Shown here piece after piece: positions 1 to 64,000 of a stretch of 64,000 bases of DNA; within the stretch, counting starts at the first letter, position 1, and each line of letters begins with the position of its first letter. The stretch comes from Bradyrhizobium sp. Ash2021. GTDB lineage: Bacteria > Pseudomonadota > Alphaproteobacteria > Rhizobiales > Xanthobacteraceae. The notes beneath the pieces were generated by a model. That model searched no databases. It saw only the letters and a list, made by a program, of their open reading frames with translations, and had not been told where the DNA came from. Made by a program: the position numbers and the translations under genes. The DNA is taken from assembly GCF_031202265.1 (NCBI RefSeq), contig NZ_CP100604.1:1240001-1304000 (forward strand), read 5' to 3'.

Positions 1-537
1 CGCGAGGTCCGGGACCTGAGGCGATTCCGGCAGGCGCGACGTGAACCACGGCTTGACCGTATGGCGGTCAGAAGATGCAACGTCAAAAGGCTGCGAGGCC
101 AGCTGACCCCGGATATGGCCTGCGACGACCTGGCGGGCGACGTCCTCACGCATATCGTAGCGCTCCATCGTCATCATGACAGAGCTCGAGATCACCGCAC
201 CAAACACCGCGGCCGCGGCCAGCGCCTGCAACGACCAGTTGCGCTGACGCAGACGGTTGACCTGAGCCAGACGTGTCACCGGGCCCAGACCTCCCGCCCG
301 GCTCAGACGATCCGCATCCACCGTCGATTTGATGCGAACCTGCAGGCCGGGCGGCAGGTCATACTGCGGAAGCGAACGAACGGCGCGACGCAATGACAGC
401 AGCCGGTCATATCTGGCCTTCAACGTGTCATCGCTAGCCAACCGCCGCTCGAACTCGATCGCAGAAGCCGGATCGAGCTCGCCGTCGCAATAGGCGTTCA
501 GCTGCAGTTCGTCGTTGTCTTTCATCGATGCAATCAT
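1..537 (-). CDS. anti-sigma factor, transmembrane (3' end outside window)
   Basis: This partial gene encodes at least 179 residues and runs off the left edge. The N-terminal part has the short acidic, helix-rich pattern of anti-sigma factors (the stretch NAYCDGELD near residue 14), followed by one hydrophobic segment near residues 105-120 and an extracytoplasmic part. It begins 2 bp after the stop of the ECF sigma gene, the usual sigma/anti-sigma order. A second ATG four codons downstream (525) is possible. The inferred role is to hold the sigma factor at the membrane until a signal releases it. The family assignment rests on the N-terminal motif, the single membrane span and position; the signal is unknown. 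Confidence 0.8.
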   Translation of the reverse strand, partial: MIASMKDNDELQLNAYCDGELDPASAIEFERRLASDDTLKARYDRLLSLRRAVRSLPQYDLPPGLQVRIKSTVDADRLSRAGGLGPVTRLAQVNRLRQRNWSLQALAAAAVFGAVISSSVMMTMERYDMREDVARQVVAGHIRGQLASQPFDVASSDRHTVKPWFTSRLPESPQVPDLA

Positions 538-539
538 AA

Positions 540-1244
540 TTACTTTCGATCTCCTAAAAGCGCGATCAGAAGTTGCCTGCCACGGGACAGACGGGACATA
601 ACGGTGCCGATCGGGACATTGGTGATCTCTGCGATATCGCGATAGTTCAGCTGGTTCATTTCCCGCAGAACAATAACTTCGCGAAAGTGCGCCGGCAGCT
701 GGGCCAGGGCGCGCTGAAGATCTTCTGCATCCGCCTTGAAAAGTGCGATCTCTTCCGGCGTCTCTACCCTCGTTCCCTGGAGACCTTCATGCTCAAGCTC
801 CTGCTGCTCGGCGACACTTAGATCGTTCGTGAAAACCACCGCCTTTGACCTGTTCTTCATCAGCCAGCTATAGGCGGTGTTGCGCACGATCGTCAGTGAC
901 CACGCGCGAGCATTGATGGCACCAAAGCTCTTGATGCCGCGAAACGCGCGCAACGCCGCGTCCTGGACAACGTCTTCGGCGTCGTATGAATTGCCGGTAA
1001 GCCATCGCGCGAGACGATAGGCTTCGGCCATATGGGGCAGAAACACTTCATCGAACAGTGCGCGTTCATCCTGGTTCGGCACAATTGGGCCCGACGCCTG
1101 CTGCTGGCCAGACAAACGATCTGAGCCTTCCAACCGCTCTTTTAACACGACTTCGTTAGGCTCGGTACGCCGGAAACCCGAACGACGTACCGATAAGGGT
1201 GTTGCCATGTTTGACACGCTAAGGCTCAAATGGTTCGCGGTCAT
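540..1244 (-). CDS. ECF-type RNA polymerase sigma factor
   Basis: This 234-residue protein has a sigma-70 region 2 from about residue 65 (ARWLTGNSYDAEDVVQDA) and a region 4 helix-turn-helix at the C-terminus (LNYRDIAEITNVPIGTVMSRLSRG). It should direct RNA polymerase to a small regulon, probably including this operon. The start at 1244 overlaps the cupredoxin stop in an ATGA arrangement, which argues for translational coupling. The N-terminal 60 residues are unlike a normal ECF N-terminus, so an internal start such as 1208 is possible. The anti-sigma gene follows directly, which supports regulation by sequestration. Confidence 0.92.
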   Translation of the reverse strand: MTANHLSLSVSNMATPLSVRRSGFRRTEPNEVVLKERLEGSDRLSGQQQASGPIVPNQDERALFDEVFLPHMAEAYRLARWLTGNSYDAEDVVQDAALRAFRGIKSFGAINARAWSLTIVRNTAYSWLMKNRSKAVVFTNDLSVAEQQELEHEGLQGTRVETPEEIALFKADAEDLQRALAQLPAHFREVIVLREMNQLNYRDIAEITNVPIGTVMSRLSRGRQLLIALLGDRK

Positions 1245-1618
1245 TTGACGATGACCTGTCCGACCATATGTGGATGCAGGCCACAGAAATAGTCGAAGGT
1301 GCCGGCGCTGGTGAATGTATAGGAATACGAGTCGTCAGTATCGAGCGCCTTCGAGCGGAAGGTCTTGTTGTTCTCCACCACCAGGTGCGGAATGTCGTCG
1401 TGATTGACCCACTTCACGGTCGTTCCTACAGCGACCGTCAATTCCTTGGGGGAGAACGTGAAGTTGTCGATGGTGATCACGTTCGTCGCGTCCTGCGCTA
1501 CCGCAGCAAGCGCCAGCATCGCTCCAAAGGTTGGACCCAAAAGCATTGCAATGACTAACGTCCGGCTGGGACTAAAGCGGGTCGCCGCGCGACGGATATG
1601 GTCGATCAGAATTCGCAT
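1241..1618 (-). CDS. exported cupredoxin (plastocyanin/azurin-like)
   Basis: The 125-residue protein has a hydrophobic N-terminal export segment (residues about 18-42, ending near AVAQ) followed by a single cupredoxin fold. The expected type 1 copper ligands are visible: a His in DDIPH and the C-terminal cluster YFCGLHPHM containing Cys, His and Met. It would be a periplasmic electron carrier or copper-binding protein. It lies 13 bp after the metallophosphoesterase stop and overlaps the sigma factor start, so the four genes form one operon. Sigma operons with a cupredoxin suggest a redox or metal stress response, which is inference. Confidence 0.88.
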   Translation of the reverse strand: MRILIDHIRRAATRFSPSRTLVIAMLLGPTFGAMLALAAVAQDATNVITIDNFTFSPKELTVAVGTTVKWVNHDDIPHLVVENNKTFRSKALDTDDSYSYTFTSAGTFDYFCGLHPHMVGQVIVK

Positions 1619-1631
1619 GTGAAATCCTCGA

Positions 1632-2579
1632 TTAACCGGCCAAGGTCTTGTCGATGATCGCGAGCGGCTTATTGCCGTGCGCGACCGTGACGGTGGACAA
1701 TCCTAGAAAGGTGCGAAGCTTGTCGGCGGGGACCAGCATCGGGCCTGGCGACGGTGCGCTACCGGGGGCCGGCTGCGGAAAAGCCGTCGACAAGGCGGTG
1801 TGGAAGGTGATGTTGCCCTCGACCTTCTGGGCCAACTGGTGGATGTGTCCATTTAGAACGGTGACTGAACCAAAGCGCTTGAGCAGAGCAAGCGCCTGCG
1901 TACCATCCTCGGTACCCCAGCCCCATTCCCTGTAGATCACCTGCAGCGGGATGTGCGCAAACACGACGATCGGCGTGCTGTTGGATTTGTCCTTTAGGTC
2001 GGCCTCGAGCCATGCGAGCTGCTCGGCGCCGAGGTTGCCGAGTCCGCCGCCCTTCAGATCGACGACGTTGACGAGACCGACGAAGTGAACGCCGTGGTCG
2101 TCGTAACTGTACCAGCCCGCGCCCTTCGAACCCTTACCATAGCGTTCCAAATAGGCTTTGCCGCGTTCTTCATCGATAATATCATGCTCGCCGGGCACAT
2201 AATGAATCTGCACGCCAGTTTCGCCGAACACCTTGTCGGCATTGTCGAATTCGGCAGGTTTGGAAAGATGCGTAATATCGCCGGTGTGAATGATGAAGGA
2301 CGGTTTGATCGGCATCGCCTTTACCTTGGCGACGGCTTCGCGCAGCGTGCCGAGCGCATCCGGGTTCGCCGCCTTGTTGAAGCCGATGTGGCTATCGCTC
2401 ATCTGTAGAAACGTGAAGCCGGTGGCTTCTGCGGCAAGAGCGTCGCCGATCAACCCCAGCGAATGGGGAACGCCACCGGTCACGGTCCAAAGTACCCCGG
2501 TCCCCGCCCAGACCATGCATTCAAGCACTTCGCGGCGACCTAATCCCTGTCCACGGTCCTCAAAGCCGTTTTTGGCCAT
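1632..2579 (-). CDS. Tat-exported metallophosphoesterase
   Basis: This 315-residue protein carries a twin-arginine-like leader (GRREVLE) with a hydrophobic stretch, so it is probably exported folded with its metals. The calcineurin-type motifs appear in order: DSHIG, GDITH, GEHD (replacing the commoner GNHD/E), FAHIPL and GHIHQ. These bind two metal ions and hydrolyse a phosphoester; the substrate cannot be told from sequence. It is the first gene of the operon with cupredoxin, sigma and anti-sigma factors. The Asn to Glu change in the third motif is unusual but leaves the following His and Asp intact. Confidence 0.88.
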   Translation of the reverse strand: MAKNGFEDRGQGLGRREVLECMVWAGTGVLWTVTGGVPHSLGLIGDALAAEATGFTFLQMSDSHIGFNKAANPDALGTLREAVAKVKAMPIKPSFIIHTGDITHLSKPAEFDNADKVFGETGVQIHYVPGEHDIIDEERGKAYLERYGKGSKGAGWYSYDDHGVHFVGLVNVVDLKGGGLGNLGAEQLAWLEADLKDKSNSTPIVVFAHIPLQVIYREWGWGTEDGTQALALLKRFGSVTVLNGHIHQLAQKVEGNITFHTALSTAFPQPAPGSAPSPGPMLVPADKLRTFLGLSTVTVAHGNKPLAIIDKTLAG

Positions 2580-2971
2580 GTCACATCTCCCAATGGAGCC
2601 AAGCGGCTCTGAACAGCGCTGAATTGCGCCGCCAGACAGGAGACTCGACCATCGCGGGGCTTATTCCAAAAAATATACAATTTCTCGGTCTCGACCTCAT
2701 TCCTGAGGAAGAGAAGATTTGTTCAAGTTGCCTCGACTACCGAGACAAGGCTCGGCCGTTTACTGATCGCCCCCAAGAGCAGTCATGTGACCGGGACGGC
2801 CGAAGGGCCGGAGTTTGACCCAAGGAAGACTCTCGGCGGCAGCGCCTTCTCGCAGCCTTCAGAGCAGCTTATGTGCTCCACGGCTATCTTTGGCGTTCGA
2901 CATTCCGCGGATGGCGCCTCGTCGAGTACGCCATCCGCACCTGCAATCGGTCTCTTGCGAAGAAACGAGGC
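2580..2971. other. intergenic stretch upstream of metallophosphoesterase operon
   Basis: No supported gene lies here. Open frames on the plus strand lack homology features, and the stretch presumably holds the promoter of the sigma-factor operon. The expected ECF promoter could not be defined by eye. Confidence 0.5.
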
Positions 2972-3379
2972 CTAGGCCTTCAGGTCCGTGATCCTCATAA
3001 TTGCGACCGCGTTCCCGTCATTGTACGCCTGCTCTTTTGTGTCCTTGTTGCAGGTCCAGACAAAGTTCTTCTTGGCTGTAAAGGTCTTTCCCTCCTGCTC
3101 GATCCGAAGCTCCCCCTCGGGGATATGGCAGATCATGGCATTCATCATCGGGGGGCCGGCTGTCTTCGATCCCGGCTGCATAATGACATCGCGCATTGAG
3201 ACGGTCTTAAAACCGGGGATGATGGATGCTGTCTCGCCATCGTAAGCGCGCACCACGACACCTGGCCACGGCGTCGTGTCCTTGTAGCCCGTGGTTTGAG
3301 CGGCGGTTGGCTTTATCATGGCCGCCGAAGCCGCTGCCAACCCGATTCCCAATGCAGACCTTCGATCGATCTTGCTCAT
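2972..3379 (-). CDS. small exported cupin-like protein
   Basis: The 135-residue product begins with a Tat-like leader (DRRSALGIG, then an Ala-rich hydrophobic stretch ending near TAAQ). The mature part, about 105 residues, has the beta-rich pattern of a small cupin (VIMQPGSKTAGPPMMNAMICHIPEGEL), but the classical His-rich metal motif is not clear. It stands alone, with about 390 bp to the next gene. The function is unknown; family membership is a pattern-based inference. A good purine-rich site (AGGAGAAAG in the coding direction) precedes the ATG. Confidence 0.7.
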   Translation of the reverse strand: MSKIDRRSALGIGLAAASAAMIKPTAAQTTGYKDTTPWPGVVVRAYDGETASIIPGFKTVSMRDVIMQPGSKTAGPPMMNAMICHIPEGELRIEQEGKTFTAKKNFVWTCNKDTKEQAYNDGNAVAIMRITDLKA

Positions 3380-4028
3380 CGCTTTCTCCTTAGGTTACTG
3401 CAACGAGCCGCCGCAAAGCTGCGTGCGTTTCGTGGAATGTGAAATCGTGGTGTGAAACCGAAAAGGGGGCGGTCTCTTAGGGTAGCGTACCTGCCGACAG
3501 CACTAGTACTGCTCGTTCGTCCCGAACGGTGACTTCGGCACATCCCGCAATTACATTCTACGAGACCGGACGCGCCTTAGAAATGGGTGTTTCGCCCAAG
3601 AGGCATAATGTCTCAGTTTGCTTAGAGCCTGAAGATCGGACCCCGGTGTCAGCAACTTCGCACTCCGGCCAACTGAATATGCAAGTCAGCGTCACTGACT
3701 GGTCCTGCGGCTGGTCGCGGTAAGTGCGCGGCCACGACCTACTGGCGTCCCGTGCGGAGGCGACGACTGCTGCTCCCATAGACGTCCGGAGTTGTGCAGG
3801 TTTTCGGATGCCGGCTTTGCGAACGTCTGCTAATTCGGGGAAAGCGGAAGCGACAACGACAGGGTCGAATAGACGCGAATGACCCACTCCGGAAGTCGCC
3901 CCTTCCGATGAACCTCCGCTGTCATGTCGCAAAATATTGGGGTCGCAAAACATATATTCCACTAAACCGCTGCGCGGTAGGGAGCATGCAGCAACCGTTC
4001 GAATAGGGAAGCGGGGGCCGAGGCCGGG
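3380..4028. other. intergenic stretch, no supported gene
   Basis: Frames of up to 134 codons exist on the minus strand (3558-3962) but show no domain, signal peptide or plausible start, and look like decayed intergenic DNA. No tRNA or hairpin terminator stood out. Confidence 0.5.
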
Positions 4029-4265
4029 TCAACGATCCTCCCGTGCTCTTCGGCGTGCCGCTTGGCCGGTGGCCTCGCTGAAGAGGTGGCGTGGGATGTT
4101 GATCAGCGCAAAACGTCGCCGTTCTTCAGCGTGCGTTTCAAAATCTGCCTCCACAAAAATCTCGACGGTTTCCTCGCTGGCATGAATTTCGACGCGTATA
4201 GGCGAGTCGCCCAAATCCACTTCGTATCGGCGACCATTCTTTCCCCGCATAATCGCGTGCGCCAT
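4029..4265 (-). CDS. conserved small protein of unknown function
   Basis: This 78-residue acidic protein starts MAHAIMRG and has beta-strand-like alternation (GRRYEVDLGDSPIRVEIHASEETVEIFVEADFE) followed by an Arg-rich tail. It starts one base after the stop of the upstream gene on the same strand, so the two are very likely co-transcribed. No family is recognised. The regular coding character and the coupling support a real gene. Confidence 0.55.
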   Translation of the reverse strand: MAHAIMRGKNGRRYEVDLGDSPIRVEIHASEETVEIFVEADFETHAEERRRFALINIPRHLFSEATGQAARRRAREDR

Positions 4266-4266
4266 T

Positions 4267-4530
4267 TCAGTTCTGCCTCTGGCCCTGCTTCTTTAGTTTC
4301 TTAACCCGATGCTTCTGATACCCGAGAACAGCAGGCACAAGTGGCATCGCGCGAGCCACCCGAACGTGGGTCAATGAGACGACAAGCGCTTGTCCGGTTT
4401 CATCGGAGCGCGACAGATGACACACGATACCGCCCTCGTCACCGGCATATGATACGTCCCACACGGTTTGGCGAATGCCGCTCACCGCAGTCACATTCTG
4501 CTCCTGGAGATAGTGGATCAGCGCCGGCAT
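4267..4530 (-). CDS. hypothetical protein, probably 5'-truncated
   Basis: The convincing coding part is about 87 residues from an ATG at 4530 and ends in a strongly basic tail (HRVKKLKKQGQRQN). The open frame continues upstream to 4725, but beyond about 4565 it merely reads the antisense of a methyltransferase remnant, so the original N-terminus was probably lost at that junction. Some upstream residues (VAALKAAAPFEVEL) may belong to the original protein. The gene is followed after one base by another small gene. The function is unknown. Confidence 0.45.
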   Translation of the reverse strand: MPALIHYLQEQNVTAVSGIRQTVWDVSYAGDEGGIVCHLSRSDETGQALVVSLTHVRVARAMPLVPAVLGYQKHRVKKLKKQGQRQN

Positions 4531-4569
4531 CAATTCGACTTCGAACGGCGCAGCTGCTTTCAACGCGGC

Positions 4570-4902
4570 GACAGCCTGCCCGCCTCCTCGCTGGATGCCG
4601 CCATCCTCGTGCACATGTATCACGAGGTCGCCCAACCCTATGCCTTTCTCTACAATCTTGCGCCCGCCTTGAAGCGGGGTGCGCGGGTCGGAATCGTCGA
4701 CCTCGAGCGTCCGACGCCGGAGCACGGCACGCCAATAAAGCTCTTGCGTTGCGAACTGACCGCCGTGGGCTATCGTGAGATCGCCACGTATCAGCTCGCG
4801 GGCGATGGCGGGTACCTCGCCGTGTTCTCTCCGCCGGAGGAAGCGGGCCGAAAATCTCCCCGGGACATCGTTGCGTGTGGGGATCGTGCCGGCACTCGCT
4901 GA
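4570..4902 (+). pseudogene. 3' remnant of a class I SAM-dependent methyltransferase
   Basis: From about 4570 the plus strand reads a typical methyltransferase C-terminal half: motif with LDAAILVHMYHEV, then LAPALKRGARVGIVDLERPTPEHG and GYREIATYQL. The SAM-binding glycine-rich motif I and everything upstream are missing, and no start codon suits the remainder. The fragment is convergent with, and overlaps, the end of the GT2 gene. It is best read as a leftover brought in by recombination near 4565. Confidence 0.7.
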
Positions 4903-5627
4903 TCCCTGACAAACGTCATCGACATGGACCAGGCCGCCTTGAAGCCGGCGACGGGATTGCCAGAGACCTTCGATACGCCGCCGATCCGGCTCCGCTGCCC
5001 GACAGCGATCTCCAGTGCCGGCAAGCGGGCGGCCGCTACCCGCATCAGCATTTCCAGGTTCCAGCCATAGGTCTCCTCCTTCATGCCGAGACGTATGAGG
5101 ACGTCCCGTCGGATGGCGCGAAACGGCGACAGGTCGGTAAAGCTCGCGCCATAGACGAGGCGCAGGAGCAGCCGGCCGACATGGGCCGCGAGAATCTGCT
5201 GCGGCGCCGGGCTACCGGGCTCGCGCCGACCGCGAACGCGCGAGCCGAGAACGAAGATGGCCCGCCCAGCAACGATCGGCGACACCAGATCAGGGATGAA
5301 TTCCGCAGGATCGCTGCCGTCGCCGTCGAGGAAGAGGAGAATGTCGGCGTCATCGCGCAGGGCGGCGATGCCCGCCTGGATGGCGCGACCGTAGCCACGC
5401 CGCGGCTCGACAATCACGCGGGCCCCGGCGGCTTCTGCGAACTCGGCCGTACGGTCTCGCGAACCGCCGTCAACAACGACGACCTCGCCCACATTCTGCG
5501 CCAGCACCGCAGTTACGACCTGCCCTATCGCCGTTTCCTCGTCGGGGCAGGGAATGATCGCGGAAATAACGGGCGTACGGAGCCATGCAGGCCGCCTCGA
5601 GCCGGTCTCGTCATTCACCGCGTTCAT
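4791..5627 (-). CDS. GT2-family glycosyltransferase (DPM1-like)
   Basis: This protein of 278 residues is a GT-A fold glycosyltransferase like dolichyl-phosphate mannose synthases and the transferase-2 group that clusters with radical SAM genes. Visible motifs are VISAIIPCPDEE, VVVDGGSRDRT and the metal/nucleotide-binding FLDGDGSD. The start at 5627 is chosen because it overlaps the radical SAM stop as ATGA; a longer frame starts at 5648. The last 35 residues (after FVRDQ) read the antisense of the methyltransferase remnant and are probably not original, so the C-terminus has been altered. The substrate is unknown. Confidence 0.85.
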   Translation of the reverse strand: MNAVNDETGSRRPAWLRTPVISAIIPCPDEETAIGQVVTAVLAQNVGEVVVVDGGSRDRTAEFAEAAGARVIVEPRRGYGRAIQAGIAALRDDADILLFLDGDGSDPAEFIPDLVSPIVAGRAIFVLGSRVRGRREPGSPAPQQILAAHVGRLLLRLVYGASFTDLSPFRAIRRDVLIRLGMKEETYGWNLEMLMRVAAARLPALEIAVGQRSRIGGVSKVSGNPVAGFKAAWSMSMTFVRDQRVPARSPHATMSRGDFRPASSGGENTARYPPSPAS

Positions 5628-6703
5628 AGGCTCCAGCGCAGGCCACAATTGGCGCAGCTCCTGGGCGGCTTGTCCGACAGGAGCGCCGCACGAAAGTCCC
5701 GGTACGCGGTCCCGTTCCAGATGTCATGCAAGGACTGCCGCCCTGCATGGCCCAGCGTGTAGTTGTCGTAGCCATGCTGCGAAAACGGCGCGATACAGCA
5801 GGGCAAGGCGCGGCCATTGGCCGTAAAGTACATCAACGACCAGGGCCGCCGACAGAGCGACCACGGCGAACCGTCGCCACTGCCCTTCAGACTTAACCCC
5901 GGCTCGGTCGCCGCGCCCGACGCGCTGAAGGTGACACCGAGGGAGCGCGCCAGATTCTCGGCCTGTTTCAGATAGATCGCTTCGCCCTCCGTCAGCCGTT
6001 CGAACAACGCCTGATCCGGCTGTGCTTTGCCAATGGCTGCTTCGTCGAAAAAAACGAGCCGTTGCAGATAGACCTCCTTGACACCGATCTCGGCGGCAAT
6101 TTTCACAAATGTCGGAAGCTCCTCTACAGTCTCTTTCAGGCCTGTGAGCCAAACGGAAACCTTGGGAGTGGTGAGTCCCTCCCGCTCCTGCAGCTCGCGA
6201 AACGCACGCACGTTGCGGATGATGCGACTGAAATAATCCTTGCCGCGGATCGCCTTGAAGCTCTCGCGGTTTGACGCGTCGAGCGACACACGCAGCTCAT
6301 CAAGCCCGGCGTCGATCAGCGCGCGGCCGTTGCGCTCACCTAGCACCGTTCCATTGGTGTTGAACAGGACGTAAACGCCGCGGTCCTTCAGATATCTGAC
6401 CATCCGGGGCAGGTTCGCGACTAGCATGGGCTCGCCGACGCCGTGCAGAACCGCCCGTGCGAGATCAGGAACCTGGTCGACAATCGACGCGAACAGATCC
6501 CAGCTCATGTCTGCCGGCGGCTCGAGCTCCTCGTAGGTGCGAGGACAGGTGGTGCACAGCAGATTGCAGCGGTTGGTCACCTCCAGATAAAGGCAGACCG
6601 GCGGACGCCGGGCGACCTCCGTGCGCTCGCCCGAGACCTGCTCGTGATAGCGGCGCGGATCGAAGGCCGCGCGAGTGCCTGGCGCTTCGCCTGAAATACT
6701 CAT
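5624..6703 (-). CDS. radical SAM/SPASM domain protein
   Basis: The 359-residue protein has the radical SAM cluster motif CNLLCTTC at residues 46-53, the following GVGEP and a (beta/alpha)-barrel pattern, and a C-terminal SPASM-like region with several cysteines (CRR, CCIAPF and CANC) that would bind auxiliary iron-sulfur clusters. SPASM enzymes modify peptides or small molecules by radical chemistry. The start at 6703 overlaps the stop of the upstream membrane glycosyltransferase as ATGA, which rules out the longer open frame to 7099. It lies in an operon with glycosyltransferases and a nucleoside phosphorylase. The substrate is unknown. Confidence 0.92.
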   Translation of the reverse strand: MSISGEAPGTRAAFDPRRYHEQVSGERTEVARRPPVCLYLEVTNRCNLLCTTCPRTYEELEPPADMSWDLFASIVDQVPDLARAVLHGVGEPMLVANLPRMVRYLKDRGVYVLFNTNGTVLGERNGRALIDAGLDELRVSLDASNRESFKAIRGKDYFSRIIRNVRAFRELQEREGLTTPKVSVWLTGLKETVEELPTFVKIAAEIGVKEVYLQRLVFFDEAAIGKAQPDQALFERLTEGEAIYLKQAENLARSLGVTFSASGAATEPGLSLKGSGDGSPWSLCRRPWSLMYFTANGRALPCCIAPFSQHGYDNYTLGHAGRQSLHDIWNGTAYRDFRAALLSDKPPRSCANCGLRWSL

Positions 6704-8012
6704 TGCACCAACTCCGCGTCTGCGGTCTGCGAATTGCGGCTTCTCCAGCTCACCAAGGCCCAAGCCAGCAAGAGACCTCCGAACAGAATTGACTTGGTCA
6801 CGATTCTCGGAATGTAGAGGTCCCAATCGAGTTGTTCGGACAGCAAGAGCGCACCGATCGAAACGACCCAGGTCGGCGCGGTGCCACACAGGGCAACGAA
6901 CGGCGTCACGACGAGAAAATACCAGGGGTAATTCGGCGACAACAACAAAAGCGTGAGGAGTAACAGCATGTTGATGTCGGCAAGAATCCCTTGAACAGGA
7001 GGACCAGCGCAGCCAGTACGAAATAAGCAGCAACATCACCTTGATGCGTGCCAAACACAAGCCGCCAGAGCGACAACGGCCAGAGATCATAGCCGGCACT
7101 GATCCCCTCTTCCGTCAGATAGCCTTTCGCCAGGTATCCGAGAACGCCCCAACCGATCGATAGATAAGGGAGATAACAAAGCACCACGACGGCGATCACG
7201 ACCAGCGGCATCTTGAGGTCCCATGGGCGCCAGATCGCAGCCAGCACCGGCGCCACGTAAGGTTTTACCAGCAGCGAAAATGCGATCAGAACGGATCCGC
7301 GGAGAGCGTGGCCGGTCAGGGCAATCCACAGGCCCAGCAGCATCAGCGCAACCATCAGCGCGTCGACGTGACCGCTGTTGGCGATTTCCCACAACGGAAG
7401 CGGATGCCAGAGATAGGCGATCACGCGCGTAATCGGGCGGTTTATCCGCCGCAGGAAGAGCATGATCAGTACAACAGTGAGAGCCTCGCACCCCAGCATT
7501 GCGAACCGCATCATGGTCACGCTTTCACCGAACCGCGTGACAATGAGGAAGAAAGACTGCGCCACCGGAGGATAGATGGTGACGGCAGAATCGACCCGGT
7601 CGATGTGAGGAAAGATCGCCTCGTCGCGCAGAAATGCCAGCGCCTGATTGGCCGGAAAATAACGGTATGGATTGATGCCGGCGGCTTGAACCTTGCCATC
7701 CCAGACATAGCGATAGATATCACTGGACAGAAGCGGATCGAACAGGAGCACATAGGCTCTCAGCACGATCGCAATTCCGAAGATAAGCCATAGCGCACGC
7801 CCGGTTCGCACGCGCTCGGCCAGGTGCGTTGCCATAATCGTCAGCAGGCCTGCGGCTACGGTCAGAGCGATGAAGGCATTGTCACCATAAGTCTCGAAAG
7901 CAAAAGGGGTCACCAGGGTCAGACCAACCAGGACAGCACCGACGCTCGCCAACAGATAAAATGGGAGCACCTCGATGGCGTAGCGCATCGGTCGACCGGG
8001 TTGACTGGTCAT
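6700..8012 (-). pseudogene. GT-C membrane glycosyltransferase, frameshifted
   Basis: Two overlapping frames together make one polytopic membrane protein of about 435 residues. The first frame (from 8012, MTSQPGRP, or 7988) carries about nine hydrophobic segments and the motif SSDIYRYVWDGKVQAAGINPY typical of polyprenol-phosphate-dependent GT-C/DUF2029-type enzymes. The second frame supplies the missing end, starting near 6978 (MLLLLTLLLLSPNYPWYFLV) and stopping at 6700. The switch lies around 6970-6990 and needs a one-base change. It overlaps the radical SAM gene by ATGA. Either the gene is recently broken or the base call is wrong. Confidence 0.75.
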
Positions 8013-8032
8013 GGACCCTGGCATTAGCGGCC

Positions 8033-8737
8033 TTAAGGGCTTATCTGCGGCGCGGCTGCGTTGAGAAAGGTCCGGCTTGCCGGAGCAAATCCACCAGCAC
8101 GAAAGCGGGTCGAATCGCCGGCCAGTTCGTCCTGCAACCATCGCAACGTTTGCATGTCGTCGACATCATACCATTCGGGAAGCAGTGTCGTGGCAAGCCC
8201 GATTTCGGCGGCGCGCTCGCATGTAGCCCGAGCCACGGTTTCCGTTCCCCATGCGATCTGCGTGAACAGATGCTGATGTGGACGTTTCAGGCCGATGAGG
8301 TAATAGCCGCCGTCGCTTGCCGGCCCGACCACCATCCTGTCCCCCGGCTCGCGCAGGGCTTCGACGGCCTGTACCAGGAAGCGGGTTGGCAAGGTCGGGC
8401 TGTCGCCATTGACCAGCAGGACACCGTCATGTCCGGCATGCAGGAACGCGCGCATCGCGCCAAGCAGCACGTACCCCAGATCATCACCGGTTTGCAGCAA
8501 CAGTCCGAACCCCGCGGGAAGCAACTGATGCATGATGTGTTCGGCTCCCGCAGGAGCGTAGACGCCGTAGCCGCGCCTGCCGAGCGCCTCCGGTACCGCC
8601 TCGATTGCCGCCGCAACATCGCGCAGAAAGCAAGCGGAGAGCTCCGATGCGGCCACCTCGCCAATGGCGGTCGCGAGCCGCGTCTTTGAGCGGCCGGGCT
8701 GCGGCGCCTTGCGTATGATCCCGATCGCCGCGCTCAC
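8033..8737 (-). CDS. DUF2064 / TIGR04282-type transferase (rSAM-associated transferase 1)
   Basis: This 234-residue protein is a nucleotidyl- or glycosyltransferase-like enzyme of the DUF2064 family. It shows the N-terminal nucleotide-binding signature (RKAPQPGRSKTRLA), GDSPTLP and PASDGGYYLIGL. The family was named for its association with radical SAM genes; some members are assigned to arsenosugar synthesis. The start is GTG at 8737, overlapping the upstream phosphorylase stop as GTGA. About 20 bp separate its stop from the membrane glycosyltransferase start. It probably acts with the neighbouring GT2 enzyme on a shared product. Confidence 0.88.
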   Translation of the reverse strand: MSAAIGIIRKAPQPGRSKTRLATAIGEVAASELSACFLRDVAAAIEAVPEALGRRGYGVYAPAGAEHIMHQLLPAGFGLLLQTGDDLGYVLLGAMRAFLHAGHDGVLLVNGDSPTLPTRFLVQAVEALREPGDRMVVGPASDGGYYLIGLKRPHQHLFTQIAWGTETVARATCERAAEIGLATTLLPEWYDVDDMQTLRWLQDELAGDSTRFRAGGFAPASRTFLNAAAPQISP

Positions 8738-9610
8738 GGCAGGAACCGGGACCGCAGGCGATCGGCGGCGATCGCAATCAACTGGAGCGCGTCATGGCTG
8801 CCGTCCGCTTCACCCTTTTCAAAATCCCCATCAATGCGCCCCATTTGATTTGTCACATGGGCAAAACACAGGACGGGCTTTTGTCGGACTTGCGCAAACG
8901 CGTAAAGCGCGGCGGCTTCCATTTCGGACTGCCACCAGGTTCCTTTCGCGCATAGCGTCGATCGCTGGCTGGGTTTCACGGAACGGCGCGTCTGTTGTCC
9001 AGGTTGCGCCCGTGAGAACGGGCACGGGAAATCTCTCGAATACGCCATTGAGCGCCGAGATCAATCCGGGATCGGCATGCGAATAGTCCGACGCGGCCAT
9101 GTAATGATAGCTGGTGCCTTCGTCGCGCAGCGCGCGTTCGATGATGACGAAATAGGGCGGCGGGCGTATCGGCACGATCTGTCCGGAGGACGTGACGCTG
9201 ATCAACAGTTTGCAGCCCGATGCGAACATTTCCTCGGCGATCAGCACCGCGTAAGAGGCGCCGACGGCGCAGCCGACAATTCCGAAATCAATCCCGTTGC
9301 GGCTGAAAGTGTAGAGCTGCGTATGGTAGCAGGCCCACCCCGATTCCAGCCGGGCCTCGCTGCCGGCAATGAGACTGCGCACCATGTCGCCGTCAGGGTC
9401 GAGGATGCAGATGTCCGGGACGCGGGAGTCCGCAATCCGCTTTTGTCTGCGGGCTTCGCGCAGCAGATTTTCCGGCGTAAATGCGGACGGCTGCGTGTAA
9501 TGCTTTTGCGCAAGGATGGGCGGCACTCCGCCGTCATTGACCGCCATCACCAGACAGACCTCGTTACGCCGTAGCCGGTCATTGGTAGCGTTCTCCACGT
9601 CAGTGGGCAA
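8734..9610 (-). pseudogene. nucleoside phosphorylase family gene, frameshifted
   Basis: The frame from 9610 gives a PNP/UDP-phosphorylase fold protein (VGCAVGASYAVLIAEEMFASGCKLLISVTSSG) down to AIDAMRERNLVAV. The rest of the domain, including the nucleoside-binding SEMEAAALYAF and the conserved DGDFEKGEADGS, continues in another frame and stops at 8734. The switch lies near 8925-8945. The total of 877 bp is not a multiple of three, as expected for one indel. The stop overlaps the GTG start of the DUF2064 gene. In arsenosugar routes a phosphorylase removes adenine; here the substrate is unknown. Confidence 0.8.
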
Positions 9611-9904
9611 GCGCCGTCAATTGGCTGCCGCTCCGCAGGTTGGAGCCGGAGACAACAGCGCCTCCGGCATCATGAAAAAACGACCCGAATGATGTAACAA
9701 GTGCCTTTCGACGGCTCAATGACTGGGAATTGATCACAAGCCCAATGCCCGCAGCCACTGCAGGTATGGCTCGGGTTGGCCATGTGCGAAGTTGATCGTG
9801 TTGATCCGACGGAACGGATCGCCTAGCATCTGTCTTGAGGAAGGCGGGTCCGATATTTTCAACGTGGGCAGTGACGTTGTGGCGTAAGGATCTCGAGGGC
9901 TGTC
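9611..9904. promoter_or_regulatory. divergent intergenic region, shared promoters
   Basis: About 294 bp separate the minus-strand operon from the plus-strand acyl-CoA-dehydrogenase-like gene. No gene is seen. Divergent promoters must lie here, but no operator could be defined by eye. Confidence 0.4.
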
Positions 9905-11050
9905 ATGAATCACGAGACCGCAGTTTCGAATGCCAGGGAAATCGCAGATCGGATCCTCGCGCCGGCGGCAAGGCAAAACGACAAGGATGCTCGATTTTCG
10001 TCCGAGGCAATCGCGGCGCTCGGTTCGGCCGGATTGCTGGGGATTATGCTGCCCGCCGAAGTGGGCGGCTCTGCCCTGGGACCGCGGACCCTCGCTGCGG
10101 TCGTCACGACGCTCGCAGAAACGGACGCGTCCGCCTCGATGGTCTATTTGATGCACATGTGCGGCACCGCGACGATCGCGGCGGCCCGTTCGGGCGTCCC
10201 GGTGGCGCAGACGCTGAAGGACATTTCGGCAGGCCGGCATCTCACCACGCTGGCATTCAGCGAAGCTGGATCGCGCAGCCACTTCTGGGCGCCCGTATCG
10301 CGAGCGAAGCGCAATGGAGCCAACGTCCGCCTCACAGCCCAAAAATCCTGGGTTACGAGCGCCGGTCACGCGCAAAGCTATGTTGTCTCGGCCCTCGCTC
10401 CTGATGCGACGGGTCCAACCGATTCCACCCTTTACCTGTTGGCCAGCAGTACGCCCGGACTGTCAGTTGCCGGCCCCTGGGATGGTCTTGGGATGCGCGC
10501 CAACGCGTCCGCGCCGATGATCCTCGAGGATTGCGAAGTCGAGCCTGGTCTGCAACTGACCGACGACGGCGCCGGCTTCAAGGCGATGCTGGAGATCGTG
10601 CTTCCACTGTTCAACCTCGGGACCTCCGCGGTCGCGCTGGGTCTTTGCCGGGCCGCAGTGGCGGGAACTGCGGCTCATCTCAAGAGCGCGCGCTTCGAGC
10701 ATTTGGGCCAGACCCTTGGAGAGAGCCTGCCGACACTCCGCGCGCAGCTTGCGACGATGCAGATCGACACTGACGGGCTCGCGGCGCGTGTCGACGATCT
10801 CGTCGATCACCTCGAACGCCCCCGAGAGACCACCATGCTGCGTGTGCTCGAGGCCAAGGCGGCGGCAGGTGACACTGCGATCGCCGTCACCTCAGCGGCG
10901 ATGCGGGTGTGCGGAGGCGCTGCATTTTCCAGGCATTTGGCCATCGAGCGATTGTTCCGCGATGCTCATGCCGGCGCTGTCATGGCGCCGACGGGCGATG
11001 TTCTGCGCGAGTTCATCGGCAAAGCCGTCCTGGGAATACCGCTGTTCTGA
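9905..11050 (+). CDS. acyl-CoA dehydrogenase-like flavoprotein
   Basis: The 381-residue product has the three-domain acyl-CoA dehydrogenase layout: helical N-terminal domain (EAIAALGSAGLLGIMLPAEVGG), middle beta domain (LTTLAFSEAGSRSHFW and LTAQKSWVTSAGHA) and C-terminal helices (MRVCGGAAFSRHLAIERLFRDA). The usual C-terminal catalytic Glu motif (YEGT) is not seen; the matching place reads DAHAGAVMAPTGD. That suggests a divergent member, perhaps closer to flavin-dependent monooxygenases such as the DszC/SfnB group than to true fatty acyl-CoA dehydrogenases. It is followed after 80 bp by a PhnD-like gene, so the two probably share a pathway. Confidence 0.85.
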   Translation: MNHETAVSNAREIADRILAPAARQNDKDARFSSEAIAALGSAGLLGIMLPAEVGGSALGPRTLAAVVTTLAETDASASMVYLMHMCGTATIAAARSGVPVAQTLKDISAGRHLTTLAFSEAGSRSHFWAPVSRAKRNGANVRLTAQKSWVTSAGHAQSYVVSALAPDATGPTDSTLYLLASSTPGLSVAGPWDGLGMRANASAPMILEDCEVEPGLQLTDDGAGFKAMLEIVLPLFNLGTSAVALGLCRAAVAGTAAHLKSARFEHLGQTLGESLPTLRAQLATMQIDTDGLAARVDDLVDHLERPRETTMLRVLEAKAAAGDTAIAVTSAAMRVCGGAAFSRHLAIERLFRDAHAGAVMAPTGDVLREFIGKAVLGIPLF

Positions 11051-11130
11051 GCGCGAGAGCGCTGCGCCGCCAGGGATCGTTCGTTCGCGTTTGATGGCGG
11101 TCAAATGGTCAGAGAAAGCGAGAAGCAACC

Positions 11131-11970
11131 ATGAGCCGGACGATCTGGGTAGGTGCCGTCGCATATGATCCGAAGGTGGTCGGCATCTGGGAGGGCATGC
11201 GACGGTATTTTCACGAGGAAGCGCATCTGCCTGTCGAAGTCGTGTTGTTTCAGAGCTACGAGGCCCAGGTCGCCGCTCTCCTGGCCTTGCCCGGTGAGCC
11301 GCTGCCGCACATTGATATCGGGTGGAATACAAACCTCGCCTATATCCAGTCCGATGCCTGGAGCGACAAGCGCTGCCGACCTATCGCGATGCGCGATACC
11401 GACGTGGGCTGGATGACCAAGATCGTCGCCGTCACGGGTGGACCGGTTGTCAGGCTTGCCGATCTTAAAGGCCGCACCTTGGCCCTCGGCAGCCGCGACA
11501 GCGGCCATGCGGCAATCCTTCCGGTTTATTTTCTGCAGCGGGAGGGACTGGTCGAGGGGAAGGATTACCGATCGCTGCGCTTCAACTCCGACCTCGGCAA
11601 GCACGGCGACACGGGGACAAGCGAGTCCGATGTCGTTCGCGCAGTCCTCGACGGCCGCGCCGACGCCGGCGCAATCGGCAGCCCGTTCTGGAATGCCGTG
11701 CACACCGAGCGTCTGGTACCGGAAGGAGCGCTAACCGAGATCTGGACCTCGCGGCCCTATAATCACTGCATGTTCACGGCCCGGCCCGATCTGGACCCCG
11801 CGTTGGAGCAGCAGTTCGCCAAAGCCCTTTTCGGGATGAGCTACGACAACCCGACGCATCGTCCGGTGCTCGAGGCGGAAGGCCTGCGCCAATGGATAGC
11901 GCCGCAGCTTGAGGCGTATGCTGAGTTGCGGGAAGCGTCGGCGCAGCAGGGCTTTCTAAAGCGACCCTGA
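11131..11970 (+). CDS. PhnD/SsuA-like substrate-binding domain protein without signal peptide
   Basis: This 279-residue protein resembles phosphate/phosphonate-type periplasmic binding proteins (LADLKGRTLALGSRDSGHAAILPVYFL and DVVRAVLDGRADAGAIG). It starts MSRTIWVGAVAYDPK directly in the fold and lacks an export signal, so it is probably cytoplasmic, or its leader is missing. No permease or ATPase genes lie nearby. Such solitary cytoplasmic members may act as sensors or enzymes rather than in transport. It follows the flavoprotein gene with an AGAGAAAGCGAGAAG stretch before the ATG. Confidence 0.75.
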   Translation: MSRTIWVGAVAYDPKVVGIWEGMRRYFHEEAHLPVEVVLFQSYEAQVAALLALPGEPLPHIDIGWNTNLAYIQSDAWSDKRCRPIAMRDTDVGWMTKIVAVTGGPVVRLADLKGRTLALGSRDSGHAAILPVYFLQREGLVEGKDYRSLRFNSDLGKHGDTGTSESDVVRAVLDGRADAGAIGSPFWNAVHTERLVPEGALTEIWTSRPYNHCMFTARPDLDPALEQQFAKALFGMSYDNPTHRPVLEAEGLRQWIAPQLEAYAELREASAQQGFLKRP

Positions 11971-11976
11971 GCGCAG

Positions 11977-13011
11977 TCAGGCGCAATTGAAGATCATTGC
12001 CAACCGGCGCTGATGCTCAGATTCGCGATCGAAGGCGCGGCGCACGGCTGCGAAGGACTCGGCGAGTGGAAAGATGTCGCGGCTGACCAACAGGTCGTTA
12101 TCCTCGGCTCCGACCGGATGCCAAAAGACACCTTCTGCCGTAATCGTCACCTCGGGAACCAGGTCCGCCCTTGCCAATGCAATGCCCTGCCTAGCGGAGC
12201 CCCGCAGCGCAATTCGTCTGATTACGCGATTTTCCTCGCTCACATGATGGGCGTCAACGAAACTGCGGAATTCCTCGGCCTCCGCGTCAGTCGACACGGT
12301 CGCCGCCAACCGCACGCGGAATCCTTCGGCGCGGGCTCGCTCGATTCCCTCCCAGGTGCGTGCCCATGTCCCCTTTCCACGATGGCTCTCGTGACGTTCC
12401 GGCGTCGGGCTATCGAGGCTGATCTGCAGGGTTACGCGCTCGCGCGGCAAGGCCCGTAGCGTTGCGAGCCGAGCTCCGGCAAACAGCATGCCGTTGGTGA
12501 GCACCGTGGTCGACGCCGCCGCAGCGCACGCGGCAAGGATCTCGCCGATATCCGGCAGCACGAACGGCTCGCCGCCGGTCACAAAAATTTCGCTGACGCC
12601 GAGCTCAGCCGCCTCGACTGCGATCCGTCGCACCCGCTCGATACCAAGCGCCCGCCGCGGCGCCTTGGGCGATGAGCGCACGCAGCAATAGTCACAGCTC
12701 AGGTTGCAGTCGAAATTGGTGTAAAGCCATAGTCGAGAGCCGACAGGCCGGTCTCCTCCGACATTCTCGGGAGCCTCTCCGTATCGGAGCACCCATCGGG
12801 TGCGACCTTGTTCAATGGCTGTGTCGACCAGGCTGTTGCGGGTGAAGCGACACCATGCCTCGAGTTCGGGGCCGATGCCTGGATCGCGGCTGGTCACGGC
12901 GACGAGATCGCCCTTACGGCCGCGACGCAGCGCAGCTATCAAATCCGGCAGGAGGCCCGAGGCAAATGTCTTGGTGCCAGCGTCGAGTTCAACGTTCGCA
13001 TTCGTCCTCAT
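11977..13011 (-). CDS. radical SAM protein with N-terminal TusA-like domain
   Basis: The 344-residue protein is a fusion. Residues 1-78 follow the pattern of TusA sulfur carriers (VELDAGTKTFASGLLPDLIAALRRGRKGDLVAV, then EAWCRFTRNSLVD), but the catalytic CPxP cysteine is missing. Residues 95-300 are a radical SAM core with CNLSCDYC at 102-109 and TGGEP. There is no SPASM cysteine cluster; the protein ends soon after a lone Cys. It is convergent with the PhnD-like gene, 6 bp apart. Related genes occur near DUF2064/GT2 transferases, which matches this neighbourhood. The substrate is unknown. Confidence 0.85.
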   Translation of the reverse strand: MRTNANVELDAGTKTFASGLLPDLIAALRRGRKGDLVAVTSRDPGIGPELEAWCRFTRNSLVDTAIEQGRTRWVLRYGEAPENVGGDRPVGSRLWLYTNFDCNLSCDYCCVRSSPKAPRRALGIERVRRIAVEAAELGVSEIFVTGGEPFVLPDIGEILAACAAAASTTVLTNGMLFAGARLATLRALPRERVTLQISLDSPTPERHESHRGKGTWARTWEGIERARAEGFRVRLAATVSTDAEAEEFRSFVDAHHVSEENRVIRRIALRGSARQGIALARADLVPEVTITAEGVFWHPVGAEDNDLLVSRDIFPLAESFAAVRRAFDRESEHQRRLAMIFNCA

Positions 13012-13687
13012 GTATTAATCCATGGTACTCTCAACGTTCGGTCTCTACCGTACCGGTTTTGCGCCAGAAACGATCTCACCGGAACGCTGTGAACACGACC
13101 AATCTCCAACGAAAATGCATGAAAATCAACGATCGTATTCTTTCCTGTCGCCCATAACGGCTTGGTTGCAGTTCGGTTCCTGCCGAGCCCACCAATGAAA
13201 CCAGCCAAGCTTTTCTCGGCCGCCCCCTTCGCGGACCGATTGGTTCCAAATTGCATCAGAGCTGATGAATCATGCCGACATTATTCCGGTTATCGGTTCG
13301 CGGCAGAACTGACTGGGATTCCCAGGTTCTCAATCCTACCGTGACATTCTACGCAGACTAAGAACGACTCGATTTGAAGTTCTAAAAATGCCTCGACTTC
13401 CGCATCCGAGGTAAATTCATTTAATAAATCGATCGACACTCGGTTAGCCAGAATTCCCAACGGTGAAAAACCCGTTAGGATCTTTTTGTATTTACGGACG
13501 CGGCCTTATCGGAAACCGAGTACCGCAATCGCTCTCGAGGCGGCGAGACGTCCCTGTGCTTGTCTACTAGAAGCGCTGTGGCGGCTAGTGGATGAACTTT
13601 ACTCGCGGCGGTTCGCGGTTACTCACTCAACACCAAACAACGGAAGAACTGAAAGCACTTAATGATGGACTGGAGGACGTACTTTGC
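13012..13687. other. intergenic stretch left of the IS5-type element
   Basis: No supported gene. Base composition is more AT-rich than its neighbours in the second half. One clean minus-strand frame (13290 to about 13510) without a good start codon is discussed as a finding. Confidence 0.45.
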
Positions 13688-14990
13688 CTAGCAGTTTGCT
13701 GAAGAACCCCCTCGCCACGGTGGGAACTTGGTGATTCACTTTATCATCTCGAATCGCTGGGGACGAGCATGCGTGGCAGGTTTGCGGATCAGGGCGGGAT
13801 GTTTTCGTACATTTCGCCGGAGGCCCGGGTGCCTCCCAACCATCCTTTGCGGAAGATCCGGGTGCTGGTCCGGGATGTCTTGAGTGAGTTAAACCGCAGC
13901 CTTGGGAGACTTTACGCCAGCGATGGGCGTCCCTCGATTCCTCCCGAGCAATTGCTGAGCGCATTGTTGCTGCAGGTGTTCTACGGCATTCGGTCGGAAC
14001 GCCAGTTGATGGAGCAACTGAACTATAATCTTTTGTACCGCTGGTTTGTGGGGCTTTCGCCCGACGACCCGGTCTGGGACCCGACCACCTTTACCAAGAA
14101 CCGCGACCGGCTGCAGAACGGCGAGGTGTTTAAGAAGTTCATGACCAGACTTCTGAACCATCCGCAGGTCAGGCCGCTGCTGTCGGACGAGCATTTCTCG
14201 GTGGATGGAACGCTGATCGAAGCCTGGGCTTCACAGAAGAGCTTTCGTCCCAAGGACGGCAGCGGCGACGATGATGACGGCGCGAACTTCCATGGCCAGA
14301 AGCGCAAGAACGACACCCACGCGAGCACCAGTGACCCCAACAGCCGGCTTTACCGCAAGGCGGCCGGGCGGGAGGCGAAGCTTTGCTATATGGGCCATGC
14401 CACCATGGAGAACCGGCATGGGCTGGCGGTAGCCGGCATGGTTACACACGCCAATGGTACCGCCGAGCGCCGAGCATCGGAGATCATGCTAAAGGCCAAA
14501 AGCAAAGCTGCCGGCCACCGCATCACGGTCGGTGAGGACAAGGCGTACGATACCACCGATCATGTGGCCAATCTTCGGGCCATCAACGTGACACCGCATG
14601 TGACGCAGAACCAGGCCGTCACCAAAACCGGCAAGACCCGCAACAGCGCCATCGACGAACGAACCACGCGGCATCCAGGGTACGGCATGTCGCAATCGCG
14701 CCGGGCGATGATCGAGTGCATCTTCGGCTGGGGCAAGCAGCACGGTACCATGCGCAAGACCAAACATCGCGGCATCGGTCGCGTCGCCGCCAACTTCCTG
14801 CTCAATCTGATCGCCTATAACCTGATCCGCATCCCCAAGCTGATGGCCGCCTAGCGGCGCCAACGAGCAGCGCCCGCGTGCAGGTCAACAAAACTGCATC
14901 AAGCCAGCCAACACAACACATGAAACCCGGATCGACCGTCCCATTGAGACAAAGAAACTCAACTTTCCAAGTTCTTCAGCAACCTGCTAG
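13688..14990 (+). mobile_element. IS5-type insertion sequence with inverted repeats and CTAG target duplication
   Basis: The element of about 1.3 kb is bounded by 16-bp inverted repeats (left cagtttgctgaagaac at 13692, right gttcttcagcaacctg ending at 14986; one mismatch). CTAG sits directly outside both ends (13688-13691 and 14987-14990), matching the 4-bp YTAR target preference of part of the IS5 family. It holds one full-length transposase and looks able to move. The matching ends and duplication suggest fairly recent insertion. Confidence 0.88.
13769..14854 (+). CDS. IS5-family DDE transposase
   Basis: The intact 361-residue transposase begins with the conserved N-terminal domain (MFSYISPEARVPPNHPLRKIR) and carries the DDE fold: SVDGTLIEAW for the first Asp, VGEDKAYDTTDHV for the second and RAMIECIFGWGKQHGTMRKTKHRG for the Glu region. 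This enzyme cuts and joins the element's ends. It is the only gene between the inverted repeats. No frameshift or missing catalytic residue is seen. Confidence 0.95.
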   Translation: MRGRFADQGGMFSYISPEARVPPNHPLRKIRVLVRDVLSELNRSLGRLYASDGRPSIPPEQLLSALLLQVFYGIRSERQLMEQLNYNLLYRWFVGLSPDDPVWDPTTFTKNRDRLQNGEVFKKFMTRLLNHPQVRPLLSDEHFSVDGTLIEAWASQKSFRPKDGSGDDDDGANFHGQKRKNDTHASTSDPNSRLYRKAAGREAKLCYMGHATMENRHGLAVAGMVTHANGTAERRASEIMLKAKSKAAGHRITVGEDKAYDTTDHVANLRAINVTPHVTQNQAVTKTGKTRNSAIDERTTRHPGYGMSQSRRAMIECIFGWGKQHGTMRKTKHRGIGRVAANFLLNLIAYNLIRIPKLMAA

Positions 14991-15203
14991 GGCCGACCGA
15001 CGTCGCGGTTTGAAGCTCGCGCTGCGGCTCCTCGTTTCCGTGGATAGCTAGGAGCGCCAGTATCAGCTGATCTTTGCGCTGGAGCTGAACCGGGCCGAGC
15101 GCGAATTCTTGACTGGCCAGCTGTTGGTTGCAGACGAGCGATTGACGGCGCTGTCAAATCGCGCCACGACAACGAGCGCTCCGGCGCCGTATTGACGGAT
15201 ATC

Positions 15204-15415
15204 TCATGCCTCGTCCTCCCCATCCCCGTTCATGTTTTTTTTAAGCAGGGGGTTCTCCAGGGTGAGATCGGCCACGACCTCCTTCAAGGCGGAGGTCTCA
15301 CGGCGAAGGTCCTTTACTTCGCCGGAGGTTGCGTCGCGCGCCGTATCGCCCGCCAGCCGGCGCTTGCCGGCCTCCAGGAACTCCTTGGACCAGCCGTAAT
15401 ACATCGAGGCAGCGA
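15204..15415 (-). pseudogene. IS3-family orfA remnant
   Basis: The minus strand reads the C-terminal end of an IS3-type OrfA (YYGWSKEFLEAGKRRLAGD, then a leucine-zipper-like ALKEVVADLTLENPLLKK). The N-terminal helix-turn-helix is missing because the sequence is joined to an ISL3 remnant at about 15415. No orfB follows. It is a dead fragment. Confidence 0.75.
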
Positions 15416-15416
15416 T

Positions 15417-15717
15417 GATGGAGCCAGCACCCTTCGGCGAAGCGCTCAGTAAAGATTTGACGCCCGCACAGGACGGCGTCGCCGCGGAATCGGCGGGCAA
15501 TCACAAGGAGCTGTACGATCCGCCCCGAAAGCGGCAGATCGGTCACGCGTCGCCGATACCGGCTATGGACACGCCGGGAAACCGTTCCGCACGATGGGCA
15601 CAGACCAACGATTCCGGATGCCCGGACCGCAATAATGGCTTTATCACCCTCGTAGTACGCACTCTCTACAACAAACCCACGCGGCACCAGACTGGAGCGG
15701 TGGAGTGCCTGCTGCAT
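15417..15717 (-). pseudogene. ISL3-family transposase 5' remnant
   Basis: This is the N-terminal part of an ISL3 transposase, with the characteristic zinc-binding stretch (GIVGLCPSCGTVSRRVHSRYRRR) and LCGRQIFTERFAEG. The frame loses homology near 15417 where it meets the IS3 fragment, and the catalytic domain is absent. It marks the site as a hotspot of IS insertion and deletion. Confidence 0.78.
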
Positions 15718-15883
15718 GGCACTGATTCTCCCCCAATCAAAGCGCCACACATCCCACAAACTGTATCAAAAGTGAGTCAGAGCCATTTTTCGACAGCATT
15801 CACACTCAGGTCTGCGAAACCTCATCGAGTGTCCGCTCTATTTGCCGAGCCTCTGCCGAGGCGCGCTTGCCCGTCAACGGATT

Positions 15884-17347
15884 TCAGAAGTCGACGGTCG
15901 CCGTCAACCCGACGACGAAAGTGTTGGGAATGACTCCGGTTCCTCCCGGCCGCTGGATATATTGCAGATTAGGACGCAGCAGAAACCACGGCGTTACTTG
16001 CGCACCATAGTTGATCTCATAGATCGTCTCCTCGGTTGCCACGTTGACACTTCCCGGTTTCACGACGTTCAGGCCCTGCTGATACAAGACGGAATTGCCG
16101 TTCAGGTGCACACGGGCGACAGCCACGGAGATATAGTCATCGTCGCGACTGGCGACGCCCTTTTGCACCAGACCAACTGCTCCTGTCCATGTGTACTGGG
16201 ACGTTCTCTGGTCGCCAAATGCGATGACGCCGAAAACCGTGACACCGCGATTGTGCGAGCCGGGTTCCCGGTAGACCATTTGCTCGCCTTGCAGCCATCC
16301 GCCCCAACGTCCGAGGTCGGTCAACATGGGCAGTCCCGTGATGCCCGCATTATTGCCATTGATGTCGCGGAGAACGTCGGCGTAGCTGGATGAATCGTAG
16401 TAGGCGCCAATTTTGTACTTTCCCGGCAAGCCGCCGAGGCCGCTTGCCGGCAGCCAGCCGAATTCGATGGGCACAAGGACTCCGGTGCCATGAAAGCCCA
16501 GGTCGAAGCCGGACCCCGGACTGCCCGCATTAGGATTAACCTGGTAAATGCCGGTTTGAACGTAGGACTCTGAAAAGCCTTGAATCTTGACGCGGCCGCC
16601 CCAAGCCCCGGTCGGGTAATTGAACGCTACAATGTTTGTGCTCAGAGCGGGTGTGTGACCGCAATGCACGCCAGATTGAAAGTAGCAGTAGAGCTCACTG
16701 GTGTTGTAGTCGTCACCAACTGGAGAAAATCCCACCTTGAGCTCGATGAGGTCGGACCACAGTTGCTGAGTATAGTACATTTCGGAGATGCGCGCATTCT
16801 GCCCCGCTCCGAAAACCTCCTGGGGCGATTGCAGGCTACCGATAATAGGCTTCAAATCTGTCCCGACGCGGTCGTTCAGGGTTATGACCGCCTGCGCTCC
16901 CTGCAACCCGGCCAGCTTATCGAGATCCAGCTTGGCTCCCAGGGAGACCTGTTGCGTATACGCGGCCCCCTTATTTTGTCCGCCGATCGGGTTCGCTGCG
17001 CTCTCCGAAACGTACTTCAGCTCAACGTCTACGCCCCGATCGTGGAGTTGCGTACGTAGCCCACCCCAGTCGCCGGTCATCTTGTCTTGATAGGTAACAT
17101 TTTCCCGCGGCTTACCTGCAGTCCTGGTCGTTCCCGATGGGCTCGGCTTGAAAACTGGATCCGTTTGAGTGGGGGATTGGGACGGATTGGCAAAGCTACG
17201 ATTGTCGTCGGCAATGACGTCATTGTCGGCTGACCGCGTTACTTGCGCATACGCCATCGTTTCGCCCAATAACAAAATGCCAATAACGATCGACGATGCC
17301 GCGGCAATACCGGGTGTGCGAGACCAATTCTGTCGGAATATTTTCAT
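15884..17347 (-). CDS. OprB-family carbohydrate porin
   Basis: The 487-residue protein is an outer-membrane beta-barrel of the OprB carbohydrate-selective porin family. It has a signal sequence (residues about 12-35, ending AYAQ), the family-typical MTGDWGGLRTQLHDRGVDVELKYVSE start of the barrel, and the C-terminal terminal strand FVVGLTATVDF ending in Phe, as required for outer-membrane assembly. The start at 17347 follows a GGAG site; a longer frame to 17506 is less likely. It stands alone. A second family member lies at 22227-23639. Confidence 0.9.
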   Translation of the reverse strand: MKIFRQNWSRTPGIAAASSIVIGILLLGETMAYAQVTRSADNDVIADDNRSFANPSQSPTQTDPVFKPSPSGTTRTAGKPRENVTYQDKMTGDWGGLRTQLHDRGVDVELKYVSESAANPIGGQNKGAAYTQQVSLGAKLDLDKLAGLQGAQAVITLNDRVGTDLKPIIGSLQSPQEVFGAGQNARISEMYYTQQLWSDLIELKVGFSPVGDDYNTSELYCYFQSGVHCGHTPALSTNIVAFNYPTGAWGGRVKIQGFSESYVQTGIYQVNPNAGSPGSGFDLGFHGTGVLVPIEFGWLPASGLGGLPGKYKIGAYYDSSSYADVLRDINGNNAGITGLPMLTDLGRWGGWLQGEQMVYREPGSHNRGVTVFGVIAFGDQRTSQYTWTGAVGLVQKGVASRDDDYISVAVARVHLNGNSVLYQQGLNVVKPGSVNVATEETIYEINYGAQVTPWFLLRPNLQYIQRPGGTGVIPNTFVVGLTATVDF

Positions 17348-17756
17348 ATGAAACTCCAACGAATACTCAAACTGGAAGGGGTTCGCGCGAATTGGAGAGT
17401 TCAGCGAGCTTACACCGAAGTGCAAAGCCCGCCAATTGCGGACCTTGCGAGGGTGGTCGCTGTGGAGATTGCCCTGGCGCTGGAGCGGTGAAACGGCGTC
17501 ATTCAAAGCCGCGCAAATCGACGAAACCGGTTCCGTTCAACCGACGCCGGCCGAGCTTTTCGCCGTTAGCGGCGCGCGACCATTATTATTTTGACCACAA
17601 CAACAGTGCGATCTGGCCGTGGCGCATCGCCAAGACGCTTAGTGCCATCAAGATCCGTCAGCGATCCGACTCCCCAAGACACTAAACTCTAATTTAATGG
17701 CGAGCCCGCAGCGCTTTACTATGTGAAAAAACGGTAATGGCTCTGAGGATCGAGAT
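17348..17756. other. divergent intergenic region between porin and DUF2231 gene
   Basis: No supported gene; open frames here have no domain features. Promoters for both flanking genes are expected. The last 70 bp before the DUF2231 gene are AT-rich (around aaactctaatttaatgg). Confidence 0.45.
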
Positions 17757-18191
17757 ATGCAGCACGACACGATAAATGAGACGTCCTTCGCGCGCGATGC
17801 CAGCACGCAGTCAACGGCCAAAGCCGACAGACAAGCGATTCATCGAATCTTGCTTCCGTTTTCCGTCGCGTATTTCACGGCCGCTTTTGTGACCGATCTG
17901 CTCTATTGGCGGACTGCCGAGGTGATGTGGCAGAGGTTTTCCGTCTGGCTGATAGTGGCTGGTCTGATCGTGGCCGGCTTTGCGGTGATTGCTGCCGTGA
18001 TCGACCTTGCACGTGGTACGCAAAGGCCGGCGCGGCTCCACGCGCTCGGCTACGCAGTTGGTGTCTCGCTCTCACTGATCAATGTCTTCATCCACAGCCG
18101 CGACGGGTATACCGCAGTCGTACCGACCGGCCTGATGCTTTCCGGGGTCGCCGTAGTCATTCTGTTGGCGACGGCCTCGGCTGGAGCTTGA
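17757..18191 (+). CDS. DUF2231 membrane protein
   Basis: The 144-residue protein has four hydrophobic segments (LLPFSVAYFTAAFVTDLLYW, SVWLIVAGLIVAGFAVIAAVIDL, ALGYAVGVSLSLINVFI and GLMLSGVAVVILLATASAG) in the pattern of the DUF2231 family of small membrane proteins. It precedes the sorbosone-dehydrogenase-like gene by 28 bp, a frequent pairing, and is probably its membrane partner in periplasmic electron transfer; that role is inferred from the pairing only. Confidence 0.85.
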   Translation: MQHDTINETSFARDASTQSTAKADRQAIHRILLPFSVAYFTAAFVTDLLYWRTAEVMWQRFSVWLIVAGLIVAGFAVIAAVIDLARGTQRPARLHALGYAVGVSLSLINVFIHSRDGYTAVVPTGLMLSGVAVVILLATASAGA

Positions 18192-18219
18192 CGGACCCTC
18201 ATCGCGTTGGAGCAGACAC

Positions 18220-19584
18220 ATGATGCGCGTCCTCAAGATTGTCCGTTCGGCGAAACTACGGCGTGGTGTCGCCGTCTGTGTCGCCGTCGCCGGTTTGGGA
18301 CTCGCGGGCTGCGACGACAACGGCGGTGACCCGAAAAGCGAGATCGGCGCCCATCCCATGCTCCCCGCGCTGCAGCAATATTTGCTGCCGCCGATCCGGA
18401 TTGCCAGAGCAGTTGCGTGGGGAAACGATGAAGCGCCGACGGTGCCGCAGGGATTGCAAATCCATGCATTAGCCACCGGCTTTGAGCATCCCCGATCCCT
18501 CTTCGTCCTTCCGAACGGAGATGTGCTGGTGGTCGAGGGCAATGGTCCAACAGCGCCGATCTTCCGCCCCAAGGACCTCGTCACCGCCTGGGTAGAGTGG
18601 CTCGCCGGCGCGAGGGCAAAAGGCGCAAACCGTATAACGCTGTTGCGCGATACCAATGGCGATGGCGTCCCGGAGCTACGAACCGTCTTGCTGGATCATC
18701 TTAACTCGCCCTTTGGCGTCGCTTTGGTTGGCAATGATCTTTATGTTGCCAACACCGATGCCATCATCCGTTATCCCTATCAGGAAGGGCAAACCAGCAT
18801 CACTGCCCCTGGCACCAAGCTGACCGACCTTCCTGGCGGCCCGATCGATCATCACTGGACCAAGGCTTTGTTGGCCCGCCCGGATGGCTCCAAGCTCTAT
18901 GTCGGTGTCGGATCCAACAGCAACATCACCGAAAACGGAATTGGAGCTGAGTATGAACGAGCCGCGATCTGGGAGGTCGACCGGGCATCGGGCGCCCATC
19001 GCATACTCGCCAGCGGCACGCGCAATCCCACGGGCCTCGCGTGGGAGCCTGAGACCCGCAAACTCTGGGCCATCGTCAACGAACGCGATGAGATCGGCCC
19101 CGATCTGGTTCCGGACTATCTGACTTCTGTGCAGGACGGCGGTTTCTATGGCTGGCCCTATAGCTATTACGGCCAGCACCTCGACCCGCGGGTCCAGCCT
19201 CAACGCCCCGATCTGGTGGCAAAGGCGATTGTACCGGACTACGCGCTGAGCTCCCACGTCGCGCCCTTGGGTGTAGCCATGTACACAGGCTCCGGGCTTC
19301 CGGCAAACTATCGCAGCGGTGCGTTTGTCAGCGAACACGGAAGCTGGGATCGAACGCCTCTCAACGGCTACAAGGTAGTGTTCGTGCCGTTCAGCGGCGG
19401 AATACCCAGCGGCCCGGCGCAGGACGTCGTTACCGGCTTCCTCGATGCAAACAATCACGCGCGCGGAAGGCCGGTTGGTCTGGCAGTCGATCGGACCGGC
19501 GGACTGCTGATCGCCGATGACGTCGGAGACACCGTGTGGCGGGTGTCATCAAGTAATCCCCATTCTGCGTCGGGCCCCCACTGA
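18220..19584 (+). CDS. L-sorbosone dehydrogenase-like PQQ-type lipoprotein
   Basis: This 454-residue protein has a lipoprotein signal with lipobox LGLAGC near residue 31, so it is anchored in the periplasm. The rest is a six-bladed beta-propeller of the soluble glucose/sorbosone dehydrogenase family: ATGFEHPRSLFVLPNGDVLVVEG, LLARPDGSKLYVGVGSNSN, GTRNPTGLAWEPET and the FVSEHGSWDRTPLNGYKV stretch. It would oxidise a sugar or aldehyde using PQQ. No cytochrome c gene follows; the sequence downstream is damaged. It pairs with the DUF2231 gene. Confidence 0.88.
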   Translation: MMRVLKIVRSAKLRRGVAVCVAVAGLGLAGCDDNGGDPKSEIGAHPMLPALQQYLLPPIRIARAVAWGNDEAPTVPQGLQIHALATGFEHPRSLFVLPNGDVLVVEGNGPTAPIFRPKDLVTAWVEWLAGARAKGANRITLLRDTNGDGVPELRTVLLDHLNSPFGVALVGNDLYVANTDAIIRYPYQEGQTSITAPGTKLTDLPGGPIDHHWTKALLARPDGSKLYVGVGSNSNITENGIGAEYERAAIWEVDRASGAHRILASGTRNPTGLAWEPETRKLWAIVNERDEIGPDLVPDYLTSVQDGGFYGWPYSYYGQHLDPRVQPQRPDLVAKAIVPDYALSSHVAPLGVAMYTGSGLPANYRSGAFVSEHGSWDRTPLNGYKVVFVPFSGGIPSGPAQDVVTGFLDANNHARGRPVGLAVDRTGGLLIADDVGDTVWRVSSSNPHSASGPH

Positions 19585-19888
19585 AATGGAATTTAATGGT
19601 CCCGGCTGGCTACCAAACTACAATTGGGCGGCGCACTCAGAATGGCAGAGCCCGCCGAACCCGGACTGGCCGGCCGTGAACCCACCGATCGGCGATCATA
19701 TGATCTTGAGGCGGCTTGGACCGAGGCGATTCCTGTCTGACCTGTTGAACCGGCAAGAGCGGATAAGGCGCAGCAATCCGCGACAAGCACCGCCGCGTTC
19801 TGTAGTTACCGTCAGGATGCCTTGCCTCTGGGACAGGCCGAGCATCAACGATTTGTTCCAGGCACACCGATTCGCGCAGAGGATAACA
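19585..19888. other. intergenic stretch with no supported gene
   Basis: This stretch lies between the sorbosone dehydrogenase gene and the soxC remnant. Frames read through it without recognisable features. Confidence 0.4.
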
Positions 19889-20286
19889 ATGACCACGCCA
19901 ACCGACATCGGCAAGAATGTTACCTCTGCGTCCCGCCGACGATTTCTAACGGAAGGTGGTGCCTTGTTGGGCGGGGCCGTCATTGCTGGTGGCCTCGCTG
20001 GACATGAAGAGCGCCCGCCGCGACCAAAAATACGGGCAACCTCCCTCCCAACGTACCGGAATGGATGAAGACGCCCGGCGATCTCATGGGAAGCCAGCCA
20101 TATGGCGCGCCTTCCCCGTTCGAAAAAGACGTCATCAAGAACATCTCGAAGACGTTGCCCCAGTATCTATCGGCGTCCGGACGCACGCCGTTGCAGGATC
20201 TCGACGGCATCCTCACGCCGAACGGTCTATTCTACGAGCGCCATCATGGTGGCGTTCCCACCATCGATCCTGCACAGCACGCCGAC
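19889..20286 (+). pseudogene. soxC: sulfite dehydrogenase (SoxC-like) 5' remnant, frameshifted and truncated
   Basis: An ATG at 19889 begins a Tat leader (SRRRFLTEGGALLGGAVIAGG). Between about 20010 and 20030 the frame shifts, and the new frame reads LPPNVPEWMKTPGD, SRTPLQDLDGI-like text and NGLFYERHHGGVPTIDPAQH, which is the conserved N-terminal part of SoxC/sulfite-oxidase-type molybdopterin enzymes. Homology stops near 20286, so the molybdopterin and dimerisation domains are gone. It cannot yield an active enzyme. Confidence 0.78.
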
Positions 20287-20375
20287 GCTGCTTGCGCAGC
20301 GCCTCCATGAGGTCGACCACTCCTTCAAGCGGTGGTGATGGCACGAAGCGTTGTTGTCGTCTCCTACGCACCCTA

Positions 20376-20394
20376 GATACCCCATGGGGGTATC
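20376..20394. promoter_or_regulatory. CsoR-type copper operator candidate
   Basis: The 19-bp near-palindrome gataccccatgggggtatc lies 22 bp upstream of the multicopper oxidase start. It matches the TACCCC/GGGGTA arms known for CsoR/RcnR-family copper repressors. Its position suggests copper-induced expression of the downstream gene. No csoR gene is seen in the window, so the regulator must be encoded elsewhere. Confidence 0.6.
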
Positions 20395-20416
20395 GTAGCG
20401 AGATGGAGTTGATGAC

Positions 20417-22012
20417 ATGCGTGTGCAGCACGCCCCTGTTCCCAATCATTCAGATGCCGTCGCGGGCCAAAACTCGCGTTTGCGGGTCGATCCCTTTTCT
20501 CGGCGTCGCTTTCTGAAGGCGGCACTCGCCGCCGCGACCCTGCCCATTCTCCCGGGCGCGGGGCGCGCTGCAGCCTCTCCTGGGAAGCGGCTCGTCGCCG
20601 GAACACGGATTATTGAAGTGAATGGTCGACCGGCCAAGGTCTTCGGGCTCATCGGTCCGGACGGCCGTCCCGGGCTACGCCTCGACCCCGGTGAACGGTT
20701 CCGCGTTGACCTCGTGAATGAGACTGGCGCGCGCACCATTGTGCATTGGCATGGGCAGCTTCCGCCCTGGACGCAGGACGGCTTTCCGTGGCCGGAGAGC
20801 CCGCCGATCGCGAACAGCGCGGTTCAAGCCTACGACTATGCTCCGATTCCGGGCACGTATTGGATGCATTCGCATCAGGACATGCAGGAGCAGAGCCTGA
20901 TGACCGCGCCGCTCATCGTTCATGACGCCGCGGAACTTCGCGAAGACCGGCAGGAAGTCGTTCTCATGCTGCACGACTTCACCTTCCGAACGCCGGAGGA
21001 AGTGCTCGCCGGCCTCACCGGCACGAACGTAGCCGCGGTACAGGCCATGCTGCAAAAGATGGAGCAGGCTCCAGGTCGCACAGTCGGCACCAATGCGGTG
21101 CATGCAAGCTTGAGCAGCATGGCTGCCGACGTGCCCGACGCGGGCATGTCAGGAATGGAGATGCCGGCAATGAACATGTCGGGGCCGGGCGGCATGCATA
21201 TGGATCTGAATGACGTTCAATATGACGCCATCCTGGCAAACGACCGAACGCTCGCCGATCCGGAGGTCGTGCGCGTCGAGCGTGGCGGCCGGATCCGGCT
21301 CCGCGTCATCAACGGCGCGTCCTCGAGCCAGTTCTGGGTAGATCTCGGCGAACTCGTCGGCCACGTGGTGGCGACTGACGGCCAGCCCGTACATCCGGTT
21401 GCGGGCAGCCGCTTCCCCATCGCGATGGCTCAACGCCTCGATATCCTGATTGATCTTCCAGAAGTCGGCGCGTTTCCGATACTTGCGCGGCTGGAAGGCG
21501 ACGGTCGGCAGACCGGCATCATCCTCGCCACGACCGGGGCGCGCATACCGCGGATCGCGGAGAGCGCGCAAACCGCGCCGCCGGTCGATCATTCGCTGGA
21601 GGCCCGCCTTGCGGCGGTGCAACCGCTGCCGTCACGCCCCGCGGATGCCATCCATACGATTGCTCTCGGCGGCGCAATGAAACCTTATGCATGGTCCATG
21701 AACGGAGAGTACTGGCCTCAGGTCAAACCGCTCATGCTGGACAAGGGGCAGCGTATTGAGATCGATCTGGTCAATCGCACGATGATGGCGCATCCGATGC
21801 ATCTGCATGGCCATGCTTTCCAGGTGATCGCGATCGACAGCCGGCCGATCCAGGGAGCCGTCCGCGACACTGTTCTGGTCATGCCAATGGGCCGTGTCCG
21901 GATCGCTTTCGACGCCGACAATCCCGGGCGATGGCCGTTCCACTGTCACAATCTCTATCACCAGGCCACCGGCATGATGACGGAGTTCAGGTATCAGGGC
22001 ATTGCCACTTGA
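20417..22012 (+). CDS. multicopper oxidase, CopA-like
   Basis: The 531-residue enzyme has a Tat leader (SRRRFLKAALAAA, residues 28-40) and the three cupredoxin domains of laccase-type oxidases. Copper ligand motifs are complete: HWHG at 110-113, HSH at 151-153, HPMHLHGH at 459-466 and HCHNLYHQATGM at 509-520. A Met-rich insert (residues 244-262, MSGMEMPAMNMSG) is typical of oxidases that handle Cu(I) in copper resistance. It would act in the periplasm to oxidise and detoxify copper. The upstream CsoR-like operator supports this role. An outer-membrane porin gene follows. Confidence 0.93.
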   Translation: MRVQHAPVPNHSDAVAGQNSRLRVDPFSRRRFLKAALAAATLPILPGAGRAAASPGKRLVAGTRIIEVNGRPAKVFGLIGPDGRPGLRLDPGERFRVDLVNETGARTIVHWHGQLPPWTQDGFPWPESPPIANSAVQAYDYAPIPGTYWMHSHQDMQEQSLMTAPLIVHDAAELREDRQEVVLMLHDFTFRTPEEVLAGLTGTNVAAVQAMLQKMEQAPGRTVGTNAVHASLSSMAADVPDAGMSGMEMPAMNMSGPGGMHMDLNDVQYDAILANDRTLADPEVVRVERGGRIRLRVINGASSSQFWVDLGELVGHVVATDGQPVHPVAGSRFPIAMAQRLDILIDLPEVGAFPILARLEGDGRQTGIILATTGARIPRIAESAQTAPPVDHSLEARLAAVQPLPSRPADAIHTIALGGAMKPYAWSMNGEYWPQVKPLMLDKGQRIEIDLVNRTMMAHPMHLHGHAFQVIAIDSRPIQGAVRDTVLVMPMGRVRIAFDADNPGRWPFHCHNLYHQATGMMTEFRYQGIAT

Positions 22013-22226
22013 CGATCCGTTTCCGTAGTCACGCTCATTGACGACAATTTCTGGCAATAGCCGTGACCTGTCCGCGGCATGGCGTACGGCATTGATCTAT
22101 TATCGGGCCAGCGTGCGATGTTGTCGTATCCGGTCAGATCAACTACGGCCGCACAATTGTCTGAATGACAGATCACGTTCGCATCAGATGAGTTCTTGAA
22201 ACCGGGTCAACTCTTGGAGCCGGGGC
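22013..22226. other. short intergenic region between oxidase and porin
   Basis: No gene and no clear hairpin were seen in these 214 bp. Separate transcription of the porin gene is possible. Confidence 0.4.
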
Positions 22227-23639
22227 ATGAATTCCTGGAATCCTCTCATGCCGAGGATCGGCCGGCGTCGATGGGCGTTGGCGGCGGGCGTGGTTTGTTT
22301 GTTTGGCGCATTCAACGAACTAGGGACGAAAGCCTGGGCGCAAGCGCAACGGTCGGACAATCCGGCCACGCCGGGCGGGTCATACGCGACTGGTGATTGG
22401 GGCGGCGTACGGTCTTATCTAGAGCGCCTCGGCGTTACCTTCACCCTTAGCTACACCAACGATTTCCTGGCCAATGTGAGCGGCGGTATCAAGACCGGCG
22501 CAGTCGGGATCGGGATCTTCCAGCCGCATGTCGACCTCGACTTGCAAAAGCTTTTGGGGTGGGAGGGAGATAAAATCCATATCCACGGCCTCGTCACCCA
22601 TGGTCCGTTCTTCAGTTCGACCTATCTCGGCAACATCCTGGCCGTGTCGAATCTCGAGGCGGGGCCGGTCGCACGGCTCTATGCGCTCTGGTACGAGCAC
22701 AACGCGCCCGACGACCACTGGTCCGTCCGCGCCGGCCTGATGTTGGCAGACAGCCAGTTCTTGCAGAGCGAGACTGCATCCAATTTCCTCAACAACGGCA
22801 TCAGCTGGCCGACCTTTCTCGCCGGCAACCTGCCGGCCTCGGGGCCCGCCTATCCGTTGCCCGCCCCCGGCATTCGCGTGCGTGTGAAGCCGCGCGACGA
22901 TCTGCAGTTCCAGGCCGCGGTGTTCAGCGGCGATCCCAGCGGCGGCGACGGCTCCAATCTACCGGGTCCGCTTCCGACCGGGACGGTCTTCAGCTTTCGC
23001 GGCGGCGCCTTTGTCATCGCAGAGGCGAGCTACTTGGCCAATCAGGGCAAGGACGCCAAAGGACTTCCCGGCACCTACCGCATCGGGGCGTGGTACGCCA
23101 CCAGCTCGCGGTTTTTCGATCAGCGCTTCGACAATACCGGCCTCTCGCTCGCAAATCCGCAGTCCACCGGCATTCCGCTCAAGCACACCGGGGACGGCGG
23201 CGTCTACGGCGTGATGGATCAGACGCTCTATCGCGTTCCCGGCACCGACGACCAAGGCCTTTCCGCATTCCTTCGCGCGGGCGGCGTTCCCAACGACCGC
23301 AACCTGATCAACTTCTACGCCGACGGCGGCCTGCTTTACAAAGGTCTGGTGCCGGGGCGTCCCGACGACAAGGTCGGCGTTGCCTTTGCCCACGCGCGCA
23401 TCGGCGACAACGCGCGCGGGCTGGATGCCGATACCGGACTATTCGGTAACTTCTTTTTTCCGGTGCGCAGCAGCGAAACGATGATCGAGATGATGTATCA
23501 AACGCAACCGAAACCATGGTGGACGCTGCAACCCGAACTCCAATACATCATCCGGCCGGGTGGCGGCGTCCTTAACCCCGATGGCAAGCTCCGACCGAAC
23601 GCGTGGGTCATTGTCCTTCGCTCAGCGCTGAATTTCTAG
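22227..23639 (+). CDS. OprB-family carbohydrate porin
   Basis: The 470-residue product has a signal peptide (RRRWALAAGVVCLFGAF, ending near AWAQA) and the OprB pattern ATGDWGGVRSYLERLGVTFTLSYT at the start of the mature barrel, with repeated amphipathic strands and a final strand WVIVLRSALNF ending in Phe. It should form an outer-membrane channel for sugars or similar small molecules. It differs clearly from the porin at 15884-17347 and is the last intact gene before the IS-rich segment. Its link to the multicopper oxidase is unclear. Confidence 0.9.
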   Translation: MNSWNPLMPRIGRRRWALAAGVVCLFGAFNELGTKAWAQAQRSDNPATPGGSYATGDWGGVRSYLERLGVTFTLSYTNDFLANVSGGIKTGAVGIGIFQPHVDLDLQKLLGWEGDKIHIHGLVTHGPFFSSTYLGNILAVSNLEAGPVARLYALWYEHNAPDDHWSVRAGLMLADSQFLQSETASNFLNNGISWPTFLAGNLPASGPAYPLPAPGIRVRVKPRDDLQFQAAVFSGDPSGGDGSNLPGPLPTGTVFSFRGGAFVIAEASYLANQGKDAKGLPGTYRIGAWYATSSRFFDQRFDNTGLSLANPQSTGIPLKHTGDGGVYGVMDQTLYRVPGTDDQGLSAFLRAGGVPNDRNLINFYADGGLLYKGLVPGRPDDKVGVAFAHARIGDNARGLDADTGLFGNFFFPVRSSETMIEMMYQTQPKPWWTLQPELQYIIRPGGGVLNPDGKLRPNAWVIVLRSALNF

Positions 23640-23819
23640 GGCTTTCTTTGCGGCCTGATCCTCACGGCAGTTGGCCGCGGTATCGATGCTGCTTGTCGCG
23701 GTCGACATCCGGCCACGCCAGAATCGCCAGTGCTGGAATGGCGTACGGATCTGGGGGCGCGAGGTAGCTCGCGTCCCTACTGCGCAAGATGCTGTTTGCT
23801 GCGGTGCCTAGTCCGGTTA

Positions 23820-24060
23820 TGACCCTGGCTGTGTAAGAACTTGGCTGCTTTTCTATGATTCTCTCGTGATTCTGCGGGGGAAGCTGATGAGGCGCTTCGT
23901 TGAGCAGGCGGATCGTGGGCAGTGGACGCTATTGCCCGAATGCCTCGATGATTTCGTTGACGAGAGCAACCCTGTTCGCGTGATCGATGTATTTGTTGAT
24001 GCGCTCGATTTGGCAGAGATGAGCTTTAAAGCCGAGCAGTTTTCTCTGGATGATCGAGCA
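23820..24060 (+). mobile_element. left end of an IS1182-like element
   Basis: A terminal-repeat-like sequence (gaccctggctgtgtaagaac at 23821) precedes a transposase start and closely resembles the 21-bp repeats of the small element at 26008-26176. Only the left end and first codons of the transposase remain; it ends where unrelated DNA and the IS91-like element begin. Confidence 0.6.
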
Positions 24061-24063
24061 TGA
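23887..24063 (+). pseudogene. IS1182-like transposase N-terminal fragment
   Basis: About 58 residues remain, reading MRRFVEQADRGQWTLLPECL, then DESNPVRVIDVFVDALDL, the conserved N-terminal domain of this transposase group. The frame then loses homology and ends at 24063. All catalytic residues are missing. Confidence 0.75.
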
Positions 24064-24172
24064 GTACCTTCTGCGGCGCGAATCGTCTGGAGCACAGAGT
24101 AGGGAATATGGCTCAACAGAGCCATCCTCGATGTGTCGCACAATCGCCGTTTCGCGACGCTGCGAGTCGGGA

Positions 24173-24838
24173 TCACTTCCGCCTTTGGCCCTTCACGACA
24201 TGTTGCGCCGCCGTAGGACTTCGGTCGCTAACGGGGCACAGCGGACGCCGACGGGCGGCCGTATGTTGCAGAGGGGCGACGCTCGTGACCCGAAGGCGAC
24301 ATGCGGACCGCGTGCCATCAATGGAGATGCCGCCGCCCGGCACGATCATGTGGACATGGGGATGATGCGTCAGCGCCGAGCCCCAGGTGTGAAGCACCGA
24401 GGTGATGCCGATGCGGGCGCCGAGGTGTTTGGGATCGGCCGCGATGGTCGTCATGGTCTCGGCCGAAGTCGTGAACAGGATGTCGTAGATCACGGCCTTG
24501 TTCTGATAGGCGATGTCCGCGATGGCGGCCGGCAGCGTGAACACGACATGAAAGTACGGCACCGGCAGCAGATCGGCCTCGCGCGCGGCGAGCCATTCCC
24601 TGGCGGCCGTGCCCTGACACTTCGGACAATGGCGATTACGACAGCTGTTGTAAGCGATGACCGTGTGCGGGCAATCTTCGCAGCGCGCCACATGGCCGCC
24701 GAGCGCCGCCGTGCGGCAGCGCTCGGCGGCCGACATCACCTTCATCTGGTCGAGGCTGACGTGACCGACATTGGCACGCCGCCACGCCGCTCCATGGTCG
24801 CGGAAGATATCCGCGACCTCCAGCACCGGGCGAGACAT
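24173..24838 (-). pseudogene. IS91-family transposase, 3'-truncated
   Basis: The 221-codon frame starts as a full IS91-type transposase: a zinc-binding N-terminus with cysteines at 53, 56, 66, 71 and 74, and the HUH nuclease motif HVH at 161-163 (in LTHHPHVHMIV). After ISIDGTR (about 24308) homology ends and the last 44 codons are foreign, so the catalytic Tyr region is missing. It lies 12 bp after the recombinase gene of the same element. The element is therefore probably immobile unless helped in trans. Confidence 0.8.
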
Positions 24839-24850
24839 GACCGCGGGCCG

Positions 24851-25777
24851 TTACGTCGGCGGCTGGTCTTTCCTGTTCTTCCTGGGCTTCCTGCAAGGCT
24901 GCGACAGCAGGTCGAGCGGGCTCTTGATGCCAGCGATCATGCCGGTGGCGACGCGGGCGTAGCGCGCTGTCGTGTCCAATTTGTCGTGCCCCAGCAGCGC
25001 CTGGATGACGCGAATATCGGTGCCACGTTCAAGTAGATGGGTGGCAAAGGAGTGTCGAAGCGCATGGAGTGTTACGCCCTTGCGGATTCCGGCCGCATCG
25101 GCCGCCTCATGAAACAGGCGGTTGAGTTGGCGGGTTGTCATCGGCTTGCCGGGCCTTTGGCCTGGAAACAGCCAGCGCTCCTCCACGGGAGTTGTGGAAT
25201 CGAAACCCCGCCGGCGCGTCTTCCACCATTGGCGCAGCAGGTCGAGCGTGTCGGGCGACAGCATGACATTGCGGTCCTTGCGGCTCTTGGACTGCTCGAC
25301 CCGAATGATCTTCTGCGCGCTGTCGATGTGCTTGACCTTCAGCCTGACCACCTCGCCGGCGCGCAGGCCGCAGCCGTAGCCGAGGCTGAGCAGCACGCGC
25401 ACCTTAAGGCTGCTCGCGACCGCGAGCAGGCGCCGGGTCTCGTCCTGGCTCATCACCAGCGGAAGCTTCTGCGGCTCACGGAGGTGATAAATCTCGGCCG
25501 CAAGATCCAGTCGCCGCAACGTCACGCGAAACAGGAACCGCAGCCCGGTCATGATGCGGTTGCGATTGCAGATGCTCGCGCCCCTCTCGGAAAGATGCAG
25601 TTGAAACCGGCGGATATCCTCCGATGTGGCCGTGTCCGGGGACCGCTTGAGAAACGTAGCGAACCGCTTGCAGCTGTGAATATGGCCCCTCTGCGTTCCC
25701 GCGCAGAGCTTGCGTGCATTCATGTCCTCGATCATGCGCTGGCGCAACGGGCTGACCGTAACCGTACTCATGGGCAA
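24851..25777 (-). CDS. IS91-associated tyrosine recombinase
   Basis: The 308-residue protein is a site-specific tyrosine recombinase with an N-terminal SAM-like domain and a complete catalytic domain: the first Arg in GYGCGLRAGEVVRLK, HALRHSFATHLLERG for the HxxR pair, then LLGHDKLDTTARYARV with the nucleophilic Tyr. It is the usual partner encoded upstream of IS91-type transposases. No damage is visible here, unlike in the adjacent transposase. Confidence 0.92.
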   Translation of the reverse strand: MPMSTVTVSPLRQRMIEDMNARKLCAGTQRGHIHSCKRFATFLKRSPDTATSEDIRRFQLHLSERGASICNRNRIMTGLRFLFRVTLRRLDLAAEIYHLREPQKLPLVMSQDETRRLLAVASSLKVRVLLSLGYGCGLRAGEVVRLKVKHIDSAQKIIRVEQSKSRKDRNVMLSPDTLDLLRQWWKTRRRGFDSTTPVEERWLFPGQRPGKPMTTRQLNRLFHEAADAAGIRKGVTLHALRHSFATHLLERGTDIRVIQALLGHDKLDTTARYARVATGMIAGIKSPLDLLSQPCRKPRKNRKDQPPT

Positions 25778-26007
25778 CTCCTGTCTTGGATGAGGTTGAC
25801 GACACCTCGATCTTCAAGACAGGCCGACCGGCCGGCTACCGATGATCTCTCATAGATTACCGCGCCCTCGGCTAAGCCCCCGCTTCAGCGGGCTATCGCG
25901 CAGCGATTTAGTGCGTTGGCCCCTAGCCGAACTGCCTATGAGCTCTCGCAAAGACCGCTGTCAGAGCAGAACCGGACGTGACGCGTCCCGGCCTCGAAGG
26001 CCGCTTT

Positions 26008-26176
26008 TGACCCAGGCTGTGTGAAAACGTGCACGCGTGGAGAGCGAACAGAATTGTGTTCTCTCGTCTCTTCATTCGGCGGTACCGGCCAGTGCCGTTC
26101 TTTTCTAATTGAGGGTATTCGAGACAAACATTCTCCGCGAAAGTTTGACTTCGGAGTTTTCACACAGCCTGGGTCA
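26008..26176. mobile_element. MITE-like element with perfect 21-bp inverted repeats
   Basis: The 169-bp element is bounded by perfect 21-bp inverted repeats (tgacccaggctgtgtgaaaac at 26008-26028, its complement at 26156-26176). It has no coding capacity. The repeats closely resemble the end of the IS1182-like fragment at 23821, so it was probably mobilised by that kind of transposase. No target duplication is visible. Confidence 0.75.
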
Positions 26177-26201
26177 GTCGGAGACATTGTCCAGCGTGCC
26201 C

Positions 26202-26600
26202 CTACGGTAAGCCACGAATAACGAACCAGATCAACCACCAATTCGAAGCAAGTGCCAATAACGCCGCGATGAGCAGACAGAGAAACTGCTGCTGCTGCCG
26301 TTCTAACACCATCAATCGAAGAGCAACTGAGACAGCCAACGCGAACAGTATGGCGGGCGTTGCAACTTCCAACAGCATGTATGCGCCAAAGCCGGTTTGC
26401 CGGTCGGCTCTATCTGCGGCCCAATGTGTCCCCGCCCAGAGGCAAAGGACGAGACAGACAAGCGGTATGACGAGAGAACTTGCCGACAGCACATTCTTAA
26501 AACGTCTCAACGATCCAGCCTCCGAAATCACTCTGTGGCCCTCGCCCGGAGCGCGGTGCCGTCGCTCCGGGCTAGCCTTGAAGGCGTGCAGGTGCACCAC
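26202..26600 (-). CDS. small membrane protein of unknown function
   Basis: The 132-residue frame has three hydrophobic segments (SASSLVIPLVCLVLCLWAG, YMLLEVATPAILFALAVSVAL and FLCLLIAALLALASNWWLIWFVI) separated by short charged loops, as in a real small membrane protein. The N-terminal 33 residues are charged and may be partly spurious; an internal start is possible. No family is recognised and no partner genes flank it. Confidence is limited by the degraded surroundings. Confidence 0.5.
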   Translation of the reverse strand: MVHLHAFKASPERRHRAPGEGHRVISEAGSLRRFKNVLSASSLVIPLVCLVLCLWAGTHWAADRADRQTGFGAYMLLEVATPAILFALAVSVALRLMVLERQQQQFLCLLIAALLALASNWWLIWFVIRGLP

Positions 26601-27114
26601 GACCGCACGCCAAACGCCTACGCCAAAGCATTTAACGGCAAATTACGAAGAGACGTGCAAATGGCTTACGCTTCTTCAAACAAATGAAATACTGAATAGC
26701 CCCGGATTGGCAGATCGGACTTCTGCACTGGGTCAAACTCGGAAGTTGAGACGGGCTCACGGCATGTCCGCTCTACCCCCAACAGGCGCCTTTTCTGAGC
26801 GGACCTGATGGGTCCTCGGTGACGCCCGTGCGTGTTAGTGGGATGCAGCGCCGCCCTTGAACGTTTGAACCGAACGAACCGTGACGTCGCTGAGCGGACT
26901 TGAAGCTGGCACCTTGGCATCATCGGGCTGGTCAGCGGTTGGCGCTCGCTCAGAATGCGTATGGCTGGGGTGCCAGAGGGGTGACGGTTTCGGCATCACG
27001 GTTGCCTGTGGACCGATCGTCAAGAGGTCGCATCAACGTTACCGAAAGTTACCGTCGCCTACGCATCGCTGTCACAGTGAGCGGCTAGATGGCACCTCAC
27101 ACGAGGAGCCTGTG
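26601..27114. repeat. degenerate intergenic repeat region
   Basis: The plus strand near 26719-26808 reads LGQTRKLRRAHGMSALPPTGAF, resembling a peptide family that recurs as false genes in intergenic repeats of Bradyrhizobium and relatives. No supported gene lies here. Confidence 0.5.
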
Positions 27115-27273
27115 ATGACTAATGTTTCGCCCGGCAAGTTCAGCCCCGAATTGGTCGCCCTCATGAAGTCGGCGTTGGACGCCGATCGGGGGTCAAGATT
27201 GGGCTCTGACGCAATCTTGATGACACCTGATCGCGCCGTGAAATCAGATCCCGGAGTCAATTCAGGGACATAG
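27115..27273 (+). CDS. short hypothetical protein, possibly truncated
   Basis: A good ribosome-binding site (AGGAG, 9 bp upstream) precedes an ATG that opens 52 codons. The first 22 residues (MTNVSPGKFSPELVALMKSALD) look like the start of a real small helical protein, but the rest is low-complexity text, suggesting loss of the original 3' end. No function is recognised. Confidence 0.35.
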   Translation: MTNVSPGKFSPELVALMKSALDADRGSRLGSDAILMTPDRAVKSDPGVNSGT

Positions 27274-27537
27274 CATCCGACAGCGCAGCGATTGCCGCCT
27301 TACCGGCGCCCCACACTCTGGAAGTGGTCGCTCCGTCTGACAATCGAGAGTCATTTCAAGGCGATCCGCTTCTGGCGCGACCAGCTATCGCGAGCCGCCA
27401 TCATCAAATCTGAGTCAGAGCCAAGATTGCGTGCCGATTGACAAACACGCCGCCCCGGACTCATCTGCTCCGCAGAACCCCGTGATGGACAAATGGCTCG
27501 GATATCCGAGCCGGCCTATACAACAGGAGATAAGAAT

Positions 27538-27996
27538 ATGACGAACACGACCGCAGCGAATGGCAAAGAGGCCGCCTATCACGGTGTACCAGCGGAAGAC
27601 GACTACGGCTATGCACAGGCGATCAAGATCGGAAACACGATCCATGTGTCCGGCCAGCTCAGCCAGGACGACAAGGGGACCATGATCGCGCCCGCGGCGC
27701 TCGATGAGTCCGGCAAGCCGGCCGACTTCTCGATGATGGCAGAGCAGATGCGGGTGACCTATGCCAACGCTGCAAAGATCCTGGCACATTTCGGGGCCAC
27801 CCTCGACCACGTGGTGGAAGAGACGCTCTATGTCCTCGATGTCGACGAGGCATTTGCGGTCGCGGGCAAGGTGCGCAAAGAAGCCTACGCCAAGGCGCGG
27901 CCTCAGTGCGCCAGCAATCTGATCGGCGTATCCAGGCTGGCCTTTCCTGAGCAGCTCATCGAAATCGTCTTCAAGGCAGTGCTACCTCCAGCATAG
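27538..27996 (+). CDS. RidA/YjgF-family protein
   Basis: The 152-residue protein is a full-length member of the RidA family of imine/enamine deaminases and relatives, which form trimers in the cytoplasm. Recognisable parts are YAQAIKIGNTIHVSGQLSQDDKG, the helix MAEQMRVTYANAAKILAHFGATLDHVVEETLYV and the C-terminal strand LIEIVFKAVLP. The typical Arg occurs in ARPQCASNLIGVSRLA. The ATG at 27538 follows GGAGATAAG and is preferred over an upstream start at 27493. It stands alone. Confidence 0.9.
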   Translation: MTNTTAANGKEAAYHGVPAEDDYGYAQAIKIGNTIHVSGQLSQDDKGTMIAPAALDESGKPADFSMMAEQMRVTYANAAKILAHFGATLDHVVEETLYVLDVDEAFAVAGKVRKEAYAKARPQCASNLIGVSRLAFPEQLIEIVFKAVLPPA

Positions 27997-28012
27997 ACGG
28001 GCGGCAGCACGC

Positions 28013-28180
28013 TTGGGCCTATCCTGGCCTATACCTATCTCTGCCACCCTCAAATTCGGCGAGTCCGGCATCGAGACCGACCTTGCCTACCTCGCCGGAC
28101 TCGTCGCGCTGGCACTGGGCGGCGACAGCGCGCTCTCGGTCGATCGATGGATCCGCCGTCGTGCCGCCCAAACAAGCCCG
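28013..28180 (+). pseudogene. C-terminal fragment of a DoxX-like membrane protein
   Basis: About 55 codons read WPIPISATLKFGESG and LAYLAGLVALALGGDSALSVDRWIRRR, like the last membrane span and tail of DoxX-type proteins. No upstream part is present. The assignment is tentative because only one span is left. Confidence 0.35.
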
Positions 28181-28199
28181 AAACAACCGGACCCGAACA

Positions 28200-28362
28200 A
28201 TTGGCCGCCAAGAGCGTGGTCGGTCTGGTTCGCCCAGCAAACCTTGCGTCGCGCAGGGTGTTGGAACGCGCTGGCTTTCTGCAGGAACGTGAGATCCAGC
28301 TAGATGGCGCTCCCATCCAGATGCTGGTGAGACACTCGGAGCCGACTGCATTCCTGTTCTAG
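28200..28362 (+). pseudogene. C-terminal fragment of a GNAT acetyltransferase
   Basis: The frame reads GLVRPANLASRRVLERAGF followed by a beta-strand end, the typical last motif of GNAT N-acetyltransferases, ending at 28362. The acetyl-CoA-binding loop and the rest of the domain are absent. It overlaps the end of the DoxX-like remnant, showing that fragments were joined by deletion. Confidence 0.6.
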
Positions 28363-28679
28363 GCCCCCGCACTCGCGTTCCGGCGCCGCTCGACACGGGC
28401 CAGTACCTCGACCTGCGCCACTCCTACTGGAGCTATAGAAGGAGGCCCCAAGGTCGGCAGGATCAGATAGGGTTCGATCAGCGCAACACGGCGCAGGCCG
28501 GACGCTTACCAGTCGGGTGCGGAGGGCTGATGAGATATCTTTTTAGGCGGACGCGCGGCTCAACCGCAACGCGATGGTTTGGTCGTAAAAAGTCAGGATG
28601 GCGAAATTCGCAGTCCTGCAAAGACCGTCCAACAGTGTGAACCAAGTGCACCTATGAACAAGGAATGGAGCCGATCACT
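28363..28679. other. intergenic stretch, no supported gene
   Basis: Possible coding-like text on the minus strand is short and unassigned. The last 30 bp supply the start region of the next gene. Confidence 0.4.
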
Positions 28680-29105
28680 ATGCGCAGAATTGTCCTAGCA
28701 ATTACGTTGGCTGTCTGGTCGATGGCGCCAGCGTTCGCCCAGAAAACCGAGATTGAGACAGCAAACGCAAAATGGATCGAGTTCTTCACCAAGGGGGATT
28801 TCGCCGGCGTTGCGTCGCTCTATACCGATGACGCGACTGCGTTCCCGCCGGGCTCGCCGATGGTGCGGGGGAATACCGCGATTGGAGCAATGTGGAAAGG
28901 GATGGCGGAACAAGTCACCGATCCGAAACTCACAACGTTAGACGTTAAGCCGCTCGGCTCCTCCGCAGCGCGAGAGATCGGGACCTTCAGTCTCAAAACG
29001 AAGGGACCGACGCCGCAGGAAGTAACGGGGAAGTATCTCGTTGTGTGGGAGAAAGTCGGCAGTGACTGGAAGCTCGCGGCCGACATCTGGAACGACGGGA
29101 AATAA
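28680..29105 (+). CDS. exported SnoaL/DUF4440-type NTF2-fold protein
   Basis: The 141-residue protein has a signal peptide (RRIVLAITLAVWSMAPAFAQ) and one NTF2-like domain of the SnoaL/DUF4440 type: WIEFFTKGDFAGVASLYTDDATAFPPGSP, VRGNTAIGAMWKGM and YLVVWEKVGSDWKLAADIWN. Such small cone-shaped domains bind ligands or act as isomerases; exported members are mostly uncharacterised. The start at 28680 places the signal peptide at the N-terminus. It has no operon partner. Confidence 0.85.
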   Translation: MRRIVLAITLAVWSMAPAFAQKTEIETANAKWIEFFTKGDFAGVASLYTDDATAFPPGSPMVRGNTAIGAMWKGMAEQVTDPKLTTLDVKPLGSSAAREIGTFSLKTKGPTPQEVTGKYLVVWEKVGSDWKLAADIWNDGK

Positions 29106-29354
29106 TCGACGCGCGTTTGTGCCCGCTCTCCGGCGCCGGCCAGGTCGACCTAAGCGTTCATCCGTGACAGCGGCAAATTCGCCGTTGGCCGCCCCCGCGG
29201 TCCTACTGGGGTGTCGTTACTAAAGGCCCGGCACGAACTCATCGTCACGCGCCGGGAGAGCGTCCTTTTATCTTCGGTGAGCTCTCGGGCAGTGAAGCGC
29301 AAATAAAGCGCGCAGCAGCTTAACCTGATTTCTGGCCGCCTGATAAAAGGAAGA

Positions 29355-29816
29355 TTAAGTCGCGCATCGAGTTGAGATGACGCCTGAGGCTAGAAATTTC
29401 GCGATGGCATCCTGTTGGCGGCACGTTTTGGTTTCAGAAATAGCTTGCGAGCGACGGACGCCGTAGCCATTCTTTGCCAGCTTGTTCTTGGGGCGAGGCC
29501 TAGGAAGCAGAATTCCAATCGAGGCCTGCCGCTCCTGTCTACCGACATCTATACGAAGCTCGGGCTTGATCGGTTGTAGTAGAGCCGCGTTGGACGCGAT
29601 CGATATGCGGGGTAAAGTGTCAGCAGAATGAAGAGTGTAGACCGCTGCGAATTTGTCCGTTTTCGTCAGTGTGTCACGCCATGGGCTAGTTCCGCTCATC
29701 GTTTGCTCATCCGCCGCTGCAACGGGCTCAGGCATCGGAGCGGATACGACACGTGAAGCGACAAATCCACCGGATGCAGCGAGGCATAAGCTCGCGAGCC
29801 AAACTGTTCTGATCAA
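29355..29816 (-). CDS. hypothetical exported protein
   Basis: This 153-residue frame begins with a plausible signal peptide (MIRTVWLASLCLAASGGFVASRVVSA). The mature part is basic and Ser/Arg-rich without a recognisable domain. A good start and a leader support a gene, but the C-terminal half reads like non-coding sequence, so it may have been altered. It is divergent from the Sel1-repeat gene. Confidence 0.5.
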   Translation of the reverse strand: MIRTVWLASLCLAASGGFVASRVVSAPMPEPVAAADEQTMSGTSPWRDTLTKTDKFAAVYTLHSADTLPRISIASNAALLQPIKPELRIDVGRQERQASIGILLPRPRPKNKLAKNGYGVRRSQAISETKTCRQQDAIAKFLASGVISTRCAT

Positions 29817-30216
29817 TCTCGACCCCCAATTTCGAGCGCCTCAAGTTGCTACAATCACCATCATCGCAAACTCCGGCCGGCGGCCTCAATTAATCTTAAT
29901 AATTAATTACTCACAAGCCGTGAGGTCTCTTTCGCGGTCGGCTTCTGCGATCGTAGTTAATCGCTGCGCGAAAATTCGAATTGCGTCGTGCGGCATAGGA
30001 CACGGGTGTGGCCATAGGGTTTCGGAGGTCAAGCTTTAGCGGTCGCACCTCCACGTGGAAAGTGAGGCCCCGTCACCTATGTCAGCAGCTCATTGTTCCG
30101 AGCCTTCGCCCTGTTTAAGGAGGCCCGATTGCGTACATTTTTATACAATACCTCAAAATAGTTGCAGCAATTCAACGTTACATTGCATGCCGATGCTGGG
30201 CATGAGGAACGGAGCA
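29817..30216. other. AT-rich divergent intergenic region
   Basis: This region holds no supported gene. It contains an AT-rich inverted repeat near 29886-29910 (aattaat/attaatt arms). Promoters for both flanking genes probably lie here. Confidence 0.4.
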
Positions 30217-31953
30217 ATGATGCGGCGATTGCTAACGATGCTGGCGGCATCGGTCTTTCTGATGACCGTGGCAGGAGTTGCTGCCGCAGGACCATCGGAG
30301 GATGAAGCCCTAGCCTACTCGGCCTATGGACGCGCCGACTACGCGACAGCCCTGCGACTTTTTCGCACGCTGGCCGCACAAGGCCGCGCCTACGCTCAAT
30401 ACAATCTGGGCGTCATGTACCGCGACGGTCAGGGCGTTCCGCAGAACTACGCTGAAGCTCTGAAGTTGCTTCGTCTCGCCGCCGAAGAAGGCCGCGGTGA
30501 TTCGCAGAATGACCTTGGACTGATGTACAACCTTGGCAAGGGAGTGCGGCAAGACTACGTGGAGGCTGTGACATGGTATCGGCGCGCCGCCGAGCAAGGC
30601 CGTGCCTACGCGCAGTACAATCTCGGCCTCATGTACGATAGTGGAACGGGCGTGCCGAAGGACTATGTCCTGGCGTACAGGTGGTACAGTTTGTCAGCTG
30701 CTCAAGGTGACAAAGATGCGTTAGCAAATCGAGACGCAGTCGCCCACCTCATGACCTCTGCTCAGATCGCTGAGGCGCAAGAGCGGGTGCGCGATCGGAA
30801 CCCTCAATCACCATCACTGCGCGCTCCTCAAGAAGATAAAGTCGCTAGCGCCGCGAGTTATTTGCTACTCGGTGCCTTGTTCGTTATTCCGATATGGCTG
30901 GTCATTCGTCAACTCAATGCGCCGCTGCCGACGTTCAATACGGAGTTGATGAAGCCTGACAAAATCAAAGACGATCAAATCATAGACGCCGACTTGATTG
31001 TGCCTGCGGCAGCAAAAATGAACAGGGCTAACATTCGCGCACTCAAGGGCATTGGCGGTGTGTTAGCCGGGGTAGTGTTTTTTGCTGCGCTCGTATGTTT
31101 AACGGCCTTGTGGATCATGGGCCTCGCTTGGGTCTCCACAAACGTCGCCGGCTATGTGTCCGCCGTCTCCCGAATTGTATTTGTAGTTTGTGCCGTTATT
31201 CTTCTACCGCTTGCGTTATTTAGCGCGACACGAAGAATATCGGCATACGGCTTCTTCGTATCGTCTATCGTTTTGGCCCTCGCGACGTGGATTTTTGGCT
31301 TCTTGGTAACGCTCCATTATTGGGACGCATTTGGTGTCTTTGTCGGAATTGTCATGTTGGGTGTAGGTGTCGTTCCGATAGGAATGTTGGCCGCAGCATT
31401 GCATGCAGATTGGTTTAATGTTGGACAGCTTGCTCTTTGTTTGGTTATTACGTTTGGCGCCCGGATGTTCGCAGCTATGCTGGCAACAAAGATTGATCGC
31501 GATGAAGCCGCCCAGCCTGCTGGACGGGCCAACAACGAGGCTATGGACCCGGAGCTGAATGCGCCTAAGCAAGAGCTTCTTTCAAAATTCGCTGAGGACG
31601 CTGCGGATTTCTGGATAATGTTCCGCCGAAAAGTCTGGCTTAAAGTCGGCGAGCACTGCGCCGCCGAACCGATCAAGTCGGATGCAAAGAGTATTCGTCG
31701 ACGTGGAGATATTACGGAACAGCTCGAACCAAAGTATTTTATTGCCTCCGGCATCATCCTTGCCGTCGCGGGCTTCTTGTTGCTGGACAGATGGGGAGTA
31801 GTTTGGGGCTTCTGGGGCAATTTGATGGTCGGCAAAACTTTAGGCATACCGTTTCGCTACGTGTTGCTTTGCTCACTAGCTTCAATCTCGTGGGGTCTTT
31901 GTCGTCACTGGGCGACCAGTCGATCACACCAGCATCAAGCCACCGATTCTTGA
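30217..31953 (+). CDS. Sel1-repeat protein with C-terminal polytopic membrane domain
   Basis: The 578-residue protein begins with a signal-like segment (LLTMLAASVFLMTVAGVAAAG). Residues about 30-170 form three to four Sel1/TPR-like repeats (AQYNLGVMYRDGQGVPQNYAEAL and relatives), which bind partner proteins. From residue about 205 on there are seven or more membrane segments with a loop of about 100 charged residues before the last two. Sel1 repeats fused to a multi-span membrane domain are unusual. The start at 30217 follows GAGGAACGGAG; an upstream frame to 30055 is unlikely. The function is unknown, perhaps envelope signalling or assembly. Confidence 0.8.
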   Translation: MMRRLLTMLAASVFLMTVAGVAAAGPSEDEALAYSAYGRADYATALRLFRTLAAQGRAYAQYNLGVMYRDGQGVPQNYAEALKLLRLAAEEGRGDSQNDLGLMYNLGKGVRQDYVEAVTWYRRAAEQGRAYAQYNLGLMYDSGTGVPKDYVLAYRWYSLSAAQGDKDALANRDAVAHLMTSAQIAEAQERVRDRNPQSPSLRAPQEDKVASAASYLLLGALFVIPIWLVIRQLNAPLPTFNTELMKPDKIKDDQIIDADLIVPAAAKMNRANIRALKGIGGVLAGVVFFAALVCLTALWIMGLAWVSTNVAGYVSAVSRIVFVVCAVILLPLALFSATRRISAYGFFVSSIVLALATWIFGFLVTLHYWDAFGVFVGIVMLGVGVVPIGMLAAALHADWFNVGQLALCLVITFGARMFAAMLATKIDRDEAAQPAGRANNEAMDPELNAPKQELLSKFAEDAADFWIMFRRKVWLKVGEHCAAEPIKSDAKSIRRRGDITEQLEPKYFIASGIILAVAGFLLLDRWGVVWGFWGNLMVGKTLGIPFRYVLLCSLASISWGLCRHWATSRSHQHQATDS

Positions 31954-32291
31954 TTAGGTAGCTTGGATTTGCAGCGATCATCGCGGCAGTATCCACGAAC
32001 CTGCTCCTTGTAGCCCCCGCGGGTTAGGTCGCGGACACGCACAGCGGTCCAACCGAACTCAGACATCAACTGGGCGAGACGACGGTAGACACCGGCCGTC
32101 CGACCGCGTTGCGGCACCTCAAGCAGGTCCAACACTGTCTGAGTGCTCACACGTTCCAGACCGTCGAAGTCAACTTTGCCTTGCACGCGCTCCAGCCGTA
32201 GGCGCCAGGGGTCGGCGACCTGTGGTACGGCTTCAGCTTCGGCGGCTCTCAGTTTCGCTAGGAACGACACCTTGATACCCTCTCTAATCAC
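31935..32291 (-). CDS. hypothetical protein linked to P4-like primase
   Basis: The 118-residue protein has a helical middle (STQTVLDLLEVPQRGRTAGVYRRLAQLMSEFGWTAVRVRD) like the winged-helix tail found with phage and plasmid primases, followed by a basic end (GYKEQVRGYCR). It lies 190 bp downstream of the primase-helicase gene on the same strand and is probably its replication or DNA-binding partner. It overlaps the last codons of the Sel1-repeat gene convergently. Confidence 0.65.
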   Translation of the reverse strand: MIREGIKVSFLAKLRAAEAEAVPQVADPWRLRLERVQGKVDFDGLERVSTQTVLDLLEVPQRGRTAGVYRRLAQLMSEFGWTAVRVRDLTRGGYKEQVRGYCRDDRCKSKLPNQESVA

Positions 32292-32482
32292 AACAGTTCA
32301 TCGTCGGCTCAGCAGGAAAAGTCCGTCTCGCGACGTTTCCGCTCAAGATATTAAAAATGCGCAAAAACTGACGGGCGGTTCACGCCACATAAGGGGAGCG
32401 AGTGGCGCTAGTGGCGGTTCAGTGCCGATTTCATAAAATTTCCCATATGAGAGTTATCTGAAAAAGTCTGCAAAAATGGCCT

Positions 32483-34075
32483 TTAAGCGCCACTACCGCC
32501 ACTATCCTCATGGGCATGCCGGCCGTTGTCGGATGGGCCAGTAGCCAAATCGGGCGAATCCGATGATAAGCCGTCAGTGCCGGGTGCCGGACGAATGCCG
32601 TCATCGTAAATCGTGCTGCCGTCGTCGAGGGTGCCGAGCGGACCTGATCCACTTCCGGCTGGCGTGCCCGTCGATTTCAGGCGCAAGCCGACGATCATTC
32701 TCGTTCCGCCGGTGCCTTTCGCAGCAGTGAAGCCCCGATCGCTCAGGTGCCGACGGAATCTTGGTTTCTTCAGCGACCAACCGACCTCTTCGTTCGCCCA
32801 CCAGGTATAGTCCCCATACGCCAGATTGGTCGGGGTCGCCGCATGGTGATCCAAATCGCAGCGGTCCGCGATCCACTGACCTATAACGTCCATGTCCTCG
32901 CGATATTCCTGCGTTGAGGCGAGTACCGACTTTGGCGGATTGAGTCCCTCCTTGAGATAGGCTGCCAGTCCTGCGAGCGCCCAGTTCAAGATGCCCGATA
33001 GCTCGGGTAATAGCAGGCGCTCACGGAAATCCTTTTGAACTGAATTTGCGTCGATCGCGATGGTGAACGGGATCAGGTGGACGCGCCGCCAAATGCCTTC
33101 ATCCGTGCCGCGGATGATCGGTTTGTGGTTGGTGGTCAAGAATGTCTTGTGTGTCGGGAAGAAATCAAAGAGATGGCCGTACAGAGGCCTTGCTGAGAGC
33201 ATGTCCTGGCTTGTAATGAACTTCACACGCGCTTCGTTGAGCTGATCATTTTCGGCAGTTTCATTGACAGCGACAAATCGTTTACCTTTTAGACGAGCGA
33301 CCTCTTCCGTCGCGCCCCCGGGTACTTTGCGTTCGATTAATAAAGTGGCATCGGCGGCGAGAGCATAGGTTCCAAGCAATGAGTGCAAGGTTTCACGGAA
33401 AGTAGATTTTCCGTTCCGGCCCGTTCCGTAAGGCATAAACATTACCTCTTCTCTGACCGACCCCGTCAACAGATAGCCGGCGACGCGTTGGAGGTATGCT
33501 TGCAGTTCGCTATCGTTGCCAGTGACTGTCTTGAGAAACTCGTTCCAGTTGGGGCAATCCGCGCTCGCGTCAAACGGAACGCTGGTACACTTCGTAATCA
33601 GATCGTCGCGGCGTGGTGTACGAAACGATCCGAGCCGCAGATCGATGACGCCGTTTTGGACTCCAAGCAGCCACGGGTCGGCATCCAGCCTGTCCGCTGA
33701 GATTGTCACGCCATCTTCGGATTGGGCTAAACTCACCATAGCCCTGAGCCGGGGCTCAGATTGACTCCGCATTGAATGCTTGAGCAACTGGTCTCGATCC
33801 GCCTGATTATTGAGGGTAAGCGCGTGCGCAAGCATGGCCAGAATCGTCTCTTCGCCAAGACGCATGACTGCGCCGTCTCGATCGATTTCCCATCGACCCG
33901 CCGCGTCGTTCCATATGAGCCAAGTACCCCATTCGGCAATGAACCGAATATTTGCACCGTGACGACTTACGAGACGGCGGGCGTTTCCTAAGTCAGTGCA
34001 GAAATCGCTTACGAGACCGAGGACTGGGGTCCGCGACAATGGGCCGGTTTTATTGGCAGTAATATTGTTCATCAT
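32483..34075 (-). CDS. P4-family phage/plasmid primase-helicase (D5-like)
   Basis: The 530-residue protein carries the D5_N region (LGVQNGVIDLRLGSFRTPRRDDLITK) and an SF3 helicase with Walker A GTGRNGKST at about 217-225, an acidic Walker B region (KRFVAVNETAEND) and SF3 motif C with FLTTNHKPII. It would unwind and help prime satellite or plasmid DNA during replication. The start at 34075 follows a strong GGGAGG site and replaces a longer GTG frame. The N-terminal primase active site is not obvious, so it may be helicase only. It is the core gene of the satellite remnant. Confidence 0.9.
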   Translation of the reverse strand: MMNNITANKTGPLSRTPVLGLVSDFCTDLGNARRLVSRHGANIRFIAEWGTWLIWNDAAGRWEIDRDGAVMRLGEETILAMLAHALTLNNQADRDQLLKHSMRSQSEPRLRAMVSLAQSEDGVTISADRLDADPWLLGVQNGVIDLRLGSFRTPRRDDLITKCTSVPFDASADCPNWNEFLKTVTGNDSELQAYLQRVAGYLLTGSVREEVMFMPYGTGRNGKSTFRETLHSLLGTYALAADATLLIERKVPGGATEEVARLKGKRFVAVNETAENDQLNEARVKFITSQDMLSARPLYGHLFDFFPTHKTFLTTNHKPIIRGTDEGIWRRVHLIPFTIAIDANSVQKDFRERLLLPELSGILNWALAGLAAYLKEGLNPPKSVLASTQEYREDMDVIGQWIADRCDLDHHAATPTNLAYGDYTWWANEEVGWSLKKPRFRRHLSDRGFTAAKGTGGTRMIVGLRLKSTGTPAGSGSGPLGTLDDGSTIYDDGIRPAPGTDGLSSDSPDLATGPSDNGRHAHEDSGGSGA

Positions 34076-34083
34076 TGCCTCCC

Positions 34084-34458
34084 TTAGCGTCGCGCCTTGA
34101 AGGCTGTCCACTTTGCAGTTCTGTGGGCCGTCCACCACGCGTCGTCCGAAGGCAACGCGGCGAACAGAGCGATTAGCTGTTTCTCTTCATCGACAGTTGG
34201 CCGTCCAGTGGGTGGAACGTTGGCGAGCGCCCTCTGCAATTCCTGGAAGTCTTTGTCGAATATCTGGATGCCGTAGCACGGGCCAGGCGAGCGAAGCAGC
34301 TCATCCTGTTCCTGCTTCCACTTATGCGCTAGAGACAACTCAACCCTGAGTAAAATCCCATGGGCAATCGGCCAGGGAAATTTGGCGAGAAGATTAACGG
34401 CGCGATCCTCTGCTATCGCTGACTGCTCGGCATAGGATGATTCGGTTGAGCGGTTCAT
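34084..34458 (-). CDS. hypothetical protein of the satellite region
   Basis: The 124-residue protein is helical and charged, with no recognised domain. The start at 34458 overlaps the upstream regulator stop as ATGA, and its own stop is 8 bp before the primase-helicase start, so the three genes form one operon. The position suggests a replication accessory role; this is inference. Confidence 0.65.
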   Translation of the reverse strand: MNRSTESSYAEQSAIAEDRAVNLLAKFPWPIAHGILLRVELSLAHKWKQEQDELLRSPGPCYGIQIFDKDFQELQRALANVPPTGRPTVDEEKQLIALFAALPSDDAWWTAHRTAKWTAFKARR

Positions 34459-34664
34459 GACATTGACTCCCTCGCGCCTTCCGCTGATTTGGCGCGCGGT
34501 AGCGATTCCAGACACCTCTGCAGGTCCTGGGCGAGGATTAGTGTGCGCCGTCCGCACTTGCGGGCGGTGAGCTGACCGGAGTTAATCATCTCGTAAATTG
34601 AGGTGCGACCAATGCCGGAGCGGGCGCTGGCTTCCGCGATGCTGTGGGCTAATACTGGTTCCAT
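34455..34664 (-). CDS. excisionase/AlpA-like helix-turn-helix protein
   Basis: The 69-residue protein is one helix-turn-helix domain of the excisionase type (AHSIAEASARSGIGRTSIYEMINSGQLTARKCGRRTLI), as found in satellite phages and integrative elements. It would bind DNA near the attachment site or regulate the element's operon. The start at 34664 fits the domain; the longer frame adds non-homologous text. It overlaps the next gene by 4 bp. Confidence 0.82.
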   Translation of the reverse strand: MEPVLAHSIAEASARSGIGRTSIYEMINSGQLTARKCGRRTLILAQDLQRCLESLPRAKSAEGARESMS

Positions 34665-34759
34665 TGTGTATCTCCGTTGCCGGTCGGGGTAGTCCCGACG
34701 TGTGCAGGCGAAGATGCAAGAAATTCCTCTCAGCTCGAAAATAAACCAACGACCAACAG

Positions 34760-35299
34760 TCACCCGGATTTCTTGGGTGGTTTACCGCGCTGGCGTCTCA
34801 GGTGCGTCGGTAGCATTCTATGCGCCGTTTCAGCTTCGCGCTTCTTGCAAGGAAGGTCCTTCATGCAGCGGCGCACCATGTCCTCAAGCTTTCCCAACTG
34901 ACCGGTGGTACCGAGCAGACGATTGGCTTCCGTTTCCATCCATTCTCTGGCGGAGATGGGTGGTGGTTTTGGAAATGCCCGTTCGATCTCGCCCTCATCA
35001 AACTCGATCGCCTCCCAACGTGGACCCTCGTAGGGTCTTTGAGGAACTGATGAGGTCATGTCACCGTGGACCCCGACTGAAACTGGAAGGCCAGGGATGC
35101 GAAACTGGCTGGTCGGTATCTGCTCCGGCAAGCCGTGAGGCCGCGGTCTGCCCCACGCTTGCACCTCGCCAGAGGCGATCTCTTTCGCAAGACTCTTTTG
35201 TGCCTCGTTTATGTGTGGTCCCATGTCGGACGTCCACTGTCCCAATTCCAGTGGTTGTTGCCGAATGATCCAAGCCAAAGCTTGAGCCGCTGTTCGCAT
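34760..35299 (-). CDS. hypothetical protein of the satellite region
   Basis: The 179-residue protein is mostly hydrophilic (MRTAAQALAWIIRQQPLELGQ, then a Pro-rich middle and a basic C-terminal tail HLRRQRGKPPKKSG). No domain is recognised. It precedes the excisionase-like gene on the same strand with about 95 bp between. Its coding regularity and placement in the satellite operon support a real gene. Confidence 0.6.
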   Translation of the reverse strand: MRTAAQALAWIIRQQPLELGQWTSDMGPHINEAQKSLAKEIASGEVQAWGRPRPHGLPEQIPTSQFRIPGLPVSVGVHGDMTSSVPQRPYEGPRWEAIEFDEGEIERAFPKPPPISAREWMETEANRLLGTTGQLGKLEDMVRRCMKDLPCKKREAETAHRMLPTHLRRQRGKPPKKSG

Positions 35300-35446
35300 T
35301 GACGTTGCTCGTCGCACAAACAACTCTTGCCCTGTCGAGCTTTGTGCGAATAGGAGGGCCACGTGAGATACAATCGACGAGAGAAAACTGGCGGACAACA
35401 GTCACAAGTCGGTCTATCCGCTCCGAAAGCCGCAGAACCGAGCACG

Positions 35447-35629
35447 ATGCCATTCGCCCAGCGGCTCACCTGCACGATTGACGATGCATGCGAAGTGACC
35501 GGCTTGGGACGCACGAAGCTTTACGAGTTGATAGGAGCTGGCCGTATCATCACGACAACGATCGGACGTCGGCGATTAGTAGTGGTGCGCTCACTTCTGG
35601 CGCTCCTTGACCCCAACATGTCGAACTAA
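35447..35629 (+). CDS. helix-turn-helix DNA-binding protein, excisionase-like
   Basis: The product is about 60 residues if the ATG at 35447 is used (an earlier start at 35363 gives 88). The core RLTCTIDDACEVTGLGRTKLYELIGAGRIITTTIGRRRLV is an excisionase-type winged-helix unit, related to the one at 34455-34664 but on the opposite strand. Such small regulators often sit beside integrase genes, as here. It could control integration or excision. Confidence 0.8.
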   Translation: MPFAQRLTCTIDDACEVTGLGRTKLYELIGAGRIITTTIGRRRLVVVRSLLALLDPNMSN

Positions 35630-35676
35630 TGGATGTGCGACTTAAGGGAACAACCCCACTTTGAACGCGCTTTTCC

Positions 35677-36168
35677 TCAGACACTCATTTTGATGACACG
35701 ACCGTGCTCACTTAGCCGGTCGAGCTCGTCCGCCCACCACCGCATCATCCGCACGCGCTCCAGCCAAAATTCGGCGGCATGGATATAGGCGCCACGGATT
35801 TCATTCGGCTCCTAATGCGCAAGTTGACGTTCGATCGCATCCGGTTGCCACTTGCCGCTTTCGTTCAGGAGCGTTGACGCGGTGGATCGCAGGCGATGAA
35901 TGGTCAATTCGATCTGGTCGTATCCGAGACGGCGCAGCGCTGCGTTAAGGGTGTTGTCACTGATTGGGCGATGCCAGGATCTCACCGACGGGAAGAGATA
36001 TCTCGATCCGCCAGTGATTTCCTGGAGCTCGCGAAGAATGGTGAGAGCTTGAGACGCCAGCGGCACCCGGTGTGGCCGTCTCATCTTCAACTTTTTGGCG
36101 GGTATGCGCCATTCCCCGTCAGCCGGGCTGAACTCGGTACATTCCGCCTGTCGCAACTCCAGCAGCAG
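35677..36168 (-). pseudogene. tyrosine integrase remnant with internal amber codon
   Basis: The minus strand reads the C-terminal half of a P4-type integrase (LRQAECTEFSPADGEWR, RVPLASQALTILRELQE, RLRSTASTLLNESG, RQLAH), then TAG at 35812-35814, then continues in frame with EPNEIRGAYIHAAEFWLERVRMM to a stop at 35677. The catalytic HxLR motif remains, but the N-terminal domain is missing beyond 36168. Probably inactive after truncation and a CAG-to-TAG type change. Confidence 0.8.
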
Positions 36169-36626
36169 GCCATGCAGGAGCGCATGGCGCAGATCGTCGG
36201 CGCCGAGAACTACAACCGGTTGTTTGCGGGCGTCGTGTTCGGCGAGGTCGCCGACAAGCTCCTTTATGCGTTTGCGCCGATCGACGTGCAGCCAACGCTG
36301 TTTGGTAAATGGGCTGCCGTCCGCGAATGGGACGGATTGGACGTGCAGGGACCGTTCGCATTGAAGCGCATCCGACTCGTGGTAAGGCTGATCTCGCCTT
36401 AGTCTTGAAGTGGGCCGAAAAGCAAAGGCGCGGGTACCGCTAGAGGGGGGAACGGGGGCGCGCACCAAACATGAACCACTCGGCTTGGCGATGTCCGAGC
36501 TACACCACGGGCGACGAGAGGACCATCTAATGTGGTACGACGGGTTACCAGGAAACTCGTGGTCGAGCCTCTGGTCTGGTTACGTGAGGTGCGGGGGGGG
36601 GATGCCACGGTATTCGCAAGATTGAC

Positions 36627-37208
36627 GTGTGTTGCCCGGCATGTGGTTCGGCCCCATTAGATACTTCACCCCAAACGGTAATCATAGATGGTCGGGAGTT
36701 CACCATGCCTGCGGCCTTCATGGGTGCCGAAGGCCGCTATGAGGACTACATCTATCTGCAGATGCTCCAGCGCGAGTGGGAGCGTCCAGTCGCCGAGTTT
36801 CAGACTTTTGCACACTTTGCCGATGCTGAACGCCCATCCGCACGGGCGGCCTTGGTGTTGCTGTTCTGGGGTTACTTCGAGACCTGTATCGAGCGACTTC
36901 ACCGCACAGCGATGCGCAAGCTTCCACAGCGGGTTTTAGATGACCAACTCCGGCGTTATTCCGGAGTCGGTAGCCGCCTCCATGATCTGTATAAGATATT
37001 CTTCGGGACAAACTATTTTGACGACCTTCGCGGGCACGGATTTGCGGCTGTTGCCGACCTACTAAACGACATTCACAAACGTAGAAACGAATTTAGCCAT
37101 GGAAAGCCACAGGCCATCAGTGAAGCGGCGGTGAATGCCCTCGTCGAAAATCTCAAAGCCGAGCATGAAGCCTGGATCACCGTATACAACAGCCGGGTGG
37201 GACCCTGA
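36627..37208 (+). CDS. HEPN-domain protein with Rx4-6H motif
   Basis: The 193-residue protein starts at GTG (MCCPACGS), giving one CxxC knuckle, then a mostly helical domain with the sequence RRNEFSHG. R153 and H158 match the Rx4-6H signature of HEPN ribonucleases, common in toxin-antitoxin, abortive-infection and other defence systems. A start at ATG 36705 would drop the knuckle. The next gene begins 7 bp downstream, so the two are likely one operon. HEPN assignment is by motif and helical pattern; RNase activity is inferred. Confidence 0.6.
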   Translation: MCCPACGSAPLDTSPQTVIIDGREFTMPAAFMGAEGRYEDYIYLQMLQREWERPVAEFQTFAHFADAERPSARAALVLLFWGYFETCIERLHRTAMRKLPQRVLDDQLRRYSGVGSRLHDLYKIFFGTNYFDDLRGHGFAAVADLLNDIHKRRNEFSHGKPQAISEAAVNALVENLKAEHEAWITVYNSRVGP

Positions 37209-37214
37209 ACGAGC

Positions 37215-37673
37215 GTGGGCGAAGCGAAGCGAAAGAGAGCAGCTGCTTTGCATGGCCCGTGTCCGTGCGGTTCGACAAGGCTTGCGCGTCTCTGTTGTTT
37301 CAACGGCAAGGACTGGCATAAGCCTCCAGCCGTTCTTGGGTTAAAAACACTGCCCAAGATGTCGAGTCTAACCAAGTGCTACATGAAAGAGTTGGCTTCG
37401 TGCGTGGGCCCGGTCTCGGGCGAGCACATCGTTTCAGAGGCGGTCATTCGGGTTTTGATGGCTGATGGTGATTTCTCGATCTCTGGACTTCCTTGGCTGG
37501 CGCCTGGCGAGGCAAAGATTTTGCCGCCGCAAAGCCTTCGAGCAAATTGTCTTTGCACCAAACACAACAGCGCGCTTCATCCTCTTGACGACGCAGGATG
37601 TCAGGACGCAGACGCAACGACCGCACGCGATTGCGAGCGAGGCGGCCGGTCCGCCGCCCGGATCAGTCAGTGA
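37215..37673 (+). CDS. SEC-C-like/HNH-like zinc protein, probably 3'-truncated
   Basis: The 152-residue product starts MGEAKRKRAAAL with a CPCGS motif (cysteines 16, 18, 27 and 28) like SEC-C zinc domains. It continues with CxxxxxxxC, SGEHIVSEAV and NCLCTKHNSALHPLD, the spacing of an HNH-type nuclease. After about residue 128 the sequence becomes low-complexity and overlaps the FCD regulator's end, so the natural C-terminus is probably lost. It follows the HEPN gene by 7 bp. Together they resemble a small defence or toxin operon, which is inference. Confidence 0.5.
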   Translation: MGEAKRKRAAALHGPCPCGSTRLARLCCFNGKDWHKPPAVLGLKTLPKMSSLTKCYMKELASCVGPVSGEHIVSEAVIRVLMADGDFSISGLPWLAPGEAKILPPQSLRANCLCTKHNSALHPLDDAGCQDADATTARDCERGGRSAARISQ

Positions 37674-38380
37674 TCGGGGCGGGATTCCGCCGCTTCGATG
37701 ATCGATATATATTGCGCGAAGTCGTTCTTCTGTATGTCGGCGTGAGAAACCATCAGGCGCTGGGCAGTCAGACCATCGCCGGCACAAATCGCGCCAACGA
37801 TCCCGATGTGTTCTTCAGCGGCCTCGCGAAGTCGACCAGGGACACGGAGGGCAAGATGGCGATATGCATCGATGCGCCGGCGAGCTTGGCGCGCAAGACC
37901 CGCCAGTTGCCGATTCCCGGCACACAGGTAGATTTGTTCATGGAACATGTTGTTGGCGCCGATGTATTCCTCAGTGGTTGCTGAGGCAGATTGCGTGCAT
38001 AGATCCGCCAGGCGTTTCAACTCGTTCCGCTCGGTGGCATCGGCCCTCTGCGCAGCGTAGCAGGCACACAGGCCTTCCAGACCGGACAACAATTCGAGGA
38101 GTTCGATGACCTCGCTGACGTTTAGCGAGGCCACGTAGCTTCCCGAACGCGGCCGCACATCGATTAGACCGAGCGAGGCCAACCGGCCGATAGCGTCGCG
38201 AACCGGCGCTCGTGACACGCCGAAGCGTGCCGCGAGCACCCGCTCGTCCAGACGCTCGCGGGGCTTCAACTGGGCGGTCATGATTTCCTGCTCCAGGACG
38301 CGCACGATCTCGTCCCTGGAAAGTCCGCCCGCCGTGTCGTCTTGCTTCGACCGGAATTTCGTCTGCTGTAAATTCAACAT
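37667..38380 (-). CDS. GntR-family transcriptional regulator (FCD subgroup)
   Basis: The 237-residue protein has a GntR winged helix-turn-helix (RDEIVRVLEQEIMTAQLKPRERLDERVLAARFGVSRAPVRDAIGRLASLGLIDVRPRSGSYV) and a C-terminal FCD ligand-binding domain with metal-binding His residues (NNMFHEQIY, EEHIGIV and VSHADI). FCD regulators sense organic acids and usually repress the adjacent operon. The start at 38380 puts the domain at the N-terminus; the frame extends to 38563. It is divergent from the transporter operon and probably controls it. Confidence 0.9.
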   Translation of the reverse strand: MLNLQQTKFRSKQDDTAGGLSRDEIVRVLEQEIMTAQLKPRERLDERVLAARFGVSRAPVRDAIGRLASLGLIDVRPRSGSYVASLNVSEVIELLELLSGLEGLCACYAAQRADATERNELKRLADLCTQSASATTEEYIGANNMFHEQIYLCAGNRQLAGLARQARRRIDAYRHLALRVPGRLREAAEEHIGIVGAICAGDGLTAQRLMVSHADIQKNDFAQYISIIEAAESRPDH

Positions 38381-38716
38381 CGATGCTGTCCCAGTTTCCT
38401 CGGATTTAGCTTCAGAAAATATGGCTCCACGCGAGGTCTGGCCTGTGAAGCGCGCGAACTTGCTCTCGAATCCTCCGCCACCTGCTGGCCGCGCGAACAA
38501 ACAGAAACGACTCGACATGAATCGGTCGAAACAGACTGACCATACCTTCGGCGTCGTCTGCACAATAACTGATCACTTGACATTATCAAACTGGTCATAT
38601 CAGATTATTGTCTGTTAACGATTGCCCTGCGGACCCACGGCGGAGCGTGCTGGCCTCGATATGCCGGCCCGTTTGCGGGCCTTGGACCTGGCGCGACGAT
38701 GATAAGGGATCGATCA
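38381..38716. promoter_or_regulatory. divergent regulatory region of the FCD regulator and transport operon
   Basis: A candidate promoter has TTGACA at 38577-38582 with TCAGAT 17 bp later (38600-38605). Overlapping it, tggtcatatca (38592-38602) resembles the GT/AC core of FadR-like operators. No gene is supported here. Confidence 0.35.
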
Positions 38717-39904
38717 ATGAAAAGGGCTGCTCTGATTGGGGCGCTTCTGTTCTGGTCCGTGGCCGCTGCCAACGCGGCGGAGCCAATCAAGATGACCGTT
38801 ATTCAGGACGCGTCGGGCAGCGCGGTTCTGGAGGACTACTCACGCCAGTTCTACCAGGGCTTCGACCTCGGCCTGGAATACGTGACGAAAGGCACGATGC
38901 AGGCGATCGGCCGAGCGATCGTAGTCACGAAGCAGGACACAAACGTGAAACCGGACCGGGCACGCAGCTTGCTTGCGCAGGCTTACGAGAATGGCGCGGA
39001 TATCGCCATCGGCTCGACCTCCTCGGGTGTCACGAAGGCGATGCTCCCCGTCGCCAATGAGTACGAAAAGATCCTCCTGGTCGCACCGGCCGTCGCGGAT
39101 TCGATCACGGGCGCCGACTGGAACCGTTATATCTTCAAGTCGTCGCGCAATAACTCGTTCGATATCCAGGCGCAGTCGATCGCGATGCACCTCACGCCTG
39201 ACGCCGCCATTGGAATTATCGGCGAAGATTACGCGTTTGTGCATGACGGGGCCGCCGCGCTCAAGGAGGCGGTCGCGCCCTCCGGGGCAAAGGTGATCGC
39301 CGAGGAATACGTTCCGATGGATGCGGCCGACCTGACGCCGGCGCTTGAGCGGCTGGCGAACAAGATGTCCGCCCACAAGGGGCGCAAGATCCTGTTCGCC
39401 TATTTCGCAATCCTGCCGAATTACATGGGCAAGATCAAGAACTGGGGTCCGGAGCGCTACGGGCTGGAAGTCAGTGCGGTGATCAACACGCTGACGTCGC
39501 TCGAAAGCTTCAAGGTAGCACCGGGCATGGAGGGCGGCGCTTTCTATTACTACGAACTCCCCAAGAATCCGATCAACGACTGGCTCGTTGCGGAGATGAA
39601 AAAGCGCTACGACGCGCCGCCCGACTACTTCACGGTAGAGGGCTTCACGGCAGCGATCGCCGCGATCACGGGCATCGAGAAGGCAAAGAGCACGCAGCCG
39701 GATGCCGTGATCAAGGCGATGGAGGGGATGGAGTTCGATTCACCCCGCGGCAAGATGATGTTCCGCGCCGAGGATCATCAGGCCATGATGCCCATGTACG
39801 ACATTCGCCTGAAGAACGTCGACGGCTTGAACCGAGCAGTCCCGGAGCTCGTGCGTGAGATCTCGGCCAGCGAGTTCAAAATCCCGATCCGCAACAAGCG
39901 ATGA
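38717..39904 (+). CDS. livK: ABC transporter substrate-binding protein, branched-chain amino acid type
   Basis: The 395-residue protein has a signal peptide (MKRAALIGALLFWSVAAANAA) and a type I periplasmic-binding fold of the Leu/Ile/Val family (ADIAIGSTSSGVTKAMLPVANEYEKILLVAPAVADSITG, then FAYFAILPNYMGKIKN). It delivers a substrate to the LivHMGF-type transporter encoded downstream. The neighbouring CoA ligase and hydratase suggest the cargo is an organic acid rather than leucine. The start at 38717 is chosen over 38699 for the signal peptide. The gene overlaps the ATPase gene as ATGA. Confidence 0.93.
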   Translation: MKRAALIGALLFWSVAAANAAEPIKMTVIQDASGSAVLEDYSRQFYQGFDLGLEYVTKGTMQAIGRAIVVTKQDTNVKPDRARSLLAQAYENGADIAIGSTSSGVTKAMLPVANEYEKILLVAPAVADSITGADWNRYIFKSSRNNSFDIQAQSIAMHLTPDAAIGIIGEDYAFVHDGAAALKEAVAPSGAKVIAEEYVPMDAADLTPALERLANKMSAHKGRKILFAYFAILPNYMGKIKNWGPERYGLEVSAVINTLTSLESFKVAPGMEGGAFYYYELPKNPINDWLVAEMKKRYDAPPDYFTVEGFTAAIAAITGIEKAKSTQPDAVIKAMEGMEFDSPRGKMMFRAEDHQAMMPMYDIRLKNVDGLNRAVPELVREISASEFKIPIRNKR

Positions 39905-40704
39905 GGCTCGCAGATTCGTCGAAAGGATCAGCTGCGTCCATGGAACCGGCACTCATGACGACGGGGTTAGGCGTCCGCTTCGGTGGCCACAAGGCCGTCG
40001 ACGCCGTGACCTGCTCATTTGTGGAGGGGACGCTCACGGCCATCGTGGGACCGAACGGCGCCGGCAAGACCACCTTCTTCAATCTTCTCTCCGGTCATAC
40101 GGCGGCGACCGAGGGAGACGTCTTTCTCTTCGGGGAGCGGGTGACCAACTGGCCGGCCTCGAAGCGCGCGCGGCGTGGTCTCGGACGTGGATTCCAACTG
40201 ACAAATCTGTTTCCGAGTCTGTCGGCTCACGAGAATGTCCGCCTCGCCGTGCAATCGCGCAGGGGAGCGAGATGGTCTTTCCTCTCTACCTGGAGCCGCC
40301 ACCGCATCCTGATCGAGGAAGCAGACTCCATCCTGGTCCGCACCGGGCTGGAAGCACATCGCGACGGGCTCGTTGGGGCGTTGAGCCACGGGGACCAGCG
40401 CAAGCTCGAGGTCGCCGTCCTGACCGCCCTGGCTCCGAAGGTCTATCTGTTCGATGAGCCGACGGCCGGCATGAGCGCCGACGAGGTGCCTCTCATCCTC
40501 GACCTGATCGCGGGGCTGAAGGCCGAAGGCGGTCACACGATCCTGCTGGTCGAGCACAAGATGGATGTGATCGGCCAGCTCGCCGATCGCGTCATCGTCC
40601 TGCATCAGGGCGCCCTTGCGGCCGACGGGGACATCGAGACGGTCATCTCGTCCGACCTTGTTCAGCAAGCCTATCTCGGGCGTGCCCGCTCCGGGCATTG
40701 CTGA
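39901..40704 (+). CDS. livG: ABC transporter ATPase, LivG type
   Basis: The 267-residue ATPase has Walker A GPNGAGKT at 50-57, signature LSHGDQRKLEVA (the Gly of LSGG replaced by His, as is common in LivG), Walker B VYLFDEPTAGM and the switch His in LLVEHKMD. It powers import through the LivH/LivM channel with LivF. The start overlaps the binding-protein stop. An operon runs unbroken from here to 45904 with 4-bp overlaps or adjacent stops. Confidence 0.95.
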   Translation: MRLADSSKGSAASMEPALMTTGLGVRFGGHKAVDAVTCSFVEGTLTAIVGPNGAGKTTFFNLLSGHTAATEGDVFLFGERVTNWPASKRARRGLGRGFQLTNLFPSLSAHENVRLAVQSRRGARWSFLSTWSRHRILIEEADSILVRTGLEAHRDGLVGALSHGDQRKLEVAVLTALAPKVYLFDEPTAGMSADEVPLILDLIAGLKAEGGHTILLVEHKMDVIGQLADRVIVLHQGALAADGDIETVISSDLVQQAYLGRARSGHC

Positions 40705-41469
40705 ATGACGGAAACCGCTCTCGCGCTCACCGACGTGCATACGCATATCGGCCGGTTCCACATCCTTCAGGGCGTGACGTTCGCGGTCCGTGCGGGCGGC
40801 GTGACGGCGCTTCTCGGCCGCAACGGCGCCGGCAAGACAACGACGTTGCGCACGATCATGGGCCTTTGGAAGGCGAGCAGCGGAGCCGTCACGTTTCAGG
40901 ATCGACCGATCACGGCATTCCGGACAGCCGAGATCGCGCGGTGCGGCGTCGGCTATGTGCCCGAGAACACGGGCATCTTCGGGCAGCTGACCGTTCGCGA
41001 GAATATGATCCTCGCCGCGCGCAGCGGTCGCATGGATCGGGCGCGGCTCGCGCGCGTCTTTGGCTATTTTCCTCCGCTTGAGCAATTCTGGAACAGCAGC
41101 GCTGGGCATCTTTCGGGAGGCCAGAAACAGATGCTCTCGATCGCCCGCGCCATCATCGAGCCTCGCAAGATTCTGCTGGTGGACGAACCCACGAAAGGTG
41201 TCGCGCCGGCGATCATCGACGCGATCATGGAAGCATTCCGCGACTGCAACAGAGAGGGGACAACCATTCTTCTCGTCGAGCAGAACTACGACGTCGCTCT
41301 CGCGCTGGCCCAAGACGTGGTGCTCATGGACGACGGAAGCGTGAGGTTCGCGGGGGCGATGGAGGCGTTCCGCTCCGACCCGAAGCTCGGCGAAAACGCG
41401 CTCGGCTTCGCCGCCGCGCGGGGACCTCAACGCCCGGCCGCGCCCGGCTGGCGAGCTGAGAGGACGTAG
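40705..41469 (+). CDS. livF: ABC transporter ATPase, LivF type
   Basis: The 254-residue ATPase has Walker A LGRNGAGKT at 38-45, the signature LSGGQKQMLSIARA, Walker B ILLVDEPTKGVAP and the switch His replaced by a Gln-Asn pair (LLVEQNYD), as usual in LivF. It forms the heterodimeric motor with LivG. It starts immediately after the LivG stop (TGAATG) and its TAG overlaps the GTG of the permease. The C-terminal tail is rich in Arg and Pro. Confidence 0.95.
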   Translation: MTETALALTDVHTHIGRFHILQGVTFAVRAGGVTALLGRNGAGKTTTLRTIMGLWKASSGAVTFQDRPITAFRTAEIARCGVGYVPENTGIFGQLTVRENMILAARSGRMDRARLARVFGYFPPLEQFWNSSAGHLSGGQKQMLSIARAIIEPRKILLVDEPTKGVAPAIIDAIMEAFRDCNREGTTILLVEQNYDVALALAQDVVLMDDGSVRFAGAMEAFRSDPKLGENALGFAAARGPQRPAAPGWRAERT

Positions 41470-42461
41470 TGCGCTCTTCGATTTCAAACGAATGGGTGTG
41501 GCCGGTTGGAGTGCTGCTCGCGGTTCCCGTTCTAGCGCTTGCCTGCATCTGGTCACCGGCGACGTGGTTGACACTGACCTTCGCGGGTCTGGCGAGCGGA
41601 ATCATGCTGTTCGTCATGGCGTCCGGCTTGAGCATGATCTTTGGGCTGATGGATGTGCTCAACTTCGGCCACGGCGCCTTCATCACGATCGGCGCCTATA
41701 TGGGCTGGCTCGTGTTTGGGCTGCTGGCCGGGCCGGTCGCCTCGACGCATCTTGCCGCCAACTTGCTGTCGGTCTTGGCGGCGTCCGGCGTGGCCATTTT
41801 CTGCGCCGGCCTGCTCGGCCTCCTGTTCGAGAGGGTTGTGGTCAGAAAGGTCTACGGGGACCACCTGAAGCAAATTCTGATCACGTTGGGAGGGGCCATC
41901 GTCATCGAGCAACTCGTGATGATGATCTGGGGACCGCAAGAGAAGACTCTGGGGCTTCCTGTCGGGCTCAGTGGAACGCTCTCGATCGCCGGCGCGACCA
42001 TCGAGCGCTACCGGGTCTTCGTCATTGCGATCGGGCTCGCCCTGCTGGCCGTGATGCACCTCGTGCTGTCGCGAACCCGGCTGGGTCTGCTCGTCCGGGC
42101 GGGCGTCCAGGACCGCGAGATGGTCGAGGCGCTCGGCTACAGAATTGACCATATCTTCGTCCTGGTGTTCGTAGCCGGAGCAGCGCTGGCCGGGTTCGGA
42201 GGGGTTCTCTGGGCTCTGTCGGAAGGGTCGCTGAATTCGGCGATCGGCGGCCGGACGCTCGTCCTGGTCTTGATCGTCATCGTGATCGGCGGCCCCGGAT
42301 CGATCGCGGGGACCTTCGTGGCGTCTCTGCTCGTCGCCTTGACGGGCAGCTATATGGCCTATCTGGCGCCCAAGGTGGCGCTCGCATCAACTGTTCTCCT
42401 GATGGTCGTTGTGCTGATGTGGCGCCCCGGCGGTCTCTACGCGCTGGAGAAGAGTCGATGA
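41469..42461 (+). CDS. livH: ABC transporter permease, LivH type
   Basis: The 330-residue membrane protein shows about eight hydrophobic segments and the LivH core (GLSMIFGLMDVLNFGHGAFITIGAYMGW, then LRTAGVQD-like LVRAGVQDREMVEALGY, the cytoplasmic coupling helix). It starts at GTG overlapping the LivF stop. The C-terminal hydrophobic part (VALTGSYMAYLAPKVALASTVLLMVVVLMWRPGGLY) is typical. It forms half of the import channel with LivM. Confidence 0.93.
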   Translation: MRSSISNEWVWPVGVLLAVPVLALACIWSPATWLTLTFAGLASGIMLFVMASGLSMIFGLMDVLNFGHGAFITIGAYMGWLVFGLLAGPVASTHLAANLLSVLAASGVAIFCAGLLGLLFERVVVRKVYGDHLKQILITLGGAIVIEQLVMMIWGPQEKTLGLPVGLSGTLSIAGATIERYRVFVIAIGLALLAVMHLVLSRTRLGLLVRAGVQDREMVEALGYRIDHIFVLVFVAGAALAGFGGVLWALSEGSLNSAIGGRTLVLVLIVIVIGGPGSIAGTFVASLLVALTGSYMAYLAPKVALASTVLLMVVVLMWRPGGLYALEKSR

Positions 42462-43573
42462 GCGCCACCATCCTCTCCAGCGACTTGCCGCGCAGTTTCA
42501 CGCTCTCTGTGCTTCTTCTCGTCATCGGCGTGTTCCTGGCGGTCGCGCCATTCGCGGCGCCTGCCGGACCGGTCGTGGGCGGCGCGGTCAAGATCCTCGT
42601 GATGATCGTCGTCGTAGCCTCGTTCGATGTGCTAATCGGCTATACTGGAATCATTTCCTTTGCGCACACCGCCTTCTTCGCCATCGGCGCGTACGGCGTC
42701 GGCATTTCGCTCCGTCGTTTTGGGGCGGAGCTTCCGGTGCTGCTCGGCGGCCTCGCCGGCGCGCTAATCGTGACCGCGCTCGCAGCGGGCCTCATCGGCT
42801 TCTGCAGCATGCGCGTGCGTACCGTCTTCTTTGCCATGATCACGCTGGCCGCGGCCTCGGCCTTCAGCCTGTTCGTCCTTCAGTTCTATGACCTGACCGG
42901 AGGTCCGGACGGTCTGGTCTTCCAGATCCCAAGATTTTTCCGCCCGGCAAATATCATCCTGTCAGAAAAGATCTTTGACCGAACGATCAATGGCACGTTG
43001 CTTCTCTACTACGTCATCTTCATCGTTTGCGGGATCGTGTTCCTATTCCTGCTGCGGCTCGTCAACTCGCCGTTCGGCCGCGTGCTTCAAGCCATCCGAG
43101 AGAATGAGATGCGGGCGGAGGCGATAGGCTTCAGCGTCTTGACTTACCGCGTCCAGATCAACTGCATCGCAGCATGCTGCGCCTGCCTCGCCGGTAGCCT
43201 CTACGCTGTTTGGCTCCGCTATGTCGGTCCTGACACGACGGTAAGCCTGCAGATCATGCTCGATGTTTTATTGATGGCGGTCATCGGCGGGACCGGGACG
43301 ATCTACGGGGCCGTTGTCGGCGTAACGCTATTCGTGCTCGCCGAAACCTATCTGCGCCTTGGCATCGCAGCACTTCACGTGCACGCCGCGGGCGTTCCCG
43401 GGCTCGACGCCGTTACGGATCCGAACAGGTGGCTTCTCTGGCTCGGCCTACTCTTCGTAATGAGCGTCTATTTCTTTCCCGATGGCGTCGTCGGAACACT
43501 AAGACGGCGCTCGGCGGCTCGCGGCAAGGCAGCCGGAAAGTCCAAGCTACGTACATTCGAAACCGGGAGATGA
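42458..43573 (+). CDS. livM: ABC transporter permease, LivM type
   Basis: The 371-residue membrane protein carries the LivM pattern (FDVLIGYTGIISFAHTAFFAIGAYG, FFAMITLAAASAF, coupling helix RVLQAIRENEMRAEAIGF). The start at 42458 overlaps the LivH stop as ATGA; the longer frame from 42419 is discarded. The gene ends over the start of the CoA ligase gene (ATGATG), so transport and metabolism are translated together. It pairs with LivH in the channel. Confidence 0.94.
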   Translation: MSATILSSDLPRSFTLSVLLLVIGVFLAVAPFAAPAGPVVGGAVKILVMIVVVASFDVLIGYTGIISFAHTAFFAIGAYGVGISLRRFGAELPVLLGGLAGALIVTALAAGLIGFCSMRVRTVFFAMITLAAASAFSLFVLQFYDLTGGPDGLVFQIPRFFRPANIILSEKIFDRTINGTLLLYYVIFIVCGIVFLFLLRLVNSPFGRVLQAIRENEMRAEAIGFSVLTYRVQINCIAACCACLAGSLYAVWLRYVGPDTTVSLQIMLDVLLMAVIGGTGTIYGAVVGVTLFVLAETYLRLGIAALHVHAAGVPGLDAVTDPNRWLLWLGLLFVMSVYFFPDGVVGTLRRRSAARGKAAGKSKLRTFETGR

Positions 43574-45171
43574 TGGTGGTTGTTGACGACGCACGGCCCT
43601 ATCTCGTCAGCGACATCGTCGAGGACAATGCCGTCTGGGCCGCCGACGAACCGGCCATGATCTTCAAGGATCGGACCTGGACTTGGCGCGATTTCCGGGA
43701 TGGCGTTCACACCCTGCGGCGCGGGCTCGGCCGACACGGTATCGTTCGCGGCAGCCGTGTCGCGATCCTGGAACGGAATTGCGACGACTACATTCTGCTG
43801 CACTACGCCTTGGCGAGCATAGGCGCGATCCTCGTGCCCATCAACATATGGCTGAGAACCGCCGAGATTGCCTACATCCTCGCCAGCTCTCAGCCGAGCA
43901 TGCTGGTGGTTGGGGCCGAATTCGCTGACACGGCCGCGGCGGCAATTGAAGCGCTCGCAGATCCGCCGCGGCTGATTTACTGCGGCGAGGCAAGATCGGG
44001 CCATCTCCGCTGGCGGGACCTCCTGGCCGACGGGCCGGCCACCGCGCTTTCGGCTCCCGCCAGTTGGGACGATCCTCACATCATTCTCTATACGAGCGGG
44101 ACAACGGGACGTCCCAAGGGCGCCGTCATCTCGCATCGCCGCACGGTGCTCGACGCTCTGGCGGCATCGGGCGCCTACGGAATCAGGACCGGCGAGCGCT
44201 TTTATTGCTATATGCCTCTCTTCCACACGGGAGCGTGGGACTACTTCAAACTGTTCTTCTATCGGCGCGGGGCAGTGGTGCTGGCGGAGCGCTTCGATGC
44301 GGAGGAGGCGGTCAGGCTGATCGAACGCCATCGCTGCAACGGGATGTTCTCCGTTCCGCTGACATTGCGGCAGATCGTGGAAGCTCCGTCTTTTGCGACG
44401 GCCGACATGTCCAGCATGCGCTTCATTGCCTACGGCAGCTACGACCCGTCGAACGTCATGGTGCGAGTCTTGAACGCGTTCCGCGAGCGGGGCGCGCACG
44501 AAGTCGGCATTACGCATGTCTACGGGATGACCGAGGCGGGGCCATTTATCTCGTTCATGCCGCCAGAGCGCGCAGAGCAGAAGCCGGGTTCGATCGGGCG
44601 CCCGCTCCCCGGCGTGCAGCTCCGTCTTCTGGACGAGGAGATGAAACCCGTTGCCGCCGGCGAGACGGGTGAAATCTGCCTTCGTGCTCCCTGCCTGATG
44701 TCAGGCTATCTGAATCGCCCGGAAGCAACGGCCGAAGCCTTCGCCGGCGGCTGGCTGCACACGGGCGACCTCGGGCGCGTCGACGAAGAGGGCGACCTTC
44801 ACCTCGTCGATCGCAAGAAGGACATGATCCGGTCGGGTGGCGAAAACGTCTTCGCCAAGGAGGTCGAGCAGATCCTGATCGCTCACCCCGCGATCAGGGA
44901 CTGTGCCGTGGTTGGGTTGCCGGATGCCGATTACGGCGAGCGGGTCGTGGCTGTCGTCATGCTGGAGACGCCCGGCGCGACCGACGAGCCCGAGGTCATT
45001 GCCTACACCCGACAACGAATTGCCGGTTTCAAGACACCCAAGCAGGTATTCTTCGTCGCTGAGTTCCCACGCACCCCGGCCGGCAAGATTCAGAAACATC
45101 TCGTCCGGCAATCGCTTCTGTCCGCAACCCCCCGAGCAGATCACGGCGGCCATGTCCATCAGCGTCACTGA
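43570..45171 (+). CDS. AMP-forming acyl-CoA synthetase
   Basis: The 533-residue enzyme belongs to the ANL superfamily. Motifs are complete: YTSGTTGRPKGA for phosphate binding, YGMTEAG, HTGDLGRVDEEG and DRKKDMIRSGGENV for the hinge, and the catalytic Lys region PRTPAGKIQK. It activates a carboxylic acid to its CoA thioester. Its position after a LivKGFHM-type importer suggests that the imported acid is the substrate. It overlaps LivM by 4 bp and the hydratase gene by 20 bp. The acid cannot be deduced; aryl, cyclic or medium-chain acids are all possible. Confidence 0.94.
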   Translation: MMVVVDDARPYLVSDIVEDNAVWAADEPAMIFKDRTWTWRDFRDGVHTLRRGLGRHGIVRGSRVAILERNCDDYILLHYALASIGAILVPINIWLRTAEIAYILASSQPSMLVVGAEFADTAAAAIEALADPPRLIYCGEARSGHLRWRDLLADGPATALSAPASWDDPHIILYTSGTTGRPKGAVISHRRTVLDALAASGAYGIRTGERFYCYMPLFHTGAWDYFKLFFYRRGAVVLAERFDAEEAVRLIERHRCNGMFSVPLTLRQIVEAPSFATADMSSMRFIAYGSYDPSNVMVRVLNAFRERGAHEVGITHVYGMTEAGPFISFMPPERAEQKPGSIGRPLPGVQLRLLDEEMKPVAAGETGEICLRAPCLMSGYLNRPEATAEAFAGGWLHTGDLGRVDEEGDLHLVDRKKDMIRSGGENVFAKEVEQILIAHPAIRDCAVVGLPDADYGERVVAVVMLETPGATDEPEVIAYTRQRIAGFKTPKQVFFVAEFPRTPAGKIQKHLVRQSLLSATPRADHGGHVHQRH

Positions 45172-45904
45172 ACCGCAGCGCCACATTGTGCTCGTTACGA
45201 TCGAGAACGAGGGGCGCCGAAATGCGCTCACGCGCGCGATGTTCGAGGAACTGGCCCTGCTCTGGCCGCGCCTCGAAGCCTCCACGGCGAGATGCGTCGT
45301 TGTCACGGGACAGGGCAGCAAAGCCTTCTGCTCAGGAGCCGGCCTGTCGATCGACTGGACCTTAGATCCAAACCTCGACGACCTTGTCGACCGCGCCCTG
45401 CTCAAGACACAGACCTTCACGAAGCCACTGGTCGCTGCCATCAACGGCCACGCCGTCGCGGGCGGGCTCGAATTCGTCCTGTCCTGCGACATCCGCATTG
45501 CTGCGCGGGGCGCGAAGCTAGGGTTTCCGGAAGTCCAGTGGGGCATATTCCCGTCCGGTGGAGGCGCGCTCAAGCTCGAAGGGCAGATCGGCTACACGTG
45601 GGCCCGCGATCTCCTTCTCACGGGTCGGCTCATCACAGCGGATGAGGCGAATACGATCGGGCTCGTGGGCCAGGTTGTCGTCGCGCAGGACGTTCGCGCA
45701 ACGGCAATGCAACGCGCCGAAAGCATCGCCAGGAACAGCCCGACCGCTGTTGCAGCCGTCAAGCGCTTCCTTTCCCGGCGCTCGGCGCGAGCTCTTGCGG
45801 AGGATGTTCCCGACGAGGAGCGCGAGGCACGGAACGTGAGAGCGAGTTCGGACAGAGTCAAAGGGGTCGAGGCGTTCTTGAACCGGCGCCCTCCGCCTTA
45901 TTGA
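45152..45904 (+). CDS. enoyl-CoA hydratase/isomerase family protein
   Basis: The 250-residue crotonase-fold protein has the oxyanion-hole segments FCSGAGLSIDW and GHAVAGGLEFVLSCDIRIAA. A Glu lies in GFPEVQWGIFPSGGGALKL, a probable acid/base residue of the hydratase group. It probably takes the enoyl-CoA product of a downstream oxidation, or isomerises or hydrolyses the CoA ester made by the ligase. The start at 45152 lies inside the end of the ligase gene. It is the last gene of the operon. Confidence 0.92.
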   Translation: MSISVTEPQRHIVLVTIENEGRRNALTRAMFEELALLWPRLEASTARCVVVTGQGSKAFCSGAGLSIDWTLDPNLDDLVDRALLKTQTFTKPLVAAINGHAVAGGLEFVLSCDIRIAARGAKLGFPEVQWGIFPSGGGALKLEGQIGYTWARDLLLTGRLITADEANTIGLVGQVVVAQDVRATAMQRAESIARNSPTAVAAVKRFLSRRSARALAEDVPDEEREARNVRASSDRVKGVEAFLNRRPPPY

Positions 45905-46207
45905 GTCCTCCGTCCCTCGTTCAGGCGGTCAGATAGGACGAACAAGCATGACGGTGCCTCCGCCAACCGCCCACTGCGTCGCTTCAATAGCGAGCAGAAT
46001 CATATCGACAACGCGTTCTGATCTCACCCAACGGTGATCTTCTGACCGACCGCTTTTGGCGCACAGCGGCCTGCGGCCAAATGCGGATTTCAGCGGTGCC
46101 TTACGTCAAAAGCGCATCGATCGGCCTTCCGCCTTGTGGCGTTGTGGTTACAAACGACGAGGACATCGCGCGACGCATAGCGCGCTGTATCGGATCAAAG
46201 CGCCGTT
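45905..46207. other. intergenic stretch after the transport operon
   Basis: Coding-like text near 46100-46200 (plus strand) is short and lacks a start. No hairpin terminator stood out. Confidence 0.4.
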
Positions 46208-46432
46208 TCAGCACAAGACTTTGATGGACACTGCATCAGCTACCAGTCCTCGTCGTAGATCCACTCTCTTGGGAATCGAGGCCGTGACCTTGCGTGCGGC
46301 GACTGAAGCGTCCGCTCGGGCTTGCGCAAGGTCGGAGTCAGCTGCGCCGGAAGCGGTGACGTCTTGGGCGGCCCCGGAGGCGGGAAGTGCCATCGCGCCG
46401 AGCAACAGTAGTCCTGTTGTCCTGAACTGCAT
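46208..46432 (-). CDS. small exported protein of unknown function
   Basis: The 74-residue frame opens with a good signal peptide (MQFRTTGLLLLGAMALPASGAAQ) after a strong GGGAGG site, which supports a real start. The mature part is short, acidic then basic, without known domain. The gene may have lost its 3' end, as the final residues look unstructured. It lies head-to-tail with the VOC-family gene. Confidence 0.55.
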   Translation of the reverse strand: MQFRTTGLLLLGAMALPASGAAQDVTASGAADSDLAQARADASVAARKVTASIPKRVDLRRGLVADAVSIKVLC

Positions 46433-46514
46433 GATTGCCTCCCAGGTTCAGCGGATCATCGGAGCACCATACGCTCTCCCGGCGCCCCTCGGAATGGCAG
46501 GCCGCTTCGAGCTG

Positions 46515-46883
46515 CTATTGGAGGGAAACCGGGAGCAAAGGCCGGGCGAAACTGAGTTCGTGGCCATCGGGGTCAATTAGGTGGAAGAAGCGCTCACCCC
46601 ATTCGGCATCGCGGGGCACGGTAGCCGGCTCGTATCCCGCGGCGAGCGCGCGGTCGTAAAGTGCGTCAACATCGGCGACGTAAAAAAGTACCCGCCCTCA
46701 CCAGGACCAGCGCCGCTCGGCAGGCTGGGCGATGAGATTGAGATAGCTCGTCCCTGCTCGAAAGCTGGTGAATGAAGACTCTTCGCCGCCATGCAGGACC
46801 TCAAACCCTAGCGCGCGGTAGAATCGGACGGCTCGTGGCATTTCGTGGGCGCCGAGTGTGACCGCGCTGATCCCCTCGATCAT
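46515..46883 (-). pseudogene. VOC (glyoxalase)-family gene with in-frame stop
   Basis: The frame from 46883 reads a VOC domain (ISAVTLGAHEMPRAVRFYRALGFEVLHGG), meets TGA at codon 62 (46698-46700, after RRWSW) and continues in the same frame with GRVLFYVADVDALYDRALAAG and HLIDPDGHELSFARPL to a TAG at 46515. The DPDGHELSFARP end is the classic VOC metal/ligand motif. A single TGG-to-TGA change (Trp to stop) explains it. As read, only a 61-residue piece would be made. Confidence 0.85.
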
Positions 46884-47141
46884 GGGCAGAACTCTCCCGT
46901 TTCATTTTCCCCGCGCCGTTGCCAGGCCCCAGACTGGCAATTGGCGGCGGACGCTCACCGCATCGGGCGGGAGCTTCCGGTTTCGCAATTTCCGCGAGGC
47001 GCTTACCTTCCTTCCAAATATCTGCGAATTAACTCGCGTTTGAGACCCCTGGCGGCGCATAATTGAACAATCACCGCTCCGCCTCCTAGGCATTACCGGT
47101 GACAGAGAGTGTTGCGCTCCCGCCCGTTCGAGGGAAGCATC

Positions 47142-47390
47142 ATGCCCCAATCTCAACGCCTGTCGTCCGTCGTTCCATTCGCTGCAATTGAGCGCCCCGC
47201 CTGTCCGAGGTGCAAGGCCCAAATGATGCTCGTCAGCATCGAGCCAGCACGCGCCCGGGGCGTCGACTTGCATACGTTTGAATGCGCTGTCTGCAATCAG
47301 GTACTTACGACCTTTGCCGCGTTTGAAGACTCCATGAAGTCCAAGGGCCTTGGACGCTGGCTTCAAGGCGATCTGCACCGACGGAATTAA
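47142..47390 (+). CDS. small zinc-ribbon protein
   Basis: The 82-residue protein contains two CxxC knuckles (PACPRCKA and CAVCNQVL) about 30 residues apart, forming a zinc ribbon, with a basic C-terminus (GRWLQGDLHRRN). Similar short zinc-ribbon proteins are common in Bradyrhizobium, though that is recalled from general knowledge. The ATG at 47142 is favoured over 47109. The function is unknown. Confidence 0.7.
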   Translation: MPQSQRLSSVVPFAAIERPACPRCKAQMMLVSIEPARARGVDLHTFECAVCNQVLTTFAAFEDSMKSKGLGRWLQGDLHRRN

Positions 47391-48565
47391 GGCCCGCCGG
47401 CGGGTCGGGCGGCGCGGGACTAGCTCGCGCCCTCGTTGTCAGATCTCCTCGGTTTCAACCTCCGGCTGGCTGCGGTAGGCGTCTCGGAGCCACAGGCGAT
47501 TGGGGAGTCCGCGCTATACGCGCGCAAGCCGCCGGGCTACCCCAGCGGCTCAAGCGTCGCGTAGCGATGTGGTGCGACGCGCAGCGTCGCGTGGCGGAAC
47601 ATTGCGATGCGCCGAGGTGAGTCATGATCAGACCTCCGGTTTAGGATGACGCAGCTTAGCTCCTCTGCGCCTCAATCATGGGATCTGTTAACGCGGTTCA
47701 CATGACCGCTGGCCATAATACCCTCCGCGGACCAGGTCCCAACCAACAACTCGCAATAAAAAATGCAATGGCACAAGTGGGTCATCTCGAGAAACTCTTT
47801 CTAGGAGGCCCCAACGCAGCCAGACCAACGATTTTGCAGTTCGAACGCGCTCTCATCGCCACGCGCCTCCGCAGTCTTGACGCTGTCTTCTTTGGATTAC
47901 GTTTCCAAAATGCCAATAAGCCCAACGACGAGCCTGCACCAACACGGCCAAATTGTAGGCCAACAGAAGGCCAAATGATTTCTCTATCACACCCCACGCA
48001 CTGAAGATGCCGTAGTCGACAGGGAGTCCTCTAAATATTTGGAAATCCATTGCCGACCATTGCAGATAGCTCCATCTCTACGTTGCTTCCATTGTCCAGC
48101 AGGTAGAGATCCGAATGAGCAAAGCGAGGATGACGCGGGTTTTCACCACGCATTGCGCTGGATGCCCAGGCATAATTGCCTCCATCATTCCGCACCGCCG
48201 CCAATGCGGATGCTGCGATGGAGAGCAAATCGTGTGCCGAATCGGACCGACTTAACTGGTTCGGCATTTGCCTCCAAAAAAAGCGCTTCCGATCCTGTGC
48301 TTAACAAGCTTGAGGGTCCGAGTTGACGGAAGGCCAGCTCGACAGCTGTATCGTCCGTTGCGCGACGTACGCCGGGAGGCGTCGAAGGCGAGCATCACGC
48401 TGTTGCAATAGCTGTTTACGATTGCGAGAGTTTTCTCCTCGATTTGGGCCGACATACTGAGGACGCGTGGCGACGTTGAAGTGCCCCGCCATTTGGCGAG
48501 CGTTTCTTGTTCGCCGCACGTCGGTATCGTGCCATAAGGTTGATCGTCCGGGAGGGAATGACGGA
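47391..48565. other. 1.2-kb stretch without a recognisable gene
   Basis: Several frames of 60-120 codons exist on both strands, but none shows a domain, signal peptide or good start. GCGTCGCGT-type GC-rich repeats occur at about 47550-47595. The stretch may be decayed coding DNA. Confidence 0.4.
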
Positions 48566-50239
48566 CTAAGGCTGCGGCGGCTGCAGGCTCGGCAGATCGA
48601 GCCCATTCTCCCTGGCGCATGCGATCGCCGACTCATATCCTGCATCGGCATGCCGCATCACACCGGTGGCAGGATCATTCCACAACACGCGGCTGATCCT
48701 CTCGTCGGCGTCACGCGAGCCGTCCGCGATCAAGGCGATTCCAGAATGCTGGGAATATCCCATGCCGACGCCGCCGCCGTGATGGAACGACACCCATGTC
48801 GCTCCGCACGCTGAATTGAGCAGCGCGTTCAGGATCGGCCAGTCGGAAACCGCATCGGAGCCGTCACGCATGCCCTCTGTTTCGCGCATCGGCGAGGCGA
48901 CGGAACCGGAATCCATGTGGTCGCGTCCGATTACGATCGGGGCCTTCAACTCGCCGCGCGCCACCATGTCGTTGAACGCCATGCCGACGCGATGCCGGTC
49001 GCCCAGCCCAAGCCAGCAAATGCGCGCCGGCAATCCCTGAAACTTGATATGCGCGCGCGCCTTGTCGAGCCACTGATGCAGGAACACATCATCGGGCATC
49101 AGTTCACGCACCTTCACATCGGTTTTGTAGATGTCTTCGGGGTCGCCGGACAGCGCGACCCAACGAAATGGACCCTTCCCGAGGCAGAACAGCGGCCGGA
49201 CATAGGCTTCGACAAAGCCGGGATAGTCGAACGCGTTGGCGACGCCCTTTTCCATCGCCATGGCGCGAATGTTGTTGCCGTAGTCGAGTGCGATGGCGCC
49301 TTTTTCCTTGAAGGCGAGGATGCTGCGGACCTGCTCCGCTATCGCCAGCTTGGCGGCGTCAGCCGTTGCCGCCGGGTCCTTTTCCTGTCGCTCGAGCCAC
49401 TGGTCGAGCGTCCAACCGATCGGCAAGTATCCGTGAATCGGATCGTGAGCCGAGGTCTGATCGGTGACGACGTCAGGGACGATGCCGCGCTGCAGGATTT
49501 CGCGATAGACCTCAGCCGCATTGCCGACGAGACCGATCGAGACCGGCTTGCCGGTCTTCTTGGCGTCGTCGATCATCGCCAGCGCTTCATCGAGGCTGGT
49601 GGTCGAGCGATCTAGATAGCCGGTTCGCTTGCGAAATTCGATGCGGCTCGGCTGGCATTCGACCACGATAATCGAGGCGCCGGCCATGGTGGCTGCGAGC
49701 GGTTGTGCGCCGCCCATGCCGCCGAGGCCCGCGGTCAGGAACCAGCGGTTCGAAAGGCTTCCGCCAAAATGACGCCGGCCGATTTCCGAAAAGGTTTCGA
49801 ACGTGCCTTGCACAATGCCCTGCGAACCGATGTAGATCCATGAGCCGGCCGTCATCTGGCCGTACATCATCAGACCCTTGCGATCGAGCTCGTTGAAATG
49901 CTCCCAGGTGGCCCATTTCGGCACCAGGTTGCCGTTCGCGATGATCACGCGCGGCGCGCCGGGATGGGTCGGAAAGACACCAACCGGTTTTCCGGACTGC
50001 ACCAGCAGCGTCTGGTCCAGCTCCAGCCTTTTGAGGACACTGACAATCTCGTCGAACGCCTGCCAGTTGCGCGCGGCGCGGCCGATGCCGCCATAGACAA
50101 CGAGTTCTTCCGGGCGCTCCGCCACATCCGGATCGAGATTGTTCATCAACAGCCGCAGCGGCCCTTCGGTCTGCCAGCTCTTGGTTGTGAGTTCCGGTCC
50201 GCGCGGGGCGCGGATGATGCGATCGTTATTGCGAAGCAT
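48566..50239 (-). CDS. hutU: urocanate hydratase, first copy
   Basis: The 557-residue protein is a full urocanase: the NAD-binding part ([20 protein letters not shown]), [26 protein letters not shown] and the active-site region [13 protein letters not shown]. It converts urocanate to imidazolone propionate. The start at 50239 begins the family's usual N-terminus; the frame extends to 50485 only by overlap. It follows the CoA-transferase gene by 10 bp on the same strand. It is clearly related to the second copy at 61477-63141 but diverges in many loops, so it may use a different urocanate-like substrate. Confidence 0.94.
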
Positions 50240-50249
50240 GATGTGTTCC

Positions 50250-51452
50250 TCAGATCGTTTTCGCCGCGCGCAGCGCGGCAATGCGGTCGCTGTCGAGTCC
50301 GAGCTCCTCGCGCAGCACACTGTCGGTGTCTTCGCCGAGGGTCGGTGTTCGTGTCCGGCCAGGGGCTTGCGTCCCGGAAAACCGGACCGGCTGTGGGACG
50401 ACGTGAATATCGCCGAGCTTGGTATTGAAGCCGGGCTGCAGCAGATCGCGAGCGGCGACGTGGTCGCTGGCGAGCAGGTCGTCAAGCGTCCAGACCGGCG
50501 CTGCCGGAACGTCCGCTGCCCGCAACCGCGCCAGGGCCTGTTCCTGGGTCAGGCCCGCCGCCCAGTCGGTGATGATGGCGCGCAACTCGGCTTCATGCGT
50601 GTTGCGGTCGCGATTTGTCGCAAATCGCGGATCGGATGACAGGTCGGGGCAGCCGATGGCTTCGAAGATGCGTTTGACGATCGCCTCGGAAAATCCAACC
50701 AGGACGATGTCGCCGTCCTGTGTTGAGAAGCTGTCGACCGGATAGGTTTCGGGATGGCGATTGCCGACGCGCCGGGTTGGCTTGTCGGTGAACAGCCGCC
50801 GCGACAGATTGGTCAGCAGCATCGAAAATACGGAGTCGAGCATCGCGACTTCCAGTCGGCGGCCGACACCGGTGCGCTCGCGGTCATAGAGTGCGGCTGC
50901 GATGCCCCATGCGGCGAAGACGCCGGTGGTGATATCCGCGACGCTCTCGCCGACGGCAAGCGGACGTCCGCCGGCCTCACCGGTCACGCTCATCAGACCG
51001 CTCATTGCCTGGATCACCAGATCGAACGCCGGCAGATCCGCCAGCGGACCGTCCTGGCCGAAGCCCGAGATCGATGCGTAGATGAGCCGAGGATTGTCGG
51101 CCTGCAGGATTTGATAGCCAAGGCCCAGCCGCTCCATGACGCCGGGCCGGAAATTTTCGACGATTACGTCAGCCTGTCGGGACAGATCGCGGATCAATGC
51201 GATGCCCTCGGGCGATTTCATGTTGATCGTGACGCTGCGCTTGCCGCGATTGAGCAGCGCGAAATAGGTGCTCTCCTCGTTCACATGCGGCGCGAAGTGG
51301 CGGCCTTCGTCGCCGAAGCCCGGAATTTCGATCTTGATCACCTCGGCGCCGAGATCGGCCAGCATCGCCGTACAAAACGGCCCCGACATGACCCGCGTCA
51401 GGTCCAGAACGCGCAATCCTTGGAACAGATTTGCCGGGAGCTGCGTACTCAT
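50250..51452 (-). CDS. class III CoA-transferase (CaiB/BaiF)
   Basis: The 400-residue enzyme has the family features [31 protein letters not shown], the catalytic Asp in [12 protein letters not shown] and [15 protein letters not shown]. It moves CoA between carboxylic acids. Its start overlaps the quinone oxidoreductase stop as ATGA and it is followed by hutU, an unusual partner for a CoA-transferase. The likely cargo is a urocanate-derived or related acid. Confidence 0.93.
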
Positions 51453-52447
51453 GCGGTGTCCTTGTTGTTCAAGGTAATCGCGACCTTGCCCGTGGTCTGA
51501 CGGGCGGCCAGTGCCTTGAGCGCTTGTGGCAGGCGATCGAAGCTGAAGGAGGTCTCGACATGCGGCCGGATTGCGCCGTCTTGCAGGAATGTTGCGAGTT
51601 TCGCCGATACACTCGCCAGCATGGCGGCGTCACGATCATGATCCCAGTAAACGCCGATGGCGGATACGCGTTTCAGGAGCAGGCGGTTGGCCGGAATTTG
51701 CGGAATTTCGCCGGATGCAAAGCCGACGATCAGCAATCGGCCGTCCCATGCGATCATGCGCAGGGCTTCCTTGGTTGCGGCACCGCCAACGGGGTCGAGG
51801 ATGACATCGACGCCGCGCCCGGCGGTGAGTCGCTTGATGTCCTCGCTCCAGTTGACGCATCGATAATCGACCGACTCATGCGCGCCGTGCTGACGCGCCA
51901 AAAGGCATTTCTCTTCGCCGCCGGCCGCCGCGATCACGTGGGCGCCGAGGTGCCTGGCAATCTCGACGGCGGCAAGGCCGACGCCGCCGGCGGCGGCAAG
52001 GACAAGTACGGTCTCGCCCGGACGAATGACCGTGTTTTCCGTCAGCGCCACCATCGCCGTCGTATAGACGACGGGCAATGCGCAGGCTGCTTCGCTCGAC
52101 ATTCCGTCGGGCACGCGAATGGTCATGTCGCCGCGGACCCTTACGTATTCGGCGAAGCCACCCCACAGCACCTTGCTGGCGACGCGCTGACCGGCTGCGA
52201 GGCCTGACTGCGCGCCTGCGGCGACCACGGCGCCGGAAATTTCCTGTCCCGGCGTGAACGGCCGGGGTGGCCGGATCTGGTAACGATCATCGATCATCAG
52301 AAGATCGGAAAAATTGAGAGCGGCCGTCTCGACCCGCACCAGCGCTTCGTCGGCGTTGAAGGAGGGGATCGTCGTGCGCGCCAATTCCAGTTCTTCAAGG
52401 CCGGGCGAACTCGATCGCCATGCCCGCATGTCCGATGGTCGTGTCAT
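51449..52447 (-). CDS. NADPH:quinone oxidoreductase-type (zinc-free MDR) enzyme
   Basis: The 332-residue protein is a medium-chain reductase of the quinone oxidoreductase group: GROES-like N-terminal half, then the nucleotide-binding LVLAAAGGVGLAAVEIARHLGAHVIAAA. The zinc-ligand positions of alcohol dehydrogenases are missing, as usual for this group. It could reduce an enone or acrylyl double bond, such as that of urocanyl-CoA; this is inference from the CoA-transferase and hutU neighbours. The start overlaps the IclR stop as ATGA. Confidence 0.9.
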   Translation of the reverse strand: MTRPSDMRAWRSSSPGLEELELARTTIPSFNADEALVRVETAALNFSDLLMIDDRYQIRPPRPFTPGQEISGAVVAAGAQSGLAAGQRVASKVLWGGFAEYVRVRGDMTIRVPDGMSSEAACALPVVYTTAMVALTENTVIRPGETVLVLAAAGGVGLAAVEIARHLGAHVIAAAGGEEKCLLARQHGAHESVDYRCVNWSEDIKRLTAGRGVDVILDPVGGAATKEALRMIAWDGRLLIVGFASGEIPQIPANRLLLKRVSAIGVYWDHDRDAAMLASVSAKLATFLQDGAIRPHVETSFSFDRLPQALKALAARQTTGKVAITLNNKDTA

Positions 52448-53271
52448 GTCTCGCTCGCGGTGAGGCCGGCGATGCGGTTGGCCGCGCGGCGCCCGGCGTC
52501 TACCAGCAGTTTTGCAAAAATCTCGATCTGTGCGTCGTCCATGCGCTGCGACGGCGCGGCGATGGCGATCGACCCGAGTGGTTGTCCGCGCGGCGTCAGC
52601 ACCGGAACGCTGATCCCGCTGACGCCGGGATAGGTCTCCTCGTGGGTGACGACGAAGCCATGCGCCTTCACATCGGCGAGCTGATCGCGCAGTGCCTCGA
52701 CGCTCATCGTGGTCACCGGATTCACGCCGGTAATGTCGCCGGCTAGAACGGTCGCGATCTGGCGCGGAGGAAGAAAGGCCAGCACCGCCTTTGCCGTCGC
52801 GCCGGAATGAAGCGGGTAGGACGTCCCGATATTCTCGAAGACCCGCAGCCCACCATGCCGGCTGGGAATCTGTGCAAGGCACACCACGCTGGCGTGCGCC
52901 TCGTCGTAGCCGGTCAGAATGATGGTCTCAGCCGTCGCCTGCGCCAACTCCTCGAGAAAGGACTGGCAAACGCCGACAAGGTCGAACTGCAATTGCGCGC
53001 GGCGACCGAGATCGATGGCGGCAAAGCCGAGCGTGTAGCGTCCGCGCTGTTCCATCAAATAGCCGGAAGCCTGCAGAAATCGCACCAGCCTGCTCAATGT
53101 CGAGCGCGCCAGCCCCGTTTCCCTCGCGAGTTCGGCCTGCGTCCAGCTCGGCCGCTCGTCGGCGAACAGGTCGAGAATCTGGAACGCCTTCTTGAGTAGC
53201 CCGACGCCGGCGGCGTTGGAGGGGGCCAAGGGAGCTTCCTCGCGACTGTTGTTGACAGATGAATAATTCAT
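52444..53271 (-). CDS. IclR-family transcriptional regulator
   Basis: The 275-residue regulator has a winged helix (ELARETGLARSTLSRLVRFLQASGYLMEQRG) and the IclR effector domain (FENIGTSYPLHSGATAKAVLAF, THEETYPGVSGISVPVL). It starts a four-gene operon ending in hutU and lies divergent from the transporter operon with HutH, so it probably controls both in answer to a urocanate-like effector. Confidence 0.92.
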   Translation of the reverse strand: MNYSSVNNSREEAPLAPSNAAGVGLLKKAFQILDLFADERPSWTQAELARETGLARSTLSRLVRFLQASGYLMEQRGRYTLGFAAIDLGRRAQLQFDLVGVCQSFLEELAQATAETIILTGYDEAHASVVCLAQIPSRHGGLRVFENIGTSYPLHSGATAKAVLAFLPPRQIATVLAGDITGVNPVTTMSVEALRDQLADVKAHGFVVTHEETYPGVSGISVPVLTPRGQPLGSIAIAAPSQRMDDAQIEIFAKLLVDAGRRAANRIAGLTASET

Positions 53272-53376
53272 TGCTCATACTGTGGAACAGACGCTCACTA
53301 TTTGGCAAGCAAAAAATTGACTGGCTGCCAGAAGCTCATTGATCACCGTCGCGAACCTCGACGCAGGGAGAGCCAG
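53272..53376. promoter_or_regulatory. divergent operator region between IclR operon and ABC/hutH operon
   Basis: Only 105 bp separate the two starts, so their promoters must overlap. A perfect palindrome atgaataattcat (53259-53271) spans the IclR start codon and may be chance or part of an autoregulatory site. Confidence 0.4.
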
Positions 53377-54363
53377 ATGAAGAGAATTTTGCGGACAAGT
53401 GCGGCTTTGCTGGCCGCTATGACCATTGCTCTGGGAAGCAGTGGTGTTCACAGCGCCGAACTGAAGAAGGTCGCGATATCGACCATCGTCGAAGTGCCGC
53501 AACTGCTCGAAACCCGGGACGGCGTGATCAAGGGCCTGGCTGAAAAGGGATTTGCCGACGGCAAGGATATCAAGGTCGATTATCAGACCGCCAACGGCAA
53601 CCTGCCGACGCAGCAGCAGATTTCCAAGAAATTCGTCGGTGACGGCGTCGACGTGATCGTCGCCATCACGACCCCTACGGCGCAGGCGATGGCCAGCGTC
53701 ACCACGACGATTCCGATCGTGTTCGCGACGGTGACCGACCCCGTCAAGGCGAAGTTGATTCCGCAATACAAGGCGCCCGGCGGCAACATCACCGGCGTCT
53801 CCGACGCGGCGCCGATCGCCGAACAACTCAAGCTGTTTCGGGAAATTCTCCCCAAGCTGAAAAAAATTGGTTTTGTCTTCAATCCCGGCCTGGACAGCTC
53901 GAATGCGACACTCGAGCGACTGCGTGATGAGGCCAAGCCACTTGGTATTTCCATTGTGGAAGCCGCGGCGCCGACCGCAAACGAAGTCATTCCGGCGACC
54001 AAGAAGCTGACCGGCAATGTCGATGCGATCTATATTCCGAACGATACGACCGTCGTTGCGGCACTCGAAACCGTCGTCAAAATCGGTCAGGAAACCAGCA
54101 CGCCGGTCTTTACGGGCGAGACGCGCGGCGTCGACAGGGGCGCGGTCGCGTCAATGGGCCTCGACTACATCGAGGTCGGTCGCCTCGCCGGTCACATGGT
54201 CGCCGAGATTCTCAAGGGCAAGAAGCCCGGCGAGATCGATGCCGTGGTTGCCTACCAGCAAATGCCGAACTTCGTTGTCGTCGTCAACAAGGGCGCGGCG
54301 ACAGCCATGGGCACCGCCATCCCCGACGCCGTCCTCAAGCGCGCGACCAGGGTCGTGAACTGA
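53377..54363 (+). CDS. TrpX-like ABC transporter substrate-binding protein
   Basis: The 328-residue protein has a signal peptide (MKRILRTSAALLAAMTIALGSSGVHS) and the ABC_sub_bind (DUF534/TrpX) fold: KFVGDGVDVIVAITTPTAQAMASVTTTIPIVFATVTDPV, then GNITGVSD. This family takes up aromatic or heteroaromatic amino acids and nitrogen compounds in other bacteria. The start at 53377 gives the normal signal sequence. Followed by permease and ATPase genes. Confidence 0.93.
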   Translation: MKRILRTSAALLAAMTIALGSSGVHSAELKKVAISTIVEVPQLLETRDGVIKGLAEKGFADGKDIKVDYQTANGNLPTQQQISKKFVGDGVDVIVAITTPTAQAMASVTTTIPIVFATVTDPVKAKLIPQYKAPGGNITGVSDAAPIAEQLKLFREILPKLKKIGFVFNPGLDSSNATLERLRDEAKPLGISIVEAAAPTANEVIPATKKLTGNVDAIYIPNDTTVVAALETVVKIGQETSTPVFTGETRGVDRGAVASMGLDYIEVGRLAGHMVAEILKGKKPGEIDAVVAYQQMPNFVVVVNKGAATAMGTAIPDAVLKRATRVVN

Positions 54364-54449
54364 AGTTGATCGCAACGATCGAGCAAGGCGTCGGGGATGG
54401 CGATGCCCCGACGCTGACCCTGCTCAGGCAAGTAGAAAGATAGGATGCT

Positions 54450-55349
54450 ATGTCGCTTTATGAATTTCTCGGGACCGTCGAGGTCGGGCTGATTTTCGGT
54501 CTCGTCGCGCTCGGCGCCTTTATCAGTTTTCGCATCCTCGATTTCCCCGATCTGACGGTTGAGGGCAGCTTTCCGTTCGGCGCCGCAGTGGCGTCCGTTC
54601 TGATTGTGTCATTCGGCTGGAATCCCTGGCCCGCGACGCTCGCCGCGGTCGGCGCTGGTTTCCTCGCCGGCTTCGCGACTGCCTATCTCAATGTCCGATT
54701 CAATATCCTTCATATTCTGTCGGGCATTCTCGTCGCCATCTCGCTCTATTCCATCAACCTGCGGATCATGGGCGGCTCCAACAAGCCGCTGCTCGGCGCC
54801 CATACGGTGTTCACCTCGGTCCAGGGATGGGGCGTTCCAGCTTACTTTCTCAGTCCCGTTCTGCTCGCGGTGATCGTCGTCGTCATCAAGGTCGCGCTCG
54901 ATCTGTTCCTGCACACCGGCGTCGGCATGAACATGCGCGCCGCGGGTGCAAATCCCGCGATGGCCGCAGCCAACGGCATCAATGTCGGGCGGATGAAACT
55001 GGTCGGGCTCGGCATGGCCAATGCGCTGACCGCGCTGGCGGGGGCGTTGTTCGCGCAGAGCTTCGGTTCGGCGGATGCGCATATGGGCATCGGCGTCATC
55101 ATCATCGGCTTGGCTTCGGTTATCGTCGGAATGTCGATCCTTCCCGTGCGAACCATCACGCAAGCGACAATCGCCTGCCTGTTCGGCGCGCTACTGTATC
55201 GCTTCGCGGTGGCGTTTTCGCTGAATGCCGACTTCCTCGGATTGAAAGCCTCCGACGTGCAACTGGTGACGGCACTGCTCGTGGTGGTGACGCTGGTCAG
55301 CCAGTCATCCCGGTCGGGTATGGGCAAACTGCTCAAGCGGAGGGCGTAA
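54450..55349 (+). CDS. ABC transporter permease (TrpX-associated)
   Basis: The 299-residue membrane protein has about eight hydrophobic segments with the permease pattern DFPDLTVEGSFPFGAAVA and GMNMRAAGANPAMAAANGINVGRMK as coupling region. It is the single permease of a binding protein/permease/ATPase trio. Its last codon overlaps the ATPase start (TAATG). The likely cargo, by neighbours, is histidine, urocanate or a relative. Confidence 0.92.
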   Translation: MSLYEFLGTVEVGLIFGLVALGAFISFRILDFPDLTVEGSFPFGAAVASVLIVSFGWNPWPATLAAVGAGFLAGFATAYLNVRFNILHILSGILVAISLYSINLRIMGGSNKPLLGAHTVFTSVQGWGVPAYFLSPVLLAVIVVVIKVALDLFLHTGVGMNMRAAGANPAMAAANGINVGRMKLVGLGMANALTALAGALFAQSFGSADAHMGIGVIIIGLASVIVGMSILPVRTITQATIACLFGALLYRFAVAFSLNADFLGLKASDVQLVTALLVVVTLVSQSSRSGMGKLLKRRA

Positions 55350-56143
55350 TGATCGAAGTCGGTGAAGTTCGTGTCACCTTCAACACAGGCACGCCGCTCG
55401 AAGCGACCGCTATCCGGCAACTCGATCTTGTTGTGCCGGGAGGACAGTTTCTGACCATCATCGGCTCCAACGGCGCCGGCAAGTCGACGGCGCTCAACGT
55501 GATCGCTGGCCTGGTCAAGCCGGATACGGGCAGGGTGGTCGTGGACGGCATCGATGTGACGCAGTGGCCGATCCACGAGCGTTCGCGGCTGATCTCGCGC
55601 GTGTTCCAGGACCCCAAGATGGGGACCTGCGAGGATCTGACGGTCCTGGAAAACTTTGCGTTGGCGCATGGCCGCACGCAGCCGCGTGGTTTCCGGCTGG
55701 CAATCGACCGCGGCATTCGTGAGAACACGATCGAGCGGCTGAAGCTTCTCAATCTGGGGCTCGAAAAACGCCTCGACGACAAGGTCGGCCTGCTATCTGG
55801 CGGCCAGCGGCAGGCCGTCAGTCTCCTGATGGCCACAACCGGTGAAACGCGGGTGCTGCTGCTCGACGAACATACCGCAGCGCTCGATCCGAAAACCGCG
55901 GAATTCGTCATGGAGCTGACGCGCGAGATCGTCGCCGAACTGAAGCTTACCTCGGTGATGGTCACGCATTCGATGGCGCAGGCGCTGCATTACGGCGACC
56001 GCACCGTGATGTTCCATCGCGGCAGGATCATTTTCGATGCAGCAGGTGAGGCACGCGCCGCGATGCAGGTGTCCGACCTGCTGCAGTTGTTCAAGCGGGA
56101 TCAGGGCGAAGAGCTCTCTGACGACGCGTTGTTGTTGGGTTAG
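55349..56143 (+). CDS. ABC transporter ATPase (TrpX-associated)
   Basis: The 264-residue ATPase shows Walker A GSNGAGKST, the signature LSGGQRQAVSLLMA, Walker B VLLLDEHTAALD (with Glu-His in place of Glu-Pro) and the switch His in VMVTHSM. It starts at 55349, overlapping the permease stop by one base; a much longer frame from 54827 is an out-of-frame reading of the permease. It is followed after 14 bp by the ammonia-lyase gene. Confidence 0.94.
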   Translation: MIEVGEVRVTFNTGTPLEATAIRQLDLVVPGGQFLTIIGSNGAGKSTALNVIAGLVKPDTGRVVVDGIDVTQWPIHERSRLISRVFQDPKMGTCEDLTVLENFALAHGRTQPRGFRLAIDRGIRENTIERLKLLNLGLEKRLDDKVGLLSGGQRQAVSLLMATTGETRVLLLDEHTAALDPKTAEFVMELTREIVAELKLTSVMVTHSMAQALHYGDRTVMFHRGRIIFDAAGEARAAMQVSDLLQLFKRDQGEELSDDALLLG

Positions 56144-56157
56144 GTCAGAAGGACGTC

Positions 56158-57720
56158 ATGCAGAACCAGAAGAAGGCCTCGAAGGTCGATAACGTGGTGA
56201 TTGAACCCGGCGCTGTCCCGCTCGCCATGTGGCGGCACATCCTGCGCGATGGACCGAAGGTCAGCTTCGTCGAAGGAACGCGTGAAATCGTCGACAACTG
56301 CCACGCGGCTGTCGTCAAACTGATCGCGACGGGCCGGGCGATCTACGCCGTCAATACGGGTTTCGGCAAGCTCGCCGCGATCCGGATTCCGGACGATCAA
56401 CTGGTCCAGCTGCAACGCAATCTGATCCTGTCGCACAGCGCCGGAACCGGTGAGTTTCTGAGCGACGATCTGGTGCGGCTGATCCTGATCATGAAAGCCG
56501 CGGCACTGGCGCAGGGCCATTCCGGCGTGCGCTGGGAGTTGACCGAGGCGCTGCTGGCGCTCGCCAATGCCGGCGTCTATCCCTGCCTTCCGGCGAAGGG
56601 GTCGGTCGGCGCGTCCGGCGATCTTGCGCCGCTGTCGCATATGGCTGCGGCGCTGATGGGCGTCGGTGAAGTCCGCTATCGCGGCAAGGTCATGGCCGCC
56701 GCGGACGGCCTGGGTCACGCCGGACTAAAGCCGATGACGCTCGGCCCGAAAGAAGGCGTGGCTCTGATCAACGGCACGCAGGTGTCGGCCGCGCTTGGTC
56801 TCTCCGGGTTGTTTGCGGCGGAGGACGTGATGCGGGCCGCGCTGGTGACCGGCGCGCTCTCGCTCGAGGCCTGCCGCGGCAATGATGCGCCGTTCGATGC
56901 GCGCATTCAGGCGGTGCGGCGCCATCGCGGCCAGCAGGATGTTGCGGCGATCTATCGCAAGCTGCTCGCCGGCAGCCCGATTCGCGAAGCGTATCGCGCC
57001 AAGCTCAAGGTGCAGGACCCCTATTGCATGCGTTGCCAGCCGCAGGTGATGGGCGCCTGTCTGGACAATCTGCGGTTTGCGGCAAAGACGCTGGGGATCG
57101 AGGCCAACGCCGTCTCCGACAATCCGCTGGTGTTCCCCGAAGAGGCCGAGGTGCTGTCGGGCGGAAACTTTCATGCCGAGCCGGTGGCGTTCGCGGCCGA
57201 TATCATCGCGCTCGCGATCTGCGAAATCGGCTCATTGTCGGAACGTCGCCAGGCCATGCTGATCGACGCGACGCTCTCGGGTCTGCCGGCGTTCCTGGTC
57301 GATAACTCGGGTCTCAATTCAGGCTTCATGATTGCGCAGGTCACGGCGGCCGCTCTCACCAGCGAGAACAAGATGCTGGCGCATCCGGCGTCGGTGGATT
57401 CGATCCCGACATCGGCGAACCAGGAAGACCATGTCTCGATGGCCTGTCATGGCGCGTACCGGCTGGGTCAAATGGCCGATAATGCCGCGGCCATCATTGC
57501 GCTGGAGTGGCTCTCTGCGGCGCAGGGTGCCGATTTCCACAAGCCGCTCGAACCGGCCGCACCGCTCGCGGAAGCCGTTCGCCGGTTGCGGAACGAAGTG
57601 CCGAGGCTGGAGCAGGATCGCTATTTCGCGCCCGACATCGCTGCGGCCAAGCGTTTGCTCGTCGCGGGTGCGATTGGCGATCTCGCAGGCGATTCGCTTT
57701 TGGATGAAACCATCGCCTGA
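56158..57720 (+). CDS. hutH: histidine ammonia-lyase
   Basis: The 520-residue protein is a MIO-type ammonia-lyase with the self-forming cofactor triad Ala-Ser-Gly at 152-154 (GSVGASGDLAPL) and family landmarks NTGFGKLA, GTQVSAALGLS, QDPYCMRCQPQVMGA and SENKMLAHPASVDS. These agree best with histidine ammonia-lyase. It turns histidine, or a relative, into urocanate plus ammonia. It belongs to the ABC-transporter operon. A lyase acting on methylated histidine or ergothioneine cannot be excluded. Confidence 0.94.
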   Translation: MQNQKKASKVDNVVIEPGAVPLAMWRHILRDGPKVSFVEGTREIVDNCHAAVVKLIATGRAIYAVNTGFGKLAAIRIPDDQLVQLQRNLILSHSAGTGEFLSDDLVRLILIMKAAALAQGHSGVRWELTEALLALANAGVYPCLPAKGSVGASGDLAPLSHMAAALMGVGEVRYRGKVMAAADGLGHAGLKPMTLGPKEGVALINGTQVSAALGLSGLFAAEDVMRAALVTGALSLEACRGNDAPFDARIQAVRRHRGQQDVAAIYRKLLAGSPIREAYRAKLKVQDPYCMRCQPQVMGACLDNLRFAAKTLGIEANAVSDNPLVFPEEAEVLSGGNFHAEPVAFAADIIALAICEIGSLSERRQAMLIDATLSGLPAFLVDNSGLNSGFMIAQVTAAALTSENKMLAHPASVDSIPTSANQEDHVSMACHGAYRLGQMADNAAAIIALEWLSAAQGADFHKPLEPAAPLAEAVRRLRNEVPRLEQDRYFAPDIAAAKRLLVAGAIGDLAGDSLLDETIA

Positions 57721-57746
57721 TTGTTCCGAACCGAAGGTCCGAATCG

Positions 57747-58355
57747 ATGTGGATTAGCCATATTCCTTATGCCGAGGCCAATGGCCGCCTCAAGGCGCTC
57801 TACGATCGGGTCAAGGGTCCGGACGATAACGTCGACAACATCATGCTGGCGCACAGTTTGCGGCCGCACAGCATGGAAGGCCACATGGCGCTCTATAAAT
57901 ATGTGCTGCACCATGCGGCTAACACGACGCCAAAGTGGTTTCTTGAAACGCTCGGTGTCTATGTCAGCCAACTCAACGATTGCGCCTATTGCGTCGACCA
58001 TCACTTTTCAGGCCTGAAGCGACTGCTCAAGGACGAGGCGCGCGCCAGCGCGATTCGAAGTGCGCTTCAGTCCGGATCGTTCTCGGGTGTGTTCACCGAT
58101 GCTGAAGCGATTGCGCTTCGGTATGCGGACGTTCTGACGCGGACACCGCAGGCGCAGGATGCCTTGAAAAGCTGCGTGGACGCGATGCGCAGGGCGGGCG
58201 TCGACGACGGACAAATTCTCGAGGTCAACCAGGTGGTCTCGTACTTCAATTATGCCAATCGAACGGTGGTCGGTCTCGGTGTCACCACGGACGGTGACAT
58301 TCTTGGTCTCTCCCCCGGTAATTCGGAAAATCCTGATGACTGGTCGCATGCCTGA
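57747..58355 (+). CDS. AhpD-like peroxidase-related protein (carboxymuconolactone decarboxylase fold)
   Basis: The 202-residue protein has the AhpD-type catalytic core CAYCVDHH (Cys79, Cys82, His85, His86) inside NDCAYCVDHHFSGLKRLL. This family has alkylhydroperoxidase-like or uncharacterised activity. It lies 26 bp after hutH, and its stop overlaps the aminotransferase start by 8 bp. In this operon it may protect against or use reactive intermediates; that is inference. Confidence 0.9.
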   Translation: MWISHIPYAEANGRLKALYDRVKGPDDNVDNIMLAHSLRPHSMEGHMALYKYVLHHAANTTPKWFLETLGVYVSQLNDCAYCVDHHFSGLKRLLKDEARASAIRSALQSGSFSGVFTDAEAIALRYADVLTRTPQAQDALKSCVDAMRRAGVDDGQILEVNQVVSYFNYANRTVVGLGVTTDGDILGLSPGNSENPDDWSHA

Positions 58356-59445
58356 CAGTGTCGTTACGCCGCGCATTCTGCGGCTCGAAATCGTCCCGCC
58401 ACAGGTGACGCCGCCCGATCTCGGCGCCGACCTGCCGGTTCGCAGTCTGCACCTCAACGAATCACCATTCCCGCCGGCGCCTGCCGTCGTCGAGGCGATG
58501 CGAAAGGCTACCGCCGAACTCAATCGTTATCCGGATCACGACGGCAAGGATCTTGTCGCCGCGCTGGCGCAGCGCACCGGCGCTTCCGCGGAGAATATCG
58601 TCATCGGGTCGGGCTCCAACGAACTGCTTTATGCCAGCGCGGATATCACGCTGGACGCAAACGATGAGGCTATCGCGCCCGTTCCCGGCTTTCCGACCTA
58701 TGCCAAGACGATTGCGATGCGCGGCGCGGTTCATGTTGGCGTCGCCGTGCGTGAGGACGGCGTCGTCGATATCGAGCGGACGCTGGCTGCCGTGACACCA
58801 CGGACACGACTGGTGTTCGTGGCTTCGCCGCACAATCCCACCGGCGGCTTGCTCGGTCAGGCGGAGATCGAACATCTCGTCAAGCACCTTCCGGACGATC
58901 TGCTGCTGCATTTCGATGAAGCTTACTATGAATTCGGCCGCCATGCCGGTGGGCCGGAGAGCTTACCGCTGCTGGCGCAGCGGCGCGGGCCATGGATCGC
59001 GACGCGGAGTTTTTCCAAGGCCTATGGCCTCGCCGGCGTTCGCGTCGGCTATGGCATCACCAGTTCACGGGAACTGGCCGATTTCTATCGCAAGATCAGA
59101 GTCAATTTCAGCATCAATGCGATTGCCCTTGCCGCGGCCAGGACGGCGCTCGACCAGGAGACCCATCTCGCCGCGCTGCTGGAGCATACCGCAACCGAAC
59201 GCCGGCAGTTGTCGCTCGGCCTTCAGCAACTCGGATTCCGCGCGCTGCCGAGCGCGGCGAATTTCGTGACGGTCATCACGCCGCGCCCCGCCGCTGCCAT
59301 CGCCGCCGAGCTCAAGGCGAAGAACATCTTCGTTCTGGCATTTCCGTGGCCCGGGACGCCGGGCGCGCTGAGGATCACAATCGGATCGCGTGAGGACACC
59401 GCCGCATGTCTCGCGGCGATCGGCGGGATCGTGCAGCCGACATGA
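58348..59445 (+). CDS. HisC-like class I/II aminotransferase
   Basis: The 365-residue PLP enzyme looks like histidinol-phosphate aminotransferase: LHLNESPFPPAP, GSGSNELLY, SPHNPTGGLL and FSKAYGLAGVRVGYG with the PLP-binding Lys. In this catabolic setting it may transaminate histidine or an analogue to the imidazolepyruvate type. The start at 58348 overlaps the previous stop; 58336 is another option. The stop overlaps the next gene as ATGA. Confidence 0.9.
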   Translation: MPDSVVTPRILRLEIVPPQVTPPDLGADLPVRSLHLNESPFPPAPAVVEAMRKATAELNRYPDHDGKDLVAALAQRTGASAENIVIGSGSNELLYASADITLDANDEAIAPVPGFPTYAKTIAMRGAVHVGVAVREDGVVDIERTLAAVTPRTRLVFVASPHNPTGGLLGQAEIEHLVKHLPDDLLLHFDEAYYEFGRHAGGPESLPLLAQRRGPWIATRSFSKAYGLAGVRVGYGITSSRELADFYRKIRVNFSINAIALAAARTALDQETHLAALLEHTATERRQLSLGLQQLGFRALPSAANFVTVITPRPAAAIAAELKAKNIFVLAFPWPGTPGALRITIGSREDTAACLAAIGGIVQPT

Positions 59446-60845
59446 CCGGCCTTGCCGCAGCGCTCCGCGCATTCGTCGGGGCGGACGCCGTTTTGGACAA
59501 GGCCGAGGACATCGCCGGGTATCGCGGTGACCTGGCGTGCCCGACCGGCGGCGACATCCTGTGCGTGGTCCGGCCGCGGACGACGCAGGAGACCGCCGTG
59601 GTCGTCAAGGCATGCGCGGCGGCGGGTGTCTCGCTGGCGCCGCGCGGTGGTGGCACCGGACTCGCAGGAGGTGCGACGCCGGAGCCGGGGCGTTCCAGCG
59701 TCGTCATTTCATTCGAACGTATGCGCCAGATCCGATCGATCGATCCGATCGGCAATGTGATGGTCGTCGAAGCGGGATGCACGCTGCACGCGGCGCAGCA
59801 GGCCGCCGCCGATGCCGGGCGGTTTCTGGGTCTCGATCACGGCGCCGCCTCGAGCCAGATCGGCGGCAACCTGTCGACCAATGCCGGCGGAAACAACGTG
59901 CTTCGCTACGGCATGGCGCGCGATCAGGTGCTTGGCCTCGAAGTGGTGCTGGCGGACGGCCGGGTGATATCGCGGCTGATGCCACTGCGAAAGAACAATG
60001 CGGGCTACGACCTCAAGCAGGTTTTCCTGGGCTCGGAAGGCACGCTCGGCCTGATCACGGCGGCAGCCCTCCATCTTCGTCCTGCCGCTGTCGTGTCGGC
60101 GACTGCCTGCATCGGCGCGGCGTCGCTTGAGGCCGTGCTGGAATTCTTCGTGCTGGCGCGTCGGACTCTTGGCGAGGCGATCAGCGCCTTCGAGATCATG
60201 CCGCGCGAAGGGTTGGAATTTCATTTCGCCCACATTGGCAAGCGACGTGAGCCGTTTGAAGCCCGAACGCCGTGGATCGTGCTTGTCGAAGCGGATAGCG
60301 CCAGCGCGTATTTCAATCTCGCGGAGGCATTCGAGGCGCTGCTGGCCACCGCAATCGAGAACGGAATGGTGGTCGATGGCACCATTGCCGCAACGCAAGC
60401 GCAACGCCAGGCCTTGTGGTCGCTGCGGGAGGGCATCGCCGTGGCGATGGTCGAGGCGCCGGGAAGCCTGAAGAGCGATACCGCCGTGCCGGTTGCAGCG
60501 ATTGCCGAATTCGTCGCGCAGGCACGCGTCTCGGTGGATGACGTCGTGCCGGGCTGCATTCCGGTCCCGTTCGGCCACGTCGGCGACGGCAATATTCACT
60601 TCAATGTGCTGCCGCCGGTGGGCATGTCGTCGGCCGATTTCAGCGCGAAATGGTCCGATCTCGCGCGCGCCATCGAGGATGTTGCCTTGTCGCTCGGCGG
60701 TACCATCAGTGCCGAGCATGGCATCGGTCTGGTCAAGCGCGTTGCGCTGAAACGCGCGCTGTCATCGACCGAGCTCGATGTGATGCGGACTCTGAAGCTG
60801 GTTTTCGATCCTGGAAACATTTTGAATCCGGGAAAGATCCTTTAG
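59442..60845 (+). CDS. FAD-linked 2-hydroxyacid oxidase (GlcD-like)
   Basis: The 467-residue flavoprotein has the FAD-binding type 4 domain (SLAPRGGGTGLAGGA, SQIGGNLSTNAGGNNVLRYG, FLGSEGTLGLIT) and the C-terminal oxidase domain with HVGDGNIHFN and SAEHGIG. It oxidises a 2-hydroxyacid such as lactate, glycolate or, by context, imidazolelactate to the 2-oxoacid. Paired with an aminotransferase it could let the cell use a hydroxy-acid relative of histidine. It is the last gene of the operon and convergent with hutD. Confidence 0.92.
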   Translation: MTGLAAALRAFVGADAVLDKAEDIAGYRGDLACPTGGDILCVVRPRTTQETAVVVKACAAAGVSLAPRGGGTGLAGGATPEPGRSSVVISFERMRQIRSIDPIGNVMVVEAGCTLHAAQQAAADAGRFLGLDHGAASSQIGGNLSTNAGGNNVLRYGMARDQVLGLEVVLADGRVISRLMPLRKNNAGYDLKQVFLGSEGTLGLITAAALHLRPAAVVSATACIGAASLEAVLEFFVLARRTLGEAISAFEIMPREGLEFHFAHIGKRREPFEARTPWIVLVEADSASAYFNLAEAFEALLATAIENGMVVDGTIAATQAQRQALWSLREGIAVAMVEAPGSLKSDTAVPVAAIAEFVAQARVSVDDVVPGCIPVPFGHVGDGNIHFNVLPPVGMSSADFSAKWSDLARAIEDVALSLGGTISAEHGIGLVKRVALKRALSSTELDVMRTLKLVFDPGNILNPGKIL

Positions 60846-60890
60846 CGCCGTCCTCTTCGCGTGAACCGGTATCCATTTCGCAAAATGGCT

Positions 60891-61472
60891 CTAGGCGTTC
60901 CAGATCTCGATCAGAAACAGATCCGCATCGCTGGGCGATGACGCGGTGAATTCCTGCGCATCTCCGGCGGAAAAGATCATCGCATCTTTCGGTCCGAGCG
61001 TGAACCTGTCTTGTTCGGTTCGAACGTCGACGCTGCCATCGATCGCGACGACGATGCCGATATGGCCCTGCCAACCGATTTTTGTGGGCGTCGCAACGGG
61101 ATGGCGCGAGACGCGGTGATCGCAGCGACCGCGCCGCGTCATCACATTGAGATCGTCGATCGGCCCGGCGGTCAGCAGACTTTCGACCGCGACGTCGCCG
61201 GCGAAGCGGAACGGTTCGGACCGCCAGTTAAGTGAGACGCTGTCCTCGTCGGCAAGGGCCAGTGTGATGCCGGCGCCCTCGATCACGCTCAGGGTGCGAT
61301 CGATGTTCGGGAACAACGAGAACGGTCCGGGCACGGCGACATGCGCCATGCTGATGCGCCAGTCGAAGGTCTCGAACGACGCTTCGGCGGGCGAAACCAT
61401 CATTTCGATGGTTTCGCCGCCGCCGTTCTTCCACGGCATTCGCCGATAATCCTGCGCTCGCAGCACGCGCAT
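60891..61472 (-). CDS. hutD: HutD family protein
   Basis: The 193-residue cupin-fold protein has the family-typical RMPWKNGGGETIEM near the start and DWRISMAHVAVPGPFSLFPNIDRTLSVIEG. HutD is found in histidine utilisation operons and probably limits urocanate build-up. It lies 4 bp after the second hutU stop on the same strand and ends convergently with the FAD oxidase gene, with 45 bp between. Confidence 0.93.
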   Translation of the reverse strand: MRVLRAQDYRRMPWKNGGGETIEMMVSPAEASFETFDWRISMAHVAVPGPFSLFPNIDRTLSVIEGAGITLALADEDSVSLNWRSEPFRFAGDVAVESLLTAGPIDDLNVMTRRGRCDHRVSRHPVATPTKIGWQGHIGIVVAIDGSVDVRTEQDRFTLGPKDAMIFSAGDAQEFTASSPSDADLFLIEIWNA

Positions 61473-61476
61473 GGCG

Positions 61477-63141
61477 TCAGGTGATGCTTGGGAGCTTCAG
61501 ATCATGTTCTTTGGCGCAGGCGATCGCGATGTCGTAACCGGCATCGGCGTGCCGCATGACGCCGGACGCGGGATCATTCCAGAGCACGCGCTCAAGCCGC
61601 TTCGCCGCCTCAGGAGTGCCGTCGGCGACGATCACCATGCCGGCGTGCTGAGAATAGCCGATGCCGACGCCGCCGCCGTGATGCAGCGAAACCCAGGTGG
61701 CCCCGCTGGCGCAGTTAATGAGCGCGTTGAGCAACGGCCAGTCCGATACCGCGTCGGAGCCGTCCTTCATTGCCTCGGTTTCGCGGTTCGGACTGGCAAC
61801 GCTGCCGGAATCGAGATGGTCGCGCCCGATCACGATGGGCGCCTTGAGTTCGCCGCGCGCCACCATCTCATTGAAGGCGAGTCCGATGCGATGGCGGTCG
61901 CCGAGACCGACCCAGCAAATGCGCGCCGGCAATCCCTGGAACTTGATGCGGTCGCGCGCCATGTCCAGCCAGTTGTGGAGATGCGCATTGTCAGGCAGCA
62001 GCTCCTTCATCTTGGCGTCGGTCTTGTAGATATCTTCGGGATCGCCGGACAGCGCGGCCCATCGGAACGGTCCGATACCGCGGCAGAACAGCGGACGAAT
62101 ATAGGCCGGCACGAAGCCCGGAAAATCGAACGCGTTTTCGAGGCCTTCTTCCTTGGCCATCTGGCGAATGTTGTTGCCGTAGTCGAGCGTCGGCACGCCC
62201 ATCTGATGGAAGGCAAGCATCGCGCGGACATGATCGACCATGGAGCGGCGCGCCGCGCTGCCGACGGCTTTCGGATCGGTCTCGCGCTTGGATTCCCAAT
62301 CGGTCAGGCTCCACCCCTTCGGCAGATAGCCGTTGATCGGGTCGTGGGCGGATGTCTGGTCGGTGACCACATCGGGGCGCACACCGAGCCGCACCAATTC
62401 GGGCAAGATCTCGGCGGCATTGCCCGGCAGGCCAACGGACAGCGGCTTCTTCTCCTTGCAGGACTTCTCGATAATGGCGAGGGCATCCTGCAGGTCTTTC
62501 GCCTGAACATCGAGGTAGCCGGTGCGCAGACGCATTTCGATGCGGCTGGGCTGGCATTCGATGGCCAGGCAGGAGGCGCCGGCCATGGTCGCGGCCAGCG
62601 GCTGTGCGCCGCCCATGCCGCCGAGTCCGGCGGTCAGAATCCATTTTCCGGCGAGGCTGCCGCCATAATGTTGACGACCGATCTCGATGAAGGTCTCGTA
62701 GGTGCCCTGGACGATGCCCTGCGAGCCGATATAGATCCACGAGCCGGCCGTCATCTGGCCGTACATCATCAAGCCTTTGCGATCGAGTTCGTTAAAGTGA
62801 TCCCAGGTGCCCCAATGCGGCACCAGATTCGAGTTGGCGATCAGCACGCGCGGCGCGTCCCGATGTGTCCGAAAAACCCCGACGGGCTTTCCCGATTGCA
62901 CGATCAGCGTTTCATCGTCCTCGAGATCGCGCAGCGACGCGACGATGCGATCGAAACTCTCCCAGTTGCGGGCGGCGCGACCGATGCCGCCATACACCAC
63001 GAGCTCGCCGGGCTTTTCGGCCACGTCGGGATCGAGGTTGTTCATCAGCATGCGCAGCGGCGCTTCGGTGAGCCAGCACTTGGCCGACAGTTCGGTGCCG
63101 TGCGCGGCGCGAATGACGCGGGCGTTATCGATACGGGTCAT
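61477..63141 (-). CDS. hutU: urocanate hydratase, second copy
   Basis: The 554-residue enzyme is a complete urocanase: [41 protein letters not shown] and [13 protein letters not shown]. It sits between hutG and hutD, the normal hut arrangement, so it is the better candidate for the housekeeping histidine pathway. It overlaps the hutG stop as ATGA. A second urocanase lies at 48566-50239. Confidence 0.95.
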
Positions 63142-63965
63142 GACAAATTCCTCTCGTGAGCAAAACTAAGACAGGATTTCAGAATGCCTTCCAATGCGTC
63201 GCGCATCGGTTGGGCGTAGGTCGGATCGTAGGATGCCGGCCATTCGCCTTCGGCGACGGGCCCGAGCCGCTCAGGCATGTAGCCGCGACACGCCAGCTCC
63301 ATCTGAATGGTGTGCACACCGTTTTTCGGGTCGCCGTGGCGGCGGGTAATCCAGCCTCCGGTAAAGCGGCCGTTGGTGACGTGTGTGAAGCCGGTCTTGG
63401 CGCAGATGGCTTCGACGCCTGCGGTCAAAGCCGGATCGCAGCTCGCGCCGGAATTGGTACCAATATTGAAGTTCGGCAACTCACCATCGAACAGCCGGGG
63501 GATGACGGACCGGATCGAGTGACAGTCGTAGACAGCGACGGTCGGAAACAGCTGTCGAAGGCGCACGATCTCCTGTTCCAGTCTCGCATGGTATGGATCG
63601 AAATATTGCGTGCGACGCTCGGCAATCTCGGCCGGGACCAGTTCGGCGCCACTCTTGTAAAGCGGCTCACCATCGAAGGTCGTCGTCGGGCACAGTTCGG
63701 TGGTCTGCTGACCAGGATAAAGCGTGGTGCCGGCCGGGTTGCGGTTCACGTCGATCACGGTGCGCGATATCGCGGTGTGAATGGTGGTCGCGCCGAGATC
63801 CGCAGCGAAGGCGTAAAGTTTGTCGATCCACCAATCCGCGTCCTTGCGGGCGATCCATGGCGAGACCAGACGGCTTTCCAGTTCGGCCGGAATCTCGGTT
63901 CCGGTATGTGGAAATGAAACGATCAGCGGTGCGTCACCGCGGCGGACAGTCAACCAGGGCGTCAT
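63138..63965 (-). CDS. hutG: N-formylglutamate deformylase
   Basis: The 275-residue protein belongs to the N-formylglutamate amidohydrolase family ([65 protein letters not shown]). It releases formate from N-formylglutamate, the last step of the five-step histidine route; HutI and HutF are not in the window and may lie just beyond it. A strong GGAGGGGAG site precedes the ATG at 63965. Confidence 0.93.
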
Positions 63966-64000
63966 GCTCCCCTCCAGACACGTTGAAAAAGCGGGTTAAA

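What the first reader, a model, noticed from the sequence alone, without database searches (positions are those of the whole stretch)
4791..13011. Unusual radical SAM/transferase cluster with a degenerate TusA-radical SAM fusion
Two radical SAM proteins, a DUF2064/TIGR04282-type transferase, a GT2 and a GT-C glycosyltransferase, a nucleoside phosphorylase, a divergent acyl-CoA-dehydrogenase-like flavoprotein and a cytoplasmic PhnD-like protein occur together. The left five overlap start-to-stop or lie within 20 bp, so they form one operon. Known parallels (arsenosugar-type pathways use a radical SAM enzyme, a phosphorylase and a DUF2064 transferase) hint at a radical-built, glycosylated small molecule. 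The gene content does not match any pathway I can name.
Basis: partly seen in the sequence, partly recalled or inferred. Interest (0 to 1): 0.72.

Follow-up and report, generated by a model that had tools for sequence, protein, structure and literature searches.

The report
Mobile radical SAM and glycosyltransferase gene cluster
A set of eight genes in a soil bacterium, partly broken in this copy but intact elsewhere in the same genome and largely found again in a distant phylum, may build an unusual sugar by radical chemistry and attach it to something outside the cell membrane.

Summary
The named gene families are real, but this copy is partly broken: phosphorylase and GT-C are frameshifted, the GT2 tail differs, and a ninth gene (methyltransferase) is a stump. 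The genome, inferred to be Bradyrhizobium, holds an exact second copy and an intact third (about 80% identical, same order). Both halves adjoin in 18 of 20 Bradyrhizobium-type loci; all 23 of 195 sampled genomes with the Rv1681-type gene also have the SPASM gene. tRNA-Met fragments flank some copies, suggesting island cargo. The right half resembles the function-less Rv1679-Rv1681 set. The left half (DUF2064, GT-C, radical SAM/SPASM, GT2, sometimes a phosphorylase) occurs without Rv1681 in other bacteria, often beside a molybdopterin oxidoreductase. Both halves, without the phosphorylase, meet again on a Miltoncostaea plasmid in another phylum, with GT-C fused to GT2 and DUF2064 to NUDIX. Best reading: a radical-made sugar is nucleotide-activated, loaded on polyprenyl phosphate and transferred outside the membrane; product unknown. 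The arsenosugar parallel meets one of four tests; a selenium link is suggestive elsewhere but not borne out in Bradyrhizobium.

The parts
4576..4899 (+). C-terminal stump of a class I methyltransferase (residues 143-250 of 250)
   Evidence: tblastn with the intact copy, 81% identity
4791..5648 (-). GT2 glycosyltransferase; homologous part 4905-5642, tail after residue 235 of 245 differs
   Evidence: PF00535; intact homologue aligns with dolichol-P-mannose synthase 5mlz (15-218) and ArnC 9bhc (13-219), though the best solved hits are glucosyl-3-phosphoglycerate synthases over about 14-130
5627..6706 (-). radical SAM/SPASM enzyme, open frame
   Evidence: PF04055 + PF13186; CxxxCxxC and SPASM cysteines kept in at least 47 of 48 sequences
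6703..7964 (-). GT-C (GT87-like) glycosyltransferase, frameshifted at about 6984
   Evidence: two tblastn pieces 6703-6984 and 6984-7964
8033..8737 (-). DUF2064 / TIGR04282 nucleotidyltransferase-like enzyme, open frame
   Evidence: 157.4 bits, cut-off 134
8737..9616 (-). nucleoside phosphorylase-family gene, frameshifted at about 8926
   Evidence: PF01048; two frames
9905..11050 (+). Rv1679/FadE16-like flavoprotein lacking the usual catalytic Glu
   Evidence: best match NF049984, below cut-off; MAPT in place of YEGT
11131..11970 (+). Rv1680-like SBP-fold protein without signal peptide
   Evidence: best match NF049985, below cut-off; PF12974
11977..13011 (-). Rv1681-type radical SAM protein with N-terminal TusA-fold domain (about 12784-13011)
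   Evidence: NF049973 485.7 bits, cut-off 380; TusA fold match
13153..13194 (+). remnant of a tRNA-Met 3' end (86% over 43 columns)
   Evidence: blastn against the intact tRNA-Met; reversed control 0
3811..24291 (.). segment present a second time from C1:622462 with 1 mismatch in 20,481 bp

Best explanation
A horizontally moving cluster for an envelope-directed glycoconjugate. Inferred steps: (1) the radical SAM/SPASM enzyme makes or alters a sugar-like unit in the cytoplasm; (2) where present, the PNP-family enzyme phosphorolyses a nucleoside, either supplying a sugar 1-phosphate or clearing 5'-deoxyadenosine; (3) DUF2064, of CofC/MobA-like kind, activates the sugar as a nucleotide sugar; (4) GT2 loads it on polyprenyl phosphate; (5) GT-C transfers it to an acceptor outside the membrane. 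The Rv1679-Rv1681-like module (flavoprotein without the usual base, cytoplasmic SBP-fold protein, second radical SAM enzyme) adds a further modification in Bradyrhizobium and Miltoncostaea and was not found with the core in the other genomes searched. Shown here: gene content, recurrence, two fusions, family assignment, purifying selection. Not shown: substrate, product, acceptor, or any activity.
For: Gene order DUF2064 - GT-C - rSAM - GT2 recurs in Bradyrhizobium, Xanthobacteraceae, Methylobacterium, Rhodopila and Granulicella loci; DUF2064, GT-C, rSAM and GT2 are seen in 25, 18, 26 and 23 of the 26 loci L020-L045 (these were fetched by the rSAM). In Miltoncostaea GT-C and GT2 are one 651-aa protein and DUF2064 is fused to NUDIX; there DUF2064 also passes the CofC Pfam cut-off (26.4, cut-off 22). 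GT2 aligns over its length with DPM synthase and ArnC; GT-C is GT87. The SPASM enzyme's solved relatives include BtrN and cytosylglucuronate decarboxylase, which act on cyclitol or sugar substrates (recalled). dN/dS 0.02-0.18 over 11 segments between window and intact copy. All 23 of 195 genomes with Rv1681 over its cut-off also have the SPASM enzyme (found in 24).
Against: No enzyme of the set has a characterised close relative that I found. PNP is near full length in only 6 of the 18 Bradyrhizobium-type loci with both halves, so it is not essential there, and none is annotated in the Miltoncostaea block. GT-C was not found in 8 of 26 core loci (some contigs are short). The best solved relatives of GT2 are glucosyl-3-phosphoglycerate synthases over a shorter stretch, and its best NCBIfam match is 98 of 325 bits. 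The SPASM enzyme's best NCBIfam matches are metalloenzyme maturases far below cut-off (147.5 of 380), and its solved relatives also include PqqE, MoaA and a lipid synthase. The 23-of-23 co-occurrence is one inherited or mobile island, not 23 independent events; only one plasmid record holds both halves outside Bradyrhizobium.
Confidence: 0.42

Rival explanations
1. A sulfur- or selenium-containing small molecule (thio/selenosugar type): selenophosphate or a sulfur donor feeds the glycosyl chemistry; the SBP-fold and TusA-fold parts handle the chalcogen.
For: selA, selB, selD and tRNA-Sec beside the Miltoncostaea block; SelD in the flank of the core in 3 of 26 loci (L025, L040, L045), the next mapped gene upstream of DUF2064 in L040; TIGR04553 selenate-type SBP over cut-off in L025 and L045, and TIGR04553 is the window SBP's second-best match (86.7 of 250); SelD in 13 of 26 core genomes against 60 of 289 class genomes (Fisher p=0.001 with 13 of 25 after dropping the Bradyrhizobium L044).
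Against: SelD in only 6 of 195 Bradyrhizobium genomes and in 2 of the 24 that carry the SPASM enzyme (p=0.16); not near the cluster in any of 22 Bradyrhizobium copies, including the whole window. The TusA domain lacks an early Cys. Core genomes are not independent of each other (two of the three SelD loci are Methylobacterium) and include Acidobacteria, unlike the class background.
Confidence: 0.2
2. Maturation of a molybdenum oxidoreductase or another redox protein: the SPASM enzyme and the glycosyltransferases modify a periplasmic enzyme or its partner.
For: Mo-oxidoreductase (PF00174) beside the core in 12 of 26 and cytochrome b561 (PF01292) in 11 of 26 loci; the SPASM enzyme's nearest NCBIfam models are W_rSAM_matur and rSAM_Geo_metal, both below cut-off.
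Against: Neither partner was found in 22 Bradyrhizobium copies or in the 30-kb Miltoncostaea stretch.
Confidence: 0.15
3. Futalosine-like logic: SBP-fold enzyme, two radical SAM enzymes and a PNP-fold enzyme build a C-nucleoside or quinone-like aromatic compound that is then glycosylated.
For: Same fold inventory as MqnA/D, MqnE, MqnC and MqnB (recalled).
Against: No Mqn family among the families listed for the SBP or the PNP piece; PNP is near full length in only 6 of 18 loci; the core occurs in genomes without Rv1681.
Confidence: 0.08
4. Arsenosugar biosynthesis, as hinted by the first reader.
For: DUF2064 passes the TIGR04282 cut-off.
Against: TIGR04283, ArsS and arsenite methyltransferase models all far below cut-off.
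Confidence: 0.04
5. Two unrelated modules that merely share an island in Bradyrhizobium.
For: Rv1681 was not found in 25 of 25 non-Bradyrhizobium core genomes, several of them small MAGs; a Mycolicibacterium plasmid has the trio and no SPASM-enzyme match.
Against: Both modules sit interleaved in one block in Miltoncostaea, a different phylum.
Confidence: 0.11

Closest known systems
Rv1679-Rv1680-Rv1681 set (NCBIfam NF049984, NF049985, NF049973)
   Same: All three are the best matches in the window; the three are adjacent on a Mycolicibacterium plasmid
   Different: Only NF049973 passes its cut-off; in the window the radical SAM gene is on the other strand and the trio adjoins the glycosyl core; I found no function for either
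ArnC/ArnT-type polyprenyl-phosphate sugar transfer (also DPM synthase + GT-C)
   Same: GT2 aligns with ArnC and DPM synthase and is partnered with a GT-C, fused to it in Miltoncostaea
   Different: Radical SAM enzyme and DUF2064 in the operon instead of the Arn sugar enzymes (recalled); the GT-C matches GT87
Arsenosugar biosynthesis families TIGR04282/TIGR04283/ArsS/ArsM
   Same: TIGR04282 cut-off passed
   Different: The other three not met
Selenoneine pathway SenA-SenB-SenC (only listings and abstract starts seen: PMC10891094, PMC10702425)
   Same: Sugar chemistry, with a selenophosphate synthetase gene nearby in some lineages
   Different: No SenA/SenB test was run here; SelD is missing in 22 of 24 Bradyrhizobium carriers

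Membership tests
Rv1681 family radical SAM (NF049973) | curated score cut-off 380 | tested here: met
   485.7 bits; the Miltoncostaea homologue, 225.5, does not meet it
Rv1679 FadE16 (NF049984) | curated score cut-off 600 | tested here: not met
   429.9 bits, the best of the 16 families listed
Rv1680 SBP-like (NF049985) | curated score cut-off 400 | tested here: not met
   309.5 bits, the best of the 5 families listed
Acyl-CoA dehydrogenase | catalytic Glu in the C-terminal YEGT motif (motif recalled) | tested here: not met
   MAPT aligned with YEGT of solved enzymes; MAPT in all 22 sequences aligned, including Mycolicibacterium and Miltoncostaea
TusA sulfurtransferase domain | TusA fold | tested here: met
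   3lvj_C TM 0.81, rmsd 2.3 A, on a model whose N-domain pLDDT is 65-90; Pfam score below cut-off
TusA sulfurtransferase domain | active-site Cys of the CPxP motif (recalled) | tested here: not met
   No Cys before residue 54 in the window protein
Arsenosugar biosynthesis | TIGR04282 transferase | tested here: met
   157.4, cut-off 134
Arsenosugar biosynthesis | TIGR04283 transferase | tested here: not met
   53.7, cut-off 182
Arsenosugar biosynthesis | ArsS radical SAM (TIGR04167) | tested here: not met
   39.2, cut-off 300, for the Rv1681-type enzyme; not among the best 25 of 45 families shown for the SPASM enzyme
Arsenosugar biosynthesis | arsenite methyltransferase | tested here: not met
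   PRK11873 38.2, cut-off 263, for the intact neighbour
Polyprenyl-phosphate sugar transfer | GT2 of DPM/ArnC type plus a GT-C | tested here: inconclusive
   GT2 aligns along its length with DPM synthase and ArnC but scores best against GpgS over a shorter stretch; GT87 cut-off met
Polyprenyl-phosphate sugar transfer | polyprenyl phosphate as carrier | not testable with these tools
   needs an enzyme assay
Selenium metabolite pathway | selenophosphate synthetase in carriers | tested here: inconclusive
   13 of 26 core genomes but 2 of 24 Bradyrhizobium carriers
Futalosine-type pathway | MqnA/MqnD/MqnB family match | tested here: not met
   none among the 5 families listed for the SBP or the 1 listed for the longest PNP piece; the intact PNP was not scanned

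The most novel reading that the evidence does not exclude
An undescribed pathway in which radical SAM chemistry, probably with sulfur or selenium, makes a new sugar that is nucleotide-activated by DUF2064, carried on polyprenyl phosphate and placed outside the membrane; the orphan Rv1679-Rv1681 trio is a tailoring module of it, and the system has crossed phyla as a mobile cassette.
Probability: 0.2. Interest if true: 0.78.

Novelty: new variant of a known kind. Interest (0 to 1): 0.58.

Why it matters
It gives the Rv1679-Rv1681 families, for which I found no function, and the loosely named TIGR04282 a shared genomic setting in two phyla, with gene fusions that suggest an order of steps. The intact copy lies in a Bradyrhizobium-type genome and relatives lie in Methylobacterium, groups that can be worked on, so the product becomes findable by comparative metabolomics.

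Tried and rejected
Arsenosugar pathway: rejected. RiPP precursor: 450 small ORFs in 19 loci were compared and the 25 most shared listed. They fall at four places: just beyond the tRNA-Met fragment, upstream of the Rv1681-type gene; in the stretch of the last neighbour gene near 12-15 kb; at the PNP site, where several are joined N- and C-terminal PNP ends (for example L009, L013) or antisense to them; and beside the flavoprotein start (L004 5807-5989, L008 6529-6705), which I did not follow up. In the first place L007 has a 10-base gap, which speaks against a peptide gene; I kept no candidate but have not excluded one. Selenoprotein in the Miltoncostaea block: stop codons were read through in a script and judged by eye only; no clear case, not a systematic test. 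Rfam at gathering threshold: nothing in the window; in L067, L082, L083, L024, L032 and L084 only two tRNAs and tRNA-Sec. AlphaFold of the SBP-fold protein: mean pLDDT 41.5, not used; the radical SAM model is weak outside its N-domain (mean 58.7). Rv1681 beyond the genus: 3 of 297 order genomes (E<=1e-60) and 3 of 398 phylum genomes (E<=1e-50), each time the same three of the window's genus; but protein P0020, 89% identical, is labelled Steroidobacteraceae MAG. Literature (PMC holdings only): two or more of Rv1679/Rv1680/Rv1681 0 papers; DUF2064 0; arsenosugar with radical SAM and glycosyltransferase 0, with glycosyltransferase and ArsM 0; Rv1681 14; four of five terms around radical SAM/SPASM/glycosyltransferase/molybdopterin/gene cluster 11; FadE16 7; two of Rv1680/Rv1678/moeX/DsbF 1; TIGR04282 and related 2; selenosugar terms 10. 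Only listings with titles and abstract starts were seen; no paper was opened.
Full report
What is there. The window is base 1240001-1304000 of contig C1 of a 9.7 Mb genome in 2 contigs. The genus is inferred to be Bradyrhizobium: the nearest loci are mostly named Bradyrhizobium, and the same-genus genome G006 holds a contig of the same length (254,874) as the Bradyrhizobiaceae MAG behind L007.

This copy is damaged. Against an intact copy, the PNP lies in two frames, GT-C in two frames with residues 330-342 missing, GT2 matches only residues 1-235 of 245, and a methyltransferase keeps only residues 143-250 of 250. Both radical SAM genes, DUF2064, the flavoprotein gene and the SBP-like gene are open. 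The same genome has two more copies: one from C1:622462 that shares 20,481 bp with the window (3811-24291) with one mismatch, and one with all genes open at about C1:5055219-5064705 (L067), 79-83% identical in DNA in the aligned pieces and in the same order. Between window and that copy dN/dS is 0.02-0.18 over 11 gene segments with dS 0.6-2.2 (the PNP C-terminal piece is only 63 codons), so the genes were long under purifying selection and the breakage looks recent. The two exact copies agree on the frameshifts, though both could carry one assembly error.

It recurs. One scan returned 45 loci. Of the 20 Bradyrhizobium-type loci (L001-L019, L044; two are MAGs not named to that genus), 18 hold both halves side by side; L017 is a degenerate piece, and L044 has the left half with Rv1681 on another contig. 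In 195 sampled genomes of the genus, 23 have Rv1681 over its cut-off and 24 have the SPASM enzyme at E<=1e-40; all 23 have both, and the extra one (G116) is 81% complete. These are related genomes and one island, so the tiny p-value is not independent evidence. PNP is near full length in 6 of the 18 loci (L001, L004, L006, L012, L016, L018), with remnants in some others. A methyltransferase match lies in 19 and a DoxX-type match in 18 of the 22 Bradyrhizobium copies compared (the 20 loci, L067 and the window).

It looks mobile. A 17-48 base match to the 3' end of tRNA-Met(CAT) lies beyond the Rv1681-type gene in 10 of 22 copies (L004, L005, L006, L008, L009, L012, L013, L014, L018, window) and beyond the other end in 4 (L004, L005, L012, L014), in one direction relative to the cluster; L005, L013 and L014 have a further fragment 2.8-3.1 kb farther out; the reversed sequence gave none. 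The other 12 copies, including the intact L067, show none. In L012 the far copy is the whole tRNA gene; an intact tRNA-Met stands at C1:7500754 in this genome. I did not test for an integrase.

Two modules. Outside Bradyrhizobium the left core stands without Rv1681: among 26 genomes reached through L020-L045, Rv1681 at E<=1e-40 occurs in 1, the Bradyrhizobium L044 (many are small MAGs). There the core lies beside a molybdopterin oxidoreductase in 12 of 26 and a cytochrome b561 in 11 of 26 loci (several contigs are short); neither was found in the 22 Bradyrhizobium copies or in the Miltoncostaea stretch. Two annotated Methylobacterium plasmids show cytochrome b, Mo-oxidoreductase, hypothetical, DUF2064, GT87, radical SAM, GT2, aminotransferase. 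The right trio stands on a Mycolicibacterium plasmid beside CcdA, a disulfide oxidoreductase, another radical SAM and a methyltransferase, and that plasmid gave no SPASM-enzyme match.

They meet again. Among 72,556 plasmid records, 3 match Rv1681 and 3 match the SPASM enzyme; one is in both lists. On that Miltoncostaea oceani plasmid (Actinomycetota) one block reads DoxX, CMD, Rv1681-like radical SAM, GT-C::GT2, DUF2064::NUDIX, flavoprotein, SBP-like, DUF2515 protein, SPASM enzyme; no PNP is annotated. Identities of the core proteins to the intact Bradyrhizobium ones are 32-47%, of DoxX 27%. Its Rv1681-like protein lacks the N-terminal domain (277 aa, residue 17 aligned to residue 90), and its trio members score below the NCBIfam cut-offs (225.5, 377.8, 233.5), though those families are their best matches. 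This block is the main reason to treat both modules as linked; it is one case.

What the parts suggest. GT2 aligns along about residues 13-219 with dolichol-phosphate-mannose synthase and ArnC, while its best solved hits are glucosyl-3-phosphoglycerate synthases over about 14-130. GT-C is GT87. DUF2064 has one strong solved relative, called a putative nucleotide-diphospho-sugar transferase (3cgx); its match to CofC is weak in the window (26.9 of 105) and over the Pfam cut-off in Miltoncostaea. Together they read as nucleotide activation, polyprenyl loading and outward transfer. The SPASM enzyme's solved relatives are BtrN, PqqE, a tetraether lipid synthase, cytosylglucuronate decarboxylase and MoaA. 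The intact PNP's nearest solved relative is 5'-methylthioadenosine phosphorylase (1.8e-7), closely followed by a purine nucleoside phosphorylase. The flavoprotein carries MAPT where acyl-CoA dehydrogenases carry YEGT, in all 22 sequences aligned across Bradyrhizobium, Mycolicibacterium and Miltoncostaea. The Rv1681-type protein has a TusA-fold N-domain without an early Cys.

Selenium, for and against. For: Sec genes and tRNA-Sec beside the Miltoncostaea block; SelD near the core in L025, L040 and L045, with a TIGR04553 transporter protein in L025 and L045; SelD in 13 of 26 core genomes against 60 of 289 in the class. Against: SelD in 2 of 24 Bradyrhizobium carriers, 6 of 195 overall, and none near the 22 copies. 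So selenium may belong to one version of the chemistry, or be a neighbour by chance; the Bradyrhizobium data do not call for it.

Verdict. A real, recurrent and apparently mobile cluster with a partly broken copy in this window. Its likeliest role is radical-assisted synthesis of a sugar that is carried on polyprenyl phosphate. The product is unknown, and none of the titles and abstract starts I was shown (searches returned nothing) mentions the cluster.

Noticed in passing
window 3811-24291 and from C1:622462: A 20,481-bp segment is present twice in the genome with one mismatch; its right end falls inside a transposase-like ORF at 24173-24838 (IS91-like by recall).
   Followed up: partly
window 4066-4465: This stretch is about 83-84% identical to sequences on 23 Bradyrhizobium plasmid records, at the broken left edge of the cluster.
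   Followed up: no
L004 2469-2511 and 15755-15802; L014 3284-3316 and 12535-12581; L012 14254-14331: Direct repeats of the tRNA-Met 3' end bracket the cluster in some Bradyrhizobium genomes, like attachment-site footprints.
   Followed up: partly
L008 about 3260-3397 and the same place in other loci: A conserved stretch of roughly 80 bp lies between the tRNA-Met fragment and the Rv1681-type gene; open in one frame in some loci, gapped in L007; perhaps a promoter or attachment region.
   Followed up: no
L082 11770-14933: GT-C::GT2 and DUF2064::NUDIX fusions in Miltoncostaea oceani.
   Followed up: yes
L040 5823-6918: SelD is the next mapped gene upstream of DUF2064 in an unclassified proteobacterial MAG; its open frame of 803 aa suggests a fusion protein.
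   Followed up: partly
L083 1997-2812 and 10577-12160: A deiodinase-like protein and a radical SAM enzyme closest to TrsS/Tes (below cut-off) flank the Rv1679-81 trio on a Mycolicibacterium plasmid.
   Followed up: no
L067 13207-13959: The neighbouring methyltransferase appears to start with a signal-peptide-like hydrophobic stretch, odd for a SAM-dependent enzyme (by eye).
   Followed up: no
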